NCBI RefSeq assembly: GCF_003952485.1
Contig: NZ_CP034447.1
Location: 5,098,501-5,162,500, forward strand
Direction of reading: 5' to 3'
Length of the DNA stretch: 64,000 nt
From: Mesorhizobium sp. M1E.F.Ca.ET.045.02.1.1
GTDB lineage: Bacteria; Pseudomonadota; Alphaproteobacteria; Rhizobiales; Rhizobiaceae
A model generated the notes under the pieces. The model made no database searches. It had not been told where the DNA came from and saw only the letters and a program-made list of their open reading frames with translations. The position numbers and the translations under genes were made by a program. Shown one piece after another: positions 1 through 64,000 of this stretch. Position 1 is the first letter of the stretch. Each line of letters starts with the position of its first letter.

Positions 1-2
1 AC

Positions 3-881
3 GGTGCGCCGTGGCGTGTCGCCTGGGGTCGAGCGGCGGCGAACGAGATCCCGTATCACGTCATAGTCAATGGTCGGGCCATTCTCGAGGATCCGGAGTC
101 GAAAACGACGCGGGAGCTGGTGACCGGAGATATCGTGCTGCTCCCCCATGGTGCGCCGCATGTGCTGCACGATGGTAGCGGGCAAACACCAATCCGGACG
201 CACGAAAGCGTGGGCTCCGCCGGATGGATGCTGAGCGAGAACGACAGCCAGGGCGAGCAACTGGATCTGCTGTGTGGGCGATTTTTCGTCGCGCCGCCTC
301 ATGACCGGCTGATCCGCAACTACCTGCCCACAAATCTAGTGGCGCGGGCAACGGACGGCCATGCGGAAGAAGGCATCGGGTCCGCTTCCAATCAACTTGC
401 CGGTCTTGTCGGGCTGATGCGAATGGAGTCAGCCGGCGACCGAGCCGGAGGACGCGCCATTCTCAACGCGCTTTCATCGGCCATGTTCACATTGGTCCTG
501 CGCGCGGCGAGCCAATCGGGGAAGGCCCCGGAGGGCTTGTTGGCCCTGGCCGGCCATCCGCGCCTTGCTCCAGCCATGGCCGCGATGTTCGCCAATCCGG
601 CACGGGCTTGGAAGCTGCCCGATCTGGCCGATTTGTGCGGCATGTCACGAGCCACGTTCATGCGCCAGTTTCAGGATAAGCTGGGTCGCTCCGCCCTCGA
701 TTTGTTGACTGATCTCCGCATGAGTCTGGCCGCAAACGAGTTGAAGAAGCCAGCGATCAGCACCGAGGCCGTGGCCGAGACAGTTGGGTATCAATCCGTT
801 TCGGCATTCCGGCATGTCTTCGCCGAAAGGATGGGGATGACGCCGGGGGAGTGGCGGCGGCTGGCGCACAAGAGCAGGTAA
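3..881 (+). CDS. AraC-family transcriptional regulator, 5' end outside window
   Basis: The frame is open from base 3, so the start lies upstream of the window; 292 residues are visible. The N-terminal half is the cupin-type sensor domain of the AraC_binding/cupin_6 group (GDIVLLPHGAPHVL at about residues 40-53). The C-terminal 100 residues are a double helix-turn-helix: LADLCGMSRATFMRQF, then VAETVGYQSVSAFRHVF and the closing GMTPGEWRR. The regulator is codirectional with the oxidoreductase genes that follow (next start at 1010), so it probably controls them; AraC proteins of this type commonly regulate adjacent NAD(P)H-dependent oxidoreductases. The inducer is unknown. The family call is secure, the target is an inference. 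Confidence 0.9.
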   Translation, partial: GAPWRVAWGRAAANEIPYHVIVNGRAILEDPESKTTRELVTGDIVLLPHGAPHVLHDGSGQTPIRTHESVGSAGWMLSENDSQGEQLDLLCGRFFVAPPHDRLIRNYLPTNLVARATDGHAEEGIGSASNQLAGLVGLMRMESAGDRAGGRAILNALSSAMFTLVLRAASQSGKAPEGLLALAGHPRLAPAMAAMFANPARAWKLPDLADLCGMSRATFMRQFQDKLGRSALDLLTDLRMSLAANELKKPAISTEAVAETVGYQSVSAFRHVFAERMGMTPGEWRRLAHKSR

Positions 882-1009
882 GACGCGGTCTGGGATCTGG
901 AAGGCGCAGTTTGATCCTTTCGCGCATCATATTGAGCTGATTCAGTCTCGAATTTATCACTCCTGCCCGTAAATTGGCTTCCGTAATCACTTGATAAGGG
1001 AGCCATCCA

Positions 1010-1717
1010 ATGAACTGCACCAGCGTTGCCATCACCGGAATCGCGACCCGCATAGCCGCCGAAATCTTCGGGGAGACCGGGAAGAGCGAAAACGCTTTCG
1101 CGACCAACGCCGTCATCGAAACCATCCTGAGTCGCAGCGCCGCCAAGTATTACGACGCTACCGCCACCCTGAGCGACGACCAGATCCGCGACCTGGTGCG
1201 TATCGGCACGTCCGCGCCAACCTCCTTCCACCTGCAGAACTGGCGCTTCATCGCCGTACGCTCGCCTGAAGCCAAGGCAAGGCTGCGTCCGATCGCCTGG
1301 AATCAGCCCGCGATCACCGACGCCGCGGTGACCTTCATCATCATCGGCCAGCTGGCCGATGCCAGCACCGTCCCCGACCGCCTGGCACCCGTGGTGGAAG
1401 CAGGCATCATGCCGGCGCGTCTGGTGCCGGACTGGGAAATCCCCGCTCGCGGTCTGTATGACAACCAGCCGCAGCGCCAGCGCGACGAAGCCGTGCGCTC
1501 CGCGACCTTCGGCGCCGCGGCGATCATCTACGCGGCCCGTTCGCTGGGCCTGGGTTCGACGCCGATGATCGGCTTCGACGCCGAGGACGTGCACAGCGAG
1601 TTCGGCCTGGCCGAAGACGAAGTGCCGGTCATGCTGCTGACCGTCGGGCCGGAGCGAGCTGGCAACTGGCCGCAGAAGCCGCGCATGCCCGTGGCCGATG
1701 TCCTGGACTTTGCATAA
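1010..1717 (+). CDS. nitroreductase family FMN-dependent oxidoreductase
   Basis: A 235-residue protein of the nitroreductase fold. Visible signatures are the early LVRIGTSAPTSFHLQNWRF stretch (FMN phosphate and isoalloxazine contacts, S-P/S-N-Q-type motif with Q and W) around residues 65-83, and the late glycine-rich AAAIIYAARSLGLGSTPM segment near residues 168-185. Members reduce nitro-aromatics, quinones or enones with NAD(P)H. The ATG at 1010 follows AAGGGAG at a good distance. It opens a run of five codirectional redox genes downstream of the AraC regulator, which suggests detoxification of electrophiles. The exact substrate cannot be read from sequence. Confidence 0.85.
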   Translation: MNCTSVAITGIATRIAAEIFGETGKSENAFATNAVIETILSRSAAKYYDATATLSDDQIRDLVRIGTSAPTSFHLQNWRFIAVRSPEAKARLRPIAWNQPAITDAAVTFIIIGQLADASTVPDRLAPVVEAGIMPARLVPDWEIPARGLYDNQPQRQRDEAVRSATFGAAAIIYAARSLGLGSTPMIGFDAEDVHSEFGLAEDEVPVMLLTVGPERAGNWPQKPRMPVADVLDFA

Positions 1718-1751
1718 TTCCCAATTATTTCAGAACCTTATGGAGACTACG

Positions 1752-2297
1752 ATGGCAAGAACTGCTGTTCTGATGCCGGAACAGGTGCCGGCCGAATCCA
1801 AACCGACCATCGACGCTTTCAGCAGGAATATCGGTTTCACACCCAATATGATGGCGGCCTTCGCTCAGAGCCCGATCGCGTTCAACGCTTGGGCCACTCT
1901 GCTCGGCTCGCTGAGCAAGGCTCTGGACGTGAAGACGCGTGACAGCATCGGCCTCGCGGTCTCCGAGGTGAACGGTTGCAATTATTGCCTCACGGTTCAC
2001 AGCTTCACGGCCGAACATATGGCCAAGTTGCCGGCGGATGACGTCATTCTCGCTCGCAAGGGTCATGCCAAGGACCCGAAGCGGGACGCGGCTCTCCAGT
2101 TCGCGCGCAAAGTCATCGAGACCCGGGGGCACGTCATTGATGCCGACCTGCAAGCGGTCCGCGACGTTGGCTACACGGATGCGAACATCATCGAGATCGT
2201 CGCATTGGTGGCGATGTATTCCCTGACCAACTTCTTCAACAACGTGTTCGATCACGAGAAGGACTTTCCCGCCGTGATACCGGCCGGCTCGATCTGA
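1752..2297 (+). CDS. carboxymuconolactone decarboxylase family (AhpD-like) protein
   Basis: A 181-residue protein with the AhpD/CMD core: EVNGCNYCLTVHS (about residues 70-82) contains the CxxC pair and the following histidine that form the thiol-disulfide and proton relay centre in AhpD. Proteins of this group are alkylhydroperoxidase-like or of unknown thiol chemistry. I chose the ATG at 1752 over in-frame ATG 1740 because GGAG lies at the right distance. It sits 34 bases after the nitroreductase and 43 before the azoreductase, in an apparent operon. Confidence 0.85.
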   Translation: MARTAVLMPEQVPAESKPTIDAFSRNIGFTPNMMAAFAQSPIAFNAWATLLGSLSKALDVKTRDSIGLAVSEVNGCNYCLTVHSFTAEHMAKLPADDVILARKGHAKDPKRDAALQFARKVIETRGHVIDADLQAVRDVGYTDANIIEIVALVAMYSLTNFFNNVFDHEKDFPAVIPAGSI

Positions 2298-2340
2298 GCT
2301 CGGTCCTCTCGCAACCTCGTGAACCCATTGGAACAATCAC

Positions 2341-3048
2341 ATGAACATTCTTCATATCGATGTCAGTCCGCGACAAGAATCGCATAGCCGCCGGCTTTCG
2401 GCGGCGATCGTCGAAAGGCTCCTCAAGGTTATGCCCGGGGCGAACATCAGTCGACGTGATTTGGGAGCGGATCCGTTGCCCCACACCGCGGCCGACTACG
2501 CATTTGCGTTGTCGACGCCGGCCACGTTGGCGGTACCTCCAAACGGCGCTGTGGATGTTTCCGAGGCGCTCATTCGGGAAGTCGAGACGGCCGATGTGAT
2601 TGTCATCGGAACGCCGATGTACAACTCCACCATTCCCTCGATCCTCAAGGCCTGGATCGATCAAATCCTGCGCGTCGGTCGCACGATGAAGTCGACACCG
2701 GTCGGAAAGGTGGGAATGCTCCGGGATCGTCCGGTGTTTATCGGTGTCGCTTCCGGTGGCGTTTTCTCCGGCGAGCGAGCGAACCAACCCGATTTTCTCA
2801 CGCCGTATCTCTCGCTGGCGTTGAACTCCATTGGGCTGAAGACCCTGCAATTCCCCTCGGTGCAGGCCACCGCGTTTCTTGACGGGGACAAGGCCGCGTT
2901 GGCGAGAGAGAAGGCCTTGGCGGCGATCGATCTGACCGTCGTGCGAGAGCTTCGAGGCGTCGATGGTTGGCCTGCATTGCTCGCAAGCGCCGGTGGACCA
3001 TATCGCGATGCACACCCTGCTCTGGGGAGGGTCGCAGCAGCATTCTGA
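2341..3048 (+). CDS. FMN-dependent NADH:azoreductase
   Basis: A 235-residue flavodoxin-like fold protein. It begins MNILHIDVSPRQESHSRRL, the typical AzoR phosphate-binding start (S-P-R..S.S), and has GTPMYNSTIPSILKAWIDQ (about residues 85-103), the classic azoreductase/NQO segment that packs on the flavin. GVASGGVFSG follows at about 138-147. Members reduce quinones and azo compounds by two electrons with NAD(P)H. Context is the AraC-controlled oxidoreductase cluster, consistent with quinone or electrophile stress. The family is confident; the natural substrate is not known. Confidence 0.87.
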   Translation: MNILHIDVSPRQESHSRRLSAAIVERLLKVMPGANISRRDLGADPLPHTAADYAFALSTPATLAVPPNGAVDVSEALIREVETADVIVIGTPMYNSTIPSILKAWIDQILRVGRTMKSTPVGKVGMLRDRPVFIGVASGGVFSGERANQPDFLTPYLSLALNSIGLKTLQFPSVQATAFLDGDKAALAREKALAAIDLTVVRELRGVDGWPALLASAGGPYRDAHPALGRVAAAF

Positions 3049-3126
3049 GGGCGCGCCCGCAAACTCTTGGCACGCCCGCGTCTGAACCCTCTGGCGTCCG
3101 CCGGACTATAAGCACGAGGTCTTTTG

Positions 3127-3660
3127 ATGATGTCACCTACGAGAGCAATAGCCGCGGATGGCGGCACGCCTCCCCAAATCGGCGACAGGATCACCGATAA
3201 ATCAGCACCGCCCGATGACGGCGCCGTCCGCGAATGGATCGGACCGGAGGCGTTCGAGCGTTGGGCCGGGCTGCGGAACTGGATCGACGAATCCTACCCC
3301 GGAGTTTTTACGCCGGACTGGCTCTACGGCGGCAAGAACCGCGGTTGGTCCTTGCGCTACAAGAAGACCAAGGCGCTCTGCACCTTGGTGCCGGAATACC
3401 GGCGGTTTTCGGCTGTCGTGGTCATGGGCGGAGCAGAACGAGAGAAGTTTGAGCAGCGGCGTTATGTCTGGCGCCCGCAATTGGTCAAGCTCTACGATGA
3501 AGCCAAAACATACATCGACGGAAAATGGCTGACGATTGCCGTCTCATCGGCAGATGAGTTGAACGATGTGACGGAGCTTCTGACGATGAAGCGCCCGCCA
3601 TCGCCGGCATCACGCAGCGATTCAACATCAAGTCCGTCGCGCAAGGTGCCGAACCGATAG
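3127..3660 (+). CDS. DUF3788 family protein
   Basis: A 177-residue soluble protein matching the DUF3788 pattern: a W-x-x-L..WI segment near residue 45, the conserved WLYGGKNRGWSLRYKKT core (about 65-81), CTLVPEYRRFSAVVVMGGAERE, and a late DGKWLTIAV. The molecular function of the family is unknown; its members look like small SRPBCC/YdhG-type proteins often found near oxidoreductases and regulators. A TTG at 3124 and ATGs at 3127 and 3130 are adjacent, so the exact start is uncertain by a few codons. It stands between the azoreductase and the zinc-type dehydrogenase on the same strand. Confidence 0.75.
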   Translation: MMSPTRAIAADGGTPPQIGDRITDKSAPPDDGAVREWIGPEAFERWAGLRNWIDESYPGVFTPDWLYGGKNRGWSLRYKKTKALCTLVPEYRRFSAVVVMGGAEREKFEQRRYVWRPQLVKLYDEAKTYIDGKWLTIAVSSADELNDVTELLTMKRPPSPASRSDSTSSPSRKVPNR

Positions 3661-3732
3661 CCAACTGCGTGAGAGATCGAAAAGACCTCCCACGCCTGCA
3701 ATTCACCTCGAACCAACAAGGAGACAATTCCC

Positions 3733-4650
3733 ATGAAAGCAATCGTTGTGACGGACCAGACTGCGGGAACGGCCGGAATGAAGCTGGTGGTGCGGCCCGA
3801 ACCACAGGCAGCGATAAACGACGTCGTCGTTCAGGTTCATGCGGCGGGATTCGTCAACACCGAACTGGAGTGGCCTTCGACCTGGGCGGATCGGGCCTTT
3901 CGCGACCGGACGCCATCGATCCTCGGCCATGAATTGGCCGGTGTGGTCACCGCGCTTGGCTACGGCACCACGGGGCTGTCGATCGGTCAGCGGGTGTTCG
4001 GCCTGTCGGACTGGCATCGCGACGGCACACTTGCCGAGTACGTCGCAATGGAAGCACGCAATCTCGCGCCATTGCCCGGCGATGTCGACTTCGCTGTGGG
4101 CGCGAGTCTGCCGATCTCGGGCCTGACCGCATGGCAGGGCCTGTTTCAGCACGGCCGCCTTCAGGCGGGACAGAGCGTGCTGGCGCATGGCGCGGCCGGC
4201 GCCGTCGGTTCGGTCGTGACGCAGCTTGCGCGGGAAGCCGGCGCCTATGTCATCGGCACCGGACGCGCCGCCGACCGCCAAAAGGCGCTCGATTTCGGTG
4301 CAAATGAATTCGTCGACCTCGGGAACGACACCCTGGAGGATGTCGGCGGTGTCGATCTGGTGTTCGATGTCATCGGCGGCGACATCCAGAAGCGGTCCGC
4401 AGCTCTGATCCGGGCCGGAGGAACGCTGGTGACCGTCGTCGGGCCTACCACAGTGAGGCCAGCAGACGGCCTGACAATCGACTTCGTCGTCGAGGCGGAT
4501 CGCGCCCAACTGAGTGAGATCGTCCAGCGGGTGCGGGACGGACGACTGCGGACGAACATCGGCAAGGTCTCGGCCCTCGACGAGGCCGTCGCAACCTTCA
4601 ACGCGAGCGAGCGACACGCGGGGAAGACGGTCATCCGCGTTCGTCCGTAA
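3733..4650 (+). CDS. zinc-binding-type alcohol dehydrogenase / quinone oxidoreductase
   Basis: A 305-residue medium-chain dehydrogenase. The N-terminal GroES-like domain has ILGHELAGVVTALG (about residues 62-75). The Rossmann domain starts LAHGAAGAVGSVVTQLAREAGA near residue 150, with the AAGAVG nucleotide-binding loop. No structural zinc cysteine cluster is present, which fits the quinone oxidoreductase/zeta-crystallin branch that uses NADPH without zinc. It begins with ATG after AAGGAG and is the last gene of the redox cluster, followed by a strong hairpin terminator. Confidence 0.87.
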   Translation: MKAIVVTDQTAGTAGMKLVVRPEPQAAINDVVVQVHAAGFVNTELEWPSTWADRAFRDRTPSILGHELAGVVTALGYGTTGLSIGQRVFGLSDWHRDGTLAEYVAMEARNLAPLPGDVDFAVGASLPISGLTAWQGLFQHGRLQAGQSVLAHGAAGAVGSVVTQLAREAGAYVIGTGRAADRQKALDFGANEFVDLGNDTLEDVGGVDLVFDVIGGDIQKRSAALIRAGGTLVTVVGPTTVRPADGLTIDFVVEADRAQLSEIVQRVRDGRLRTNIGKVSALDEAVATFNASERHAGKTVIRVRP

Positions 4651-4655
4651 GAACT

Positions 4656-4685
4656 CGAGGAGAGAGGAACCGCCCTCTCTCCTCG
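4656..4685 (+). terminator. hairpin terminator after the oxidoreductase cluster
   Basis: A perfect 12-bp stem, CGAGGAGAGAGG pairing with CCTCTCTCCTCG around a 6-base loop AACCGC, begins six bases after the stop codon at 4650. It is followed by an AT-rich ATTAT, not a clean U-tract. It most likely ends the transcript of the cluster to its left. Confidence 0.75.
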
Positions 4686-5103
4686 ATTATCGTCTACGCG
4701 TTTCAGCGGGCTGCGCTGAGCGATATGACGACGCGATTACGACTAGCCCTTCGAAGATCGGCTGCGGCGTAGGCCACCAGAAAACCCGGCGCATGGCGGG
4801 GTCACGGCCGAACGGCAGCTTGCAGATCTTTTGGATCCAAGCTGGACGGTCCGGTAACGGCCCCATTTCGGACACTCGCGCAGGGGCGGTCTCCGAGTTT
4901 GGGAAATGTTTTCCTAGCCCCTGAGCGCGACTTCAGCCGGTGTCGCATGGCTTGCGGCTCGGCGGGTCGGACAACCGGCTTGTCATGCATACGCAATGTC
5001 TCAGAGTTCGTTGTCCGGTTCTGCCTCGGTGGATCGCCGGGCGTCGATGATCCAAGCTGCTATGTCCACTTGCTATGCCTCTCTCTGGCCTTCTATGCCA
5101 AGA
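4686..5103. other. non-coding junction at the left edge of the accessory island
   Basis: No convincing gene. It carries the palindrome at 4901-4914 and an inverted repeat CGGACAAC (about 4972) with GTTGTCCG (about 5009). A leftward reading frame of 62 codons (4687-4875) has no recognisable product and no clear ribosome site. This is where the core-like redox cluster gives way to defence and transposon genes. Confidence 0.5.
4901..4914. repeat. GGGAAATGTTTTCC palindrome, island left-edge copy
   Basis: The sequence GGGAAATGTTTTCC is shared with 32995-33009, where it is extended to a fuller palindrome ending CCC. A GTTT runs up to both copies, with one extra C between GTTT and GGG at the right copy. 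A related GGGAAACATTTCCC lies at 30908. It could be a regulator operator or a recombination scar; the sequence alone does not decide. Confidence 0.55.
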
Positions 5104-8100
5104 TCAAATCGGCCTTGCGAGCTCCAGATACCGACACATGGCATTTGCCAGCTGCATCTGGCGAGGCGTTCGGCACTCGGCTTGGAAGAGGATCGGAGAC
5201 GACACCAGGACGCACACGCATTTCGCCCGGGACGTCGCCACATTCAAGCGGTTGAGGCTGTATAGGAACTCCATGCCGCGCGGTGCGTCGGCCGGGCTTG
5301 AAGTCGCCGTGGAATAGATGGCGATCGGCGCCTCCTGCCCCTGAAACTTGTCTACCGTACCGACCCGCGCGCCGGGCAGGCGCTTTTGGATCTCGAACAC
5401 TTGGGCATTGAAGGGCGCGATGATGAGGATGTCGTCGAGCGTGAGCGGACGAACGTTCCCGAGGCGATCCGTCCAGCAAATGCCGGCGGCGGTGACTTCC
5501 ATCACTAGGCCCGCGATTGCCTCTGCCTCTTCCGCCGAATTGCTCTGATTGCCGCTATGCGCTACGGGCAGCCACCGCAGACCCGCGCCAGACAAGCGTG
5601 TCGAGCCACTAATTAGCTGGCCCGCGAGTCCTTGGCGAGGATGGAGTTCCCCCGCGTAGAAAAGCTCGGACGTGAACCTGCAGATGTCGGGGTGCAGCCG
5701 CCACGTTTCGTCGAGGAACAGGCCGCGATCCGCCGGAATGGTTTGGGCGCCGTCGAGGATGTGGTCGAGGGCTGACACATCACAGCCGTCAGGGTGGCTG
5801 CCCTGAATCGGCTGGTCGAGCTGTTGCGGGTCACCCACGAGGACAAGCGTCTTCGCAGCCTGCGAGACGGCGAGCACGTTCGGGAGGGCCATCTGGGCCG
5901 CCTCGTCGACGAAAAGCACGTCGACCGCCTCAAAGGCGTCGGGGTGCGACCAGAGCCATGCCGTTCCTCCTCCGAGGTGTACGCCATGGCCGATCGCCGC
6001 GATGAGGTCTTCGCTGCGGCGGGCGATGGTCAGGCGATGGTGTTCTTCTTCTTCCTCGTCGGCCTTGTGACAGCACTGGAGATCGACGCCGAGGCTATCG
6101 GCTTCCTCGATGACCTTGTCGATGAGGTTCCGGATGACCTTGTGGCTGTTTGCGGTGATCCCGACCGTCTTGCCCTGCCGCACGAGGGCGCAGATCATTC
6201 GAGCCGCCGTGAAGGTTTTTCCAGCGCCCGGCGGTCCCTGGACGGGCAAGACCCCTTCACCGAGATGCCCTGCCAGCCGCAACGCGGCATCCAGCGTGCT
6301 CTCGCCGGCCTCCCTGATGAGCTGCCCGCCGACGGGAGGCGGCCGCCTCAACAGAAGATCCCGCGCGGCCTGGTACGGGCCGGGGCCTTCGATCCCGTTC
6401 GCCACAACGTGCTCGCCAATGCGGAGGAGCGCCTTCGCAATTACCTCGGCCCCCACGACCTTGTGGGCGAAAACGGCTTGAGGTTGGAGGGTCGCGCTGT
6501 CTTGCCGCTTCTTTATGTCGACCGTCCGCTCCTCAAGCGAAATCGCTGCGACTGATCCGAGCTTCTCGCCGCCGCAATTGCGAAGGTCTTCGCCACCGCG
6601 CAAGGAAGTCTCCTGCTTCGGGTAACTGTAGCGATGGATGGGCGCCCGAGCCGTTCCGCCGGCTTCCCCGACGAACACAAGCCCCGACAGCCCCGCCCGT
6701 TCGTCGAGGAGCTCTTCGGCTGATACGGCCGCAAGGCGAAAGAGCTCCCACCAGGTCGCTTTGGCTTCCCGCCGATGCCAATCCAGCAAGTTGGCAAGCA
6801 GCCAACGCGCCTGCTGCTCTTCCGAGCGATCGGCAGGATCCTCAGGGATCCCTTGCAGAAGCTGCTCGATAACGGGAGCGATGCGCGCAAGCCAGGCGGC
6901 GACGTTCTCGTTCGGGGCGCCGTCATCCCCGCGTGCGGGCCGTGGGATATCCACGTCGGCGGCGATGAAATCGGCCCGTCGATCCTCCAGCCATGAGCGG
7001 AGGGCAGCCGTCGAGAGGCAGTCATCCTCGTTGTAACCTCGCACGGCCACACGGGTTTCCTCGCTGATGGACGTGGCATCGCCGAGCTCGAGATTGGCCT
7101 GAAAATTCGTGAGCGCGCTGTTCGCCTCCGGGAGCGGCACTTGCCTTGCGAAGCCATAGAAAGGTTCAAGACGCTTGATGGAGTAGCTCTCGACGCTGGC
7201 GCGAATGGCATGGCGAACCACCGAATAGAGGTCGACGAAGAGCTCCGCGCGTAGCATCCGGTCAATTTCGTCTTCTCGCGTGCCGTACCTCCCCATCAAG
7301 CGCTTGAGGGCCGCTGGCTCATATGGCGCGTAATGGTAGATGTGCAGGTCCGGATGCATCTCCCAGCGCGCCATAACGAAATCGACGAACCGCTCGAAAG
7401 CCTGCCGTTCTTCAGCGCGGCTTAAAGCCCACTCGCCGCGATAGACGCTTTGGCGCTGTTCGTCGCTGAACAGGTAGCCGAAGAGATATTCGAGGCCGTG
7501 CTCTCCCACGAATGGATCACCTTCGAGGTCCAGGAAGATGTCGCCGTCCGACGGTTCAGGAAGGCGCGCCAGTCCGAACCCCGGCTCGATCTCAAGCATC
7601 TCGAATCTTCGCGTTCCGGTTTCCCGGGCCTCGACCTGTATGCGCGCCTGTTCCCGCACGCGGTGGTAAGAGCCGACCGACCCGCGTTCGGGACGCCAGG
7701 GAAGGGGGAGGGGGAGCGCTGCTATGCCCGCCATCGTCGAGGCTCCGTGAAGCGCGAACTCGTTGCTCTGCACTTTCGTGACGCTCGCAATCAGGGAGGG
7801 ATGGTCGTCCTCTCGCCTCTTGCCATCGCAAGTGTCGTGCCAGCGGCAAATGTCGCAATGAGCGGTCGGGTCGGGATACGTGGCTGGGACATCCTCCTGC
7901 TCGAGCGACTGCTCGAACCGACGCTTCGCCTGGCGATAGTAGGCCGCATAGTCGGCGAAGCGGAAAGTCTGCGGCAGGAAATCGGACCACGGGGCGACCA
8001 CATGCATGTGATCCGGCGCTAGGCCTTGCGCCTGCTCCAGCAGGTCAGAATAGAGGCAGAGCTGGAGCACCGTTCCCGCTTTGGTTTCCCGTGCGAGCTT

Positions 8101-8541
8101 GGTATCGAGCACCTCGTACGACCAGGAGCCAAAGTTACTCGGCTTCTCCACACGCCGCAGGATGTCGGCTCGACCGCCCCAGCGACCGTGGCGTAGCGCT
8201 CCCTGGACGATGACGTCGGTGCCTGCTGCCATAGACCGGAGGGTCGCTGCAACGGCTGCGTCGGAGATATCGACGCCAACGATTCGTGTTGTCTCCAATC
8301 CGCTGTCGATCAAATGCTGCACGAAGTTCCGTTCATGCACAGCACCGCGCTCCCGCAGAACTTCCAGTTGCGGGTCCCAGTAGGTTGGCTTTGCGAGCTG
8401 TCCCTCCGCAACGGCCCGGTCAAGGACGCTCAGATGATGGCAACTTAGATGGCCTACCAAGTCACTCGCGCTAAGTCGAAGTTCGCCTGCAACCAGCTGC
8501 ATACCCGCGTCCCCCATTGCTGCTGCGGAGCCTATTTCCAT
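5104..8541 (-). CDS. TM0106-family RecB-like nuclease fused to superfamily 1 helicase
   Basis: A 1145-residue multidomain protein. Residues about 25-270 are a PD-(D/E)XK nuclease of the TM0106/Cas4-RecB type: GGRADILRRV, then YEVLDTKLARETKAG (D..K) and QLCLYSDLL, ending in a cysteine cluster HCDICRWHDTC. Residues about 335-520 are an RNase H-like exonuclease fold (DIFLDLEGDPF, YHYAPYEPAAL). The C-terminal half is a Dna2/UPF1-type helicase: Walker A GPPGAGKT near 768, Walker B DEAAQ near 877, GDPQQL, and VDKFQGQE..SRAK near the end. Such proteins process DNA or R-loops and are common in defence islands. It is divergent from the TerB operon, sharing a 264-base intergenic region. Confidence 0.88.
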   Translation of the reverse strand: MEIGSAAAMGDAGMQLVAGELRLSASDLVGHLSCHHLSVLDRAVAEGQLAKPTYWDPQLEVLRERGAVHERNFVQHLIDSGLETTRIVGVDISDAAVAATLRSMAAGTDVIVQGALRHGRWGGRADILRRVEKPSNFGSWSYEVLDTKLARETKAGTVLQLCLYSDLLEQAQGLAPDHMHVVAPWSDFLPQTFRFADYAAYYRQAKRRFEQSLEQEDVPATYPDPTAHCDICRWHDTCDGKRREDDHPSLIASVTKVQSNEFALHGASTMAGIAALPLPLPWRPERGSVGSYHRVREQARIQVEARETGTRRFEMLEIEPGFGLARLPEPSDGDIFLDLEGDPFVGEHGLEYLFGYLFSDEQRQSVYRGEWALSRAEERQAFERFVDFVMARWEMHPDLHIYHYAPYEPAALKRLMGRYGTREDEIDRMLRAELFVDLYSVVRHAIRASVESYSIKRLEPFYGFARQVPLPEANSALTNFQANLELGDATSISEETRVAVRGYNEDDCLSTAALRSWLEDRRADFIAADVDIPRPARGDDGAPNENVAAWLARIAPVIEQLLQGIPEDPADRSEEQQARWLLANLLDWHRREAKATWWELFRLAAVSAEELLDERAGLSGLVFVGEAGGTARAPIHRYSYPKQETSLRGGEDLRNCGGEKLGSVAAISLEERTVDIKKRQDSATLQPQAVFAHKVVGAEVIAKALLRIGEHVVANGIEGPGPYQAARDLLLRRPPPVGGQLIREAGESTLDAALRLAGHLGEGVLPVQGPPGAGKTFTAARMICALVRQGKTVGITANSHKVIRNLIDKVIEEADSLGVDLQCCHKADEEEEEHHRLTIARRSEDLIAAIGHGVHLGGGTAWLWSHPDAFEAVDVLFVDEAAQMALPNVLAVSQAAKTLVLVGDPQQLDQPIQGSHPDGCDVSALDHILDGAQTIPADRGLFLDETWRLHPDICRFTSELFYAGELHPRQGLAGQLISGSTRLSGAGLRWLPVAHSGNQSNSAEEAEAIAGLVMEVTAAGICWTDRLGNVRPLTLDDILIIAPFNAQVFEIQKRLPGARVGTVDKFQGQEAPIAIYSTATSSPADAPRGMEFLYSLNRLNVATSRAKCVCVLVSSPILFQAECRTPRQMQLANAMCRYLELARPI

Positions 8542-8723
8542 TCCCTGTCGTCAATAAACCCTAGCGGGAGAAACTTTCGCCACGTAGCGGCACACGGAAG
8601 CCGCAAGATAATGGGATGCGTGGTACTCGCGTGGTCGCCACGCAGCCCTATTGTCCGGCTCTCTTTTGCGGTGATGACCAAGGAAGGTGCTCTTCGTCAT
8701 CGAAGTTGTTTGCCGTCGTTAGC

Positions 8724-8741
8724 AATCTTCATTCGAAGATT
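8724..8741. promoter_or_regulatory. inverted repeat in the divergent promoter region
   Basis: AATCTTC and GAAGATT are perfect 7-base arms around ATTC, 65 bases before the TerB gene and 183 from the nuclease-helicase gene. A dyad placed like this is a candidate operator for the divergent pair, though no regulator gene is obvious next to it. Confidence 0.35.
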
Positions 8742-8805
8742 GTCCGATACCCGCAGACCATGCCATGATATCGACGTAAAATCCTGAGGGTCCGGGGGGA
8801 CGACT

Positions 8806-11163
8806 ATGGGCTGGTTCCTGATCGGCGCGGCGTTGGTTGCGTGGCTGATCTATCGGGGAAGCAAGCAAAATCTCGCGGAGGCGACACCACAGAGGTTGCG
8901 CCAACCTGCTGCGGAAAGGCTTGCTTCGAAGAACGATCGCGCTGACCCCCCGAAGCAGCCTTGGCAGGACCCTCGATCTCACCCCGACAGGCGCTTCACT
9001 GATGGAAGCAACCAGTGGGAACGGCGCCCGGTCACGGCTAGCATGCTCGCAGGCGATAGCGGCCGCCAGCCCAAGCTTCCGGCGAAATGGATAGCTTCTG
9101 GAGAAGGCGTTCGGGTGGCCGGAGTCTCAATCAACTCCGGCATGTTCTATCTCGGCGGATCCTTCGCCGGAAAACCCGGTGCAGAAAACTGCCTGGTTGA
9201 TCCAACTTGTCAGGTCGGCTCCATAAGAGGTGACCCTGAAGGCAACACGTTGCCTTATTGGCCATCATATCATTCGATCTCCCCGGGGGCGCGCCGGACC
9301 TACCTCGAATGGCTTGCAGGGGGCAGGAACGATCCTTCGATCGGCATAGGCTACATTTTCATATTCTTCTATGGCCTCGAACGTCGTCTCTTCATCGACG
9401 AGGCGAGGAACGAGGCGTCGGCGATGGCAGCGGAGGTCCGGCGCCTTCTCGCGCTCCATGGCGAGAACTACTCCTTTAAGGGCTACGCGTCGAAGTTCCT
9501 GGACGTGGCGGATTTGATGGCGAACCCGGACATCTCCCGCCCGGCACTCTCGCCGGATCTGAGGAGCGGCTACGAGATGCCGCTGTCCGTAAGGCTGCAT
9601 CTCGGACGAAAGCTGGGCTCCAAGCTTCCTTTCGACAGCACCGACGCGCTTCTGTGGGTATTGTCCCTTCCGGACACGCAGCTCCGCACGCCCGCATCCA
9701 GATGCTTCGAGGAACTCGCCGAACTGTGGCACGTGCGGTTCGCGTCGCGCTATCCGGACGGGCTGAAGGTCAATTCGCCAAGGACCAAGATCAAAGTCGA
9801 ATACAGAGCGGCGAGCGGAGGCTTCGGGGGCAGGGTGGACCTGTCGGATAGCGAGCTCGGACCGCTTCCCGATGTCGCTGCCCTTTCCGCGCCAATCGAT
9901 GGACTGAGAGACCTTCTCAACGCCTGTACCGACGAGCTTGCCGCCTACAGCCGTCTTCTTGGGAAGAAACCTGAGGCAAAGGACACCGTCGAGGCAGCTT
10001 TCCTGTTGCCCAAGGAGATCCTGACGTCCGGCTCGGGGACCGGAGCCGCGGCGCTCAAGCGCGTTGACGGTCTTTTTGGCGATCACAGGATCGCAGGGGT
10101 CAAGGTGGCGCGACTGGCGCAAGCCCTGGGAATGGAAATCCCGCCCAAGGGAAAACTCGGCGCCGGCCTGTGCAACCAGATCGGCGCCTTGATGGACAAG
10201 CTGGATGTCGGGTTCGAGCCGGACCGCAGGTACGGCTCGCGCGGCCTGGAAGCCGACGGCTATATCCTGCTGTTCAAGGCGAAGGAAGGAGCGCCCGTGG
10301 ACGGCGAGTCCGCCGCCTATGGTGCCGCCAGAGCGATGGTGGAGGTGGCGGCGCTGGCAGCCGTTTCCGACGGAAAGGTCGAGCCCAGCGAATTCGAGTC
10401 GATCAAGGCGGACATCCGTTCGTTCCCCGGCGTGGGCGGCGTCGAGCGCGGAAGGCTCATGGCGTACGCCAGCACGCTTCTCAGGGACCCGGCAGCGCAG
10501 CAATCCGCCATCAAGAAATTGGGCAACATCGGTGCGGATGCCCGTGCCAGCGTCGTCCGGGCGGCCTTGTCGGCAGTCCTGGCGGATGGCCACGCGGCTC
10601 CTGACGAGGTCAAGTTCCTCGAGCGGCTGTACAAGGCGCTCGGCTACCCGGTGGACGATCTGTATTCCGCCCTCCATCGCGGGTCGGTCGCGTTGGACGA
10701 GCCCGTCGCCGTCGCTCCGGAGACGCGGGCAACCGGCGTTCCGATCCCCGCGCAGCCTCCTGCATCCCCCTCGGGCGGTGTCAGGATAGATCATGGTCGC
10801 CTGGAGCGGATCAAATCGGAGACCTCGGCCGTGTCGGAGCTTCTCGCGGGCATCTTCATCGAAGAGGAGCCGACAGCCTCTCCGCCTCAGGTCAGGGAAC
10901 CTGTAGCTTCGGAAGGGAAGTTCGCCGGTCTCGATGGCGCTCATGCCACGTTGCTGAGCCTTCTGGCCGAGAGCGGCGGACTTGACCGGCAGGCGTTCGA
11001 AGACGAGGCACGGAAGCTTCGGCTGTTGCCTGACGGAGCGATCGAAACGATAAACGAATGGGGCTTCGACAGGTTCGACGAACCATTAGTCGATGGCGAC
11101 GAACGCGTTTCGGTCGCCGAGCATCTCAGGGACAAACTGCAACAGGTGAGGGTGGAAGCATGA
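8806..11163 (+). CDS. TerB-N / TerB / TerB-C domain protein with N-terminal membrane anchor
   Basis: A 785-residue protein starting after GGGGGGA. Residues 1-18 (GWFLIGAALVAWLIY) form one membrane helix, followed by a polar linker. TerB-N spans about 93-300, marked by VSINSGMFYLGG, RRTYLEWLAGGRNDP and the FYGLERRLFID motif. A TerB helical domain lies near 504-628 (AAVSDGKVEPSEF and LSAVLADGHAAPDEVKFLE, each acidic-rich, metal-binding type). A TerB-C domain occupies about 705-785. TerB-N/TerB-C proteins are known from tellurite-resistance and defence-type contexts and are thought to sense signals at the membrane. It overlaps the BrxD-like gene by four bases, so the products probably act together. 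Confidence 0.87.
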   Translation: MGWFLIGAALVAWLIYRGSKQNLAEATPQRLRQPAAERLASKNDRADPPKQPWQDPRSHPDRRFTDGSNQWERRPVTASMLAGDSGRQPKLPAKWIASGEGVRVAGVSINSGMFYLGGSFAGKPGAENCLVDPTCQVGSIRGDPEGNTLPYWPSYHSISPGARRTYLEWLAGGRNDPSIGIGYIFIFFYGLERRLFIDEARNEASAMAAEVRRLLALHGENYSFKGYASKFLDVADLMANPDISRPALSPDLRSGYEMPLSVRLHLGRKLGSKLPFDSTDALLWVLSLPDTQLRTPASRCFEELAELWHVRFASRYPDGLKVNSPRTKIKVEYRAASGGFGGRVDLSDSELGPLPDVAALSAPIDGLRDLLNACTDELAAYSRLLGKKPEAKDTVEAAFLLPKEILTSGSGTGAAALKRVDGLFGDHRIAGVKVARLAQALGMEIPPKGKLGAGLCNQIGALMDKLDVGFEPDRRYGSRGLEADGYILLFKAKEGAPVDGESAAYGAARAMVEVAALAAVSDGKVEPSEFESIKADIRSFPGVGGVERGRLMAYASTLLRDPAAQQSAIKKLGNIGADARASVVRAALSAVLADGHAAPDEVKFLERLYKALGYPVDDLYSALHRGSVALDEPVAVAPETRATGVPIPAQPPASPSGGVRIDHGRLERIKSETSAVSELLAGIFIEEEPTASPPQVREPVASEGKFAGLDGAHATLLSLLAESGGLDRQAFEDEARKLRLLPDGAIETINEWGFDRFDEPLVDGDERVSVAEHLRDKLQQVRVEA

Positions 11164-12479
11164 CGGCTTCGACGACTATCAAGACGCGGGATCGCGACGC
11201 CATTCTGCAGGCGCTCGCCGCCGGGGTCGTCCCCAAGACGGGACTTCGTCATGTGCAGGTGGGCCGCGCGGCCGAGGTGGGGGCTCTGGTCCGCGATATC
11301 GACCGCATCTGCGATGGCGGAGCCGCGATCCGTTTCGTGATCGGAGAATATGGGGCAGGCAAGACGTTCTTCCTCAACCTCGTGCGCCTGGTTGCACTCG
11401 AGCGCAAATGCGTCACGATCCATGCCGACCTCGCGCCGGACCGCAGGATTCATGCGACGGCAGGCCAGGCGAGGGGACTCTATGCCGAAGCCGTCAGAAA
11501 CATGGCGACGCGGACCCGGCCCGACGGCGGCGCACTGCCGAGCGTGGTCGAGCGCTTCGTGACGGACTGCATCCAGGAGGCGGGACAAGCGAGTGTACCT
11601 GTCGAGCGCATCATCGACCAGCGTCTCGCGCACCTGCAGGAACACGTCGGCGGCTATGACTACGCGACGGTGCTGAAGGCCTACTGGAAAGGAGGCGAGG
11701 AGGGCGACGAGGTCCTCAAGGCCTCGGCCCTCCGGTGGCTGCGAGGAGAGTACTCCACGAAGACAGAGGCGCGCCAGGCGCTTGGCGTCCGCAACATCAT
11801 CGATGACGACAACGTCTATGATTCCCTCAAGCTGCTGGCAGCGTTCGTGAAGCTTGCAGGATACGCTGGACTGTTCGTCGTCTTCGACGAAATGGTGAAC
11901 CTGTACAAGCTTCAGAGCGCCCAGGCTCGCAACCAGAATTTCGAGCAGGTCCTGCGCATGCTCAACGATGTGCTTCAGGGCAATTTCGGCGGCTTCGGTT
12001 TCGCGTTCGGCGGCACGCCGGAGTTCCTCATGGACACCCGCCGGGGCCTTTACAGCTACTCCGCCCTGCAGTCCCGCCTTTCCGAGAATGCGTTTGCGAC
12101 GAGCGGCCTGGTCGATCTTTCCGGTCCGGTGCTGCGCCTCCAAAGCCTCACGCCCGAGGACCTTCTGATCCTTCTTTCAAATATCCGAGGCGTGTTTGCC
12201 TCCGGCGACCCGGCCAAGAATCTCGTTCCGGACGAAGCCCTTCCAGCGTTCATGGAGCATTGCAACAAGCACGTCGGCGACGCCTACTTCAGGACGCCGC
12301 GGAACACGATAAAGGCGTTCGTGCAGTTTCTGGCAATCCTTGAGCAGAATCCTGGAACCGAATGGGCGAGCCTGGTGGGCGGCGTCGATATCGCGCCGGA
12401 TGCCGAAAGCTCTTCGGCGGACGAGAGCGAGGGCGAAACCGCGGGTGGGGATGAGGATCTTGCCACCGTCAGGCTCTGA
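11160..12479 (+). CDS. BrxD-like ATP-binding protein (DUF2791 family)
   Basis: A 439-residue P-loop ATPase. Walker A is GEYGAGKTF near residue 60; Walker B is LFVVFDEMVNL near 240; VQVGRAAEV near 37 and a long helical C-terminal half match the DUF2791 family, whose best known member is BrxD of BREX type 2. The start is ATG 11160, overlapping the TerB stop as ATGA, better than a longer frame from 11058. BrxD partners the BrxHI helicase, and here the helicase gene follows with a 29-base overlap. No pglX methylase, pglZ phosphatase or pglY is in the window, so this is not a standard BREX locus. The acidic tail (about 420-437) is notable. Confidence 0.85.
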   Translation: MTASTTIKTRDRDAILQALAAGVVPKTGLRHVQVGRAAEVGALVRDIDRICDGGAAIRFVIGEYGAGKTFFLNLVRLVALERKCVTIHADLAPDRRIHATAGQARGLYAEAVRNMATRTRPDGGALPSVVERFVTDCIQEAGQASVPVERIIDQRLAHLQEHVGGYDYATVLKAYWKGGEEGDEVLKASALRWLRGEYSTKTEARQALGVRNIIDDDNVYDSLKLLAAFVKLAGYAGLFVVFDEMVNLYKLQSAQARNQNFEQVLRMLNDVLQGNFGGFGFAFGGTPEFLMDTRRGLYSYSALQSRLSENAFATSGLVDLSGPVLRLQSLTPEDLLILLSNIRGVFASGDPAKNLVPDEALPAFMEHCNKHVGDAYFRTPRNTIKAFVQFLAILEQNPGTEWASLVGGVDIAPDAESSSADESEGETAGGDEDLATVRL

Positions 12480-14682
12480 AGCGCCCTCCGGATTCGACAG
12501 GCTTCACGAAACGATCCGGCGCTGGATCTGGGAGCGTAAGTGGGAGGAACTCCGCGATGTCCAGGACAAGGCGATCGCCGCGATCCTGGGCGGCGGGAAC
12601 GACGTCCTGATCGCGGCCGCCACGGCGGCTGGGAAAACGGAAGCCGCCTTCTTGCCAATCCTGACGAAAGTGGCGGCGCGGACGGAGCCGGGAGTGTCGG
12701 TGCTCTACGTGAGCCCGCTCAAGGCGTTGATCAACGACCAGTTCCGGCGCCTGGACGACCTCTGCGAGCGAATGGAGATCGATGTCGTCCGATGGCATGG
12801 GGATGCGCCGCAAGGTGCCAAGCAGCGGACGAGACGCGATCCGCGCGGCGTGGTCCTGATAACTCCGGAATCCATTGAGGCGATGCTCCTGCGTCGTCCT
12901 GGCGATGCGAGGAGGATGCTGGGCACGTTGGACTTCATCGTCATCGATGAACTGCATGCCTTTCTGAGCGGGCCGCGCGGCCTCCACCTGGCGACCTTGC
13001 TGCGGCGGCTCGATGCCTTGTCCGTGGAACCAGCAAGGAGGATCGGGCTGTCGGCCACGATAGGCGACCTGTCCGTTGCCGCCGGCTGGCTGAACCCGGC
13101 ATCGCCATCGTCCGTTTCGATCGTGGAGTCCTCGGCCGACGCTCCTGAGCTAAGGCTCCAGGTGCGGGCGTACGCGGATGGCGAGGACGCCGAAGAGATC
13201 GACGGGCTGGAGGCGGAGGAGAAGCCAGTCGCGCTCGACTTCATCGCCGACCATATGTTCGCGACGCTTCGCGGAGCGAACAACCTTGTATTCGCCGGGT
13301 CGCGTAGGCGCGTGGAAGCCCTGGCGGACAGATTGCGGACGCGATCCGAGAATGGCGGTGTTCCGAACGAGTTCTTTCCCCATCATGGCAGCCTCTCGAA
13401 GGAATTGCGCGAGGAGCTCGAAGACAGGCTGAAGCAGTCCAACCTGCCCACGACGGCGGTCGCGACGACGACGCTGGAACTCGGCATCGATATCGGATCG
13501 ATCAAGTCCGTGGCCCAGGTCGGGGCGCCGCGATCCCTCGCGTCGCTTCGCCAACGTCTGGGACGCAGCGGCCGGCGGCGCGGCGTTCCTGCAATCCTTC
13601 GCATGTACGTGCGGGAACGAAATCTCGGACAGGATTCCGACCCACTCGATCATCTGAGGCTGGAGACGGTACGTGCAGTTGCCGCCGTGCGCCTGCTCGT
13701 CGCGAAGTTCGTCGAGCCACCTTCCGTCGTCGACGCCGTTGCGACGGTTGCGCTTCACCAGACGCTCTCCGTGATCGCACAGGAGGGCGGGCTGCGCGCT
13801 GATCGCCTTTTCGAGACGATATGCTCGGGCGGTCCGCTTTCCGTTTTGGGAAAGGGCGACTATGTCGATCTGCTGCGCGGCATGGCTTCGGCGGACAATC
13901 GGCTGCTGGAGCAGGCGCCTGATGGTACCGTCATGCTCGGTGAAATCGGGGAGCGGCTTACGGCTGGCCGTGACTTCTATGCCGTGTTTTCGACGGACGA
14001 GGAGTGGCGGATCGTCTGCGGCGGGCGAACGCTTGGCGCCATCCCGATCTCGAACCCGGTCGCTGTTGGAGTGGTGATCGCGTTCGCCGGGCAGCGCTGG
14101 CGCATCGCATCGGTGGACGACCGCAGCAAGGTGCTCGAGGTCGAGCGGCATCGGTCCGGAAAGATTCCTCAGTTCGACAACGTGATGAGCGAACCCGTCC
14201 ACGACAGGCTATCGGCCGAGATGCGGGCGGTGCTGGAAGGTGACGACGTTCCAGCGTATCTCGACATGGCCGCCGCCGACTTCCTGCGCCAGGGGAGGGA
14301 AGCCTATCTGGAGCTCGGATTGCGGCAGACCCGATTCCTGCCGGCAGGGAACGATACGCACGTCCTGACCTGGAGAGGTACTGAAGCCAATGCCGTTCTC
14401 GCCTTCACGCTGGTTTCGGCAGGTCTTGAATGCGCGCCGCACGAAGTGGGCGTGACAGTTCTGGAGACTACGCCTGAAGAAGCCGAAGCGGTCCTTCGCC
14501 AGGTAGCCGAGCGCCCACCAGATATTCAGTCCGTTTCGGAGTTCGTCGAGAACCTCGAGACGGCGAGGTTCGACGGAATGGTCCCTGAGCCACTTTTGAG
14601 AAGGCTATGGGCCAAGGCGCGCGCGAACATAGGGAAAGAGATCGGGGCGGTCGCGGGAGGATTGTTCGATCAGCACGGCTGA
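12451..14682 (+). CDS. BrxHI / Lhr-like DEAD/DEAH-box helicase
   Basis: A 743-residue superfamily 2 helicase. Motif I is ATAAGKTEAAF near residue 57, motif II DELH near 166, motif III SATIGD, and the second RecA domain carries HHGSLSKELREELE, TLELGIDIG and LRQRLGRSGRRRG. This order and the Lhr-type spacing match BrxHI helicases. The chosen ATG at 12451 has GGGTGGGG just before it and overlaps the ATPase gene by 29 bases; upstream in-frame starts only translate the ATPase in the wrong frame. With its neighbour it forms the BrxD-BrxHI pair typical of BREX type 2, here without the rest of BREX. Confidence 0.87.
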   Translation: MRILPPSGSEAPSGFDRLHETIRRWIWERKWEELRDVQDKAIAAILGGGNDVLIAAATAAGKTEAAFLPILTKVAARTEPGVSVLYVSPLKALINDQFRRLDDLCERMEIDVVRWHGDAPQGAKQRTRRDPRGVVLITPESIEAMLLRRPGDARRMLGTLDFIVIDELHAFLSGPRGLHLATLLRRLDALSVEPARRIGLSATIGDLSVAAGWLNPASPSSVSIVESSADAPELRLQVRAYADGEDAEEIDGLEAEEKPVALDFIADHMFATLRGANNLVFAGSRRRVEALADRLRTRSENGGVPNEFFPHHGSLSKELREELEDRLKQSNLPTTAVATTTLELGIDIGSIKSVAQVGAPRSLASLRQRLGRSGRRRGVPAILRMYVRERNLGQDSDPLDHLRLETVRAVAAVRLLVAKFVEPPSVVDAVATVALHQTLSVIAQEGGLRADRLFETICSGGPLSVLGKGDYVDLLRGMASADNRLLEQAPDGTVMLGEIGERLTAGRDFYAVFSTDEEWRIVCGGRTLGAIPISNPVAVGVVIAFAGQRWRIASVDDRSKVLEVERHRSGKIPQFDNVMSEPVHDRLSAEMRAVLEGDDVPAYLDMAAADFLRQGREAYLELGLRQTRFLPAGNDTHVLTWRGTEANAVLAFTLVSAGLECAPHEVGVTVLETTPEEAEAVLRQVAERPPDIQSVSEFVENLETARFDGMVPEPLLRRLWAKARANIGKEIGAVAGGLFDQHG

Positions 14683-14748
14683 ATTCGGCCGTTGCAGAAA
14701 GAAACCCCAGCCTCGATCGCGAGCAATCGCATTAGGAAGCGTGGCGCC

Positions 14749-16674
14749 ATGTCGGGGATGGAGCGAGGTAGCAGCGAAGAAATTGTGGGCGCTCGGCGGG
14801 AGACTCCGATCACCCTTGCCGAATTGGTGTCTTGCACAGCGGACGGCAAGCGACTTGTCGCGGAACTCATCGACACAGGTTTGCCAGTCCATATCGATGA
14901 TGTTGAATCAGGTCTTGCATGCCGATGCGTTTGCTCTGGTTGTGGTAGGCGCGTGATCGCGCACAAGGGACCCTATAGGCGACATTTCCAGCATGCGGCC
15001 GAAGCGGATGGGGCGACCTGCAGTTCCGCAGGCGAGACTGCGCTCCACAAGTTCGCCAAGGAGACACTTCAACGGGCACTCAAGTTGCGACTAGAGGGCC
15101 TGACGGAGAGCGATGGCCGGCACTCAGTTGTAGTGGTGAAGGAACAAGAGTTCGAGTTCGACGACGCCGTGCTCGAAAAGCGGGAAGGTGACATCGTCCC
15201 TGACGTGGTCTGCCGGAAAGGAGACCGCATTCTCTATGTCGAGTTCAAGGTCACGCACGGTTGCGACTCGGAGAAGCTGGAGAAACTCAGGCGCCTGGGC
15301 GTGGGTGCGATTGAGATCGATCTTTCCCGTTACCGGGACTGCCCGCTGGCGGAGCTCGGGAACGCAATCCTGACTGAAGCGCCACGGGTCTGGCTCCACA
15401 ATCCAAAGATTCCAGCTGCCAGGAACCGACTGGCGGAACTTGAGCGCGAGAGACTGGCCGCCATTGATGAAAAGGCGCGTGAGCTGCTTGCAAAGCTACC
15501 GACGTTGCCGGGTCCGGCCAGCACGGTGGGGGCGTGGGAGGAGGCCGCAGCCCTGCGTGGCCTGGCGGACGCCGTTTCCCCGGGGCGGCGGGCTATCGGA
15601 TTCGCCGTGAGGGAACAGGAGTGGAAGTCCTTAGTCCTTCTGCAGTTCGGCCTGGTCGCGGAGAATGGCTTCACCGTCAAGGAAGCCTATGCGGCTATCA
15701 AGAAAGAAGGCTGGGTCGCGCGTCCTTTGGCATTCGTGAGCGACGAGGTCGCTGACGGACTGCGTCGCGTGGCCGGCGACATCGTGACTCCTTGGGAGGC
15801 ATTGGCCGAATTCATTGAGAAGATGAAGAAGGCCGGCATGCTTATGGTGTCGGGTCCAGGTCGCAGGCTCCACGGCGGGCGGTTGCTCCGCACGACGATA
15901 CGCTTCGCGATCGAGACAAGGGAACGTCCGGCCCGGCGGACAGAGGAATTGAATCAGCTCGTCGACCGAATCCTCCTGCGCGTCAGGAAGGCCCACAAGG
16001 AAAATTTCGATTTCCGCACCTGGCTCACCTCGGACATCGGCGACGGGACAATCCCGGCTGCCACCGTCGCTTCCGAAACCGAGGACAGCTTCGATCTGCT
16101 GGTGGAGAGACTCTCCACACTGAGCAAGGGCATGTCCTCGTACCCGCCTCACGTGCCAGACGGCATGACATTGGGACTTCCGGTGCTCGACGAGGTTGCC
16201 GACAGGGAGAAGTCGCGGCGCGAATCCGAAGATCGCAGGGACCGGGAAGCGGCCGAGACGGTTAAACGGGAGGCTGACGACAGGGAGTCGAGGTTGCTTA
16301 GGCCAGCAACGGCCGCGATGGGTGCGGAAGCGGCCGGAGGATGGATGGATCTCCCCCGGGACGATCTCCAGGGGGTGTCGCCCAGGGCGATGGCGCGCCG
16401 ATCCGAGGCTGACTTCTGGAAAGCCGTCGATGCACTCGACCGTTGGCGCGAAGCCCAACGGATTGAAATCGAGCGCGAGGAACTCAAGGCGGATTCCTTG
16501 GCGAAGCTTCGCAAGGCTGCCCGCGCCGACTTCAAGAGGGACGACTACGCCGACCTTTGGGTGCGGCAGCCCCACAAAGGCTTGAGCGGCACAAAGCCGG
16601 AAGAGTATTGCGTGGACGATGCTACGCTGGCTGCCTGCCTAGCTCTGTTGCCGGGTTCTCTTAGGCGCCGATGA
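14749..16674 (+). CDS. CoiA-like zinc-finger/nuclease domain protein with long helical tail
   Basis: A 641-residue protein. Residues about 15-200 resemble competence protein CoiA: CRCVCSGCGRRVIAHKG (zinc-binding cysteines), YRRHFQHA, ETALHKFAKETLQ, then IVPDVV and VEFKVTHGCDSEKLEKL, a D..ExK arrangement of the PD-(D/E)XK fold. The rest is helical and charged, with ERERLAAIDEKARELLAKL and further coiled-coil-like stretches. It follows the helicase gene after 66 bases on the same strand and is probably the fourth gene of the operon. ATG 14749 is preferred because AGGAAG precedes it; a TTG at 14692 is the alternative. A role as the DNA-cutting effector is an inference. Confidence 0.65.
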   Translation: MSGMERGSSEEIVGARRETPITLAELVSCTADGKRLVAELIDTGLPVHIDDVESGLACRCVCSGCGRRVIAHKGPYRRHFQHAAEADGATCSSAGETALHKFAKETLQRALKLRLEGLTESDGRHSVVVVKEQEFEFDDAVLEKREGDIVPDVVCRKGDRILYVEFKVTHGCDSEKLEKLRRLGVGAIEIDLSRYRDCPLAELGNAILTEAPRVWLHNPKIPAARNRLAELERERLAAIDEKARELLAKLPTLPGPASTVGAWEEAAALRGLADAVSPGRRAIGFAVREQEWKSLVLLQFGLVAENGFTVKEAYAAIKKEGWVARPLAFVSDEVADGLRRVAGDIVTPWEALAEFIEKMKKAGMLMVSGPGRRLHGGRLLRTTIRFAIETRERPARRTEELNQLVDRILLRVRKAHKENFDFRTWLTSDIGDGTIPAATVASETEDSFDLLVERLSTLSKGMSSYPPHVPDGMTLGLPVLDEVADREKSRRESEDRRDREAAETVKREADDRESRLLRPATAAMGAEAAGGWMDLPRDDLQGVSPRAMARRSEADFWKAVDALDRWREAQRIEIEREELKADSLAKLRKAARADFKRDDYADLWVRQPHKGLSGTKPEEYCVDDATLAACLALLPGSLRRR

Positions 16675-16801
16675 CCGCGACGGTGGCCAATGCGTACTCC
16701 AACAAGGGACGAAATTATCGATCGCAACAAGACTATTCGAACCGCGAGGCTGAGGCCGGTTCACGTTTCCAAAGCTTGCCGAGCGAGCGTTGGGCGGCCC
16801 T

Positions 16802-17323
16802 TCACATAGATATCTTCGCGCGATGATCGCGCATTCGCCGGGCGGCTCTCTCCGCGTCAAGCCTTCTCAACAGAGCTTCCTTGCGCCTGTCGTTAGCGGC
16901 GATGTCCGCCTCGGTTTGGGTGATCGGGCGAGCAAGGTCGGCATCGTTGTAGTATCGCCCCTCTTCGAACGGCGATTCTGGCGGCGCGAACTTCACCTTG
17001 TAGATGAGGAACCCCAACAAGCTCTCGCCGGTGAGCCGCCTGATGTCGTCGGGGAGGTATACCTCCTTGTAGGCTTGCATGAAGTCGACTCCCTGCCTTT
17101 CGGCTGATGGCTCCGGCAGTTTCTTGATTGCCAGGTCGAGCTGATCGGCAGGGATGCCGACCATGACCCGGTACGAATGCCTGGAGTTCGACACCGTCAG
17201 CTCCCAGAAAGGCGGAAACCTCGGATCGTAGAACTCGTTGCGCCGGAAGTGGACGACGAAGTTAGGAGTATGTCGGGTCCCCTCGAGGCCCTCTACCCCA
17301 TTGTTGTTGCCCCTCTGGTTCAT
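16802..17323 (-). CDS. hypothetical protein, unknown function
   Basis: A 173-residue soluble protein with no motif I recognise. It has an aromatic/charged N-terminal half (FVVHFRRNEFYDPRFPPFWE), a middle SYRVMVGIPADQLDLAIKKL, and an arginine-rich helical C-terminus (NDRRKEALLRRLDAERAAR). I start at the ATG at 17323; an in-frame extension to 17395 lacks support. It converges on the CoiA-like gene and is divergent from the dGTPase, so it is a lone leftward cargo gene. Confidence 0.5.
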   Translation of the reverse strand: MNQRGNNNGVEGLEGTRHTPNFVVHFRRNEFYDPRFPPFWELTVSNSRHSYRVMVGIPADQLDLAIKKLPEPSAERQGVDFMQAYKEVYLPDDIRRLTGESLLGFLIYKVKFAPPESPFEEGRYYNDADLARPITQTEADIAANDRRKEALLRRLDAERAARRMRDHRAKISM

Positions 17324-17543
17324 TGTTCGCCCTGTCCACTCGCTCGTCCCAGCCGTTGTCGCGGGCCCGGCTGCAAGTTTCAAAGCGACCGTCAATTCTA
17401 ACGGCGGCCCTTTCGGCAGAGTGCTTCGTCGTTCGACAAATGTCGGATGATGGCGGCAGGCGAGACCGGCTAGTTGTCACGAACCTTTTTACAACCAAAT
17501 CTGAGCTATCCCCTTTCCAGAAAATCAAGCTGGAGGGTGGGAA

Positions 17544-18956
17544 GTGAGTTCAATTTGGTCCACCGCGCGCTGGGGGCGCGCAAGTTCCCCGGATTCTGAT
17601 CCGCGAGGGTGGCGGTCGTTCTTTCAACAAGACTATGATCGACTTCTATTTTCCACGCCGGTTCGCCGGCTTGCCGACAAGACGCAGGTTTGGCCAATGG
17701 AGGAAAATGACGGGGTTAGAACCCGTCTTACCCATTCGCACGAGGTGGCCAATCTCGCCCGGTCTATAGGATCGAGAATAACGGCTGATCGTGGCAGCTC
17801 CTTCTTCGGCGCAGACCTACATACGCACGTCCAACCCGTCCTTCTGGCAATTGGATTAGCGCACGACCTGGGCAACCCACCGTTTGGCCATCAAGGGGAG
17901 GCCGCCATCGGCAAGTGGTTCTCCCAACGCTCGGATTGGATCTTCACTCACGAGATGGAGGGCCATGAAGCGCAACTGGAGAAACCAGTACCACCCCACT
18001 TACATCGGGAATTCCTCAAGTTCGACGGCAATCCACAAGGGTTCCGCCTGGTGACACGCCTCCAGACGAACGTCGATCATGCGGGTCTCCACCTAACTGC
18101 AGGTACACTCGCCGCTCTGCTGAAATACCCGGTGAGTGCCAGCAACGTCGACCCGGACCACCTGGTGAACAAGAAATTTGGATACTTTGAATCCGAACGC
18201 GAGATTGTGGATTGGGTCCGTGCCGAAACCGGAATGGCCGAAGGGGAACGTCATCCGCTCACTTGGATCATGGAGGCTTGCGACGACATCGCGTACAGCA
18301 TCCTTGATGTGGACGACGTTATGAAAAAGAAGATCATATCTCCTGATGACGTCTTGGCGATCCTCCTCCACGACCCGCGCAGCTCATCCTCCGGGGCGGT
18401 TATGAAAACCCGAGACAGGTTTGCAAATGTCCAGGCGAGCGGGAGAGACGCCGACGTGGCGCGGGACATCAAGATCGGTTACCTCCGGGCCTACCTCATA
18501 GAGGAGCTGATACAGGAGGCGAGCAAGAGTTTCGTGGCATCGTCAGACGCCATATTGGCCAAAACCCATAATACGCCGCTTATGGAGGGCGTGGCGCTTT
18601 GCAGCGCGCTCAAAGACGTGGCAAAAAAGCACGCGTTTGCAAACCCGTCTGTCCTCAAGATGGAGGCTATCGGAGCTGCGGCGCTAGACGGCCTGATGAC
18701 GTTCTTCTGGCGTTCGATCAGCGACCGAAAAGACTTTGACGACATTGCGTCACGGCGGAATGGCGCCTTGGCAAAATACGGTTGGTCCATTGTGAGTTCG
18801 AACTATATTGAAGAGGCAGGCCGAAGCGGTTTAGGCTCAGGGGACGCATCGGCGATGCGGTATCGTGAATTGCGCTTGCTGACGGATATGGTGTCGGGCA
18901 TGACCGATTCGTTCGCTTTGAAGTTGTGGAAACAGATAAAGGAAATCCCGGAGTGA
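17544..18956 (+). CDS. dGTP triphosphohydrolase family HD-domain protein (dGTPase)
   Basis: A 470-residue protein starting at GTG after GGAGGGTGGGAA. The N-terminal RLADKTQVWPMEEND and RTRLTHSHEVANLARSIG are the dGTPase signature, and LAHDLGNPPFGHQGEAAI near residues 104-121 supplies the HD pair of the metal centre; a third aspartate is in ACDDIAYSILDVDD near 250. The family hydrolyses dNTPs to nucleoside and triphosphate. dGTPases are known to restrict phage by draining dNTPs, and this one is in an island beside a nucleotidyltransferase gene that it overlaps by four bases. Function in defence is inferred from context. Confidence 0.88.
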   Translation: MSSIWSTARWGRASSPDSDPRGWRSFFQQDYDRLLFSTPVRRLADKTQVWPMEENDGVRTRLTHSHEVANLARSIGSRITADRGSSFFGADLHTHVQPVLLAIGLAHDLGNPPFGHQGEAAIGKWFSQRSDWIFTHEMEGHEAQLEKPVPPHLHREFLKFDGNPQGFRLVTRLQTNVDHAGLHLTAGTLAALLKYPVSASNVDPDHLVNKKFGYFESEREIVDWVRAETGMAEGERHPLTWIMEACDDIAYSILDVDDVMKKKIISPDDVLAILLHDPRSSSSGAVMKTRDRFANVQASGRDADVARDIKIGYLRAYLIEELIQEASKSFVASSDAILAKTHNTPLMEGVALCSALKDVAKKHAFANPSVLKMEAIGAAALDGLMTFFWRSISDRKDFDDIASRRNGALAKYGWSIVSSNYIEEAGRSGLGSGDASAMRYRELRLLTDMVSGMTDSFALKLWKQIKEIPE

Positions 18957-19732
18957 CGGTCGCAGCAGAGCAGCGGATCGTGAAGCGGAGAATGGATGAG
19001 TACCTTTGGTGGGAAAAATCCGCCGCAAACGTGCGTCTGCGCTCCTTGCTTAAGAGGCATTTCCTTGATTTCGAGCGCGTTGCGATCGTCGGCGGGATGG
19101 TCAGGGACATTGCCCGAGCCGGAGGGCGAGGATTTCATTCCGACATCGACTTGGTGATAGAGGCGCCAGCCGCCGCCGTTGCCGAGATGGCGGCAAAGAA
19201 CGGCGCTCGGCGCAATCAATTCGGTGGTTATTCCTTCGTTGAGGAGGGGTGGAAGCTGGATTTTTGGGCCTTGGAGACGACTTGGGCGGCCAGGGAAGGG
19301 CACGTCGAGGTCAAGTGTCTGGAGGACATCACACGTTGCACCTTCTTTGATTGGGATGCGATCCTTTACGACCTGAAAGAGCGGAAAGTAATCTGCGGAG
19401 ACTCCTATCTGGACGGCGTCCGTCGGGGAAAAATGGATATCTGTCTGCTGCCCAACCCCTCCTATCTCGGAAATCTGTACAGGGCTGTTCAACGGATTCT
19501 CGCATGGGATCTGGAACCGGGCCCCAAGCTGAGAGCGTTCATAGAGAAGCATCTCGACGACGATGGGTTTCAGGGCCTCATTCGAGAGGAGATCAAGCGC
19601 GGCAAACGGACTTTCCTGCCCATGTTCGGGGATGCGCAGACATTGCGTCGGTTCCTAGCTAGCAAGGACGACCGCACGCGGATCGCTACTGTGTATGCGA
19701 AACAGATGAGCCTCCCTGGGATTGCCCACTGA
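18953..19732 (+). CDS. nucleotidyltransferase with poly(A)-polymerase/CCA-type head domain
   Basis: A 259-residue protein. VAIVGGMVRDIA near residue 45 followed by FHSDIDLVIE near 62 is the GG..RD and DxD arrangement of the class II CCA-adding/poly(A) polymerase head; no tRNA-binding body or HD domain follows, so it is much shorter than a true CCA enzyme (about 400). The start GTG at 18953 overlaps the dGTPase stop (GTGA) and is translationally coupled. Its last 47 bases overlap the convergent tniQ gene. A pairing of dNTP hydrolase and nucleotidyltransferase suggests nucleotide or RNA modification in defence. Substrate unknown. Confidence 0.75.
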   Translation: MTVAAEQRIVKRRMDEYLWWEKSAANVRLRSLLKRHFLDFERVAIVGGMVRDIARAGGRGFHSDIDLVIEAPAAAVAEMAAKNGARRNQFGGYSFVEEGWKLDFWALETTWAAREGHVEVKCLEDITRCTFFDWDAILYDLKERKVICGDSYLDGVRRGKMDICLLPNPSYLGNLYRAVQRILAWDLEPGPKLRAFIEKHLDDDGFQGLIREEIKRGKRTFLPMFGDAQTLRRFLASKDDRTRIATVYAKQMSLPGIAH

Positions 19733-21659
19733 GCGATCGGGATTTTCTTTGCAGCGCTGATTTTTCATAAGTCCACATCGATTGTGACTGGCCTTCGGCC
19801 TGGTCGATCAGGTCACGGCTGTAGAAGAAGGCGCCCACGACTCCCGGATCGAGCGCTGCTTCGATGCCGGCTACGCGCAGGATCAGGCGTACTTTCTTGT
19901 GATGCATTCCGGTCTTTTGGCAAAGCTCACCAAGCGAGACGAAGCGAGACTTGAACGCCTCGGCGCTATCCCGCGAGACCACGGGGATCATCCGCCTCGC
20001 ATCGGGGCTGAATTCCTCGACGAGCGTAAGGTAGCCTGCATCGATCAACCTGCTCACAACACGCTCATGCGTACCGGGAAGGAACCCCTCTGCTTCGGCC
20101 TTGGTGAGGTTGGTGCGCATTCCGTCCGAGCGCACAAGCCTCGTTACCTCGTCGGCGTCGAGCAGCAACGCCATATAGTCATGCCTGCCGGCCAGCCGTC
20201 CTTTCCAGGCGAGCTTTCCGTTGATGATCATGTCGAGTATGTCGGGAATGGTGCAGGTGGCCGCGCGGCGCGCGTCAGTGATGTCAACTTGACGTTCGGT
20301 CGGCTCGGAAACCTCCTGGGCGCCGTCGAACAGTCGCTCCCTCAGCCGCTCGACTTCGACCTTCGAGAAGCGGCGCTTCGCGTTCCGCCTACTGCCTGTC
20401 CCGGCAAGCCCGTCTAGGTGTCCGTGAGCGACCAGTTCCTTCAGGTGAATCCGGGGAACGCCAAGCAGTCGCTCGACTTCTGGCGCCGTGAGCGCGTCTT
20501 TCAACTCGGCGACTACGTGGCTGAAGTCATCGGATGTGACGAGGATACGGTGGTCCATCACCCCTGAATGATCCGAAGCCTCGTCGACGCCCATTCGCTT
20601 GAAAAGGCGACGGATGCTCAAAGCGTGCATTCCGGAATCGCGCGCTGCGGTCCGGACGGTGTGGACTTTGCGTTTGCCCGCTGGCTGACCAAGCACGTCT
20701 GTTCCCGGCTCGATCGGCATCGTCTCGAGCGCGAACCGTCGCACGGCGTCCCGCAGCTTGGCGTAAGCCGGATCGTCAACGGTCTTTTGCAGGAGTCCGT
20801 ATGCGTAGCCATACGTGTCTCGTGGCCCCCAGACTCCGCGGGTCGAGGCCTGTCCTCGGTTGAGCCTTTCGAGGAGCTCGTTCAGGGACGCCTCGCCAGC
20901 GCTGGCGATCCGAAACCCTTCGTCGGCAGCTTGCGCCCAGTCAGATGCCGCGAACCTTGCTACCCGGACTTTCGGCGGGTGGAGCGACGATACGCCCAGC
21001 GCCTCGCAAAAAGGAGCTGCGACGTAGAGGGGGAGGTCGTCGAGCCAGTTGTCGGACAAGCCATTCCCGCACAATCGGTCTTGAATCCAGGCCTGGAAAG
21101 GGGAGGCGGCCACGGTCACAGCCTGGTCGGCCGTCTGCCGCAGGGTAGGGAACAGGTTTTCCATGGTGCTGCTGAAATCGAACGGGGCGAAGGGAGTGCG
21201 CGCAGGATTCGCCTGCGTGAGGAAGACGTCATGCCGGGGGCAGGAGCGGAAATGGGAAATGGTCCATTGAAGCCGAAGCCAGGGCCTGCTGCGGACAGGT
21301 CCGTCGTATTGGCCCATATCCTCGAGGGTGCACCGCGGGCAGTAGCGGAAGTACGTCCGGTTGACCGTCAGCCGCATGAAGGTTTCGCCTGCGACTTCGT
21401 ACAGCTTGTCGGTTTTGCGGACAGGAGTGTACCGAAGCAAGCGCACCGGGTCGGCTCGCCCGAGGAGCGCGATGTCGCTCACGGTAGCGGCGAGCCCGAG
21501 GTCGAGGTTTCGCTGCCTGATGCTCATGTCGCGAAGCAGGCTCTTCAGCGACTGGCCATTCAGCGCGGCGAGCCGTGATGCGAACCCAGCCGCCGGCTCC
21601 AGCTCTTCAAGCTGGTAGGCGAATCCTAGCGGCTCGAGAGTCCGACTGTTCAAACTCAC
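19686..21659 (-). CDS. tniQ: TniQ/TnsD-like target-selection protein
   Basis: A 657-residue protein. The N-terminal TniQ domain has YFRYCPRCTLED (near residue 105) and SHFRSCPRHDVFL (near 135), the paired zinc-binding segments of the family, plus the early GFASRLAALNGQSL. The C-terminal two thirds are long, with several helix-turn-helix-like stretches (VERLLGVPRIHLKELVAHG near 395; LGELCQKTGMHHKKVRLIL near 600), as in TnsD/TniQ proteins that read a specific DNA target. It lies two bases after tnsC in the transposition operon. The attachment site it recognises is not evident. Its 3' end overlaps the convergent nucleotidyltransferase gene. Confidence 0.85.
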   Translation of the reverse strand: MSLNSRTLEPLGFAYQLEELEPAAGFASRLAALNGQSLKSLLRDMSIRQRNLDLGLAATVSDIALLGRADPVRLLRYTPVRKTDKLYEVAGETFMRLTVNRTYFRYCPRCTLEDMGQYDGPVRSRPWLRLQWTISHFRSCPRHDVFLTQANPARTPFAPFDFSSTMENLFPTLRQTADQAVTVAASPFQAWIQDRLCGNGLSDNWLDDLPLYVAAPFCEALGVSSLHPPKVRVARFAASDWAQAADEGFRIASAGEASLNELLERLNRGQASTRGVWGPRDTYGYAYGLLQKTVDDPAYAKLRDAVRRFALETMPIEPGTDVLGQPAGKRKVHTVRTAARDSGMHALSIRRLFKRMGVDEASDHSGVMDHRILVTSDDFSHVVAELKDALTAPEVERLLGVPRIHLKELVAHGHLDGLAGTGSRRNAKRRFSKVEVERLRERLFDGAQEVSEPTERQVDITDARRAATCTIPDILDMIINGKLAWKGRLAGRHDYMALLLDADEVTRLVRSDGMRTNLTKAEAEGFLPGTHERVVSRLIDAGYLTLVEEFSPDARRMIPVVSRDSAEAFKSRFVSLGELCQKTGMHHKKVRLILRVAGIEAALDPGVVGAFFYSRDLIDQAEGQSQSMWTYEKSALQRKSRSLSGQSQGGSSVSHTQ

Positions 21660-21661
21660 GA

Positions 21662-22708
21662 TTACTCGTCCTCCTCGATCAGGAAGAGGCCCGGCTCGAG
21701 GCTCATCCAGTCGTCGACAAGGAATGGGTTCATGTGGTCGTATCCCCTGGCCTGCGAATGGTCGATATAGGCGTGGGCGAAGTGTTCGCGGGTCAGGGTG
21801 GACGCCTCCCTAAATGCAGCCTGCTCGATCCCGGCGAGTACCACCTGCGCGATGCGCCCGTACTGATACCTGGCGACATGGGCGATGCGGTCTGGAAGGT
21901 CGCTCTCTGTGACTGCGCCATGGTTGAGCCCCGCTGCCTCGCACATAGCAGTGACGATGTTGAGGACCAGGATACGCTCACCGGGAAGGGTCACGCCCGG
22001 AAGGTGCAAATGCCGTGAGCGCCGTTCGATCTGCCGGTCAAGCTTGCCAAGCGCGGTGATGCCAGGCATTCCCGACATGAGAAAGCTCACCGGCCATGGT
22101 TCGTAATTCATCACTCCCTTGAGTGCCTTCCTGACGGCATCGCGTTCCTTGTCCGATTCAGTCAGCTTCAGCAGGTGCTGCGTCTCGTCGATATGGATCA
22201 GCAGGACTTTCCGCAGGTGCAGTTGCTCGGGCATGATGTCCCAGACCTCGCCCTGCTCGTACCTCCGGGTGATCTTGTATCCGGCCTGCTTGAGGATATT
22301 CAGCCCCAGAAACTTGAGCGTCGCAGGTCCCATCAGCGTGTGGCGGACAACCGGGTTGATTAGGCCGTACGATCTCTGAATCGGACCCAGGGTTTTGTTC
22401 TCCGCAAGCATACGTTTGACAAGTTCTGTCTTGCCCGCCCCGCTGTCCCCGGTGACGAAGAAGATGCGCCCGTCGTCTCGCCGGCCAGCTTTCTTCGCGA
22501 GCATCATCGTCACGAAGCGGGAAAGAAGGCTCTTGGCGACCCGGTCGCGCCTGCAGGGGACATAGACGCTCTTGGCCAGTTCCAGCACCGCTTTGGCGCG
22601 CTTCTCCTGATCGGACATGCGCGCGGAAATGGCGTCGAGAAAGTCGTCGTCGGAGGTCGAATCATCCCATTCCGGTTCCTGCTCGGCGGGTTTCGTGGTC
22701 CGCTTCAT
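21662..22708 (-). CDS. tnsC: TnsC/TniB-like AAA+ transposition regulator
   Basis: A 348-residue ATPase with Walker A GDSGAGKTELV near residue 90 and Walker B VLLIHIDETQHLL near 174, followed by FLMSGMPGI (sensor-type strand). The N-terminus is acidic (EWDDSTSDDDFLDA). TnsC/TniB polymerises on target DNA and links target recognition by TniQ to the transposase. Its start codon overlaps the tnsB stop by four bases, and tniQ begins two bases after its stop, so expression is coupled. Confidence 0.88.
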   Translation of the reverse strand: MKRTTKPAEQEPEWDDSTSDDDFLDAISARMSDQEKRAKAVLELAKSVYVPCRRDRVAKSLLSRFVTMMLAKKAGRRDDGRIFFVTGDSGAGKTELVKRMLAENKTLGPIQRSYGLINPVVRHTLMGPATLKFLGLNILKQAGYKITRRYEQGEVWDIMPEQLHLRKVLLIHIDETQHLLKLTESDKERDAVRKALKGVMNYEPWPVSFLMSGMPGITALGKLDRQIERRSRHLHLPGVTLPGERILVLNIVTAMCEAAGLNHGAVTESDLPDRIAHVARYQYGRIAQVVLAGIEQAAFREASTLTREHFAHAYIDHSQARGYDHMNPFLVDDWMSLEPGLFLIEEDE

Positions 22709-24954
22709 GCGTCTTCTCCGTCATCGAGGTTCAAGCTTCCGCCGAACGGCTTGCGTTTCGGCAAAGCTTCGTGATCTCGGATCGTGCGAGGTTGGTCAGT
22801 GTCGTCAGGTTTGCCGCGGCGCCGGGTCGCTGTTGCGACGAGTTCGCCCGGCTGGCCGCCGTCCGCTTCTTCGTCTGCATACTGGTCAGGACCGAGCGCA
22901 GCCTGGGCGGCGAAGCGGATCCGCTTCTCTAGCATATCCAAGGTCTTCTCCGTGACGACATGGCTCGGGACCGCCGCTCTGTCCATGACACCCCTCGATA
23001 GGTCCAGGAGATCCCGGTGCGCGCTGATGCGGATAGGCCTTCCCAACGCCTCCTCTTGCTTCAAGAGCTCACGGACAGCGCGTTTGGCGAGCAGGTGATC
23101 GGCCAGCGTCCTGCCCTTGAAACTGGGATCGACAGCAGGAACTCTCAGGAAGTGCCGGCTCTCAGGGATGCCCTCGATTCGTCCCCGGATGTGCTTGGGG
23201 ATCAAGACGTACACATGGCCGAGATCCTCCGGCTCGACGATGGCGTCTACCTTCTTCTGACCGACCTTCATGTGAAGCTCAGCCAGTTCCATCGAGTTGT
23301 ACGAGATGCCGACAGACTCGATCCCGTGCTTGGTGATCGACCTTTCCCTGCGCGTCAGCCCGAAGGCGACGGCCAGTTGTTCATCCGAGGGAGCAGGTGG
23401 CAGCCCCTGTTTGGCAAGTTCTTCCCACTGTGCGTAAGGAGTTCGCCCCTCGAGGCCGCGATGCGGCCTCATGTGGTAGTGGTCAACGATGAACCTGATC
23501 AGGCTCCTGTAGAACTCCCCGACGGTCAGCGAGGCAAGCTCTTCCGCCGGATAGTCGCCTTGCTTGACGACGTTGGAGAAGGAGCGTCCCGCGAAATAGC
23601 GGCAGAGCCGCTTGATGATCCTGAAGAACGCTTCGATCGTGCCTCGCTTGCGCGGATCCTGCTCAGGGACGACGCGCGGGACGCTGACTCGCGAGGCGGC
23701 TGTGTCGAATTCGCTGCGAAATACCGGGCCGCCGTCCGTGGCCAGGTTGAGTGGGCGGCCGTGCATGTGCCAGGACGCCATTGCTCCCGCAGCCTCGGCG
23801 AGCTCGCTCTTGTCGATCATGACCGACCTGAGGGCGCTCTTCGTCGCGGCGGTGGAGGGAGGGCCGAAGGCGAGGTTGAAGCCGACGATGGCTCTCGATG
23901 CGCAGTCGATCCCCGCCGTGAGGGTCGTTCGGATGCGCGGCACCAGGCTACGCTGTTTGGGCGTCAACGATTTCCAGAAACTTGACTTGGCGACGAGCGT
24001 GTGGAGATCGACCTCCCAGTCGTCCATCTCGACACGTCCCAAAGCCTGCGTGACTTGCAATCCCTTTCCGACGGGCGTGTATTTCCGAAAAGCGTAGTCG
24101 CTCCCTTTGCGCCCGGCGTCCACCATGAACGGATCGAGCAGGTGGATCTTGCGTCGGACGGCATTGTGGCTCGCGTACACCTGCTGGTGCTCGGGCAGGT
24201 TCTTGTTGATGTTGTACAAGGCAAGGTCCACGTCCTCGCAGATGTCGGCCATTCTGGGCTGCAGCAGGCTGGCGTATTTCCTGACCTCGATCGCGATCAC
24301 GTCGGCTGCGCGAGGGTCCAATTGGTTCCGGTTGCCGCATTCGGAGTAGTGGGGACGCAGGCTCTCCATACGGCAGTTGCCGTTGATAAAGCGCGCCAGC
24401 CATTTCTTCAGGGCGGAAGGGCTGGGATAGTCAAAGGCCTTGCGCACCTTGCCCTTAATCCTTCGCCCAGGCCGCCTGCGTTCTCCGAACGTGTCGAGGT
24501 ACCACCGATCCATAAGGTCGCGGTTTTCCTCGACGAACCGGGCGAAGTCATCAATGATACGGCGCGGGCGCCAACGCCCTTGCAGGTTCGTGGCGGCATC
24601 TAGGAAACGGATGCACCATTCCTTCTTCCACGCAAGAGTCCTGAGTTCTTCCTCCGACAGGTCGGTCAAGTCGGAGTCGTCGAACCGCACTCGCAAGATA
24701 GCCAAGGCCTTCGAATAGTAGCCCTCGTCGATCCGGATACGCTTCGACCGGATCAACGCGTTGATCTCGTTGTCGGACTTCACGACGAAGTAGTCTTCCG
24801 CGATCAGGTCACCTGTCACGGGCTGGAGCACGTGCGTGTCCTTGACCTTCCTTTCGACCCTGAAGGACTGGCCATCGATGAGCAGCCGATCGTGGCGGCC
24901 AAACAGATGGGCTCTCTCGGCTCTTGTTGCCGAGGCAGGATTCAATACTTTCAC
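22705..24954 (-). CDS. tnsB: TnsB/TniA-like DDE transposase
   Basis: A 749-residue transposase with an rve/RNase H-like catalytic core. The candidate catalytic triad is D in VEMDDWEVD near residue 312, D in LATDGGPVF near 406, and E in RGTIEAFFRI near 440. The N-terminal 200 residues hold DNA-binding helices, and a Mu-transposase-like C-terminal beta barrel and tail follow the core, with a C-terminal segment likely to contact TnsC. The GTG start follows GAGGGGGG. TnsB binds the element ends and performs strand transfer of the 3' ends. Confidence 0.9.
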   Translation of the reverse strand: MKVLNPASATRAERAHLFGRHDRLLIDGQSFRVERKVKDTHVLQPVTGDLIAEDYFVVKSDNEINALIRSKRIRIDEGYYSKALAILRVRFDDSDLTDLSEEELRTLAWKKEWCIRFLDAATNLQGRWRPRRIIDDFARFVEENRDLMDRWYLDTFGERRRPGRRIKGKVRKAFDYPSPSALKKWLARFINGNCRMESLRPHYSECGNRNQLDPRAADVIAIEVRKYASLLQPRMADICEDVDLALYNINKNLPEHQQVYASHNAVRRKIHLLDPFMVDAGRKGSDYAFRKYTPVGKGLQVTQALGRVEMDDWEVDLHTLVAKSSFWKSLTPKQRSLVPRIRTTLTAGIDCASRAIVGFNLAFGPPSTAATKSALRSVMIDKSELAEAAGAMASWHMHGRPLNLATDGGPVFRSEFDTAASRVSVPRVVPEQDPRKRGTIEAFFRIIKRLCRYFAGRSFSNVVKQGDYPAEELASLTVGEFYRSLIRFIVDHYHMRPHRGLEGRTPYAQWEELAKQGLPPAPSDEQLAVAFGLTRRERSITKHGIESVGISYNSMELAELHMKVGQKKVDAIVEPEDLGHVYVLIPKHIRGRIEGIPESRHFLRVPAVDPSFKGRTLADHLLAKRAVRELLKQEEALGRPIRISAHRDLLDLSRGVMDRAAVPSHVVTEKTLDMLEKRIRFAAQAALGPDQYADEEADGGQPGELVATATRRRGKPDDTDQPRTIRDHEALPKRKPFGGSLNLDDGEDA

Positions 24955-25010
24955 GCCTCCCCCCTCTTGTTGTTTTTCTTTTGCACTATCAAGCTTCCGT
25001 GATGAATCGA

Positions 25011-25631
25011 TTAACGGCGCCCTTCGCGGGCGCCGTGGTTGACAAGGATTGCTTGATCCTCAAGCCGGACGTTGGCAGGGACCGCCAGCAGGCCCTTCTG
25101 GATCAAGGTGACGGCCGCACGCCGGCCGCGCTCGCCAAGTCCGCTTGCTTGGGCAATCTCGCGGAGCGAAGTTCGAGCGGGCAGTTTTGGCAACGCAGCG
25201 GCCACGGTCGTCTGGGCTTCGAAGTCGTAGTCCGCTGCGTACGCCACGATGTCCTTGGCGTTCTCGATCTGTGCGAGGGTCAGGGCCTCCTCGGTGAAGA
25301 TGCGGAACTCGTCGGCAATGCGGTCGCCGACCTGTTCGCACACGAGCCGAAGGGTCTCGCGCAGGTCTTCATCGACGTCGATCTTGTACTTCACGGCATA
25401 CGCGATCCTGCCGCCCGGCGCCCGCTGGATGAAGTCGATCCAGCACGTGCGTCTCTGCCCATTCTGGAAAAATTGCACCTTCTGCTGCTCGCGCAGCTCC
25501 AGCGTCTCGGGTTTTGCGAGAAGAAAGTACGCTACCGATTCTTCGAGGCCACTCTCGTACCAGACCCTCCGCTTGCGGAACGGGTCGACGACGAAGCCGA
25601 CCTTGGAGTCGCGCTTCTTCGGCTGCGGCAC
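25011..25631 (-). CDS. tnsA: TnsA-like endonuclease
   Basis: A 206-residue protein with the TnsA N-terminal nuclease arrangement: YESGLEESVAYF supplies E30/E31, CWIDFIQ supplies D66, and IAYAVKYK supplies the lysine near 81-83. The C-terminal part is the winged-helix domain (RTSLREIAQASGLGERG, near 150-170). TnsA cuts the 5' ends of the element, making transposition cut-and-paste instead of replicative. Start is GTG at 25631. The first gene of the operon; tnsB follows after 56 bases. Confidence 0.85.
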   Translation of the reverse strand: MPQPKKRDSKVGFVVDPFRKRRVWYESGLEESVAYFLLAKPETLELREQQKVQFFQNGQRRTCWIDFIQRAPGGRIAYAVKYKIDVDEDLRETLRLVCEQVGDRIADEFRIFTEEALTLAQIENAKDIVAYAADYDFEAQTTVAAALPKLPARTSLREIAQASGLGERGRRAAVTLIQKGLLAVPANVRLEDQAILVNHGAREGRR

Positions 25632-25831
25632 ACGGTTGGCAACGCCGTCCTCAATTTCCAGGGCAGGGGCGTTCCGCCCCCAATCACGTGAAGCGTCATC
25701 GGTATGGACAAGCCCCCGCCCGAGCTACGGATGCTCTTCAACGGGTGGGCGAGGATAGGCCCGTGCCCGATCTTGAATCCGTGGCTGTAGTTCTTCAACG
25801 CTTCGGTTAGCAGCAGGTTATGGCAACGCAT
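25532..25831 (-). CDS. possible leader or truncated gene overlapping tnsA
   Basis: A 99-codon frame whose ATG at 25831 is preceded by a strong AAAGGGAAA ribosome site. The first 60 residues (MRCHNLLLTEALKNYSHGFK and on) look like genuine protein, while the last 33 are a shifted reading of tnsA. It may be the remnant of a gene interrupted where the transposition operon begins, or a translated leader that influences tnsA. I do not recognise it. Confidence 0.35.
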   Translation of the reverse strand: MRCHNLLLTEALKNYSHGFKIGHGPILAHPLKSIRSSGGGLSIPMTLHVIGGGTPLPWKLRTALPTVCRSRRSATPRSASSSTRSASGGSGTRVASKNR

Positions 25832-25865
25832 TTCAGTTTCCCTTTCTTGTCGGCGTGCGCATGCC

Positions 25866-25886
25866 AGCGGGCGGCGAGCGCCCGCT
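25866..25886. other. perfect 8-bp hairpin upstream of the tnsA region
   Basis: AGCGGGCG pairs with CGCCCGCT around GCGAG. It lies 35 bases before the leader ATG at 25831 on the minus strand and is followed to the right by further self-complementary stretches (CGAAGCC and GACCGCTTCG near 25960). No U-tract, so an RNA structure or protein site is as likely as a terminator. Confidence 0.4.
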
Positions 25887-26385
25887 AGCCGATGGAAGGG
25901 CGAACCAACACGGGCAGCGGCGGGGACTGCGCGACCGCTAAGTCGCGAAGCCTCACGCGCGAAGCCGCGGTTTGACCGCTTCGCCGTCGCTCGATAGTGA
26001 AGGGACCAAAAAGCCGGACTTGACGCCCGGCAGAACATACCGGGGCCTCAGCCCTGAGCTTCGCGGACCTTCCGCACAGCTATCGATATGTTCATCGTCA
26101 TAGTCATCTTTCCTCTTGGGCGGACCTGGTGAGACAGGCCCGCGAGTGGGAGGCGGATATAGCGTCGACAAGGAAGGTGCAAACGCTTTCTGAGAACTGA
26201 TTTGTCTTTTTGGCGAACTTGGTTAACGGCGTTTCCGCAAACGCGAGGGGCGTCAATGGATGGCAACCAAATTCTGATCGGCTGGTGACCCGGGTCTGTC
26301 GAGAACGACAGCGACAGGAACCGTTGACGTCTGCGAAACGACGCACGACCCTTGGCGAGTTCACACGTTAAGGGGAGCGAGAGAA
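25887..26385. other. non-coding region right of the transposition operon
   Basis: About 500 bases with no convincing gene. It contains structured segments near 25940-26000 and a 6-bp inverted repeat (CTGTCG, AGAA, CGACAG at 26296-26311) ahead of the next gene. In canonical Tn7 the transposon end lies beside tnsA, so an end with transposase sites is expected about here, but I could not pick out repeated sites by eye. Confidence 0.4.
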
Positions 26386-26748
26386 ATGACCGACGGCAGC
26401 CGGAAATTCTACATTACGAGCGAGGCGGAGAAGCTCGAAGTTCTTGCCTCGCTCGAATTGTCGGGAAGCGTCCGCACCCTGGATCGCCTCCTCAGGTCCA
26501 GCTATGCCGTCCTGGCGACGTCCACCTCCGAAGAGGTCAGGGCGAAGTACGCACGGTGGCTGGAAGTAGCCCGGACGGGACTGGCGATCGAAGCCGAATG
26601 GGGCGAGGGCGCACTCCTCGACCTAAATGATCCGATCTTCGTCGACATGCGCGCGCGAGGCGAGATGAATCCGGTCCGTATCGGGAATGCGGAGGCGTAC
26701 GCCGCCGCTCATCCCGGGCGCGAGTTCAGTTCTCCGAGCCTCTTGTGA
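26386..26748 (+). CDS. hypothetical protein
   Basis: A 120-residue soluble protein preceded by a good AAGGGGAG ribosome site. It begins MTDGSRKFYITSEAEKLEVL and has a helical middle (SSYAVLATSTSEEVRAKYAR) and an acidic patch (EWGEGALLDLNDPIFVDM). No family recognised. It could be a small DNA-binding or antitoxin-like protein, but nothing proves that. Its last 40 bases overlap a convergent small gene. Confidence 0.55.
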   Translation: MTDGSRKFYITSEAEKLEVLASLELSGSVRTLDRLLRSSYAVLATSTSEEVRAKYARWLEVARTGLAIEAEWGEGALLDLNDPIFVDMRARGEMNPVRIGNAEAYAAAHPGREFSSPSLL

Positions 26749-26960
26749 GCGTCGCCTTGCTTGCCGACGAATGTGTGCCGCTCTTTGGTATTGTCGGGAA
26801 TCAAAATGAAGGTTCCCTTCTCCGCGTCCGGCGTCTCATATGTACCTGTGACATAATAGATTTCGCCATCCGCGCCCTGATCAACCAAGCGCTCTTCGTA
26901 CTGGAGGGCGTTGGCGGCCTCGTCGTTTTCTTTCTCGTATTCAGGATGTTGCAAAGGCAT
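26709..26960 (-). CDS. small hypothetical protein
   Basis: An 83-residue acidic protein (MPLQHPEYEKENDEAANAL, then EIYYVTGTYETPDAEKGTF). ATG 26960 has AAGGGGA ten bases before it, which supports translation; the in-frame TTG at 26966 is less likely. Beta-rich C-terminal half. It converges on the gene to its left. Function unknown. Confidence 0.5.
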   Translation of the reverse strand: MPLQHPEYEKENDEAANALQYEERLVDQGADGEIYYVTGTYETPDAEKGTFILIPDNTKERHTFVGKQGDAHKRLGELNSRPG

Positions 26961-27496
26961 AATCAAGCTTCCCCTTAGTGACTTACATCTCGCAACCGAT
27001 AGCCTGTGAAATCTTGCGGTTTCGTTATTGGACCCGTCGTATCAAAGGATTCGTGGCGCCTCATCCAATAACCATGCCATGACCACCGCTCCCGCTGAAA
27101 GGCTTCGGCTGAGTTGGACAAGCCTACGCTACCAACGGCAATCCTGGCTGGATCGCACCAATGTAGTGGAACACGCCCAGCTGCGCGCGCTTAAGCAGGG
27201 TGGCAAGGTGCCTTGGCGGACCAGAAGCTGTCGCAGCTAGGCGAAACGGATCTGGTGCTCAGCGGCTCGTCGCAAGGCCTCGACGGCTGGCCGACAAATT
27301 GGCAGCGATCATCTCACGGACGTTCGAGAGAAAGTAACGTCAGATGCTTGCCGGGAGCGGCATCGCCGTCTTCTGGCCGGGCATCGTCGGCGTCTCGACG
27401 TACGGACGGCGCTGTCCCAGATCAGTCCGTCATCCGGTGTCCGCGCATTGTGACCTGGCACGCGTAGGAAGCATCCTTCTCTTGGTGGATCCGGTT
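26961..27496. other. unassigned region, possibly decayed coding sequence
   Basis: Two short rightward frames (27028-27240 and 27213-27467) follow one another in different phases and read like protein at their centres, for example AERLRLSWTSLRYQRQSW and LSQLGETDLVLSG, but neither has a ribosome site or family. This looks like a broken gene. I see no insertion sequence signature. Confidence 0.35.
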
Positions 27497-28177
27497 CTAA
27501 CCGTGTGCGTCCGCTCCAGCCAGCGACGGAAGTTCCTCGGGTTGCCTGCCTGCCAGCACGATAGCATCCTTGACCACGCTCGCCCACCAAGGATCGTCGT
27601 CACGGGCAAGACGGCTGACATCCTCCATATCGAGGCCAACGACACTTGGGGTGAGGCCCAGACGCTCGGAATGAATGGCAAGGCTGTCCCGAACGACCTC
27701 GACAACCGCCGCGAGGTCAGCAGATCCCGTGACTACCCCGACATCCAGATCACTTCCCAGGCGGTCCTCTCCGCGCGCAACGCTGCCGTACACCCACAGG
27801 CTCTTGACGAACTGCTTCTTGTCACCAGGACTATCGGTAACGGCATCGATGATGGCTGCGAACCGACGTTCCTCGGCAGCAAAGAGGTCCTCGATTGCTT
27901 TGGAGAAGTAGTGTTCGGCATTCAAGCGGTACAGTCGGTTGTACCCTGACCCCTCTGCCGACACGACGCGCGCTTCCCCGAGCGAGATAAGGCCCAGGCG
28001 TGTGCTGCTCTTCGATATCCCGGCGCGACGACCGATATCCGAACTGGAGAGGTACCCGCCATGGCGGACAAGCACGCGCAAGACCCGCACGTTCGAGTCG
28101 ACCCCGAAGACAAGGTCGAGAGGATTTCTGATCGCGCTCTGTGGAACCGTTCTCGCCACGGAGGACCCATATTTCAC
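27497..28177 (-). CDS. winged-helix nucleotidyltransferase (MNT type)
   Basis: A 226-residue two-domain protein. Residues about 20-90 are a winged helix (VLRVLVRHGGYLSSSDIG, RAGISKSSTRLGL). Residues about 115-200 are a minimal nucleotidyltransferase: LWVYGSVARGEDRLGSDLDV gives the GS-x-x-R-x9-DxD active site. Fusions of this kind occur as self-regulated nucleotidyltransferases, some acting as toxins or antitoxins by AMPylation of proteins or modification of tRNA. The start is GTG 28177. Three 20-base-spaced repeats just upstream suggest that it binds its own promoter. It differs from the CCA-like enzyme at 18953. Confidence 0.8.
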   Translation of the reverse strand: MKYGSSVARTVPQSAIRNPLDLVFGVDSNVRVLRVLVRHGGYLSSSDIGRRAGISKSSTRLGLISLGEARVVSAEGSGYNRLYRLNAEHYFSKAIEDLFAAEERRFAAIIDAVTDSPGDKKQFVKSLWVYGSVARGEDRLGSDLDVGVVTGSADLAAVVEVVRDSLAIHSERLGLTPSVVGLDMEDVSRLARDDDPWWASVVKDAIVLAGRQPEELPSLAGADAHG

Positions 28178-28196
28178 ATCGGGTCGATCGTTCAGA

Positions 28197-28256
28197 TATC
28201 AAAACAATCGATCTAATATTAAACCACTCGACCCGTTATTAAACCGATTGCCGACA
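28197..28256. repeat. three 20-bp direct repeats upstream of the wHTH-nucleotidyltransferase
   Basis: TATCAAAAC at 28197, TATTAAACC at 28217 and TATTAAACC at 28237 recur at an exact spacing of 20 bases, about two helical turns, within the 80 bases upstream of the GTG at 28177. This layout suits cooperative binding of a winged-helix protein on one face of DNA, most simply the neighbouring gene product. Confidence 0.6.
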
Positions 28257-28346
28257 TCGTGCAATCACAGCCAGCGACTCCTTTCGTTCTTGGCTTCCGC
28301 GAAATGACGCGACGCTCTGAAGCCCGTTTCGGACGAGAGCCTCCGC

Positions 28347-28386
28347 AGCCAGGACTTTTTCGAGGAAGCCAGGATTTCTTCGAGGA
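28347..28386. repeat. 20-bp tandem duplication
   Basis: AGCCAGGACTTTTTCGAGGA is followed directly by AGCCAGGATTTCTTCGAGGA (18 of 20 bases equal). It lies in the 395-base stretch between the nucleotidyltransferase start and the stop of the AAA+ gene. Apart from this and the repeats at 28197, I see nothing functional in that stretch. Confidence 0.6.
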
Positions 28387-28572
28387 TGCCGAGTTTCGAC
28401 GTACGGCGAACCCGTCCAATGAAATCCTTCAATTCCCCACTCCTCGATCCTTGTCCGACCGCCACCCGAGCCACTCGTCCCGTCCCAGGCGCGCGACCGC
28501 CGGCGCTCGCGCATTATAGGCCGCACTCTATGGCTCGCTGCCAATATAGAGCCGGGCCATGCTACGCGGCAT

Positions 28573-30531
<1,959 letters not shown>

Positions 30532-31041
30532 TTCGACACCTCGGCCGCGACCGTGCCACAGCACGGTGATAGAAATCGGAAACTGACGAAGAGACGCGCG
30601 CGCTCAGGCGCCGATGGCCGCGCGTATGGGCGCGCGCCAGGACTGTCTCGTCATCGTTTCGGATTTCCTGGAGGTGTGGATCACGACAGTGTCCTCGGTT
30701 TCATGCGCATGCGTTCTCGGCCGCAGCGAGGGCGGCTGCGGGAGCGGTCAGCGTATGAGGTCGAGGTGTTGGTGCGTGGTCATGGGTGAGAACGTATAGT
30801 GAACATAGTCCTGGCGGTCAAGCGCGCTCCCCAGAACATCGTGGTTCCGTGAGCAAACGGTGTAGGCGGCCGTTGGATTGCCTTATAAATATATGGTTGC
30901 GGAACTGGGGAAACATTTCCCGCCATTCTCCTGCATCTCTAAACGAATATGTCGTAAGTCACGGCACCTGGTAGGCGAGCCCCGCTGATAGTTCTGTTCT
31001 GACGGCCGCAGTTTCAACAATCATGTTGGGAGGTTAGATTG
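30532..31041. other. intergenic promoter region with palindromic site
   Basis: No gene seen in this divergent stretch. A TATAAAT sequence near 30883 is followed about 20 bases later by the palindrome at 30908, then 120 bases of untranslated leader to the next start at 31042. Confidence 0.4.
30908..30921. promoter_or_regulatory. GGGAAACATTTCCC palindrome, candidate operator
   Basis: A 14-base near-perfect palindrome that matches the reverse complement of the site at 32995 except for one missing A. Its position just downstream of a TATAAAT box, before the gene at 31042, fits a repressor operator. Confidence 0.45.
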
Positions 31042-32040
31042 ATGGATAGAGGGAAGGCCCTGAATGAAACTGCGCAGGAAATCGACCGGGTCGCGCCATC
31101 AAGGGACGTCGCCGCCTCCGGGCGGGGGAGGCGCAACAACCGTCGGTCCGGCTCGGCAAAAACGAACGAGCAGTCGATCGACTACGGCAGCCTCGGGATT
31201 CCGGAAGCCGCCGTGCCCTCGTTCGAGGAGGCTCGGGAGATGTTCGTTTCGCTCGGCCGGAAGCGGACCGAAGAGGTGTTCGCTTGCGGGGAGATGCTCG
31301 CGAAAGTGCGCGGCAAGGCACCCAGTCAAGAGGTCTTTGAACGGTGGTCTAAACAGGCGTGCCGGCTCACCAGGCGAGGCGCTGGCAACTACATCGCCGT
31401 TCACAACAACCTGCGTGCCCATCGGAAGGTCCTGGTCGACTGCAGCGTGACTGCGGCCGCTATGTACGCGCTGGCGGCAGCGGAGGCCGAAACCGTCGCT
31501 TCAGTAGTGGCAGACCTCAAGGCGGGCAAGCGGCTGACCGTTCGCGAAATCAGGGCTCTGGTTTCCGGTGATACCCAGAGTGCGCAACCGGACCCCGCCG
31601 ACATTGCCGGAGTCGACGGGTTGAGAGCGCTGGCGCGGGCGAAGGCCCAGAACGGGGTGCCGATCCTGGTGGAGAGGCTCAAGGGGATGCTTGGCGATAT
31701 CCAGGCTGCCCTCCAGCCGCACTTCGAAGGGAAGAACGTCGCCAAGGGAGCGCTGGTCGCGAAATTGGAGCATCCGGCGCGCCGGGCGCGCAGCGAACTG
31801 GAGAACCTCGCGCTATTTGTCGCGCCGAACTCCCGAAGCAGCGAAACCTGGAGAGTGCATCCTGCGATCTTCCCGCACGGAAGCCCGTGGGAGGCGGTTT
31901 CTCAGGTTCTCTTCAAGCTTGGCGGGCGCGAGGAATGGCCCGACGCCAACGACCTGGGCGCCTGGCTTGTCACGGACGTCGTTCCCGCGATCGAGTTCGC
32001 CGTCGGGGCAAAACCCTCAAAAGGCATCTCGACGGAGTGA
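31042..32040 (+). CDS. hypothetical helical protein, DUF3102-like N-terminal half
   Basis: A 332-residue protein starting after GGGAGG. Residues about 50-170 are helical, with FVSLGRKRTEEVFACGEML and QACRLTRRGAGNYIAVHNNL, faintly like plasmid/phage DUF3102 proteins; the second half has VVADLKAGKRLTVREIRALV and a further charged helical domain. The function is unknown. It may bind DNA or be a partition- or regulation-type accessory protein. The palindrome at 30908 lies in its leader. Its last 24 bases overlap the convergent VapC-like gene. Confidence 0.5.
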   Translation: MDRGKALNETAQEIDRVAPSRDVAASGRGRRNNRRSGSAKTNEQSIDYGSLGIPEAAVPSFEEAREMFVSLGRKRTEEVFACGEMLAKVRGKAPSQEVFERWSKQACRLTRRGAGNYIAVHNNLRAHRKVLVDCSVTAAAMYALAAAEAETVASVVADLKAGKRLTVREIRALVSGDTQSAQPDPADIAGVDGLRALARAKAQNGVPILVERLKGMLGDIQAALQPHFEGKNVAKGALVAKLEHPARRARSELENLALFVAPNSRSSETWRVHPAIFPHGSPWEAVSQVLFKLGGREEWPDANDLGAWLVTDVVPAIEFAVGAKPSKGISTE

Positions 32041-32622
32041 AAGCGAAGCGCCCGCCCTATGGCGGGGGCGGGCAGTTGCCGCAAAACGATGCACCGGTTG
32101 TGGCCGACGGTGCCCGCCTTTCGGAAGGATGCTCCACTCGAGTGATGCGGGATCGAAAAGTCCTGGCAGCGGGAAATGACAGTTGATCCGCAAAAAGTCC
32201 TTGGTGTTCATCGTGGCGACGACGGCGCGATGAATGATGGCGGATGCCGCGATCGCCAGGTCTTGGTGCATTCTCGCGTCCTTGGCTTGGGGCGATTTCG
32301 TCCACAGGTCTTTTAGACTGGGGACGAGCGTCATCCGGGCGTACAGCTTCGAGGTTTCGGCATCCATGGGGAGGAACGCCATGTCCGACACCAGAAGGCG
32401 GTCGAGCCAGGACTGCAGTTCAAGGGATCTGGTAACGTTTCGTGCTTCAAGCATCGTTATGCCTCGCTGGATCTCAATCACGCAACCAAACGGGATCGCG
32501 AGCGAGGTGTCCGTTTCCGCTATCCAGCGGACAACGCTGGGATGTGGTCTTTTTTTGATGAGTTCGCTTACTACGTTCGTGTCAAGGACATAGATTCTCG
32601 GGAGTGGGCTCACCGCTGGCAT
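32017..32622 (-). CDS. VapC-like PIN-domain ribonuclease toxin with C-terminal extension
   Basis: A 201-residue PIN-domain protein. RIYVLDTNVVSELI (near residues 9-22) carries the first acidic ligand, VIEIQRG the second and DLAIAASAI the third, with ATMNTKDF closing the site. Family members are about 130-150 residues; here about 36 basic residues (GGHRRPQPVHRF and on) follow the domain, probably from a lost stop codon. ATG 32622 has AGG only three bases before it; GTG at 32613 with AGGA nine bases upstream is an alternative start. PIN toxins cleave tRNA or rRNA. It is divergent from the Phd-like gene at 32720. Confidence 0.8.
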   Translation of the reverse strand: MPAVSPLPRIYVLDTNVVSELIKKRPHPSVVRWIAETDTSLAIPFGCVIEIQRGITMLEARNVTRSLELQSWLDRLLVSDMAFLPMDAETSKLYARMTLVPSLKDLWTKSPQAKDARMHQDLAIAASAIIHRAVVATMNTKDFLRINCHFPLPGLFDPASLEWSILPKGGHRRPQPVHRFAATARPRHRAGASLSLRRDAF

Positions 32623-32719
32623 CCTGTTATTGTGTCAGTGTGATTGTGCGGCGCGAACGTAGGCGAGAGGCACCGGCAAATCGTTAAGCATAGTCTCCGT
32701 CTGAGTAGAAGGATTCGCC

Positions 32720-32974
32720 ATGGGCAAAAGCCCCGGGAAAAAGAGAGGCCCAAAGCCTGCGGAAACCGAGTTGAACTCCTGGCCAGTCGTTGAGGCACAG
32801 GAGCGGTTCGCGGACCTCCTCGATGCCGCTGCAAATCGCGGCCCTCAGACAATCGTCGACCACAACCGCAGCTTCAAACTGACCCTGACAAGAAGCCGCT
32901 GGTCGCCTGAGGCGAAGGAATTACTCCTGAGCGGGGGGCGTGTAGGAGCTGCCGGAAAATCGGGCAAGGAGTGA
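32720..32974 (+). CDS. Phd/YefM-like antitoxin
   Basis: An 84-residue protein: a basic N-terminal arm (GKSPGKKRGPKPAE) and the Phd signature WPVVEAQERFADLLDAA followed by GPQTIVDHNRSFKLTL, the DNA-binding and toxin-binding halves. ATG 32720 follows AAGGAT. Most Phd antitoxin genes precede their toxin on the same strand; here the gene is divergent from the VapC-like gene with 97 bases between. Autorepression of both promoters from that gap is plausible. Confidence 0.7.
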   Translation: MGKSPGKKRGPKPAETELNSWPVVEAQERFADLLDAAANRGPQTIVDHNRSFKLTLTRSRWSPEAKELLLSGGRVGAAGKSGKE

Positions 32975-32994
32975 CGGGAGCGTTGCTCGGTTTC

Positions 32995-33009
32995 GGGAAA
33001 TGTTTTCCC
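32995..33009. repeat. GGGAAATGTTTTCCC palindrome, island right-edge copy
   Basis: Matches 4901-4914 in sequence and orientation over 14 bases, and adds the final C that completes the palindrome. Beyond it lies the NnrS gene of the core-like region. The 28.1 kb between the two outer copies contains all the transposon and defence-type genes of the window. Confidence 0.55.
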
Positions 33010-33149
33010 AAAAGCGCGCGATATACCTGGGCGCTTGGCCGACCTCGAGACGCGGTCGGCTACGACTTTCGCAGGCGCTGGGCGCCGACGGGCAACGCCT
33101 CAGTGCGGGACTATCGAAGCGGCTTGCTCCAGAGTCCAAGGCGATCCTT

Positions 33150-34235
33150 TCAAGCCGGCTCAGAACGGGCGCGCTCGGCGCTCAGAAGCGGGAAGGGCGC
33201 CGGTTGCCGCAGGGCGGCAAGATGCGCCGACAGAAACAGAAGCCACGCCGCCGACCAAGCGATGCCTGCCATGGTCATCAGCGCATGGTGAGGCGTGGCT
33301 ATCTCGGCCAGACAGCGTGCGCCCGTTGCCGCGAAGATCAGCCACAGCGCGATCCAGTGGCGTGTCAGCGGCATCAGGCCCACGTCCTTGACCCGCCGCA
33401 TCGAAACCCTCGCTGCCACCGCCACGACCATTGAACCCATTGCGCCCATCGTCAGCAGATGCGTCTGGGCTAGCGGCGGAAGCATCCCCACCCGCGCGGC
33501 AACGATCCCGAGAAGTCCGGCCGCGAGGGTCGCATAAGCTATGCACAGCATCCGGCTTGCCGGCCACGCACCAACCCCGGTCCAAGCCGTGCGGAGCACC
33601 CACAAGGCGGTGATCGCCAGGGCCGATGTTCCGATCGATCCGCTCGAGAGGACCCCAAACCCCATCATGGCGAGGCCGGGCCACGTGCGTGCCGCAGGCC
33701 GTTGCGGCAAGCCGCGGCGTCGGCACTCTTCGATAAGGAAGGCGGCTATCATCCGGCCGCCCACCGCCAGGATCAGCGCGCCCATCGCCAGGGGAAGTGC
33801 CGCAGCCTGTATCTGATGTCGGACCAATGCCCCTTCCGCGATCACCAGGCCGAGTGGCACGAGAGCAAGCGGCATCTTGTCCCAGCGCCTCGCCCGCATA
33901 ACGGGCAACAGGATCGCCAGCGCGACGACCAGCAAGGGCAGGGATGCCAGCCAGACCGCCTCTGGCTCCGCCAGCGCCAGCATTCGCGCGCCCAAAGCCA
34001 AGGTAGCCAGCCCCAGCGTCGGCAGAGGAGGCTCCGCCCCGGTCCACGCGCGCTGCGCGGTCAGAAGATAGCCGGAGACCGCCATGCCGCCAAAGCCGAA
34101 TATTCCCAGGCGGACATGCGCCTGCCCGGGATCCGCCAACGGCAGCAGCCACAGCCATGGTAGAATGACCGCGACCATGGCGGCGAGGGCGAAGAATACC
34201 CCGGCCGGATGGAAGATCAGCGGACTGCGCTTCAT
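33150..34235 (-). CDS. nnrS: NnrS family heme/copper membrane protein
   Basis: A 361-residue polytopic membrane protein with about 12 hydrophobic segments, beginning MKRSPLIFHPAGVFFAL, the typical NnrS start with its conserved histidine. LGIFGFGGMAVSGYLLTAQ near residue 45 and HLLTMGAMGSMVVAVAARVS near 250 are family landmarks with histidines that may bind heme and copper. NnrS relieves nitrosative stress during denitrification. The start ATG 34235 follows GGAGGAG; the in-frame extension to 34388 reads non-membrane sequence. It is the first gene past the island and fits the denitrification genes further right. Confidence 0.88.
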   Translation of the reverse strand: MKRSPLIFHPAGVFFALAAMVAVILPWLWLLPLADPGQAHVRLGIFGFGGMAVSGYLLTAQRAWTGAEPPLPTLGLATLALGARMLALAEPEAVWLASLPLLVVALAILLPVMRARRWDKMPLALVPLGLVIAEGALVRHQIQAAALPLAMGALILAVGGRMIAAFLIEECRRRGLPQRPAARTWPGLAMMGFGVLSSGSIGTSALAITALWVLRTAWTGVGAWPASRMLCIAYATLAAGLLGIVAARVGMLPPLAQTHLLTMGAMGSMVVAVAARVSMRRVKDVGLMPLTRHWIALWLIFAATGARCLAEIATPHHALMTMAGIAWSAAWLLFLSAHLAALRQPAPFPLLSAERARSEPA

Positions 34236-34531
34236 GCCGTCCGGTCTCCTCCGTCGGTCGGGTAAGATGTTATGTCGAGGTTTAAGAGACCGGGCAGACT
34301 CTGACAAAACCGCCTGATGATTATAAGGACGTATCAAAACAAGATCCGTTGGCAGGCTGAGCGTCGCAATTTTCCAGCGCGTCGGCAAAACTATTGTTAA
34401 TGTCTTGATGGATGCGCTCGTCCTCCTTCAAGACGCGCCGCCCTCCGAGGACGGCAGCCAATACCGAAACTATTCCGCCGAGCGTTGTTGGGGCCTATTC
34501 GCCCATTTCGGGAGGCGCTTCCTGCAGTGCC
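34236..34531. other. intergenic region upstream of nnrS
   Basis: The leftward promoter of nnrS should lie here. A TATAAT on the minus strand (34320-34325) is a candidate -10 box, without a good -35. No coding sequence or FNR-type site recognised. Confidence 0.3.
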
Positions 34532-35965
34532 TTACCATGCCCAGAAGAGGAGCCACCAGTTGAAGGCTCCGGATAGCACGGCAGCGCCGATCCCAGCACT
34601 AGAAGCAAGCCTGCGCGCGGTCGAGGCCGAATAACAGGCGGAAACCTGCCATGCCAGCCACAGGCACCAGAGAGTTGCGCCGCCTAGCAGGCTTATGCGC
34701 AGGTCGCCGACGAAGCCAAGCGGCAGCCCCTCCGAGCGCAGCAGCGTCACGGTCGTCATCGACAGGCCGAGGAACAAGCCGCATCCAGCCATGGGTATCA
34801 GGCACTGGGCAAGGTGATGGAATCGGGCGATCTGGAAAGGGCCGAGTGCCCGCGTAGACAGGGCAAGTGCCGCGCTCACGGCAGCGGTGGTCAGACAGGC
34901 GATGCCCAGCACGTAGCCGATCATGAGGGTGCCATCCAGAGGTGTCATCATGTCGTTCTGGTCCGGATAGTTGGTGAGGATCCACCAGGGCAGCCGCAGT
35001 TCGATCATCGCAATGCCGCCATGCTCGACCAACCATTCTGCAAACTTTTGCCGCACGGTCACGAACAGCGGGCTCGATGCCCACTGAAACGCGCCCGCCG
35101 CCAAACCCATCAGCCCGAACACGATCAGGAATGTCTCCCAGGACTTCGGTTCGCCACCCGCGACATGGACGATCTCATGCGACGGAGAGCGTATTTCCAG
35201 AGCCACGGCCTGTTTGAAGCCTGCGCAGCGTCCGCACATATGGCAGGCCGATGCGCCCTGCATGATGCGGATGGGCACCAGCGGCGCGCAATTGACGAAG
35301 GGAGGGGGCTTTCCCGGCCGATGCCGCCATGCGTGCCACGCTTGGTTGTCGACCGCGTAATGCAGCGGCGCGAGCTTCGAGAGCAGCGCGAAGACACCGT
35401 TGACCGGGCAGAGATAGCGGCACCAGACGCGCTTGTCGTGACCGTAGAGGAAGCCGACGACCATGGCGGCCAAAGTGGAGCCGCCTAGCACGACGATGAC
35501 AGGCTTGGGATATTGGTAGACGCTGACCATCTGGCCGTAGATCGTCGTGCTGGCGAAGGCGACGAAGGGCCATCCCCTCCACTTTATCCAATGCGGGATG
35601 GCGCGGCCGAGTCCGTGGCGGCTGGCCGCTTCCGCAAGCGCCCCTTCGGGACAGAACAGCCCGCACCAGGAACGGCCAACCAGCACCATGCTGACCAGCA
35701 CGAAGGGCCACCAGATGCCCCAGAAGACGAATTGAGCGAATAGTACGGCATTGGACCAGATATGCGACAGCCGCGTCGGCATCGGCGCGAGCAAGGGCGC
35801 GACCAGCAGGGCCACATAGGCCACGATGATCGTCCATTGGACACGCCGGATTGCTGCCTGATGGTCGCGCAGCCAAAGGCCGACGCGCGCGACGCCTGCC
35901 TGTATGCGACCGCTTGCCTGCGGGTCTAGGCCTGCTGGACGGAGTGGGGTCTGTACAGAAGCCAT
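34532..35965 (-). CDS. ftrD: FtrD-like polyferredoxin membrane protein
   Basis: A 477-residue membrane protein of the NapH/NosR ferredoxin group. Two CxxxCP motifs, WCGLFCPEGA near residue 110 and WCRYLCPVNG near 190, and a ferredoxin-like CHMCGRCAGFK near 245 sit between several transmembrane helices. Last gene of the ftrA-ftrB-ftrC-ftrD operon; in Bordetella and Brucella FtrD is proposed to accept the electron released when the ferroxidase step oxidises ferrous iron. The ATG at 35965 lies inside the end of ftrC (40-base overlap); the longer open frame to 36718 is only a shadow of ftrC. Confidence 0.85.
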   Translation of the reverse strand: MASVQTPLRPAGLDPQASGRIQAGVARVGLWLRDHQAAIRRVQWTIIVAYVALLVAPLLAPMPTRLSHIWSNAVLFAQFVFWGIWWPFVLVSMVLVGRSWCGLFCPEGALAEAASRHGLGRAIPHWIKWRGWPFVAFASTTIYGQMVSVYQYPKPVIVVLGGSTLAAMVVGFLYGHDKRVWCRYLCPVNGVFALLSKLAPLHYAVDNQAWHAWRHRPGKPPPFVNCAPLVPIRIMQGASACHMCGRCAGFKQAVALEIRSPSHEIVHVAGGEPKSWETFLIVFGLMGLAAGAFQWASSPLFVTVRQKFAEWLVEHGGIAMIELRLPWWILTNYPDQNDMMTPLDGTLMIGYVLGIACLTTAAVSAALALSTRALGPFQIARFHHLAQCLIPMAGCGLFLGLSMTTVTLLRSEGLPLGFVGDLRISLLGGATLWCLWLAWQVSACYSASTARRLASSAGIGAAVLSGAFNWWLLFWAW

Positions 35966-36762
35966 GTGATCAAAGCCCAGTAGGCTGCGAAGGTGAGCAG
36001 TTCTATTAGAACTGGGCGGGCGCGATATCCGATGAGGCCGGATATCAGGCCGCCCGCCATGCCGCTGTCGGGCAACAGGAGCGACGTATCCCACAGCCGC
36101 CCCGACAGTGACGGCAGGAGCCCTAGCGAGATCAGATGGTCGATACCCGACAGCAGCAAAGAGCCGGCCAGGAACAGGAGCATCACCTCCGTCACCTGGA
36201 AGAAAGTCCGCCACGAGAGCACCTTGCCGCCGAGTTGCAATAGCCAATAGCTGACGAGCGCGGCTACGATGCCGAGCCCAGCGGCGAGTGCCGCGCCGAG
36301 GTTTGTGGCCGAGACACCAGCTATCGTTCCATAGAGGAAGACAGCCGCTTCGCTGCCTTCGCGCAGTACGGCCAGCGCGGCCAGCGCGAACACGCCGAGC
36401 CAATTCGATTGGTCCGCTACTTCGCTCAAGGACGCACGCAAGTCGGATTTCAACGTGCGGCCGCGGCGGCGCATCCAGAACACCATCTGCACGATGAGCG
36501 CCGCGGCAAGCAGGACGATGACCGTCTGGAAATACTCCTGCGCATCGTCGCTCAGCGCATCGCCCACCGTCAGAAGCAGAGCGGCCAGCACGACGGCGCC
36601 GATCAAGCCGACGCCCACGCCGGACCAAAGCCAAACCCGTCCTGCGCGGCGCTGGGCTGCCGGGCGCTGTCCAAGCCACGCGTTTAGAATGCCGATGACA
36701 AGCAGCGCCTCGACGCACTCGCGCCAGATGACGAAGATAACGGTAAAATCCTGCATGCTCAT
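35926..36762 (-). CDS. ftrC: FTR1-family iron permease
   Basis: A 278-residue protein with seven hydrophobic helices and the two RExxE iron-binding motifs: WRECVEALLVIG near residue 14 and LREGSEAAVFLYG near 135. The family moves iron across the inner membrane as ferric ion after oxidation. It is preceded by the cupredoxin FtrB (21-base gap) and overlaps ftrD. Operon under the Irr box at 37816. Confidence 0.9.
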   Translation of the reverse strand: MSMQDFTVIFVIWRECVEALLVIGILNAWLGQRPAAQRRAGRVWLWSGVGVGLIGAVVLAALLLTVGDALSDDAQEYFQTVIVLLAAALIVQMVFWMRRRGRTLKSDLRASLSEVADQSNWLGVFALAALAVLREGSEAAVFLYGTIAGVSATNLGAALAAGLGIVAALVSYWLLQLGGKVLSWRTFFQVTEVMLLFLAGSLLLSGIDHLISLGLLPSLSGRLWDTSLLLPDSGMAGGLISGLIGYRARPVLIELLTFAAYWALITWLLYRPHSVQQA

Positions 36763-36783
36763 GGCAACGGTACCTGCTAACCG

Positions 36784-37128
36784 CTATTTGGCGACAAGGA
36801 CGGCTGGGGCTGCGCCGGGGTGGAAATCGTCGAAGAACGGGTACTGGCCCGGATCGAGTGTGCGGATGACCATTACCGTTTCGGAGTGTGGCGCGACGAC
36901 ACGCTCCTTGCGCAATTCCAAGCTTTCGAATTCGGCAGGCATGTCGCCGAGATTGACCAGGTCTAGCCGGATGCGTCTATTGGTCGGCACCTCGAGGCGG
37001 AGCGGCGAGATCGCGCCGTCCTTGAACTCGATCCGGAAGGTGGGATCGTCATCTGCCAGCACGGCAGATGGTACCGATGCCAAGGCCAGCCCGACGAGAA
37101 TAGCCGTGATGCGCGCGCACAGCTTCAT
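36784..37128 (-). CDS. ftrB: periplasmic cupredoxin FtrB
   Basis: A 114-residue protein with a cleavable signal (MKLCARITAILVGLALASV, then SAVLA before DDD). The mature part is a cupredoxin-like domain with VVAPHSETVMVI and a late GQYPFFDDFHPG; F and H residues could ligate copper. In FtrABCD systems it oxidises ferrous iron bound by FtrA before permeation. The gene follows ftrA by three bases. Confidence 0.82.
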   Translation of the reverse strand: MKLCARITAILVGLALASVPSAVLADDDPTFRIEFKDGAISPLRLEVPTNRRIRLDLVNLGDMPAEFESLELRKERVVAPHSETVMVIRTLDPGQYPFFDDFHPGAAPAVLVAK

Positions 37129-37131
37129 GGG

Positions 37132-37674
37132 TCAATACGCGCCCTTCTTGCCAGTGCCGGCATAGACGAAATCGAAATCGATCGCTAACGGCTTGAACCA
37201 TTCGCCAACGCCTGTCTCCTTGTCCACATGGCGCCCGAAATGTGCGTGCGCAGTGGCGGAGGGCGGCGAGATGGTCAGCGTCAGCTTGTACTTGCCGGCG
37301 CCGTCGAGCTTGACGTTATCGCCGTAATGCGGCCCGTCATTGGCCACCATGGGCATGAAATCGCCCTTCTGGACATGGCCGTTGTCCATATGCGTCAACT
37401 CGTAGGAGACGAGGAGGTCGGGCATCCAGTCGCCCTCGGCAAAGCCGTTCTTGTTATCCTTCGCAGCCTTGATATCGGCCTCCAGATGGACATCGGAGTC
37501 CTTGGCCGGACGCATAAGCCCCTCCGGCTCCATCTCTATAGGCTGGAGGTAGACGGCGCCAATCTCCATGCCTGCCACCATCTGCGGGGTGCCAACAGGA
37601 ATCTCCTTGGCCAGAAGCTGACCGGTTCCGCCGATCAACAGGCCCAGGATCAGCGCCGCCTTGACAGTTTGCAT
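37132..37674 (-). CDS. ftrA: periplasmic ferrous iron-binding protein, P19/FtrA family
   Basis: A 180-residue protein with a signal peptide (MQTVKAALILGLLIGGTGQL). The mature protein has the P19 landmarks GAVYLQPIEMEP, HLEADIKA, THMDNGHVQKGDFMPM, HYGDNVKL and AHAHFGRHVD, with the methionine and histidines that bind copper and iron. First gene of the four-gene ferrous uptake operon. ATG 37674 has AAGGA upstream; the frame open to 37764 precedes the signal sequence and is not used. Iron control is shown by the Irr-type palindrome 142 bases upstream. Confidence 0.9.
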   Translation of the reverse strand: MQTVKAALILGLLIGGTGQLLAKEIPVGTPQMVAGMEIGAVYLQPIEMEPEGLMRPAKDSDVHLEADIKAAKDNKNGFAEGDWMPDLLVSYELTHMDNGHVQKGDFMPMVANDGPHYGDNVKLDGAGKYKLTLTISPPSATAHAHFGRHVDKETGVGEWFKPLAIDFDFVYAGTGKKGAY

Positions 37675-37815
37675 CGTTATTCGTGTCCTTGTTTCTCGAT
37701 CACAAAAGCCAACCCTCCGACAGCGTGTTTCGTGTCGGACCAAATACCTTCCCAAAAAGATCATGTTAATGCGCGCTTTTCCACTCCCCCTGTCAGAGAG
37801 TCAAGCGAAAACAGT

Positions 37816-37836
37816 AGTTTAGAAGAGTTCTAAACT
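37816..37836. promoter_or_regulatory. Irr iron-control element upstream of ftrABCD
   Basis: Two perfect 9-base arms, AGTTTAGAA and TTCTAAACT, flank GAG. This is the iron-control element of Rhizobiales (TTTAGAA-N3-TTCTAAA core), bound by Irr. It lies about 140 bases upstream of ftrA, consistent with activation or repression of ferrous uptake by iron status. Confidence 0.85.
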
Positions 37837-38466
37837 GAAACCCGGTCTGCGGTGCTGTCGCATTCTTCGAGAATTTCTTGTTCCTCTTCGCCGACGGCAT
37901 AGCGCCTCGAGCAGCGATTCCCTTGGTTCATTGGTTGGTCGTCAGCGCGAGACCGAACGCAACGCAAGCGAGAGCCAGCCTGGGCTGCGCTGGCGTTCGT
38001 GGTCGTACCCTGTTCTCGGCCAATTCACTCTATGTAGGCATTGCGTCACCACTGGTGGGCGGAGCCGACATCCGCCTCTATCGGTTCGCCACGGCCGTGA
38101 GTGACACTATGCGCCGCGACATCGCAAACCACACCGCCATTCATGCGCGCCGCTATCGGGCCTGCGCGGCGCTACGCCGCCAACGATCAAAACGACGCGG
38201 GTGTTTGCGTCACGAGCGGTGGGCAGCGATGCGGCAAGAGATGACCCTGGCTAGCATGTAATCCGTGCATCAAAGTCGAAGGAGGTCCGTGAGATCCTCG
38301 CTGCCCAGGATGGGTTTGTATGGTCTATGCGAACGCGCAGAGGCGTTCTGTCGCATAGCTGGGCGGCGACCCGATCGCGCGCTACGCTTTCTGGCGATGC
38401 ATGTCGGGGTCCTGCACGGTCGGGCATTCGCAACCGGTCTTTATCGGCGCACTTTCTGCGAATTGT
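37837..38466. other. long non-coding stretch between ftrA and the DUF2249 gene
   Basis: No convincing gene. One open frame (37878-38261) has an arginine-rich, family-less product and no ribosome site, so I reject it. Apart from control sites at its two ends I see nothing. Confidence 0.4.
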
Positions 38467-38480
38467 TTGCGCTTCGACAA
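38467..38480. promoter_or_regulatory. TTG-N8-CAA site, candidate NnrR/FNR box
   Basis: TTGCGCTTCGACAA is centred 94 bases before the DUF2249 start at 38568, so a start site 41.5 bases downstream would leave a 53-base leader. Half-sites diverge from the FNR consensus but fit NnrR-type sites. Confidence 0.45.
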
Positions 38481-38567
38481 ATAAGCGGATTTCGACCGGG
38501 CTAGATTCTTAGGCCGGATCGGAGAGTTGGCTGTTCGGCGCTTTCCGCAACAGTGGAAAGTGTGAAC

Positions 38568-38846
38568 ATGTCTGAATCAGAAGTCGCATCCCCGCCCCAG
38601 CTCGACGTACGCGCCGTCTTGCCTACGGAACGCCATTCTCGAATATTCGGAATGGTCCATGCGTTGGCCGAGGGGCAGTCGTTCATAATCGTGAACGATC
38701 ACGATCCGCGACCTTTGCGCTATCAGATGGAAGCCAGATATCCTGGCCTGTTCGATTGGGAATACCTGCAGCAAGGGCCGGATATTTGGCGCGTTGAGAT
38801 CAAGAGAACGCTGTCGTCCGGCTGCGACTGCTGCTGCGGCGGATGA
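38568..38846 (+). CDS. DUF2249 protein with cysteine-rich tail
   Basis: A 92-residue protein. The DUF2249 fold is marked by LDVRAVLPTERHSRIF, then IIVNDHDPRPLRYQME (HDP motif) and a closing GPDIWRVEIKR. The end GCDCCCGG is unusual: four cysteines that could bind a metal or act in thiol chemistry. DUF2249 genes often accompany denitrification and nitric oxide genes; this one leads the molybdoenzyme operon. ATG 38568 follows GGAAAG. Function unknown. Confidence 0.8.
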   Translation: MSESEVASPPQLDVRAVLPTERHSRIFGMVHALAEGQSFIIVNDHDPRPLRYQMEARYPGLFDWEYLQQGPDIWRVEIKRTLSSGCDCCCGG

Positions 38847-38937
38847 TGATCAAGATCAATGCTCGGCGGCACGACCTGCTGGCGTGAACCGCCATTCAGG
38901 GCAAGCCAAGACATCAGATGCAAGAGCGTTCCCCGCC

Positions 38938-39399
38938 ATGAGAGTGTCTTTGGAAATCAACGGCCAGGCGGTCGAGACGGAGGTCTCGGCTGCCTTGCGG
39001 CTAAGCGGCTTTCTCCGCGACGTCCTTGGCCTGACAGGCGTCAAGGAAGGCTGTTGCGAAGGGGAGTGCGGAGCCTGCACAGTGCTGCTGGACGGGAAGC
39101 CGATCAATTCCTGCCTGATGCTGACGTTCCAGGCCGCGGGGCACGAAGTCACCACCATCGAGGGTCTCGGCGGACGCAGCGATTTGCAGAATGCTTTCCT
39201 GCAGATGGGCGCCGTGCAATGCGGTTACTGCACGCCGGGGATGCTGGTGGCGGCCGATGGCCTCTTGCGGGACAATTCCCGTCCGTCCGAAGTCGAAATC
39301 CGCCACGCGCTGGCAGGCAATATCTGCCGCTGCACCGGCTTCGAGACCATCGTTCAAGCTGTTGCCGCCCACGCTGCCGCTCGCGAGGCGGCTCGTTGA
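38938..39399 (+). CDS. [2Fe-2S] subunit of xanthine-dehydrogenase-type molybdoenzyme
   Basis: A 153-residue ferredoxin-like subunit (CoxS/XdhA type). The plant-type cluster uses EGCCEGECGACTVLLDG (near residues 37-53) and the second cluster GYCTPGM with NICRCTGFE (near 98 and 133). It passes electrons from the molybdenum site to the FAD subunit. The ATG at 38938 starts the typical MRVSLEINGQ sequence; its ribosome site is weak. Gene overlaps the FAD subunit by one base. Confidence 0.9.
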   Translation: MRVSLEINGQAVETEVSAALRLSGFLRDVLGLTGVKEGCCEGECGACTVLLDGKPINSCLMLTFQAAGHEVTTIEGLGGRSDLQNAFLQMGAVQCGYCTPGMLVAADGLLRDNSRPSEVEIRHALAGNICRCTGFETIVQAVAAHAAAREAAR

Positions 39400-40268
39400 T
39401 GGGCGAGCTGTCAGTGGTCACACCGATCGACACGGTGGAGTTGCGGGCGTTGTTGTCCGCAGTGGCGGGACCGATAAATTTCATCGGCGGCGGGACGGAC
39501 ATGCTCATCGCGGGCCGCCCGATGCCTACAGGCGGCTTGCTGATTGATCTCTCACGCATAGCGGGCATGGCCTTCATCTATGCCGATGATGGCGGCATCC
39601 GTATCGGTGGCGCCACGACTGTTGCCGCGATCGCCGCGGATCGCGAACTCGCGTTCCGACTGCCTGCCCTTGCCGAGGCTGCCGCGCAATGCGGGTCTGT
39701 TCAGATCCGCAACCGGGCAACCATCGGCGGCAACATTGCAAATGCCGCCCCGGCCGCCGATCTTGTGCCCGTCCTGGTCGCAGCGAATGCCCGCCTGGGA
39801 TGCATCGGGCGTGACGGCGCGTCGCGCGAGCTCGCAATTTGCGACTACGCGCCTGACCGCGGATGCCTGATCGCGGAAGTGATACTGCCGCGCGACTGCC
39901 TCCTTCCACGCAGCGCTTTTGTCAAACTCGGACCCCGGCAGGACCTCAGCATCTCGCGTCTCAACATCGCGCTGTTGGCGGAGTTTCAAGATGGCCGTTT
40001 TGGCGATGTCCGAATCGCCGCAGGAGCGCTTGGGCCTCGGCCGCTGCGTCTGCGGATCGCGGAGGCGGCGCTCGCCGGCAGAAAACTCGAATATGCCACA
40101 CTGCGTGATTTTCTTGCTGTTTTGGCCGCCGATGTCGATGCGGCGATCCCGGGTCGCTATTCGCAAGCCTACAAGCGTCGCGCGATCTCCGGGCTGGGCC
40201 TCGACCTGATCGCGCAAGCGGTGGGACTGAGCCCGCGCGACCAACTCTTTGAGGACGTGGTGCAATGA
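39399..40268 (+). CDS. FAD-binding subunit of xanthine-dehydrogenase-type molybdoenzyme
   Basis: A 289-residue CoxM-like subunit. INFIGGGTDMLI near residue 28 and RNRATIGGNIANAAPAADL near 106 are the FAD-binding motifs of this family; SRLNIALLAEF follows near 189. The start is the ATG that overlaps the upstream stop (TGATG), not the longer frame from 38859 that shadows the small subunit. It overlaps the large subunit by four bases, indicating a stoichiometric complex. Confidence 0.9.
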   Translation: MGELSVVTPIDTVELRALLSAVAGPINFIGGGTDMLIAGRPMPTGGLLIDLSRIAGMAFIYADDGGIRIGGATTVAAIAADRELAFRLPALAEAAAQCGSVQIRNRATIGGNIANAAPAADLVPVLVAANARLGCIGRDGASRELAICDYAPDRGCLIAEVILPRDCLLPRSAFVKLGPRQDLSISRLNIALLAEFQDGRFGDVRIAAGALGPRPLRLRIAEAALAGRKLEYATLRDFLAVLAADVDAAIPGRYSQAYKRRAISGLGLDLIAQAVGLSPRDQLFEDVVQ

Positions 40269-42553
40269 ATCAGTTGTCGCGCCGCGTGCCGTTGGTTGAC
40301 GGTGTCGCGAAAGTCACGGGCGCGTTGCGCTTCACCGCCGACCTGGATGTCGAAGGTCTGCTGCACGGCGCGCTCGTGCTGAGCACCCATCCCCATGCTC
40401 GAGTCGCTCGTGTCGACCCTGCCGCCGCGCTGGCGGTAGAAGGGGTGCATGAAGTGTTCTGGCATGGCAACACGCCCGCCCACCTCTACAATAGTTCGAT
40501 ATGGTTTTCGGGGCAGAAGGCGCTGGCGGACGAACAGATGTTTCCGCAAGTCGTCCGCCACATTGGCGATCGGGTGGCGGCGGTGATTGCCGATACCGAA
40601 GAAATCGCACGCCGTGCGGCGAGGCTGATCGAGGTCGACTATGTCGACCTTCCAACAATCTTCGATCCCGAAGTCGCGCTCGGTCATGCCGGGCTGCCGC
40701 TGCGGCAGGACGATACTCCAACGTTCTTGAACCCCGTTGCCGGCGAGACTTTCGTCTACGGCGACCCGGAGGCCGGGTTCGCCGCCGCCGATCTGATCGT
40801 CGAGACCCGCGTCACAACTCCGCGAAGCCATCATTGCGCCGTGGAGACTCACGCCTGTATCGCCATGCCCGAGCCCGACGGCCGCATCCTGGTCCTGTCG
40901 CCGTGCCAGAGCGTCTTTGCCGTTCAGGCGGTCGTCGGCCAGGCGCTCAGCCTGCCGTCCGAGAAGATAAGGGTACAAAAAACCCCGATAGGCGGCTCGT
41001 TCGGAGGAAAGGCGGAGCCGATCCTCGACCCTCTCTGCGCCTTCTTCGCCCTGAAACTCAACCGGCCGGTGATTATTCGCTACGACCGGCAGGAGACATT
41101 CACAGCAACCCGCACGCGCTCCAGCGTCACGGGGCGGATGAAGATCGCATTGAAGTCCGACGGCCGAATCCTTGCGCGCGAGACCGAGGCACTCGTCGAC
41201 ATCGGCGCCTACTGCACCGGCGGCAATTACCTGCCAAGTTCGATGCTTCAGCGGCTGGTGCGGCTCTACGACGTACCGGCGGAGCGCTACAGCGGCCGCG
41301 CCGTCTACACGAACACCGTCCCGGCAGGCGCGTTCCGGGGCTATGGCTCGCCGCAGATTCACACGATAGCGGAGATTTCGCTGGATATAGCCGCCCGCCG
41401 CATGGGAATGGATCCGGTGGCCCTGCGCCAGAGGAATCTCGTCGGCCCGGGCGCGATCGAACCTTGGCAGGGGCTCGACCTTGGCAACGCCCGCGGCCGA
41501 GAGTGCCTGGCGCGCGGGGCTGAAGCTTTCGGCTGGGTCGGACGCCGCCAGAGGGGTGTGGAGCGGGGGCGGTGGCGACGGGGGGCAGGGGTTGCCTCGG
41601 CTACCCACATCAATGGCTGTTATCCAGGCTTCCATGAAGAAACCACGGCGTCGTTAACGCTGTTGCCGGACGGGCGGGCCGAGCTAATCTGCGCGCTTCA
41701 CGATCTCGGTTGCGGGGCCGACACCACGCTGGCGCAGATTGCAGCCGAGACGCTGGGGCTAAGGGCGTGCGACATCGTCATCGTTCCCGCCGATACCGAC
41801 ACCTGTCCCTACGACCTCGGCACGCGCGCCAGTCGCATGACCTACATCTGCGGGGAAGCCATCCGTCGCGCGGGCGTCGCTCTTGCAAGGTCGATCCGCG
41901 CAGCCGCGGGCCTGGAGCTGAATACGCCAGCCGACGATCTGTGTCTGGAAGCCGGCGCGATACATTGCCGGGGCGACGTCGGCATCGCGCTCCCGGACTT
42001 GGCCGCCCGCCTGGTCAGTCGCGGGATCGAACTGCCGGCGGCAACTGAAAGCTATCGCGCACAAGCCAATCCAGGCTCGTATGCGGCGCATTTCGCGGAG
42101 GTCGAGATCGACAGGCTTACAGGCCGTGTAAAGGTGACAGACTATCTCGCCGTCCATGATATCGGCAGGGCGATCAACCCGATGCTGGTGGAGGGCCAGA
42201 TCCACGGCGGAATCCAGATCGGCATCGGCTACGCACTTTATGAGGATGTCGCAATCGACCGCTCCACTGGCCGGATGCGCGGCGACAGTTTCAGCCGCTA
42301 CACGCTGGCCAACGCGCCCGAGATGCCGCCGATGCGCGTGCTGCTCGTCGAAGAGGGCGAACCTACCGGGCCCTTCGGCGCCAAGGCCGTTGGGGAGATT
42401 GCGACGATTCCGGTGGCGGCGGCGGTGGTCAACGCCGTGAATGACGCCTTAGGCACCGAACTCACTGAACTCCCGCTTTCGCCAGAGCGCGTCCTTGCGG
42501 CGCTAGACGGAGGAGGGGAGCGCCTGCCCGGCCTGCTCGGCGGATCACCCTGA
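40265..42553 (+). CDS. molybdopterin-binding subunit of xanthine-dehydrogenase-type enzyme
   Basis: A 762-residue CoxL/XdhB-like subunit. GGSFGGKAEPI near residue 242 and GAFRGYGSPQIH near 355 are molybdopterin-site motifs, and FGAKAVGEIATIP near 704 provides the conserved late glutamate region. The active-site loop does not show the AYRCSFR of CO dehydrogenase, so it is not a form I CO dehydrogenase; the substrate may be a purine, aldehyde or N-heterocycle. It ends nine bases into the convergent mog gene, and molybdenum cofactor genes are nearby, which suits its need. Confidence 0.88.
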   Translation: MNQLSRRVPLVDGVAKVTGALRFTADLDVEGLLHGALVLSTHPHARVARVDPAAALAVEGVHEVFWHGNTPAHLYNSSIWFSGQKALADEQMFPQVVRHIGDRVAAVIADTEEIARRAARLIEVDYVDLPTIFDPEVALGHAGLPLRQDDTPTFLNPVAGETFVYGDPEAGFAAADLIVETRVTTPRSHHCAVETHACIAMPEPDGRILVLSPCQSVFAVQAVVGQALSLPSEKIRVQKTPIGGSFGGKAEPILDPLCAFFALKLNRPVIIRYDRQETFTATRTRSSVTGRMKIALKSDGRILARETEALVDIGAYCTGGNYLPSSMLQRLVRLYDVPAERYSGRAVYTNTVPAGAFRGYGSPQIHTIAEISLDIAARRMGMDPVALRQRNLVGPGAIEPWQGLDLGNARGRECLARGAEAFGWVGRRQRGVERGRWRRGAGVASATHINGCYPGFHEETTASLTLLPDGRAELICALHDLGCGADTTLAQIAAETLGLRACDIVIVPADTDTCPYDLGTRASRMTYICGEAIRRAGVALARSIRAAAGLELNTPADDLCLEAGAIHCRGDVGIALPDLAARLVSRGIELPAATESYRAQANPGSYAAHFAEVEIDRLTGRVKVTDYLAVHDIGRAINPMLVEGQIHGGIQIGIGYALYEDVAIDRSTGRMRGDSFSRYTLANAPEMPPMRVLLVEEGEPTGPFGAKAVGEIATIPVAAAVVNAVNDALGTELTELPLSPERVLAALDGGGERLPGLLGGSP

Positions 42554-43048
42554 AAAGGAATTCACGACGATTGAGCCAGCGCCGATGAGTTCGAGACAGT
42601 AAGGCACGGCGGGGAAGACGGCGCTGAGGCACACGTCGATGGAGGACGGCTTTCCGGGGAGGTTTATAATCAGCGATCGTCCGCGGACTCCTGCGGTCTG
42701 CCGTGAAAGGATGGCGGTGCGCACATGCTGCAGGCTTGCCTGCCGCATCAGCTCGCCAAACCCGGGCAGTTCCTTGGTGATGACCTGCCGCATGGCTTCC
42801 GGGGTGAGGTCCCTTGGGGAGGGACCGGTTCCGCCGGTCGTCAGGATCAGGTCGGCGCCTGCCTGGTCGCAAAGCTCGACGAGCACGTCACGGACACTCT
42901 CCAGGCCGTCGGGAATGATGCGACGAACAAAATCACAGGGCTCTGCCAGGACACGGCCAAGCCAGCTTTCGATCGCAGGCCCGCCAAGATCCTCGTACTC
43001 GCCGCGGCTTGCACGGTCGGAGATGGTCACGATCGCGATCCGGGTCAT
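42545..43048 (-). CDS. mog: molybdopterin adenylyltransferase, MogA type
   Basis: A 167-residue protein with TISDRASRGEYEDLGGP near residue 8, TTGGTGPSPRDLTPEA near 70 and PGKPSSIDVCL near 130, the MogA pattern. It adenylylates molybdopterin before MoeA inserts molybdate. Starts six bases after ubiV, so it is the last gene of the DUF6455-ubiTUV-mog operon, which links cofactor supply to the anaerobic program. Confidence 0.88.
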   Translation of the reverse strand: MTRIAIVTISDRASRGEYEDLGGPAIESWLGRVLAEPCDFVRRIIPDGLESVRDVLVELCDQAGADLILTTGGTGPSPRDLTPEAMRQVITKELPGFGELMRQASLQHVRTAILSRQTAGVRGRSLIINLPGKPSSIDVCLSAVFPAVPYCLELIGAGSIVVNSFSG

Positions 43049-43054
43049 TTGTAG

Positions 43055-43954
43055 TCAGGGCGCCGCGGTTGCCTGCCAACCGGGCCTGGCATGGGCGTAC
43101 CCGTCGACCAGGGTGCCCGGCAGATCGAGGCATGACAGGGCGAAGCGGGCGTCTTCGGACTCCTCCCTGCCGTCGGCAAGTCTTCTATAGATCCTCGCCA
43201 CCTCGACCATGTCGCACGTCTGCGGGGACAGCCGAAGGCGCCTGATGCCCTTTGAGGCAAGCGCGTCAGGAGCGGGGCAGAAGGCCTGCACCTGATTGGA
43301 AAGAGTCTGCACGCCGTTGACCGCGAGGAACTGCTGGTCGTCGAGCGTGTCGACCCCGAGACCGTCGGGATCCCTTTCGCATGTGAATTGGCACGAATCC
43401 TTGTGAAGGCCATGGATCCGCGCATGGTAGCAGCGTCCGGACAGAGCGAGCGGCAGCCGCCCGAAAGCGAAAATCTCGAACTCGGCCTCCGGACATTTCA
43501 CGGACATGGCGCCGATCGCCGCAAACGACAGTTCCACGGGCGGGCAGATCGTCTGAGCGCCGAGCTGGATCAGGAACTTTGCGGAGGCCTCGTTGTAGAC
43601 ATTCACAAACGGACCCGTGACGAAGGCCTTGCCGGAACGTGACGGCAGGCCGGAGACATCGTTGATCTCCACCATCCTCTCGTCGCCGCAAAGATCCTCG
43701 ACGCTTCTGCGTTCCCGCACGGTCGCGGGTGCCGCCAGCGTGGACAGCACCACCTGCTTGCCTCCACGCTCCAGCCGCTCGATGACCGCCGGCCACGCGG
43801 GGTCCGAGAATGGCATCCGCTTTCCGCAGACGACTTCACCGACGTGAACGCGCTCGACCGGAGCCTCGTCCGCTATCCTGCGGTAAAAATCCAGGAGACG
43901 GTCGGCGGACCAGTGGAAGAACACCGGCCCAAGCGTCAGCGCGATTTCGGACAC
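43055..43954 (-). CDS. ubiV: UbiV, U32-family protein of oxygen-independent ubiquinone synthesis
   Basis: A 299-residue U32 peptidase-like protein. It starts MSEIALTLGPVFFHW as UbiV proteins do; GRLPLALSGRCYHARIH near residue 165 and DSCQFTCERDPDG near 190 hold the conserved cysteines for a [4Fe-4S] cluster. With UbiU it hydroxylates the quinone ring without oxygen. Gene lies three bases after ubiU. Confidence 0.9.
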   Translation of the reverse strand: MSEIALTLGPVFFHWSADRLLDFYRRIADEAPVERVHVGEVVCGKRMPFSDPAWPAVIERLERGGKQVVLSTLAAPATVRERRSVEDLCGDERMVEINDVSGLPSRSGKAFVTGPFVNVYNEASAKFLIQLGAQTICPPVELSFAAIGAMSVKCPEAEFEIFAFGRLPLALSGRCYHARIHGLHKDSCQFTCERDPDGLGVDTLDDQQFLAVNGVQTLSNQVQAFCPAPDALASKGIRRLRLSPQTCDMVEVARIYRRLADGREESEDARFALSCLDLPGTLVDGYAHARPGWQATAAP

Positions 43955-43957
43955 CGG

Positions 43958-44956
43958 CTATCTCCATTTCTTCTCGTAGGCTCCCGCCGTCTGCCGAGCC
44001 CCTTCCGACTGGCCGGCGAGAAGCCGGTCGATGTCGACGGCATCGCCGCCCATCTCGACCGCGTCGACGGCTTTCCTGAAGGCGCGCACGACCTCGCTTA
44101 CATAGCCTTTGCCGCGCTGGCGCCCTTCGATTTTCAGCGCAGTCACCCCGGCGGCCTTCAAGCCTGAAATCATGCCGCCGGCGTTCAGGCTGACGGGATC
44201 CTCGAACAGATGAGACGTCTTCCCCTCGGCTTTGAATTTGCCCTTGCAGAGAGTGGGATAGCCCACCGGCTGGCCGCGCTCGTATCGATCGATCGTGAAG
44301 CCCGACAGCCGCGCCGTTGTGCCGCTCGGCTCTTCGTCATAGCTCACCATCTCGGGCGGCGAGCAGACACCGTTGAGATTCGGCGATTTGCCCGTCGCAT
44401 AGGAAGACAGATAGCAGCGACCCTCGATCATCACGCAAAGACCGCCAAAAACGAAGGCTTCGGTTTCCACGTCGATCGCGCGGCTCAGCGCCGCTATCTC
44501 CTGGAGCGAAAGAACCCTTGGAAGCACAACGCGGCGGATGCCGAATTGAGCCGCATAGAAGCCGATCGCTTCCGGCGTCGCCGCGGCGGCCTGCACCGAC
44601 AGGTGAAGTCGGATCTGCTTGTGGTTCTTGGCCACATGATCGAGGACGGCGAAATCCGCGGCTATGATGGCATCCGCGCCGCTTTCCGCCGCTGCGTCGG
44701 CAGCTTTCTTCCAGATGTCGACATCGTCGACGCGCGCAAAGGTATTGATCGCAACCAGCACCTTGCTGCCATGGTCGTGCGCAAAGCGGACGCCCCCGGC
44801 GAGCTCATCCCTGGAGAAATTCAGCCCGGGAAAATTGCGAGCGTTGGTCTCATCGCGAAATCCGCAATAAACCGCATCCGCGCCGGCCTGGACGGCTGCC
44901 CTCAACGCAGCAGGCGTTCCCGCCGGACAGACAAGTTCCATGCGTGTCGTCGTCAT
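43958..44956 (-). CDS. ubiU: UbiU, U32-family protein of oxygen-independent ubiquinone synthesis
   Basis: A 332-residue U32 protein starting MTTTRMELVCPAGTPAAL. The cysteine pattern GGLCVMIEGRCYLSSYATG and NGVCSPPEMVSY (near residues 170-205) would ligate a [4Fe-4S] cluster, with a further cysteine in TLCKGKFKAEG. Partner of UbiV in a heterodimer that hydroxylates ubiquinone precursors anaerobically. Its start overlaps the end of ubiT by four bases. Confidence 0.9.
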   Translation of the reverse strand: MTTTRMELVCPAGTPAALRAAVQAGADAVYCGFRDETNARNFPGLNFSRDELAGGVRFAHDHGSKVLVAINTFARVDDVDIWKKAADAAAESGADAIIAADFAVLDHVAKNHKQIRLHLSVQAAAATPEAIGFYAAQFGIRRVVLPRVLSLQEIAALSRAIDVETEAFVFGGLCVMIEGRCYLSSYATGKSPNLNGVCSPPEMVSYDEEPSGTTARLSGFTIDRYERGQPVGYPTLCKGKFKAEGKTSHLFEDPVSLNAGGMISGLKAAGVTALKIEGRQRGKGYVSEVVRAFRKAVDAVEMGGDAVDIDRLLAGQSEGARQTAGAYEKKWR

Positions 44957-45498
44957 GCTTCCTGTGTCCCGCTGGGATTTTTGTCGACCAACCGGCGCGC
45001 AACGCTCAAGGCGCCGAGGATACCCGTGTCGACACAGCGGGCCAGGATGCCGTGCAGTCCGAGCAGGTCTGCAGGACGAAGCTCGGCATCCTCTATCGTA
45101 TTCCTCAAGGCAAGCACCGCTTCCGTGCGCCCGCTTACCGAGATCACGCGGCTGAAGAACATCGCGTCGCCGTCAAGCGTACCGTCAAGCAGGCCCAACA
45201 GGGTCAGAAGCGGTCCTTTGATCTGCACGTCCGACCGAGCAGCCTCGTCCTTGCTCACGACACGGACGCTGGATCGTTGTCCCTCCGGAACCACACGGAA
45301 CGCGAATGCGAGGTCGACAGGATCGATACCGAAGCAGGCCGACCGGGATTCGCCAAGGCGCTCGAAAAGGCCGGGCCGCCGCCTGGCAAGCGAGCGCAAG
45401 GACAATGTCAGCAACGGCCCGAGCGGCAGCCCTGCGACCGCCGGAAACAGGTGGCGAACAAGTCCTGGCAACATTGGCTCGGCGTTTGGCGGCCGCAT
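44953..45498 (-). CDS. ubiT: UbiT, SCP2-domain lipid carrier of anaerobic ubiquinone synthesis
   Basis: A 181-residue protein with an SCP2 sterol-carrier fold: LAFAFRVVPEG, KDEAARSDVQIKGPLLTLLGLL and GDAMFFSRVISVSGRTEAV are the family strands and binding cavity. UbiT binds isoprenoid quinone precursors and presents them to UbiUV. ATG 45498 has GGAAAG ten bases upstream; the in-frame ATG 45474 is possible. Translationally coupled to ubiU. Confidence 0.85.
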   Translation of the reverse strand: MRPPNAEPMLPGLVRHLFPAVAGLPLGPLLTLSLRSLARRRPGLFERLGESRSACFGIDPVDLAFAFRVVPEGQRSSVRVVSKDEAARSDVQIKGPLLTLLGLLDGTLDGDAMFFSRVISVSGRTEAVLALRNTIEDAELRPADLLGLHGILARCVDTGILGALSVARRLVDKNPSGTQEA

Positions 45499-45544
45499 CT
45501 TCAAGCGCTTTCCGGTCTGGCTTCGATCAGGAGGGTCCCGCGGC

Positions 45545-45967
45545 CTAGGCGTCGCATCTCTTGCGGAGCAGCTTCGAGAAGTTCTCGCTGTTGGGGCAGA
45601 AATCGCGATAGTGGCTGTCGAAATCGAAGGCCTGCATATGATCGTGACATCTGCGGCGATGGGGGCACGAGATGCAGGTTCGGGACATGAAACGGTCACG
45701 CGCGAATTCCAGTGTATGAAAGCTGTCGGGATCGATCCCGACTGAAAGCATCGCCAAAGTGAGGAAATCTTCCGAGGCATAAGGCAGATGCATGGCGTCA
45801 TCGAATTCGCCAGGCGACATGCCGATGCCATTCAACATGCCTGTGCATTCCTCCGGTCCAAGCGCCCAGAATTCCCGTCTCGCGGTCTTGCTCCGTCCGC
45901 GGTCCTTCAGACCGGCGATCGCCGACCGGCATGCTTCAAGCGCGTCGTCGACTAGGTTGCTGGCCAT
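45545..45967 (-). CDS. DUF6455 cysteine-rich protein
   Basis: A 140-residue protein ending in a conserved cysteine region: CISCPHRRRCHDHM near residue 100 and YRDFCPNSENF near 125, likely a metal or iron-sulfur site. Upstream is a helical part with LTLAMLSVGIDPDSF. It is the first gene of the ubiTUV-mog operon, 140 bp promoter-proximal, and starts 92 bases from an FNR-like site. ATG 45967 follows GGGAG. DUF6455 proteins are of unknown function; here an anaerobic electron-transfer or sensory role is an inference. Confidence 0.75.
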   Translation of the reverse strand: MASNLVDDALEACRSAIAGLKDRGRSKTARREFWALGPEECTGMLNGIGMSPGEFDDAMHLPYASEDFLTLAMLSVGIDPDSFHTLEFARDRFMSRTCISCPHRRRCHDHMQAFDFDSHYRDFCPNSENFSKLLRKRCDA

Positions 45968-46058
45968 CTGAACGTCTCCCGGCACTGTCTCGATATCGGC
46001 CAGCCCTCAGGCGAGTGGACCGGTGAATACAAGCTACAGCGCGCAAACGGCCCGCTCT

Positions 46059-46072
46059 TTGACCTAGCGCAA
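46059..46072. promoter_or_regulatory. TTG-N8-CAA anaerobic box between the ubiTUV and ubiDX operons
   Basis: TTGACCTAGCGCAA matches the TTG-N8-CAA frame of FNR/NnrR sites. Activation 41.5 bases away would give starts near 46024 leftward and 46107 rightward, both leaving short leaders to the genes at 45967 and 46138. One box could thus serve both operons. Confidence 0.6.
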
Positions 46073-46137
46073 TGTTTTCGAGCGGCTGTCGTGAGAGAAC
46101 GGCGTCGCCGACGGACCCGGTCGTGCCGGATTTCGCC

Positions 46138-47646
46138 ATGCATTATCGCCTTCTTCCTCAGTTCTGTGATCTCGGATCCTTTCTTTCGTACCTGGACGAA
46201 AAGGGCCAGCTTCGCGAAATCCGCGCCCCGGTATCGACACGGTTCGAGTTGACGGAGATCCATAAAAGGGTGATCGCGGCGCGCGGGCCGGCGCTGCGCA
46301 TGACCATGCCGACGGACGATCGGGGCGGCGGTTCGTCCTTTCCGGCCGTGGCAAATATCTTTGGGACGCGGGAACGCGTCGCCTGGGGGCTTGGCACGGA
46401 CGCTCGCGGACTTGAAACCCTCGGCGCTCTGCTGGCGTGGATGAGGTCCCCCCAGGTTCCGCAGAACTTGCGCCAGGCCCGCCATATGTTCTCGGCCGCG
46501 CGCGGTGCGTTGGCGGCTCGGCCGAAGATCGTATCGTCATCAAGACTATGGAGGGATGCGGAACCGGATTTCGCAATCCTTCCCATCCAGACCTGCTGGC
46601 CGGAGGACGCGGGCCCCCTCATCACATGGCCGATGGTCGTCACCCGCCCGCCGGGCGATGGCGATCCCAGCAAGTACAATCTGGGCATATACCGGATGCA
46701 GGTCATCGCCCGGGATCGCGCCATCATACGATGGCTGCCCATGCGAGGCGGCGCGGCCCATCATCGCATGTGGCGGGCGAGGGGGCTCGAGATGCCTGTC
46801 GCCGTCGTCATCGGCGCGGATCCCGCCACATTGATAGCAGCGGTGATGCCGGCTCCCGAAGGCGTATCGGAACTGTCGCTGTCCGGGATGATCAACGACC
46901 GACGGGTTGGATTGTCGCCATGCAAGAGCATCGAGCTCCATGTTCCCGCCAGTGCCGAGATCGTGCTCGAGGGAACCGTCTCACCCAACGAAACGGCACA
47001 GGAAGGCCCCTTCGGCGACCACACCGGATACTATAACGGCGCTGAGCATTTTCCCGTCTTCAAGCTCAAGCGTATTCGCGCGAGGGACGGCGCAAACTAT
47101 CTCACGACTTTCACCGGGCGCGCGCCCGACGAGCCGTCCGTCCTCGCCGAGGCGTTGCTCGACGTCTTCAAGCCGCTGCTGCGCCAGCAGATACCGGAAA
47201 TTCTCGACGTCTGGCTGCCGCCGGAAGCCTGCTCCTACAGGATCGCGGTCATATCGATCGTCAAGAAATATGCCGGACAGGCGCGGCGCGTGATGATGGG
47301 GTTCTGGTCGCTGTTGCCGCAGTTCTCGATGACCAAGATGATCGTCGTCGTGGACGACGACATCGACATCCGGTCGTGGCCGGACGTGATGTGGGCGGTC
47401 GCCACGCGCATGGATGCCTCGCGCGACCTGATGACGCTGGATCGAACCCCTATCGATTCCCTCGACTTCGCGTCGCCCCTGGAAGGGCTTGGCGGAAAGA
47501 TCGGGTTCGACGCGACGCGCAAGATCGGGTCCGAAACGTCCCGTGAGTGGGGGAAGGAGCTGAAGATGTCGCCTCACATCGTTGAAAGGGTCTCCGAGCG
47601 CTGGGACGAGCTTTTTCCGCAGGCTACCGGTCCGGTGCGGAAATGA
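46138..47646 (+). CDS. ubiD: UbiD-family decarboxylase
   Basis: A 502-residue protein of the UbiD family. LGIYRMQVIARDRAIIRWLP near residue 182, then GDHTGYYNGAEHFPVFKL near 293 with the conserved E-R/E pair region, match the prFMN and metal site. It decarboxylates the polyprenyl 4-hydroxybenzoate intermediate. ATG 46072 overlaps the anaerobic box and lies upstream of the expected transcription start, so ATG 46138 is the better start. Overlaps ubiX by four bases. Confidence 0.87.
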   Translation: MHYRLLPQFCDLGSFLSYLDEKGQLREIRAPVSTRFELTEIHKRVIAARGPALRMTMPTDDRGGGSSFPAVANIFGTRERVAWGLGTDARGLETLGALLAWMRSPQVPQNLRQARHMFSAARGALAARPKIVSSSRLWRDAEPDFAILPIQTCWPEDAGPLITWPMVVTRPPGDGDPSKYNLGIYRMQVIARDRAIIRWLPMRGGAAHHRMWRARGLEMPVAVVIGADPATLIAAVMPAPEGVSELSLSGMINDRRVGLSPCKSIELHVPASAEIVLEGTVSPNETAQEGPFGDHTGYYNGAEHFPVFKLKRIRARDGANYLTTFTGRAPDEPSVLAEALLDVFKPLLRQQIPEILDVWLPPEACSYRIAVISIVKKYAGQARRVMMGFWSLLPQFSMTKMIVVVDDDIDIRSWPDVMWAVATRMDASRDLMTLDRTPIDSLDFASPLEGLGGKIGFDATRKIGSETSREWGKELKMSPHIVERVSERWDELFPQATGPVRK

Positions 47647-48236
47647 CCAAACGGATCATAGTCGGGGTTACCGGCGCGTCCGGCTCGGTGCTGGCGCTTG
47701 AGACCGTACGACAACTGGTCAGAGCTGGAGCGGAAACGCATCTTGTCACCTCAAAGAGCGCGCGCATGACCATTGCGTACGAGCTCGGCGCCGACGGATT
47801 GGCGCAGCTTGCCTCGCTCGCCAACCACACCCACTCCCCGCAGGACCTAGCCGCGCCTATCGCCAGCGGCTCCTTCAGGACGGACGGCATGATCGTCGTG
47901 CCCTGCTCGATGCGGACCCTTGCGGCGATGGCCCACGGCCTGGGCGACAACCTTCTTACCAGGGCGGCCGACGTCGTCCTGAAGGAGAGGCGCCGGCTGG
48001 TGGTCGTGCCGCGCGAGGCGCCCCTGCATGAAGGGCATCTGGACGCGATGCTGAGGCTGACACGGATGGGAGCGATCGTCGCGCCGCCGGTGCCGCCATT
48101 TTATGTCAAGCCGGCGTCGATCGAGGCGATGGTCGTCGAGATGGCCGCACGGCTGGTCAGTTGGGCCGGCGTGGACCCCGGCGACAAGCTGACCAGATGG
48201 GGCGAAAAGAACGTCGCGACCCGCCAGTTGTTTTGA
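47643..48236 (+). CDS. ubiX: UbiX flavin prenyltransferase
   Basis: A 197-residue flavoprotein starting MTKRIIVGVTGASGSVLAL, with VPCSMRTLAAMAHGLGDNLL near residue 83 and LVVVPREAPLHEGHLDAML near 120. UbiX makes prenylated FMN, the cofactor of UbiD, which is encoded directly upstream and overlaps it. Confidence 0.92.
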   Translation: MTKRIIVGVTGASGSVLALETVRQLVRAGAETHLVTSKSARMTIAYELGADGLAQLASLANHTHSPQDLAAPIASGSFRTDGMIVVPCSMRTLAAMAHGLGDNLLTRAADVVLKERRRLVVVPREAPLHEGHLDAMLRLTRMGAIVAPPVPPFYVKPASIEAMVVEMAARLVSWAGVDPGDKLTRWGEKNVATRQLF

Positions 48237-48248
48237 TGGAGCCGCGCA

Positions 48249-48521
48249 ATGGGAGGGAATATCCCGGCGAATTATGAGGAGCAGCAAGTCGCGCCATATG
48301 ATGTGAGGCGGCTTCATACGGCAAGGAAACAGTCGGCCGTCATGTCGATGTTCGACGGCCTCGAGCCGGGCCGGACATTCTCGGTGATCCTGGACTTCGA
48401 TCCCCGCCGATTGAAGCGTCAGCTCGAATCATCTTTCGCCGGCGACCTCATCTGGGTTTGCCTTGAGGTTGGGCCGCCGGAATGGCTGATCGAAATCGGG
48501 AAAAGAAAACCGGCTCGATGA
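48249..48521 (+). CDS. DUF2249-like small protein
   Basis: A 90-residue protein with FSVILDFDPRRLKRQLES and WVCLEVGPPEWLIEIGKR, the same layout as DUF2249 (DP.rl..ql and GP..W..EI). It lies 12 bases after ubiX, in the same operon. It lacks the cysteine-rich tail of the 38568 copy. Function unknown; probably a regulator or adaptor of the anaerobic program. Confidence 0.7.
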   Translation: MGGNIPANYEEQQVAPYDVRRLHTARKQSAVMSMFDGLEPGRTFSVILDFDPRRLKRQLESSFAGDLIWVCLEVGPPEWLIEIGKRKPAR

Positions 48522-48542
48522 TCCGCCGGCTTGAGGTTTCAA

Positions 48543-48920
48543 CTAGCGTACAAGCGCGGTGAGAGCGGCAAATTGACCGAGCTGCCGCATCGAAAGCGCG
48601 CCGTCCCTTGCGATCGTCGCGATGTCGTCAAAGAGAAGGGCGAAGTCCTGGTAGACACTGCTGTCCGGTTCGGCCTCTCCTATCTCGTCGAGATCCTGCA
48701 AGAACAATAGAATGGTCTCGATGTGCGCGCGTTGATGGCGAGCGTTGGTGAGATGCCCGCGAGCCGCCGGCCCTATCTCCGAACTGGCAAAGCGGGACAG
48801 CGTCTCGTCCAGCTTGGAGCGGCACCGGCAATCCAGCCCCGCCTCGGCGATCAGCCCCGCCAGCCGCGCAACGGTGATCGCCATTTCCGCGGCGCTGTTT
48901 TCGGGAAGACCGTGCTTCAT
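48543..48920 (-). CDS. hypothetical all-helical protein
   Basis: A 125-residue protein predicted almost entirely helical, with CRCRSKLDETLSRF near residue 31 and NARHQRAHIETILLFLQDLD near 58. Some spacing of histidines and acidic residues recalls hemerythrin-like bundles, but I cannot confirm a metal site. It converges on the DUF2249 gene. A possible TTG-N8-CAA site lies at 49070, about 155 bases upstream. Confidence 0.45.
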   Translation of the reverse strand: MKHGLPENSAAEMAITVARLAGLIAEAGLDCRCRSKLDETLSRFASSEIGPAARGHLTNARHQRAHIETILLFLQDLDEIGEAEPDSSVYQDFALLFDDIATIARDGALSMRQLGQFAALTALVR

Positions 48921-49346
48921 ATTCTTCTTCTCCCGTCGCGGACAGTGTGCCTGGAGTCGCTGTGCTGTTGACCTGCGCCCTGGCAGCCTGGCCGAAATGA
49001 AACCTGGAACCAGATCGGTGGGCTACTTCAAGAATAATCTTCAAGATAATCGATGCTTCCGGGGGATGTTTGCGCTGGAGCAAATACCAGATCGATCTTC
49101 GCACCTATTGCGCCTTAGTTGTCCCGATGGCGGGCGACGCCAGGCCCGCAGGGTGTAGAGCGGCCACAGCACGGCACATTGCCAATGTTGAGACCGCAAC
49201 ACCATCGACCGGGCACGGGGCGGCGGAGCGAAGACTGTAAATCGCACCACGGCATTTGCCGGCGATCACGGATCAACCGAATTGAGTGGCCCGGCAACGC
49301 GGTAGTCCCATCGGCGGATCCTTCCGCTTTCGTTGCGATTGCCAAA
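48921..49346. other. intergenic region with possible anaerobic site
   Basis: No gene is apparent. TTGCGCTGGAGCAA at 49070-49083 fits TTG-N8-CAA and could control the helical protein gene; the match is weak and unsupported by a promoter. Confidence 0.3.
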
Positions 49347-50105
49347 TTAGATTGCAAAGTCCGCTCCGTCGATAAGCGGGTCGGGCGTGCATGCGGCGGC
49401 AAGGCGGCGCGAATCGAGGATTGCGATCGTCTGGCCGTCGACCCTGATGCCCGACTGTCCCAGGCTCGACAGCGCGCGTGAAAATGATTCGCGCGTGATG
49501 CCGAGCTCCGAGGCGATGAGCGTCTTCTCGAACGGCAGAACGGCTCGATCCGGCGTGCCCTGCCGCTTCGACAGCGCCAGGAGATAACATCCGACACGCT
49601 GGGTCGCTGTCCTCAATTTGAGGTTCTTGATCTGACGGACCATGCGTCGAAATTGGTGCGCGAGGCTTCCGATCACGGCATGCGCCAGCAAAGGGTCCGC
49701 ATCGACGGCCGTGCGGAACGCCACCGCATGAATCAACAAGAACCGCGAAGGCTCGGGCACCCGGGCCTGCATCAGATAAGGCGCATCGCTCAGGACGGCG
49801 GCGGGGATGATGAGATCCGGAGCGCTCACAGCCTCGATCAGGACTTCACGACCTTCGGCCGATCGTCCGAACAACTGCGCGGACCCTGCCAGCACGATCA
49901 GCTGGAAATTCGGCACGTCGCCTTGTTCAAACAGAACAGTGCCTGGGGACACGCTATGCACCATGGCATGTCGCAACAGGTCATTGCGGCGGGACGCGGG
50001 TAGCCCCCGAAACAGCGGCAGCTCTTCCGGCGCCACGTCGCCATGCGTCATTTCGCCCAGCAAATCTTTCTTCTCCGATTTCAGGTCTTTCGGCCATCGC
50101 CGCAT
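49347..50105 (-). CDS. Crp/Fnr-family regulator, NnrR/DNR-like
   Basis: A 252-residue protein. Residues about 25-140 are the cyclic-nucleotide-like domain (PGTVLFEQGDVPNFQLIVLAG). The C-terminal winged helix has TLIASELGITRESFSRALSSL, in which the E-x-x-S-R of FNR recognition helices is kept; that pattern reads TTGA half-sites. There is no N-terminal cysteine cluster, so it is not an oxygen-sensing FNR but resembles NnrR/DNR, which sense nitric oxide through heme. Start uncertain between ATG 50105 and ATG 50051. It is divergent from the nar operon and sits next to a consensus FNR box. Confidence 0.85.
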   Translation of the reverse strand: MRRWPKDLKSEKKDLLGEMTHGDVAPEELPLFRGLPASRRNDLLRHAMVHSVSPGTVLFEQGDVPNFQLIVLAGSAQLFGRSAEGREVLIEAVSAPDLIIPAAVLSDAPYLMQARVPEPSRFLLIHAVAFRTAVDADPLLAHAVIGSLAHQFRRMVRQIKNLKLRTATQRVGCYLLALSKRQGTPDRAVLPFEKTLIASELGITRESFSRALSSLGQSGIRVDGQTIAILDSRRLAAACTPDPLIDGADFAI

Positions 50106-50110
50106 TGTCT

Positions 50111-50124
50111 GTGACAAATGTCAC
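50111..50124. promoter_or_regulatory. GTGACA-AA-TGTCAC palindrome
   Basis: A perfect 6-base dyad adjoining the regulator's ATG at 50105 and 8 bases from the FNR box. It could be an autoregulatory site for the regulator or another factor. Confidence 0.4.
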
Positions 50125-50132
50125 GCCGCGCC

Positions 50133-50146
50133 TTGATTTAGATCAA
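50133..50146. promoter_or_regulatory. consensus FNR box
   Basis: TTGATTTAGATCAA is a perfect match to TTGAT-N4-ATCAA. Its centre lies 94 bases before the narK start, so a transcript starting 41.5 bases downstream would carry a leader of about 52 bases. It faces the divergent regulator gene as well. Confidence 0.85.
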
Positions 50147-50232
50147 TGCCTGACGATGCCGGCTTAGCCATTTTGGCCTCGATCGGGCGAGAGTCCGATC
50201 CTTGAGAGCAACTGTCGAAGAGGCTGCCGGCG

Positions 50233-52974
50233 ATGAAAACGACCGTCAATGCGAAGTCCGGTCAAATCCTGGGCGCAAGCACGGCGGCATTCACGGTCTG
50301 CTTCGCGGTCTGGACCATCTTCTCCATCATCGGCATCCGCATCCGCCAGGAACTCGGCCTCAGCGAGACGCAGTTCGGCCTGCTTGTCGGCACGCCGATC
50401 CTGACGGGTTCGCTGCTCAGGGTCGCGCTTGGCATTTGGACCGACCGCTACGGGGGCCGCATCGTCTTCACGGTGAACATGTTCGCGGCCGCGGCCGCGA
50501 CTTTCCTTCTGTCCTATGCTCACACCTATCCGCAGATGCTGGTCGCGGCCCTCGGCGTCGGCATCGCGGGCGGCTCCTTTTCCGTCGGCGTTGCCTACGT
50601 GTCGCGCTGGTTCCCGCCGCAAAGACAAGGTACGGCGCTCGGTATCTTCGGCGCGGGCAATGTCGGTGCCGCGGTCACCAAATTCCTCGCCCCCTTCGTG
50701 CTCGTCGCCTTCGGATGGCAGGCCGTGGCTGAGGTCTGGGCAGCGGCCCTCGTCGTCATGGCCGTCATCTTCTGGTTCATGACGGATGACGACCCTGTCA
50801 TCGTCGAACGTCGGCGGTCGGGCATCAAGCCGAAGAGCGCCTGGCTTGAACTCGAGCCTCTGAAGAACGTCCAGATCTGGCGTTTCGCGCTCTACTATTT
50901 CTTCGTCTTCGGCGCCTTTGTCGCGCTTGCGCTCTGGCTGCCGCAATATCTCATCAATGTCTACGGCCTCGACATCAAGACGGCCGGCATGATCGCGGCC
51001 TTCTTCTCGGTGCCCGCAAGCCTGTTTCGTGCCTATGGCGGACACCTTTCGGACAGCTTCGGCGCCCGCCGCGTGCTCTATTGGACCTTCTTCGTGTCGG
51101 TCGTGACGACCTTTGTCCTGTCCTATCCGCCGACCGACTACCTCGTTCACGGCGTCAACGGCACGACAACCTCCTTCCACATCGAGATGGGCCTCTTCGG
51201 CTTCATTGTCACGATATTCGTGCTCGGCTTCTTCATGGCTCTCGGTAAGGCCGCCGTCTACAAGCACATCCCGGTTTATTATCCCGACCATGTCGGGTCG
51301 GTCGGCGGCCTTGTCGGCATGATCGGTGGCCTCGGTGGTTTCGTGCTGCCGATCCTGTTCGGCCTGCTGCTTGACCTGACCGGCCTTTGGACGAGCTGTT
51401 TCATGGCGCTTTTCCTGCTGGTCTCCGGCGCGCTGATCTGGATGCATATGGCCATTCGCCAGATGGAACGCGGAACTGTAGGCGAGGCTCTCGCCAAGCT
51501 CCCGCCTTTCCCCGAGATGCAGGACATGCCCGCGCCCGTGGCAAAGACGCGGACGGGCGGCCCCCTTACCGACTGGCGACCGGAGGACAAGACCTTCTGG
51601 GCCGAAACCGGCCGCCGTATCGCCAAGCGCAACCTGTGGCTTTCGATCCCGGCGCTGCTGCTTTCCTTCGCCATCTGGCAGGTCTGGTCGGTCGTCGTGG
51701 CCAAGCTTCCGCTCGTCGGCTTCACCTTCACCACAGACCAGCTCTTCTGGCTCGCCGCTCTGCCCGGGATATCCGGGGCGACGCTGCGCATCTTCTATTC
51801 CTTCATGGTGCCGATCTTCGGCGGCAGGCTCTGGACGACGCTGACCACCTGGTCGCTCATCATACCGGCGGTCGGCATTGGCTATGCGGTGCAGAACCCC
51901 AACACGCCCTATGTCGTGCTGTTGATGCTGGCGCTGCTCTGCGGATTTGGCGGCGGCAACTTCGCCTCCTCAATGGCCAACATCTCCTTCTTCTTCCCGA
52001 AGGCGGAGAAGGGGAATGCGCTCGCCCTCAACGCCGGCCTCGGCAACCTCGGCGTCAGCGTCGTCCAGTTCGTCGTGCCGCTGGCGATCACCACCGGGAT
52101 ATTCGGCTGGCTCGGCGGCGATCCGGCCATGGTCAAGGGACCAGCCGGCGATGCGCCCTTATGGCTGCAGAACGCCGGCTTCGTCTTCGTCCCGTTCATC
52201 ATCCTCTCGGCCTTCGCGAGCTGGTTCGGCATGAACGACATCGCTTCGGCCAAGGCGTCCTTCAGCGAGCAGGCCGTGATCTTCCAGCGCCGCCACAACT
52301 GGATCATGTGCTGGCTTTACACCGGAACCTTCGGATCCTTCATCGGCTATTCGGCCGGCTTCCCGCTGCTGACGAAGATGCTGTTTCCGGACGTCAACGC
52401 GCTCCAGTTCGCCTTCCTCGGCCCGCTCGTCGGCGCCCTCTCGCGCTCGGGCTCGGGCTGGCTGGCAGATCGATATGGCGGCGCGCGGGTCACCTTCTGG
52501 GCCTTCGTGCTGATGATCGCTGGCGTTTCCGGGGTGTTGTGGTTCATCGGCATCAAGGATCAGCCCGGCGCGTTCCTGGGCTTCTTCGCTTCCTTCCTGC
52601 TCCTGTTCTTCGCCACCGGCGTCGGCAACGCCTCCACCTTCCAGATGATCCCGGTGATCATGGCCAAGGAGTTGGGCCGCTTGCTGCCCAAAGCCAACGC
52701 CGAAGCCCGTCGCCAGCAGGCGGAGAAGGAGTCCGCCGCCATCACCGGCTTCACCTCGGCGATCGCGGCCTTCGGCGCCTTCTTCATCCCGAAAAGCTAC
52801 GGCACCTCGATCGCTCTCACGGGCTCGCCCAACGCCGCGTTGTGGGCGTTCCTTCTGTTCTATGTGAGCTGCCTTGCCATCACCTGGGCTGTCTATACCC
52901 GCAAAGGCGGCCTTCTCCACGACATCGAGCGCGCCAAGCGCGGCGCGCCCGTCCATCCGGCCGCAGCCGAATAA
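50233..52974 (+). CDS. narK: NarK1-NarK2 fused nitrate/nitrite transporter
   Basis: A 913-residue protein with two complete major-facilitator modules (about 1-420 and 450-900), roughly 24 transmembrane helices. GGSFSVGVAYVSRWFPP near residue 117 and a second CGFGGGNFASSMANISFFFP near 575 are the nitrate signature in each half. Fusions of this kind in denitrifiers combine a proton-linked nitrate importer with a nitrate/nitrite exchanger, so nitrate can enter and nitrite leave. It heads the nar operon, 14 bases before narG. Confidence 0.92.
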   Translation: MKTTVNAKSGQILGASTAAFTVCFAVWTIFSIIGIRIRQELGLSETQFGLLVGTPILTGSLLRVALGIWTDRYGGRIVFTVNMFAAAAATFLLSYAHTYPQMLVAALGVGIAGGSFSVGVAYVSRWFPPQRQGTALGIFGAGNVGAAVTKFLAPFVLVAFGWQAVAEVWAAALVVMAVIFWFMTDDDPVIVERRRSGIKPKSAWLELEPLKNVQIWRFALYYFFVFGAFVALALWLPQYLINVYGLDIKTAGMIAAFFSVPASLFRAYGGHLSDSFGARRVLYWTFFVSVVTTFVLSYPPTDYLVHGVNGTTTSFHIEMGLFGFIVTIFVLGFFMALGKAAVYKHIPVYYPDHVGSVGGLVGMIGGLGGFVLPILFGLLLDLTGLWTSCFMALFLLVSGALIWMHMAIRQMERGTVGEALAKLPPFPEMQDMPAPVAKTRTGGPLTDWRPEDKTFWAETGRRIAKRNLWLSIPALLLSFAIWQVWSVVVAKLPLVGFTFTTDQLFWLAALPGISGATLRIFYSFMVPIFGGRLWTTLTTWSLIIPAVGIGYAVQNPNTPYVVLLMLALLCGFGGGNFASSMANISFFFPKAEKGNALALNAGLGNLGVSVVQFVVPLAITTGIFGWLGGDPAMVKGPAGDAPLWLQNAGFVFVPFIILSAFASWFGMNDIASAKASFSEQAVIFQRRHNWIMCWLYTGTFGSFIGYSAGFPLLTKMLFPDVNALQFAFLGPLVGALSRSGSGWLADRYGGARVTFWAFVLMIAGVSGVLWFIGIKDQPGAFLGFFASFLLLFFATGVGNASTFQMIPVIMAKELGRLLPKANAEARRQQAEKESAAITGFTSAIAAFGAFFIPKSYGTSIALTGSPNAALWAFLLFYVSCLAITWAVYTRKGGLLHDIERAKRGAPVHPAAAE

Positions 52975-52988
52975 CCAGGGAAAAATCA

Positions 52989-55900
52989 ATGTCGCATTTT
53001 CTCGACCGGCTAACCTTCTTCCGCAAGACCGTCGACAGTTTCTCCGACGGCCACGGGATCGTGACCAACGAGGACCGCTCCTGGGAAGACGGCTACCGCA
53101 AGCGCTGGCAGCACGACAAGATCGTGCGCTCCACCCATGGTGTGAATTGCACAGGCTCCTGTTCGTGGAAGATCTACGTCAAGGGGGGCATCGTCACCTG
53201 GGAGACGCAGCAGACCGATTACCCGCGCACGCGGCCCGATCTGCCCAACCACGAGCCTCGCGGCTGCGCGCGCGGCGCCTCCTACAGCTGGTATCTCTAT
53301 TCCGGCGCCCGGGTGAAATACCCGATGATCCGCGGCCGGCTGCTGAAGCTGTGGCGCGCCGCCCGCGCCAAGATGACGCCCGTCGCGGCCTGGGCCTCGA
53401 TCGTGGAGGATGCGGACAAGCGCCGGTCCTACATCTCGATCCGCGGTCATGGCGGCTTCGTCCGCGCCACCTGGGACGAGGTGAACGAGCTCGTCGCGGC
53501 AGCCAATGCCTACACCGCCCGCAAGCATGGCCCGGATCGCATCATCGGCTTCTCGCCGATCCCCGCAATGTCGATGGTATCCTATGCGGCCGGCTCGCGC
53601 TATTTGTCGCTGATGGGCGGCGTGTGCATGTCGTTCTACGACTGGTACTGCGACCTGCCGCCGGCAAGCCCGCAGACCTGGGGCGAGCAGACCGACGTGC
53701 CGGAAAGCGCCGACTGGTACAATGCCGGCTTCATCATCGTCTGGGGCTCCAACGTGCCGCAGACGCGCACGCCCGACGCGCACTTCTACACCGAGGTGCG
53801 TTATAAAGGCACCAAGAGCGCGGTCGTCTCACCGGACTATGCCGAAGCGACGAAGTTCGCCGACATCTGGCTCAATCCGAAGCAGGGCACCGACGCCGCG
53901 CTGGCGCTCGCCATGGGCCACGTGATCCTGCGCGAATACCACCTCGACCGCAACGTGGCGTATTTCGACGATTACGCCCGGCGCTACACCGACATGCCCT
54001 TCCTGGTGCGGCTTGCCGAGCGCGAGGGCAGGCTCGTCCCGGAGCGCCTGCTGCGCGCTTCCGAGATCAGGGGAGCCCTCGGCGAGAAGAACAACCCGCA
54101 ATGGAAGACGGTCGCCATCGACGAGGCGACGGACGCGCTGGTCGCGCCGCTCGGATCGGCCGGCTACCGCTGGGGCGAGCAGGGCAAGTGGAACCTCGAG
54201 GAAAAGGACGGCAAGGGGAGGGATGTCCGGCTGAAGCTCACCCTTGCCGGCGACGGAGCCGACATCGCGGCCGTCGACTTCCCTTATTTCGGCGGCCGCG
54301 CCAGCGAGCATTTTGTGGCCACCGAGCATGGCGACATCCTGACCCGCAATATCCCGGTCCGCACCATCAAGACCGTCGACGGGCCGGTGAAGGTGGCGAC
54401 AGCCTACGACCTGCTCATGGCCAATTACGGCCTCGACCGCGGCTTCGGCGGCGCCAATGTCGCCGCTTCCTATGACGCCGACGTGCCGTTCACGCCCGCC
54501 TGGGCCGAGCGCATCACCGGGGTGAAGCGCGACGCCATCGCCACCGTGGCGCGCGAGTTCGCCACCAATGCCGAAAAGACCAACGGGCGCTCCATGGTGA
54601 TACTCGGCGCCGGTCTCAACCACTGGTACCACATGGACATGAACTACCGGGGGATCATCAACCTCCTGGTGTTCTGCGGCGCCATTGGCCAGTCGGGCGG
54701 CGGCTGGTCGCACTATGTCGGCCAGGAAAAGCTGCGCCCGCAGACCGGCTGGACGCCGCTCGCCTTCGCGCTCGACTGGGCGCGCCCGCCGCGCCACCAG
54801 AACTCGACGTCGTTCTTCTACGCGCATACGGACCAGTGGCGATACGAGACCCTGACGGCGGCGGAGATCCTGTCGCCGACCGCGCCCGAAGGGGACTGGA
54901 ACGAGAGCTTCATCGACTACAACGTCCGCGCCGAGCGCATGGGCTGGCTGCCTTCCGCGCCGCAGCTGAAGCAGAATCCGCTCGACATAGCCAAGCGCGC
55001 TTCGGCGGTCGGCCTCGAGGTCAAGGACTATGTGGCGAAGGCGCTGAAGTCGGGCGAGCTCGACCTTGCCTGCGACGATCCCGACGATCCGGCCAACTGG
55101 CCACGCAACATGTTCGTGTGGCGCTCCAACATCCTAGGGTCGTCGGGCAAGGGCCACGAATACTTCCTGAAGCATCTGCTCGGCACCAAGCACGGGGTCA
55201 TGGGCAAGGATCTCGGCACCGAAGGCAAGGTGCGCAACAAGGAGGTCGCCTGGCACGACGAGGCGCCGCAAGGAAAGCTCGACCTTCTGGTCACGCTCGA
55301 TTTCCGCATGTCGACCACCTGCGTCTACTCCGACGTCGTGCTGCCAACCGCCACCTGGTATGAGAAGAACGATCTCAATACGTCCGACATGCATCCCTTC
55401 ATCCATCCGCTGTCGGCGGCTGTCGACCCTGCCTGGGAAGCGCGCTCGGACTGGGACATCTACAAGGGCCTCGCCAGGGCCTTTTCCGACATCGCGCCGG
55501 AAGTGCTGGGGGTGGAGAAGGACGTCGTCCTCACCCCCATCCAGCACGACACGCCCGGCGAGATCGCCCAGCCCTTCGATGTCGCCGACTGGAAGCGCGG
55601 CGAGATCGAACCGATCCCGGGCAGGACGATGCCGGCGGTGAGCGTCGTCACGCGCGACTATCCGAACCTTTACGCCCGCTTCACCGCGCTCGGCCCGCTG
55701 ATGACCGAGATCGGCAATGGCGGCAAGGGTATCAGCTGGAAGACGGAGCACGAAATCGCGGCGCTGGGCGCGCTCAATGGCGTCCAGCCCGCCGGTGCCG
55801 CCAAGGGATTGCCGAAAATCGAAACGGACATCGACGCCACCGAAGTCATCCTGATGCTCGCGCCGGAGACCAACGGCGAAGTCGCGGTCAAGGCCTGGGA

Positions 55901-56729
55901 AGCGCTCTCCAAGGCGACCGGCCGCGAGCACGCCCATCTCGCCATCCCGAAGGAAGACGAGAAGATCCGCTTCCGCGACGTTCAGGCCCAACCGCGCAAG
56001 ATCATCTCCTCGCCGACCTGGTCCGGCATCGAGAGCGAGAAGGTCTGTTACAATGCCGGCTATACGAACGTCCACGAACTGATCCCGTGGCGCACGCTGA
56101 CCGGGCGCCAGCAGCTCTATCAGGATCATCTTTGGATGCGGGCCTTCGGAGAAGGTTTCGTGACCTGGAAGCCGCCGGTCGATCTCAAGACGATCGCTCC
56201 GGTCAAGGGGCTCAAGTCCAACGGCAACAAGGAAATCGTCCTCAACTTCATCACGCCCCACCAGAAATGGGGCATTCACTCCACCTACACCGACAATCTC
56301 CTGATGCTGACGCTCAATCGCGGCGGTCCTGTCGTGTGGATTTCCGAGACCGATGCCAAGGCCGCCGACATCGTCGACAACGACTGGGTCGAGGTCTTCA
56401 ACGCCAACGGAGCGCTGACCGCCCGCGCCGTCGTCTCCCAGCGCGTCAAGCAAGGCATGATGCTGATGTATCACGCCCAGGAGAAGATCGTGAACACGCC
56501 GGGCTCCGAAATGACCGGCAACCGCGGCGGGATCCACAATTCGGTGACGCGCACGGTGCTCAAGCCGACGCACATGATCGGCGGCTATGTCCATCAAGCC
56601 TACGGCTTCAACTACTACGGAACTGTAGGCTCCAACCGCGACGAGTTCATCGTGGTTCGCAAGATGGCGGCCGTCGACTGGCTCGAGGAACCCCTGGAAG
56701 CCAATGCCCCTAAGGAGGCCGCAGAATGA
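52989..56729 (+). CDS. narG: respiratory nitrate reductase alpha subunit
   Basis: A 1246-residue molybdoprotein. HGVNCTGSCSWKIYVKGG near residue 50 supplies the histidine and cysteines of the FS0 [4Fe-4S] cluster, and CMSFYDWYCDLPPASPQTW near 215 contains the aspartate that binds molybdenum in NarG. NWRHM-type quinone-cluster and bis-MGD regions follow through the rest of the chain. Cytoplasmic catalytic subunit that reduces nitrate to nitrite. The frame is open to 51387, but upstream of 52989 it only shadows narK. Confidence 0.95.
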   Translation: MSHFLDRLTFFRKTVDSFSDGHGIVTNEDRSWEDGYRKRWQHDKIVRSTHGVNCTGSCSWKIYVKGGIVTWETQQTDYPRTRPDLPNHEPRGCARGASYSWYLYSGARVKYPMIRGRLLKLWRAARAKMTPVAAWASIVEDADKRRSYISIRGHGGFVRATWDEVNELVAAANAYTARKHGPDRIIGFSPIPAMSMVSYAAGSRYLSLMGGVCMSFYDWYCDLPPASPQTWGEQTDVPESADWYNAGFIIVWGSNVPQTRTPDAHFYTEVRYKGTKSAVVSPDYAEATKFADIWLNPKQGTDAALALAMGHVILREYHLDRNVAYFDDYARRYTDMPFLVRLAEREGRLVPERLLRASEIRGALGEKNNPQWKTVAIDEATDALVAPLGSAGYRWGEQGKWNLEEKDGKGRDVRLKLTLAGDGADIAAVDFPYFGGRASEHFVATEHGDILTRNIPVRTIKTVDGPVKVATAYDLLMANYGLDRGFGGANVAASYDADVPFTPAWAERITGVKRDAIATVAREFATNAEKTNGRSMVILGAGLNHWYHMDMNYRGIINLLVFCGAIGQSGGGWSHYVGQEKLRPQTGWTPLAFALDWARPPRHQNSTSFFYAHTDQWRYETLTAAEILSPTAPEGDWNESFIDYNVRAERMGWLPSAPQLKQNPLDIAKRASAVGLEVKDYVAKALKSGELDLACDDPDDPANWPRNMFVWRSNILGSSGKGHEYFLKHLLGTKHGVMGKDLGTEGKVRNKEVAWHDEAPQGKLDLLVTLDFRMSTTCVYSDVVLPTATWYEKNDLNTSDMHPFIHPLSAAVDPAWEARSDWDIYKGLARAFSDIAPEVLGVEKDVVLTPIQHDTPGEIAQPFDVADWKRGEIEPIPGRTMPAVSVVTRDYPNLYARFTALGPLMTEIGNGGKGISWKTEHEIAALGALNGVQPAGAAKGLPKIETDIDATEVILMLAPETNGEVAVKAWEALSKATGREHAHLAIPKEDEKIRFRDVQAQPRKIISSPTWSGIESEKVCYNAGYTNVHELIPWRTLTGRQQLYQDHLWMRAFGEGFVTWKPPVDLKTIAPVKGLKSNGNKEIVLNFITPHQKWGIHSTYTDNLLMLTLNRGGPVVWISETDAKAADIVDNDWVEVFNANGALTARAVVSQRVKQGMMLMYHAQEKIVNTPGSEMTGNRGGIHNSVTRTVLKPTHMIGGYVHQAYGFNYYGTVGSNRDEFIVVRKMAAVDWLEEPLEANAPKEAAE

Positions 56730-58252
56730 AGATCCGCGCACAGATCGCGATGGTGCTGAACCTCGACAAATGCATCGGGTGTCACACCTGCTCGGTTACC
56801 TGCAAGAACGTCTGGACCAACCGGGAAGGCGTCGAATACGCATGGTTCAACAATGTCGAGACCAAGCCCGGCGTCGGCTATCCCAAGGAGTGGGAAAACC
56901 AGCAGAAATGGAACGGCGGCTGGCGGCGCAAGAAGAACGGCAAGATAGAGCCGAAGATGGGCGCCAAGTGGCGCATCCTCGCCAACATCTTCGCAAACCC
57001 TGATCTGCCGGAAATCGACGACTATTACGAGCCGTTCACATTCGACTACCAGCATCTGCACACAGCGAAGGAGTCGAAGGCTTTCCCCACCGCCCGTCCG
57101 CGCTCGGCCATCACCGGCGAGCGGATGGAAAAGATCGAATGGGGGCCGAACTGGGAGGAAATCCTCGGCGGCGAATTCGAGAAGCGGTCGAAGGACGTGA
57201 ACTTCGAGGGCGTCCAGAAGGACATCTACGGCCAGTTCGAAAACACCTTCATGATGTATCTGCCGCGATTGTGCGAGCACTGCCTCAACCCGGCCTGCGC
57301 GGCCGTGTGCCCGTCAGGCGCCATCTACAAGCGCGAGGAGGACGGCATCGTCCTGATCGATCAGGACAAGTGCCGCGGCTGGCGCATGTGCGTGTCCGGC
57401 TGCCCCTACAAGAAAATCTACTACAACTGGTCGTCGGGCAAATCGGAGAAGTGCATCTTCTGCTTTCCACGCATCGAGGCGGGCCAGCCGACGGTTTGTT
57501 CGGAAACCTGTGTCGGGCGCATCCGCTATCTGGGCGTGATCCTTTACGACGCCGACCTTATCGAGGAGGCCGCCAGTACGCCGCAAGAGAAGGACCTCTA
57601 TCAGGCGCAACTCGACGTCTTCCTCGATCCGAACGATCCGGCCGTCATCGCCCAGGCCCGTGCCGACGGGATACCCGACAACTGGCTGGAGGCGGCCAAA
57701 TTGTCGCCGGTCTGGAAGATGGCGATGGAGTGGAAGATCGCCTTTCCGCTGCACCCGGAATACCGCACCCTGCCGATGGTCTGGTACGTGCCGCCGCTCT
57801 CGCCCATCCAGTCGGCGGCGGCCGCCGGCAAGATGGGGCTGGACGGCGATATGCCCGACGTGCGCAGCCTGCGCATCCCGCTCCAGTATCTCGCCAATCT
57901 GCTGACGGCGGGCAATGAGGAGCCCGTGGCCCTTGCGCTAGAACGCATGCTGGCGATGCGAAGCTACATGCGGGCAAAGACGATCGACGGCCGCCTCGAC
58001 GAGTCGATCGCGGCGCGGGTCGGCCTTACGGGCGCGGCCATCGACGACATGTACAAGGTGATGGCGATCGCCAATTACGAGGATCGTTTCGTCATCCCAA
58101 CGTCGCACCGCGAATGGAGCGAGGACGCCCAGGACCTGCGTGGCTCCTGCGGCTTCTCCTTCGGCAACGGCTGCTCGGGCGGTTCCACCGAGACCAACCT
58201 CTTCGGCACCAAGCAGACCAAGCGGCCGACAAACCCGATGGAGATCGCGTGA
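56726..58252 (+). CDS. narH: respiratory nitrate reductase beta subunit
   Basis: A 508-residue iron-sulfur protein. Clusters are bound by CIGCHTCSVTC near residue 16, CEHCLNPACAAVCP near 183, CRGWRMCVSGCPYKK near 216 (tryptophan in place of a cysteine, as in the [3Fe-4S] site), and CIFC with CSETCVGRIRY near 243-266. Carries electrons from NarI to NarG. Overlaps narG by four bases. Confidence 0.95.
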   Translation: MKIRAQIAMVLNLDKCIGCHTCSVTCKNVWTNREGVEYAWFNNVETKPGVGYPKEWENQQKWNGGWRRKKNGKIEPKMGAKWRILANIFANPDLPEIDDYYEPFTFDYQHLHTAKESKAFPTARPRSAITGERMEKIEWGPNWEEILGGEFEKRSKDVNFEGVQKDIYGQFENTFMMYLPRLCEHCLNPACAAVCPSGAIYKREEDGIVLIDQDKCRGWRMCVSGCPYKKIYYNWSSGKSEKCIFCFPRIEAGQPTVCSETCVGRIRYLGVILYDADLIEEAASTPQEKDLYQAQLDVFLDPNDPAVIAQARADGIPDNWLEAAKLSPVWKMAMEWKIAFPLHPEYRTLPMVWYVPPLSPIQSAAAAGKMGLDGDMPDVRSLRIPLQYLANLLTAGNEEPVALALERMLAMRSYMRAKTIDGRLDESIAARVGLTGAAIDDMYKVMAIANYEDRFVIPTSHREWSEDAQDLRGSCGFSFGNGCSGGSTETNLFGTKQTKRPTNPMEIA

Positions 58253-58950
58253 TGGCGCCGCTCTCGAACAGGACCTTCAAGGCGCTCTCGGCTCTCCTTT
58301 CCTATCCGACCGAGGAACTTTGCGCGGCGATCCCGGAAATCACCGCGGCGGTCGCAGACGAGGGACTGGTATCGGACGAAGCAGGCAAGCACCTGCAGTC
58401 CTTGCTTGCCGATCTGGCCACCCTGGATCTCTACGACTTGCAAGAGCGCTACGTGGAATTGTTCGACAAGACGCGCCGCCACTCGCTGCATCTCTTCGAG
58501 CACATCCACGGCGAGAGCCGCGATCGCGGCCAGGCGATGGTCGATCTGGCCGAACACTACCGGCGTGGCGGCCTTGCCGTCGCGTCAAACGAATTGCCTG
58601 ACTTCATCCCGCTTTTCCTCGAATTCCTCTCTGCCCGTCCCTTTGAGGAGGCGCGCGGGCTGCTCAATGAAACCGGCCACATCTTCTCACTGTTGGAAGA
58701 GCGGCTCGCCAAGCGCGACGCAGGCTATGCCGCCGTATTCACGGCCATACGCTCGATTGTCAGCGAGCCGGCCGTGGCCGTGGGCGCCGCCGAACTCGAC
58801 GAGCCCGACGACCTGGCGGCCATCGACGCCGCCTGGGAAGAGACCGCGGTCGCATTCGGTCCCGGGAATGCGACCGACGGCTGTTCCGTCGACCGACTAA
58901 GAATCCAGATGCGCGCCGCCAATCGCGATGCGCGCAGTAGCGTTGCCTGA
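58252..58950 (+). CDS. narJ: nitrate reductase assembly chaperone NarJ
   Basis: A 232-residue soluble TorD-like chaperone. LYDLQERYVELFDKTRRHSL followed by HLFEHIHGESRDRGQAM near residues 60-100 is the NarJ signature. It inserts the molybdenum cofactor into NarG and aids assembly with NarI. ATG 58252 overlaps the narH stop; the longer frame from 58114 shadows narH. Confidence 0.92.
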   Translation: MAPLSNRTFKALSALLSYPTEELCAAIPEITAAVADEGLVSDEAGKHLQSLLADLATLDLYDLQERYVELFDKTRRHSLHLFEHIHGESRDRGQAMVDLAEHYRRGGLAVASNELPDFIPLFLEFLSARPFEEARGLLNETGHIFSLLEERLAKRDAGYAAVFTAIRSIVSEPAVAVGAAELDEPDDLAAIDAAWEETAVAFGPGNATDGCSVDRLRIQMRAANRDARSSVA

Positions 58951-58962
58951 CGGAGGAAAGCC

Positions 58963-59742
58963 ATGTCCGACACAATCAACGCCGCGCTCTTTGGCTGGTA
59001 TCCCTATTTCTGCCTGACCATCTTCCTGCTCGGCAGCCTGATCCGGTTCGATCGCGAGCAGTACACCTGGAAGACGGGTTCCTCCCAGCTGCTGCGGCGG
59101 CGTCAGCTCCGCTGGGGTTCCAATCTCTTCCATGTGGGCATCCTGGTGATCTTCGGCGGCCATTTCGTCGGCCTGCTGACGCCGATCTGGGTCTTCGATG
59201 CGCTCGGTGTTTCCCACAGCTTCAAGCAGGGTCTTGCCATCACCGCCGGCGGCATCGCCGGTGTGGCCTGCTTCATCGGCATAGCGCTTCTTGCCCATCG
59301 TCGTCTGTTCGATCCGCGCATCCGCAACACGTCGGCGCCGGGTGACATCGCGATTTTGTTGCTGCTCTGGCTGCAGCTCACGCTTGGCCTTTCAACCATC
59401 TTCGTCTCGCTCGGCCACATGGATGGCCATGAGATGGTGAAATTCATGAACTGGGCGCAAGGCATTCTCACCTTGCAGCCGGCGGCCGCGGCCTACGTTG
59501 CCGACGTCAACCCGATCTTCAAGGCGCATCTCCTGCTCGGCATGACGATCTTCCTGGTCTTCCCGTTCACGAGGCTGGTTCATGTCTGGAGCGCGCCGGT
59601 CTGGTATCTCGGCCGTCCCGGCTACCAGGTCGTGCGCACACGCTTCGCGGCCCGCCGGCCACCTGCGCCGGTGCCAGCGATGCGGTCGTCCGAGCCGGTT
59701 CGGCGGCCCGCTGCCGCTCCCTCCCATCAGCCTGCGGAGTAG
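58963..59742 (+). CDS. narI: respiratory nitrate reductase gamma subunit (cytochrome b)
   Basis: A 259-residue membrane protein with five hydrophobic helices. GSNLFHVGILVIFGGHFVG near residue 50 contributes two of the heme histidines, and HLLLGMTIFLVFPFTRLVHV near 187 the others. It oxidises quinol and anchors NarGH. The C-terminal 30 residues are rich in proline and arginine and look unstructured. Confidence 0.95.
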   Translation: MSDTINAALFGWYPYFCLTIFLLGSLIRFDREQYTWKTGSSQLLRRRQLRWGSNLFHVGILVIFGGHFVGLLTPIWVFDALGVSHSFKQGLAITAGGIAGVACFIGIALLAHRRLFDPRIRNTSAPGDIAILLLLWLQLTLGLSTIFVSLGHMDGHEMVKFMNWAQGILTLQPAAAAYVADVNPIFKAHLLLGMTIFLVFPFTRLVHVWSAPVWYLGRPGYQVVRTRFAARRPPAPVPAMRSSEPVRRPAAAPSHQPAE

Positions 59743-59745
59743 ACC

Positions 59746-60645
59746 ATGGCCGCGCTCGTCATCGATCATTCGGCCGGCCGCAAATCGTCCGAACATCCGC
59801 ACGAACACCGACCCGCAACTCCTGACACGGCGCCCTCTCGTGAACGCGTGGCGATGCCGCCGGTGACCGTCAACGGTGTGGCGATATCGCGAAAGGCGAT
59901 CGCCGCCGAGGTGCAGAACTTTCCCGCCCGCAATCCCGGCGAGGGCTGGCGTGCCGCAACCCGTGCGCTCGTCATCCGCGAATTGCTGCTGCAGGAGGCC
60001 CGGCGCCTCGATATCGCCGTGGAGCAGCGGATCGATCAGGATGGACGTCGGGAGACCATCGAGGATGCGCTGGTGCGCGGCCTGATCGAGCGCGAGGTTC
60101 GCGTTCCCGAGGCGGTTGAGGAGGCGCTGTGTCGCTTCTATGAGAACAATCTTCGCCGCTTCATGACGCCGCCCCTCTATGAAGCCGACCATATTCTCAT
60201 AGCGGCTCGTCGCGATGACAATGAGGCCTTTGCCGCCGCGCGTGAAAAGGCGCTGTCACTCAGGTCCAGCCTGGCCGCCGCGCCTGAGCGTTTCGCGGCG
60301 CTGGCGCAAGACTGCTCGGATTGCCCGTCGGGAGCTCTTGGCGGCAGCCTCGGCCAGATCGGACCGGGCGACACGACGCCGGAATTCGAGGCCGCTCTCA
60401 TCGATCTCACCCCGGGCGATATCTCGCCGCCGGTGGAGACGCGCTACGGCGTCCACCTCATCCGGTTGACGCGACGCATCGATGGCCGCCAGCTTCCATT
60501 CGAGGCTGTGCGGGAACGCATCGCGTCCTACCTGGCCGAGCACGTCAGCCGGCAGGCGACGGCGCAATATGTCTCTCTCCTCGTCGGCCGGGCGGACATC
60601 GGCGGAATTGCCATCGACGGCGCATCCTCGCCGCTGGTTCAGTGA
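59746..60645 (+). CDS. parvulin-type peptidyl-prolyl isomerase in the nar operon
   Basis: A 299-residue protein; residues about 145-250 are a parvulin domain (YEADHILIAARRDD, DCPSGALGGSLGQIGPG, TRYGVHLIRLTRR). No signal peptide, and a histidine-rich start, so it is probably cytoplasmic like NifM, which helps mature nitrogenase Fe protein. A gene of this kind beside narI is a recurring arrangement in proteobacterial nar operons, where it is thought to help NarGHI folding. Lies four bases after narI. Confidence 0.88.
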   Translation: MAALVIDHSAGRKSSEHPHEHRPATPDTAPSRERVAMPPVTVNGVAISRKAIAAEVQNFPARNPGEGWRAATRALVIRELLLQEARRLDIAVEQRIDQDGRRETIEDALVRGLIEREVRVPEAVEEALCRFYENNLRRFMTPPLYEADHILIAARRDDNEAFAAAREKALSLRSSLAAAPERFAALAQDCSDCPSGALGGSLGQIGPGDTTPEFEAALIDLTPGDISPPVETRYGVHLIRLTRRIDGRQLPFEAVRERIASYLAEHVSRQATAQYVSLLVGRADIGGIAIDGASSPLVQ

Positions 60646-60655
60646 GGCGGACGCG

Positions 60656-60937
60656 ATGCTCGGAGATATCATTGCCTCGCTGGAAGACCCGAAAGCAGCC
60701 ATGGCAATCGTTGCCGCTTTCAAAGAGCCGGGCTTGGCAGCAAGACTGACCGCCGCCGCCGATGCGTCCGGTCGCTCGCCGGCCGATATCGTCGGCTCGG
60801 CCGTTCGCAATTTCGTGGACACCGCATCCGACGATCTTTGGACGCAACTCATCGGTATCATGAACCGCGCGCAGGATCCGGGACTTGCGGCCATGCGCGC
60901 AATTCTCGAAAAGACGCTGCCGGACGTCGAGCCATGA
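60656..60937 (+). CDS. hypothetical protein between the isomerase and moeA
   Basis: A 93-residue helical protein (GDIIASLEDPKAAMAIVAAF, then LTAAADASGRSPADIVGSAV). No motif recognised. Ten bases after the isomerase, and overlapping moeA by four bases, so it belongs to the nar operon. Probably an accessory of nitrate reductase expression or assembly, by position only. Confidence 0.6.
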   Translation: MLGDIIASLEDPKAAMAIVAAFKEPGLAARLTAAADASGRSPADIVGSAVRNFVDTASDDLWTQLIGIMNRAQDPGLAAMRAILEKTLPDVEP

Positions 60938-62190
60938 CCATGCCGGCAATACTGCCCGATAGTTGCTTCTGCCCAGGCGCAGGCGCCGTGCCCTTCGAAA
61001 CGGCGCGAAGCGCAGGCATCGCATTGGCACGGCCGCTGGACCAGCCGGAAATGGTTGCGTTGGCCGACGCCGTTGGACGTCTTCTGGCCGCGGCCATCGA
61101 AGCGCCCCGTGCTATTCCGCCTTTCGATCAGGCGGCAATGGACGGCTATGCGATAAGCCTGACCGGCAGGAGAGGCGTGCCTCTGGTCCTCCCGGTGATA
61201 GGTCGCACGATGGCGGGTGATCCGCCAGGTGCGCTGGCTCCGGGCGCTGCGCACCGTATCATGACGGGTGCGGCATTGCCCCAGGGCGCGGACACTGTCG
61301 TCATGCAGGAGCAAACGACGCGGCGTGGCGATCTCGTGCAGCTCGCGTTCGACGCGGCGCCAGGCGCGCATATTCGCAGGACCGGCGAGGATGTGAGGCA
61401 AGGAGCCTGCGTTCTTCGTCCAGGTCGCATGATCGGCTGGCCGGAAATCGCGCTTCTTGCCGCCATCGGGATTGACCGCGTCCCGGTTGCGCGTCGCGTG
61501 CGGATCGCCGTCGTCACGACCGGCTCCGAGCTCCGCAAGACCGGCGGGTCGCTTGCATCCGGCGCGATCTATGACGCCAACGGTCCGCTTCTTGCAGCTC
61601 TTCTGAGAGAGCCGAACACCGATGTCACATTGTCGACCGTTCACGACGACATCGCGGCCATCGCGCGAGTGCTCGAAGACAGCGCGAGATCGGCGGATCT
61701 GGTCATCACCGCTGCCGGCATGTCGGTTGGCGAGGAGGACCACGTGCGCAACGCCGTAATGCGTTCCGGCGGCCAACTCGAGATCGTCGGTGTCGCGATG
61801 AAGCCCGGCAAGCCGCTGGCAATCGGCAAGATAGGGGAGGCGTGCTTCGTCGGATTGCCAGGCAACCCGCAGGCCGCGGCCTTTGGCGCGCTCGCCTTCG
61901 CGCGCCCGATCATAGCGACCCTCCTCGGTCTTGTGCCGCCGAGGGGCATCACCGCCGAGTTGGCCTTCACATGTTCCCGCAAGCCGGATCGCACGGAACT
62001 GGTGCCGGTCCGCCTTGATATCGAGCAGGGGCGATTGACCGCCAGCCGCAGCGGGCCGGATGGCTCGCACAGAATGATGCCGATGGTGTCGGCCGACGCC
62101 GTCGTGATTGTGCCCGGTGCGTCGACGCCGGCCGAGCCTGGCATGTCCGTCGAAGTGCTTCCATTTAGCCTTGGGCGCTTTGGGAGATAG
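60934..62190 (+). CDS. moeA: molybdopterin molybdenumtransferase MoeA
   Basis: A 418-residue protein. FDQAAMDGYAI near residue 66, IMTGAALPQGADTVVMQE near 108, TTGSELRKTGGSLASGAIYD near 192 and MKPGKPLAIGKI near 288 are MoeA landmarks across its domains. It inserts molybdenum into adenylylated molybdopterin made by Mog. Located in the nar operon, serving NarG; ATG 60934 overlaps the preceding stop. Confidence 0.92.
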   Translation: MTMPAILPDSCFCPGAGAVPFETARSAGIALARPLDQPEMVALADAVGRLLAAAIEAPRAIPPFDQAAMDGYAISLTGRRGVPLVLPVIGRTMAGDPPGALAPGAAHRIMTGAALPQGADTVVMQEQTTRRGDLVQLAFDAAPGAHIRRTGEDVRQGACVLRPGRMIGWPEIALLAAIGIDRVPVARRVRIAVVTTGSELRKTGGSLASGAIYDANGPLLAALLREPNTDVTLSTVHDDIAAIARVLEDSARSADLVITAAGMSVGEEDHVRNAVMRSGGQLEIVGVAMKPGKPLAIGKIGEACFVGLPGNPQAAAFGALAFARPIIATLLGLVPPRGITAELAFTCSRKPDRTELVPVRLDIEQGRLTASRSGPDGSHRMMPMVSADAVVIVPGASTPAEPGMSVEVLPFSLGRFGR

Positions 62191-62285
62191 ACCGATGGCC
62201 CCGGACATCGCCAATCCCGCTGCTCCGGACCGATTCCGCCGCGCCTGCTGCTCGGTCGGCAAATTCAAACTTAAGGAGATTTCCC

Positions 62286-62882
62286 ATGCAGGGTGTTCGT
62301 GCTGACTGTCCGATTACCGCTATCGTTTATTCAAACGGCGCGGAGTTCGAAGCATTCCTGCAGGAAATTACTACCATCATGGCCGAGCGGGGCGTGCGAT
62401 TGGCCGGCCTCGTCCAGCTGAGCGAAAAGAAACCTGATCGGGTGAAATGCGACATGCACCTGCGGGATCTCGCTTCGGGCGAACTCCACAGCATATCCGA
62501 CGATCGAGGTCCCCACTCCCGAGGCTGTGTTTTGAATACCGATCGGCTGCTCCGCGCCTGCGAAGCCGCCGGAACTGAGTTGTCCGGCAAGACCGATCTT
62601 TTGGTTCTTTGCAAATTCGGAAAGACCGAGGTCGAAGGCGGTGGCTTCAGGGCTCTCATCGCAAAGGCGCTGGAACTTTCCGTACCCGTGCTGATCGGCG
62701 TTCCCGCCATCAATCTCGCGCCGTTCCGCGAATTTGCGGCCGACCTCGCCCGGCAAATCGAACTGCCTCGTCTGCCGTCCGATCGGTTCGCGGCGTTGGA
62801 CCGTTTGCTCGACCGCAGCGTGACGGCGCGCGGCCCCTATCAATCCCAGGACGGGAGAATAGCCGGTGCCGAGGTGGCTTAA
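62286..62882 (+). CDS. DUF2478 family protein
   Basis: A 198-residue protein starting after TAAGGAG. ITAIVYSNGAEFEAFLQEI near residue 9, CVLNTDRLLRACEAAG near 80 and TDLLVLCKFGKTEVEGGGF near 102 match DUF2478, a family with a nucleotide-binding-like fold found near molybdenum transport and cofactor genes. Position after moeA supports a role in molybdenum metabolism. Exact function unknown. Confidence 0.8.
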   Translation: MQGVRADCPITAIVYSNGAEFEAFLQEITTIMAERGVRLAGLVQLSEKKPDRVKCDMHLRDLASGELHSISDDRGPHSRGCVLNTDRLLRACEAAGTELSGKTDLLVLCKFGKTEVEGGGFRALIAKALELSVPVLIGVPAINLAPFREFAADLARQIELPRLPSDRFAALDRLLDRSVTARGPYQSQDGRIAGAEVA

Positions 62883-63027
62883 GACCATCGTGCGTTCCGT
62901 CGTTGCCGGCATTGTCGTGGGTGTTTCGGCGGCTGTTGTCAATCTGACGGGGGGGCCATCGGTTTTGATTGTCTTGGTGGCGATCCTGATAGTGTTCGGC
63001 GTCTGCGGCGATTTCCGCCAGGGCTAA
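62866..63027 (+). CDS. small two-helix membrane protein
   Basis: A 53-codon frame from GTG 62866 (GGAGAATAGCCG upstream) to TAA 63027. It encodes a short basic start (PRWLKTIVRS) and two hydrophobic stretches (VVAGIVVGVSAAVV and SVLIVLVAILIVFGV). It overlaps the DUF2478 gene by 17 bases, suggesting coupling. Function unknown; possibly an accessory membrane protein of the cluster. Confidence 0.5.
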   Translation: MPRWLKTIVRSVVAGIVVGVSAAVVNLTGGPSVLIVLVAILIVFGVCGDFRQG

Positions 63028-63742
63028 CGCAATTCCAGGAAAACTGTGAGACGGTTTTCCGTCTGGCGGTGGCCGTGAAGGGCGCTGCGAACGCCCAGTG
63101 GCCAAGCATGATGCCGATCAGCGTCAGCGGAATAGGGGTCAGGATCCAGTGGCAGCTTGAATGAGCTGAACTGCGCGATGACCAGGAATATTCCAGGCTG
63201 TCCTGGTCGATCGAAAGCCGGAGCCGCTCGGGCTGGTTGTGGAAGCTGTCGTCGACGTCGACGATGAAGGGGATGCTGGCGAAGGTCTCGCGAACTTTGG
63301 CCGCGACAGCGCGGCGGGAATCCCTTCCAGTGATTGGCAATTGCGAAATGCGTCGGTTCGCAATGATGGCCCGTTTCATGATTCTGATGCCGCGGAGCGG
63401 TAGAGACGATGTTGAACGACCGAAAGGTCGAGGTAGGCTCTAGCTTCACAAACATTCAAGCCATCGCGTCTTTGCGATCTTCGCGCGACAAAGCACTCCG
63501 TCTGTCACCAGATGTTCTGGTCGCACTCGGTTTGCCGCGCCTTCGCCAACCAGCTTGCGTTTGGACAAAGATCGGAAAACTGCGGCCGTTCAGAATGCTG
63601 CGGCATTGTGGCGAACCGGCAGATCGAATGCGCCTGATCGTCGATACCTTGGCAGACGTTCGCTGGAGCGCTCGGCAACGATGATACAACGATGGATTTC
63701 AGCACCGATCTTTAGCTTTGGCGATGCCTCACGGAGGGAATC
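63028..63742. other. long region without a supported gene
   Basis: A leftward frame (62939-63379) and a rightward one (63409-63684) are open but have no ribosome site or recognisable product. I see no FNR-like box or repeat here. The promoter of the next gene must lie in its right part. Confidence 0.4.
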
Positions 63743-64000
63743 ATGATGCACTCCGCGCTGTCGCGCTGGACGATGTCCTACTTTGCCGCGGCGCTGCTCT
63801 TTTTTGTTGGCGCGCAAGCGCTGATGGTCGCTGGCTACGGCTTCCCCTCGGTGGTGGCGGAGGCGCCCGAGACGCTGGTCGTCGTTCATATGGTGACGAT
63901 CGGTTGGCTCAGTCTTCTAATGTGCGGCGCGCTGTTCCAGTTCGTGCCTGTGCTGATCGCCAGCCCATTGCGCAGCGAGCGGCTGGTATTGCCTGCCTTG
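63743..64000 (+). CDS. polytopic membrane protein, NnrS/oxidase subunit I-like, cut by window end
   Basis: The first 86 residues are visible, starting after GGAGGGAA. Two hydrophobic helices ([18 protein letters not shown] and [20 protein letters not shown]) carry a histidine placed as in heme-binding members of the heme-copper oxidase subunit I and NnrS-like families. Such proteins occur in nitric oxide and denitrification clusters, which suits the context. Family assignment needs the missing part. Confidence 0.6.

Follow-up and report, generated by a model that had tools for sequence, protein, structure and literature searches.

Shango is a named anti-phage system of three genes, SngA, SngB and SngC. 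According to the available excerpt of PMC10250203, cloning the three PA14 genes lowers phage plating in Pseudomonas aeruginosa, and they suffice by themselves; a protection result in E. coli is cited there as well, and a large helicase adjoins the system in PA14. The same excerpt offers no account of how Shango stops phages.

The locus described here belongs to Mesorhizobium sp. M1E.F.Ca.ET.045.02.1.1 (GCF_003952485.1, NZ_CP034447.1, 5,098,501-5,162,500 of the forward strand), and the window denotes this entire stretch of 64,000 nucleotides. The original prediction described five large genes around one divergent promoter as a candidate defence system and knew of no named system with exactly this composition. 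That observation is confirmed, and the five genes with their overlaps and the 66-base gap behind SngC proved exact on recomputation (Table 1). Its interpretation holds in part: the evidence speaks well for a defence function, but genes 2-4 match Shango in PADLOC. The core trio is hence already known, and the new part consists of a block shared by Mesorhizobium relatives and a last gene that differs between them and the window.

Table 1. Features of the Shango locus and its surroundings (window coordinates)
Feature	Position	Strand	Description
TM0106-family protein	5104..8541	-	1145 aa; RecB-like nuclease, DEDD/RNase-H-like exonuclease domain, SF1 helicase
Divergent spacer TM0106/SngA	8542..8805	.	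264 bases
SngA (TerB protein)	8806..11163	+	785 aa; N-terminal hydrophobic stretch, TerB_N, TerB, TerB_C
SngB (BrxC/BrxD-family ATPase)	11160..12479	+	439 aa; 4-base overlap with SngA
SngC (Lhr/BrxHI-like SF2 helicase)	12451..14682	+	743 aa; 29-base overlap with SngB
CoiA-like nuclease candidate	14749..16674	+	641 aa from ATG 14749; C-terminal Xre/MbcA/ParS-like region
Apparently replaced stretch behind SngC	14683..16845	.	homology to relatives interrupted
197-aa gene	16802..17395	-	marks right side of replaced stretch; common to L126 and L152
TniQ/TniB/TniA set (Tn7-like genes)	19686-24954		

Identity and layout of the core trio

By sequence comparison, the genes first read as TerB, "BrxD" and "BrxHI" are SngA, SngB and SngC. 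They stand adjacent on one strand in the order A-B-C, and the PADLOC models score 299 bits for SngA, 578 bits for SngB (BrxD: 165) and 823 bits for SngC (BrxHI: 423). The domain assignments made from the letters alone were borne out by Pfam and NCBIfam, with TerB_N (187 bits), TerB and TerB_C (92 bits) in SngA, BrxC_BrxD (501 bits) in SngB and DEAD plus Helicase_C in SngC; a Pfam search found no nuclease domain in the three proteins. The BrxD, BrxHI and BrxC_BrxD scores could also point to a BREX remnant. This reading is barely credible, as the Shango models score far higher, NCBIfam BREX_BrxD stays below its cut-off (162 bits; cut-off 350), and a Pfam scan of 26 window ORFs returned neither a PglZ nor a methylase domain.

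The trio is complete in 31 of the 33 Shango loci of one survey and keeps the order A-B-C in those 31, so the predicted co-occurrence of its members stood; in L110, SngA lies about 5 kb apart from the rest. Against five close relatives, dN/dS amounts to 0.13-0.22 for SngA, 0.04-0.10 for SngB and 0.08-0.10 for SngC, and TM0106 shows 0.09-0.12 against four close relatives. These values, all between 0.04 and 0.22, support the reading of the four frames as genes and not chance frames. Phage records contained no SngB match at E 1e-40.

A membrane anchor at the N-terminus of SngA, as originally proposed, is plausible but weak: mean hydropathy over residues 1-15 is 2.14, but no 19-residue peak above 1.7 was found. 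Some distant SngA proteins carry peptidoglycan-binding domains. Both the hydrophobic segment and these domains would be compatible with a membrane-sensor model.

The layout around the spacer is divergent, as described. A single divergent promoter is nevertheless an inference from layout only, because the search for sigma-70-like promoters in 8400-17600 returned none (shuffled sequences: mean 1.3). The transposon genes reported for the island are present as a Tni set, around which no convincing terminal repeats were found, and the region is homologous to one relative across 19821-26460. A dGTPase-like gene lies near the Shango operon, and the 197-aa gene has no PADLOC match.

TM0106 and the shared block in Mesorhizobium

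The TM0106 protein matches TIGR03491 with 265 bits, above the curated cut-off of 97.45, and also RNase_H_2 and AAA_12. In a 10-protein alignment, D146/K148, Q160/Y164, D338/E340, the Walker motifs and three Cys are invariant. Its association with Shango was seen only in the window's genus. TM0106 occurs in the fetched DNA of 5 of 65 other Shango loci, all of this genus, and is colinear with Shango in four same-genus loci; it was not seen in the DNA fetched for the remaining 60 (in L126 because the contig ends). A further 16 loci carry TM0106 without Shango in the DNA fetched. Same-genus genomes gave a TM0106 match above 600 bits in 19 of 129 cases, one of them partial and one with an internal stop, and SngB was also present in 8 of the 19, a tally that combines two draws of 146 and 129 genomes whose overlap was not checked. 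Five of these eight genomes contain the same block. TM0106 is thus rejected as a general Shango partner, and the predicted co-occurrence holds for it in the window's genus only.

All five close relatives possess TM0106, SngABC and a gene for a 410-aa PD-(D/E)XK-like protein. In four of them (L152, L153, L156 and L160) these genes form one 10.9-kb block with identical ends in three settings; pairwise alignment places its limits at about -9573 and +1324 relative to the SngC stop, so that it spans everything from TM0106 up to where the 410-aa gene ends. Flanks outside the block are common only to L156 and L160, and in G486 the block's genes are divided over two contigs. The 410-aa gene evolves at dN/dS 0.09-0.14 (L126 against four); its frame is shortened to 351 aa in L156, and SngA is broken in L160.

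The window departs from this arrangement directly behind SngC, where the CoiA-like gene occupies the place of the relatives' 410-aa gene. Homology to four relatives ends at 14682/14683, the SngC stop, and to L153 at 14655, 27 bases before the stop; it resumes at 16825 in L152 and at 16846 in L126. Profile comparison detects no relation between the two genes (probability 0.2%). The 410-aa gene is present both in the most distant of the five relatives, L152 (85% DNA identity, SngB 91%), and in the closer ones, L153 (94%), L126 (95%), L160 (96%) and L156 (97%). Judged from these identities, the sequences are most simply read as a single event in which the window lineage exchanged its last gene for the CoiA-like gene.

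An unnamed system in which all five genes are required would agree with the equal architecture of the five-gene set in five relatives. We consider it highly improbable: the trio already has a name and, according to the excerpt of PMC10250203, gives protection without further genes in tests derived from PA14; window and relatives do not have the same fifth gene; and the families of the first and fifth genes are mostly seen without Shango.

The CoiA-like gene and the surroundings of Shango elsewhere

The longest frame of the CoiA-like gene begins at TTG 14692, as opposed to the ATG used here. Among its 35 homologues, a competence-protein or CoiA name is attached to two and domain PF25164, which we take to be CoiA-like, to six. 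PF09722 (Xre/MbcA/ParS C-terminal) scores 18.3 bits in the window protein against a cut-off of 24.5, and precomputed annotation places it in 19 of the 35 homologues. An alignment of 20 proteins shows D171, E184 and H189 to be invariant, whereas the would-be catalytic Lys is Lys in 11, Met in six, Phe in two and Ala in one. The predicted model has an alpha/beta core with a topology that fits PD-(D/E)XK. Its matches in the PDB, none of which reaches E 0.001, include Hjc, RecU, HincII and Bax1 as well as regulators of the DtxR/MntR type, and sequence searches of solved structures returned no significant match. The product is a candidate nuclease. The model of the 410-aa protein ranks PprA and secretion chaperones highest, not nucleases, again with none at E 0.001.

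As a general fourth Shango gene, the CoiA-like gene is rejected. Within the DNA fetched, Shango genes were seen at none of 78 loci of its relatives, and the gene itself did not appear at any of the 65 other Shango loci, so this part of the predicted co-occurrence failed. Two very close homologues, P0004 (97%) and P0005 (92%), are both in Mesorhizobium and may also stand behind Shango; the strains with close homologues are Mesorhizobium sp. VK23B and M4B.F.Ca.ET.049.02.1.2.

In the wider collection, a co-directional gene follows SngC closely (-60 to +150 bases) in 8 of 35 usable Shango clusters, and one lies upstream of SngA in 10 of 36 when a broader interval (-200 to +250) is allowed; these counts depend on gene calls from a simple codon-score script, some of them wrong, with annotated nuclease genes missed in L099 and L100. 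Clustering at 90% joins L102 with L170, and L154 with L155 and L108, which merges independent cases, and at least two plasmids are each represented twice among the 66 Shango loci (L107/L151 and L108/L161). Many loci also stop at contig ends, and absence here means absence from the DNA fetched. By our reading, three of the eight genes behind SngC encode a DNA nuclease or a candidate. A control set of eight proteins upstream of SngA, five of which belong to the 10 counted clusters, yielded a PIN domain that scored below its cut-off, an SF1 helicase and the domains GntR, SnoaL and ABC-3C; the other three proteins had no match. With a nuclease or candidate in just three of eight, a general nuclease slot behind SngC is not established. 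DUF4297, AddAB-like, SbcCD-like and other proteins were found behind SngC in other bacteria.

These surveys bear on a plainer explanation, in which Shango merely sits beside unrelated defence genes; TM0106, the CoiA-like gene and the dGTPase would be island passengers, and the shared block would reflect recent common ancestry. Non-Shango gene families (frames of at least 150 aa) recur in at most 4 of 42 Shango clusters, TM0106 and the CoiA-like family occur without Shango as counted above, a dGTPase-like gene is nearby, and three genes are enough in PA14 in the excerpt of PMC10250203. But the ends of the block stay constant in three settings despite differing flanks, and purifying selection acts on the genes within it. 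We regard this explanation as a real possibility without holding it to be probable.

Interpretation and comparison with known systems

The locus is probably best described as Shango accompanied by a TM0106 nuclease-helicase that travels with it and ending in an exchangeable gene, with Tn7-like genes nearby. This reading builds on observations made directly: the identity of the trio, the block with its sharp ends, purifying selection on TM0106, SngABC and the 410-aa gene, and the difference in the place behind SngC. We infer that TM0106 and the last gene act together with Shango. SngA, held at the membrane through its N-terminus, would report infection, and the SngB ATPase and SngC helicase would then act on phage DNA as it enters or replicates. 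TM0106 and the last gene may provide or strengthen the cutting of that DNA; this is the least certain step, because the three PA14 genes protect P. aeruginosa alone.

A bolder version is speculative and, in our estimate, unlikely. Mesorhizobium Shango would form an extended five-gene module in which a membrane TerB sensor, an ATPase and a helicase are joined by a divergent nuclease-helicase and an exchangeable nuclease cassette that selection swaps as a unit; beyond this lineage, Shango might draw on a variety of nucleases. Two nearly identical Shango operons with different last genes provide a natural pair bearing on partner-nuclease use and phage range.

Several described systems share parts with the locus. 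BREX type 2 has the ATPase and helicase families (BrxD and BrxHI) in common with the window, but the window scores are much lower, below the BrxD cut-off, and other BREX genes were not seen among the ORFs scanned. Mokosh (MkoA/MkoC) models match the SF1 helicase part of TM0106 (residues ~872-1139, 122 bits) without a full-length match, the best stretches being 872-1139 and 937-1135 of 1145; the N-terminal half is instead the TM0106 RecB-like nuclease. The competence protein CoiA family shares a Cys-rich N-terminus and a predicted nuclease-like core with the last gene's product, which differs in its length of about 640 aa with the C-terminal Xre/MbcA/ParS-like region and matches no CoiA model. 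Shango itself is the closest, as the window has all three genes in the same order, with overlapping starts and top model scores. Compared with the three-gene system in the excerpt of PMC10250203, the divergent TM0106 and the last gene behind SngC are additions of the window.

The Shango core and its genomic setting

The window is part of a 7.35-Mb single-contig genome, and the five genes lie where the original prediction had placed them (see table). The overlaps of 4 and 29 bases were confirmed, with SngB starting at 11160 and SngC at 12451, and the 66-base gap holds when the last gene is read from its most likely start, ATG 14749, and counted from the SngC stop. Domain scans identified a RecB-like nuclease, RNase_H_2, and an SF1 helicase in the TM0106 protein, TerB_N/TerB/TerB_C in SngA, BrxC_BrxD in SngB, and a DEAD helicase in SngC. 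The CoiA-like last protein is almost without a Pfam match.

Features of the island, in window coordinates
Feature	Position	Strand	Remark
TM0106	5104-8541	-	
SngA	8806-11163	+	
SngB	11160-12479	+	
SngC	12451-14682	+	
CoiA-like last gene	14749-16674	+	
HD-domain protein	17544-18956	+	PADLOC dGTPase, 230 bits
TniQ, TniB, Mu-type transposase (Tn7-like transposition set)	19686-24954	-	
FtsH-like AAA/M41 protease	28573-30564	-	also defence ATPase IetA, 85 bits

The view that no named system has this composition does not hold for the central trio. PADLOC assigns the three genes to SngA, SngB, and SngC with 299, 578, and 823 bits, and by these profile matches the TerB, BrxD-like, and BrxHI-like genes are the Shango core. 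In Johnson et al. (2023, PMC10250203), Shango is a three-gene system of TerB, ATPase, and helicase. Of the first 33 Shango loci collected (L098-L130), every one has SngA and SngB and 31 have SngC, which is missing from L130 and from L105, a short contig. The expected co-occurrence is thus borne out for the trio, complete in 31 of 33 loci; it fails for the CoiA-like gene (0/33, and 0/65 other Shango loci in a later set) and stands only in part for TM0106, absent from the DNA fetched at the first 33 and found at 5 of the later 65 (L152, L153, L156, L158, and L160).

SngB occurs in 14 of 146 same-genus genomes, the window's own counted. In a plasmid collection, SngB matches at E 1e-60 were found in 680 records (449 Klebsiella, 144 Salmonella), 540 of them typed conjugative. 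Five proteins, four of them SngA, were scanned for further domains, and in the distant SngA of L108, L114, and L117 a peptidoglycan-binding domain was found at the N-terminus, in keeping with an envelope sensor. These proteins are long (about 1140-1270 aa), and the domain suggests an envelope-spanning form of Shango.

Within the island, the HD/dGTPase-like gene is possibly a second phage-defence gene. A search for the ends of the Tn7-like element in the window found none.

TM0106 and its meetings with Shango

Ten aligned TM0106 proteins share invariant D146, K148, Q160, and Y164; D338, E340, D437, and D507; and the Walker A (769-775) and Walker B (879-883) motifs. C229, C232, and C238 are likewise invariant and C34 nearly so, a pattern resembling that of the iron-sulphur nucleases AddB and Cas4. 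No paper on TM0106 as a nuclease was found in the open-licence literature.

Of 72,556 plasmid records, 63 contain a TM0106 match at E 1e-50. At 16 TM0106 loci (L142-L147, L191-L196, L198-L201), Shango genes are absent from the DNA fetched, and a CoiA-like relative adjoins TM0106 at one of them (L198). At L158, the Shango is more divergent (73% DNA identity) and TM0106 follows it at 1.9 kb on the opposite strand, and on a plasmid of Mesorhizobium sp. AR02 it lies about 15 kb past the SngC end. TM0106 and Shango thus occur near each other more than once in the window's genus. Such meetings may be functional or may stem from shared islands.

Candidate nucleases behind SngC

Counted per 90% SngB cluster, a close co-directional gene follows SngC in 8 of 35 clusters, with a nuclease or candidate in 3 of those 8. 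Nuclease or nuclease-like genes in this position are the CoiA-like gene, a 410-aa gene of close relatives, an AddB-like PD-(D/E)XK gene (L102), an SbcD-like gene (L125), and, by annotation, DUF4297 (L170); the others are AraC (L129), HD (L167), NTase-HEPN (L154), and two unclassified genes (L117, L163). Upstream of SngA, where the distance window was wider, 10 of 36 clusters have a near co-directional gene; eight upstream proteins were scanned, five from those clusters, yielding one PIN domain below cut-off and one helicase. These counts are suggestive of a nuclease slot behind SngC and fall short of proof.

Several gene pairs also occur near Shango. An AddB-like PD-(D/E)XK and UvrD-like helicase pair follows it in three bacteria with divergent SngB (L099, L100, L102). 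Pairs of a metallophosphoesterase/exonuclease and a large AAA ATPase, which the annotation of L170 and L175 marks as SbcCD-like, occur in 4 of 42 clusters (L114, L155, L170, L175), and another such pair stands immediately behind SngC in L123/L125.

The window's CoiA-like protein (P0001) has 35 homologues, including a 97% homologue in Mesorhizobium; precomputed annotation gives PF25164 in 6 and PF09722 (Xre/MbcA/ParS, DUF2384) in 19. Relatives at E 0.001 occur in 25 of 146 same-genus genomes, its own included, the best-scoring other one sharing 35% identity over residues 40-655. Scanning genomes with an alignment of 20 sequences yielded 78 loci; SngA, SngB, and SngC were found at none of them within the DNA fetched (at most 10 kb on either side), TM0106 at one (L076, divergent from a distant CoiA-like relative), and TniQ, TniB, and TniA genes at one (L020). 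In Mesorhizobium sp. B2-7-2 (L076/L198), this TM0106 is head-to-head with the CoiA-like relative, and Shango is absent from the DNA fetched. Eight loci (L024-L030 and L044), labelled Rhizorhabdus, Bradyrhizobiaceae, Hyphomicrobiaceae, Afipia, Sphingorhabdus, and Bradyrhizobium, have one CoiA-like relative in common and the same neighbouring frames as far as contigs reach. The common arrangement points either to a mobile element that crosses orders or, as several of the eight are metagenome bins, to contamination common to them.

The AlphaFold model of the CoiA-like protein (mean pLDDT 86, pTM 0.50) contains helix 113-129, strands 172-176 and 179-186, helix 193-202, and strand 205-210, with D171 just ahead of the first strand and E184-x-K186 within the second. 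This order is consistent with PD-(D/E)XK nucleases. PDB matches (Hjc, RecU, HincII, and Bax1, also DtxR/MntR regulators and SfsA) include none at E 0.001, and the lysine of ExK is present in just 11 of 20 aligned sequences; the protein is therefore called a nuclease candidate.

Profile comparison finds no relationship between the 410-aa and CoiA-like proteins. Scoring 8,000 candidates gave 3,156 homologues of the 410-aa protein, whose family is not confined to Shango. Five residues (D76, E90, K92, Q106, and Y110) do not vary across 26 sequences. In the predicted structure (mean pLDDT 81, pTM 0.53), three strands (62-70, 73-80, and 86-93) precede helix 99-114, an arrangement that puts the five residues where PD-(D/E)XK enzymes have them. 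Foldseek has PprA, secretion chaperones, and an uncharacterised protein in its top eight places, followed at ranks 9-11 by EndoMS and a related repair endonuclease (probability 0.99-1.00, E 0.03). The sole Pfam hit is a weak one to DUF4268, and PADLOC yields a weak match to PDC-S11.

Difference in place and comparison with Shango

Four close relatives (L152, L153, L156, L160) match the window at 85-92% over 5115-14683 (L153 to 14655), that is, TM0106 plus Shango; in each of them the 410-aa gene follows the SngC stop at +91 to +97 (351 aa in L156). Their mutual alignment runs from about -9573 to about +1324, covering the entire TM0106, SngABC, and 410-aa gene, and flanks outside this block are common only to L156 and L160. 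In a fifth relative, L126, identity is 91.6% over 9518-14682 and the sequences then diverge; the 410-aa gene lies 90 bases past the SngC stop, homology picks up again at window 16846-17285, and TM0106 and the SngA start sit on another contig of the genome. Since the 410-aa gene is present in the most distant relative (L152, 85% DNA) as in four closer ones, the simplest reading is that the window's lineage replaced it by the CoiA-like gene. The window and L152 also share downstream Tni genes (82.6% over 19821-26460), so the last-gene difference would have arisen inside one related element.

Gene identities, the shared block, selection on the genes tested, and the difference in place are established in the window and its relatives. 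In the mechanism that we propose, SngA would act as a sensor at the membrane, SngB as a DNA-engaging motor, and SngC as a DNA-engaging helicase, with TM0106 and the last gene as putative DNA-cutting partners. No description of Shango combined with TM0106 and a CoiA-like gene was found among the open-licence papers searched. Shango itself protects as three genes, according to PMC10250203, which reports that PA14 Shango cloned into PAO1 gave a modest 10-100-fold plating change for many phages, though not all.
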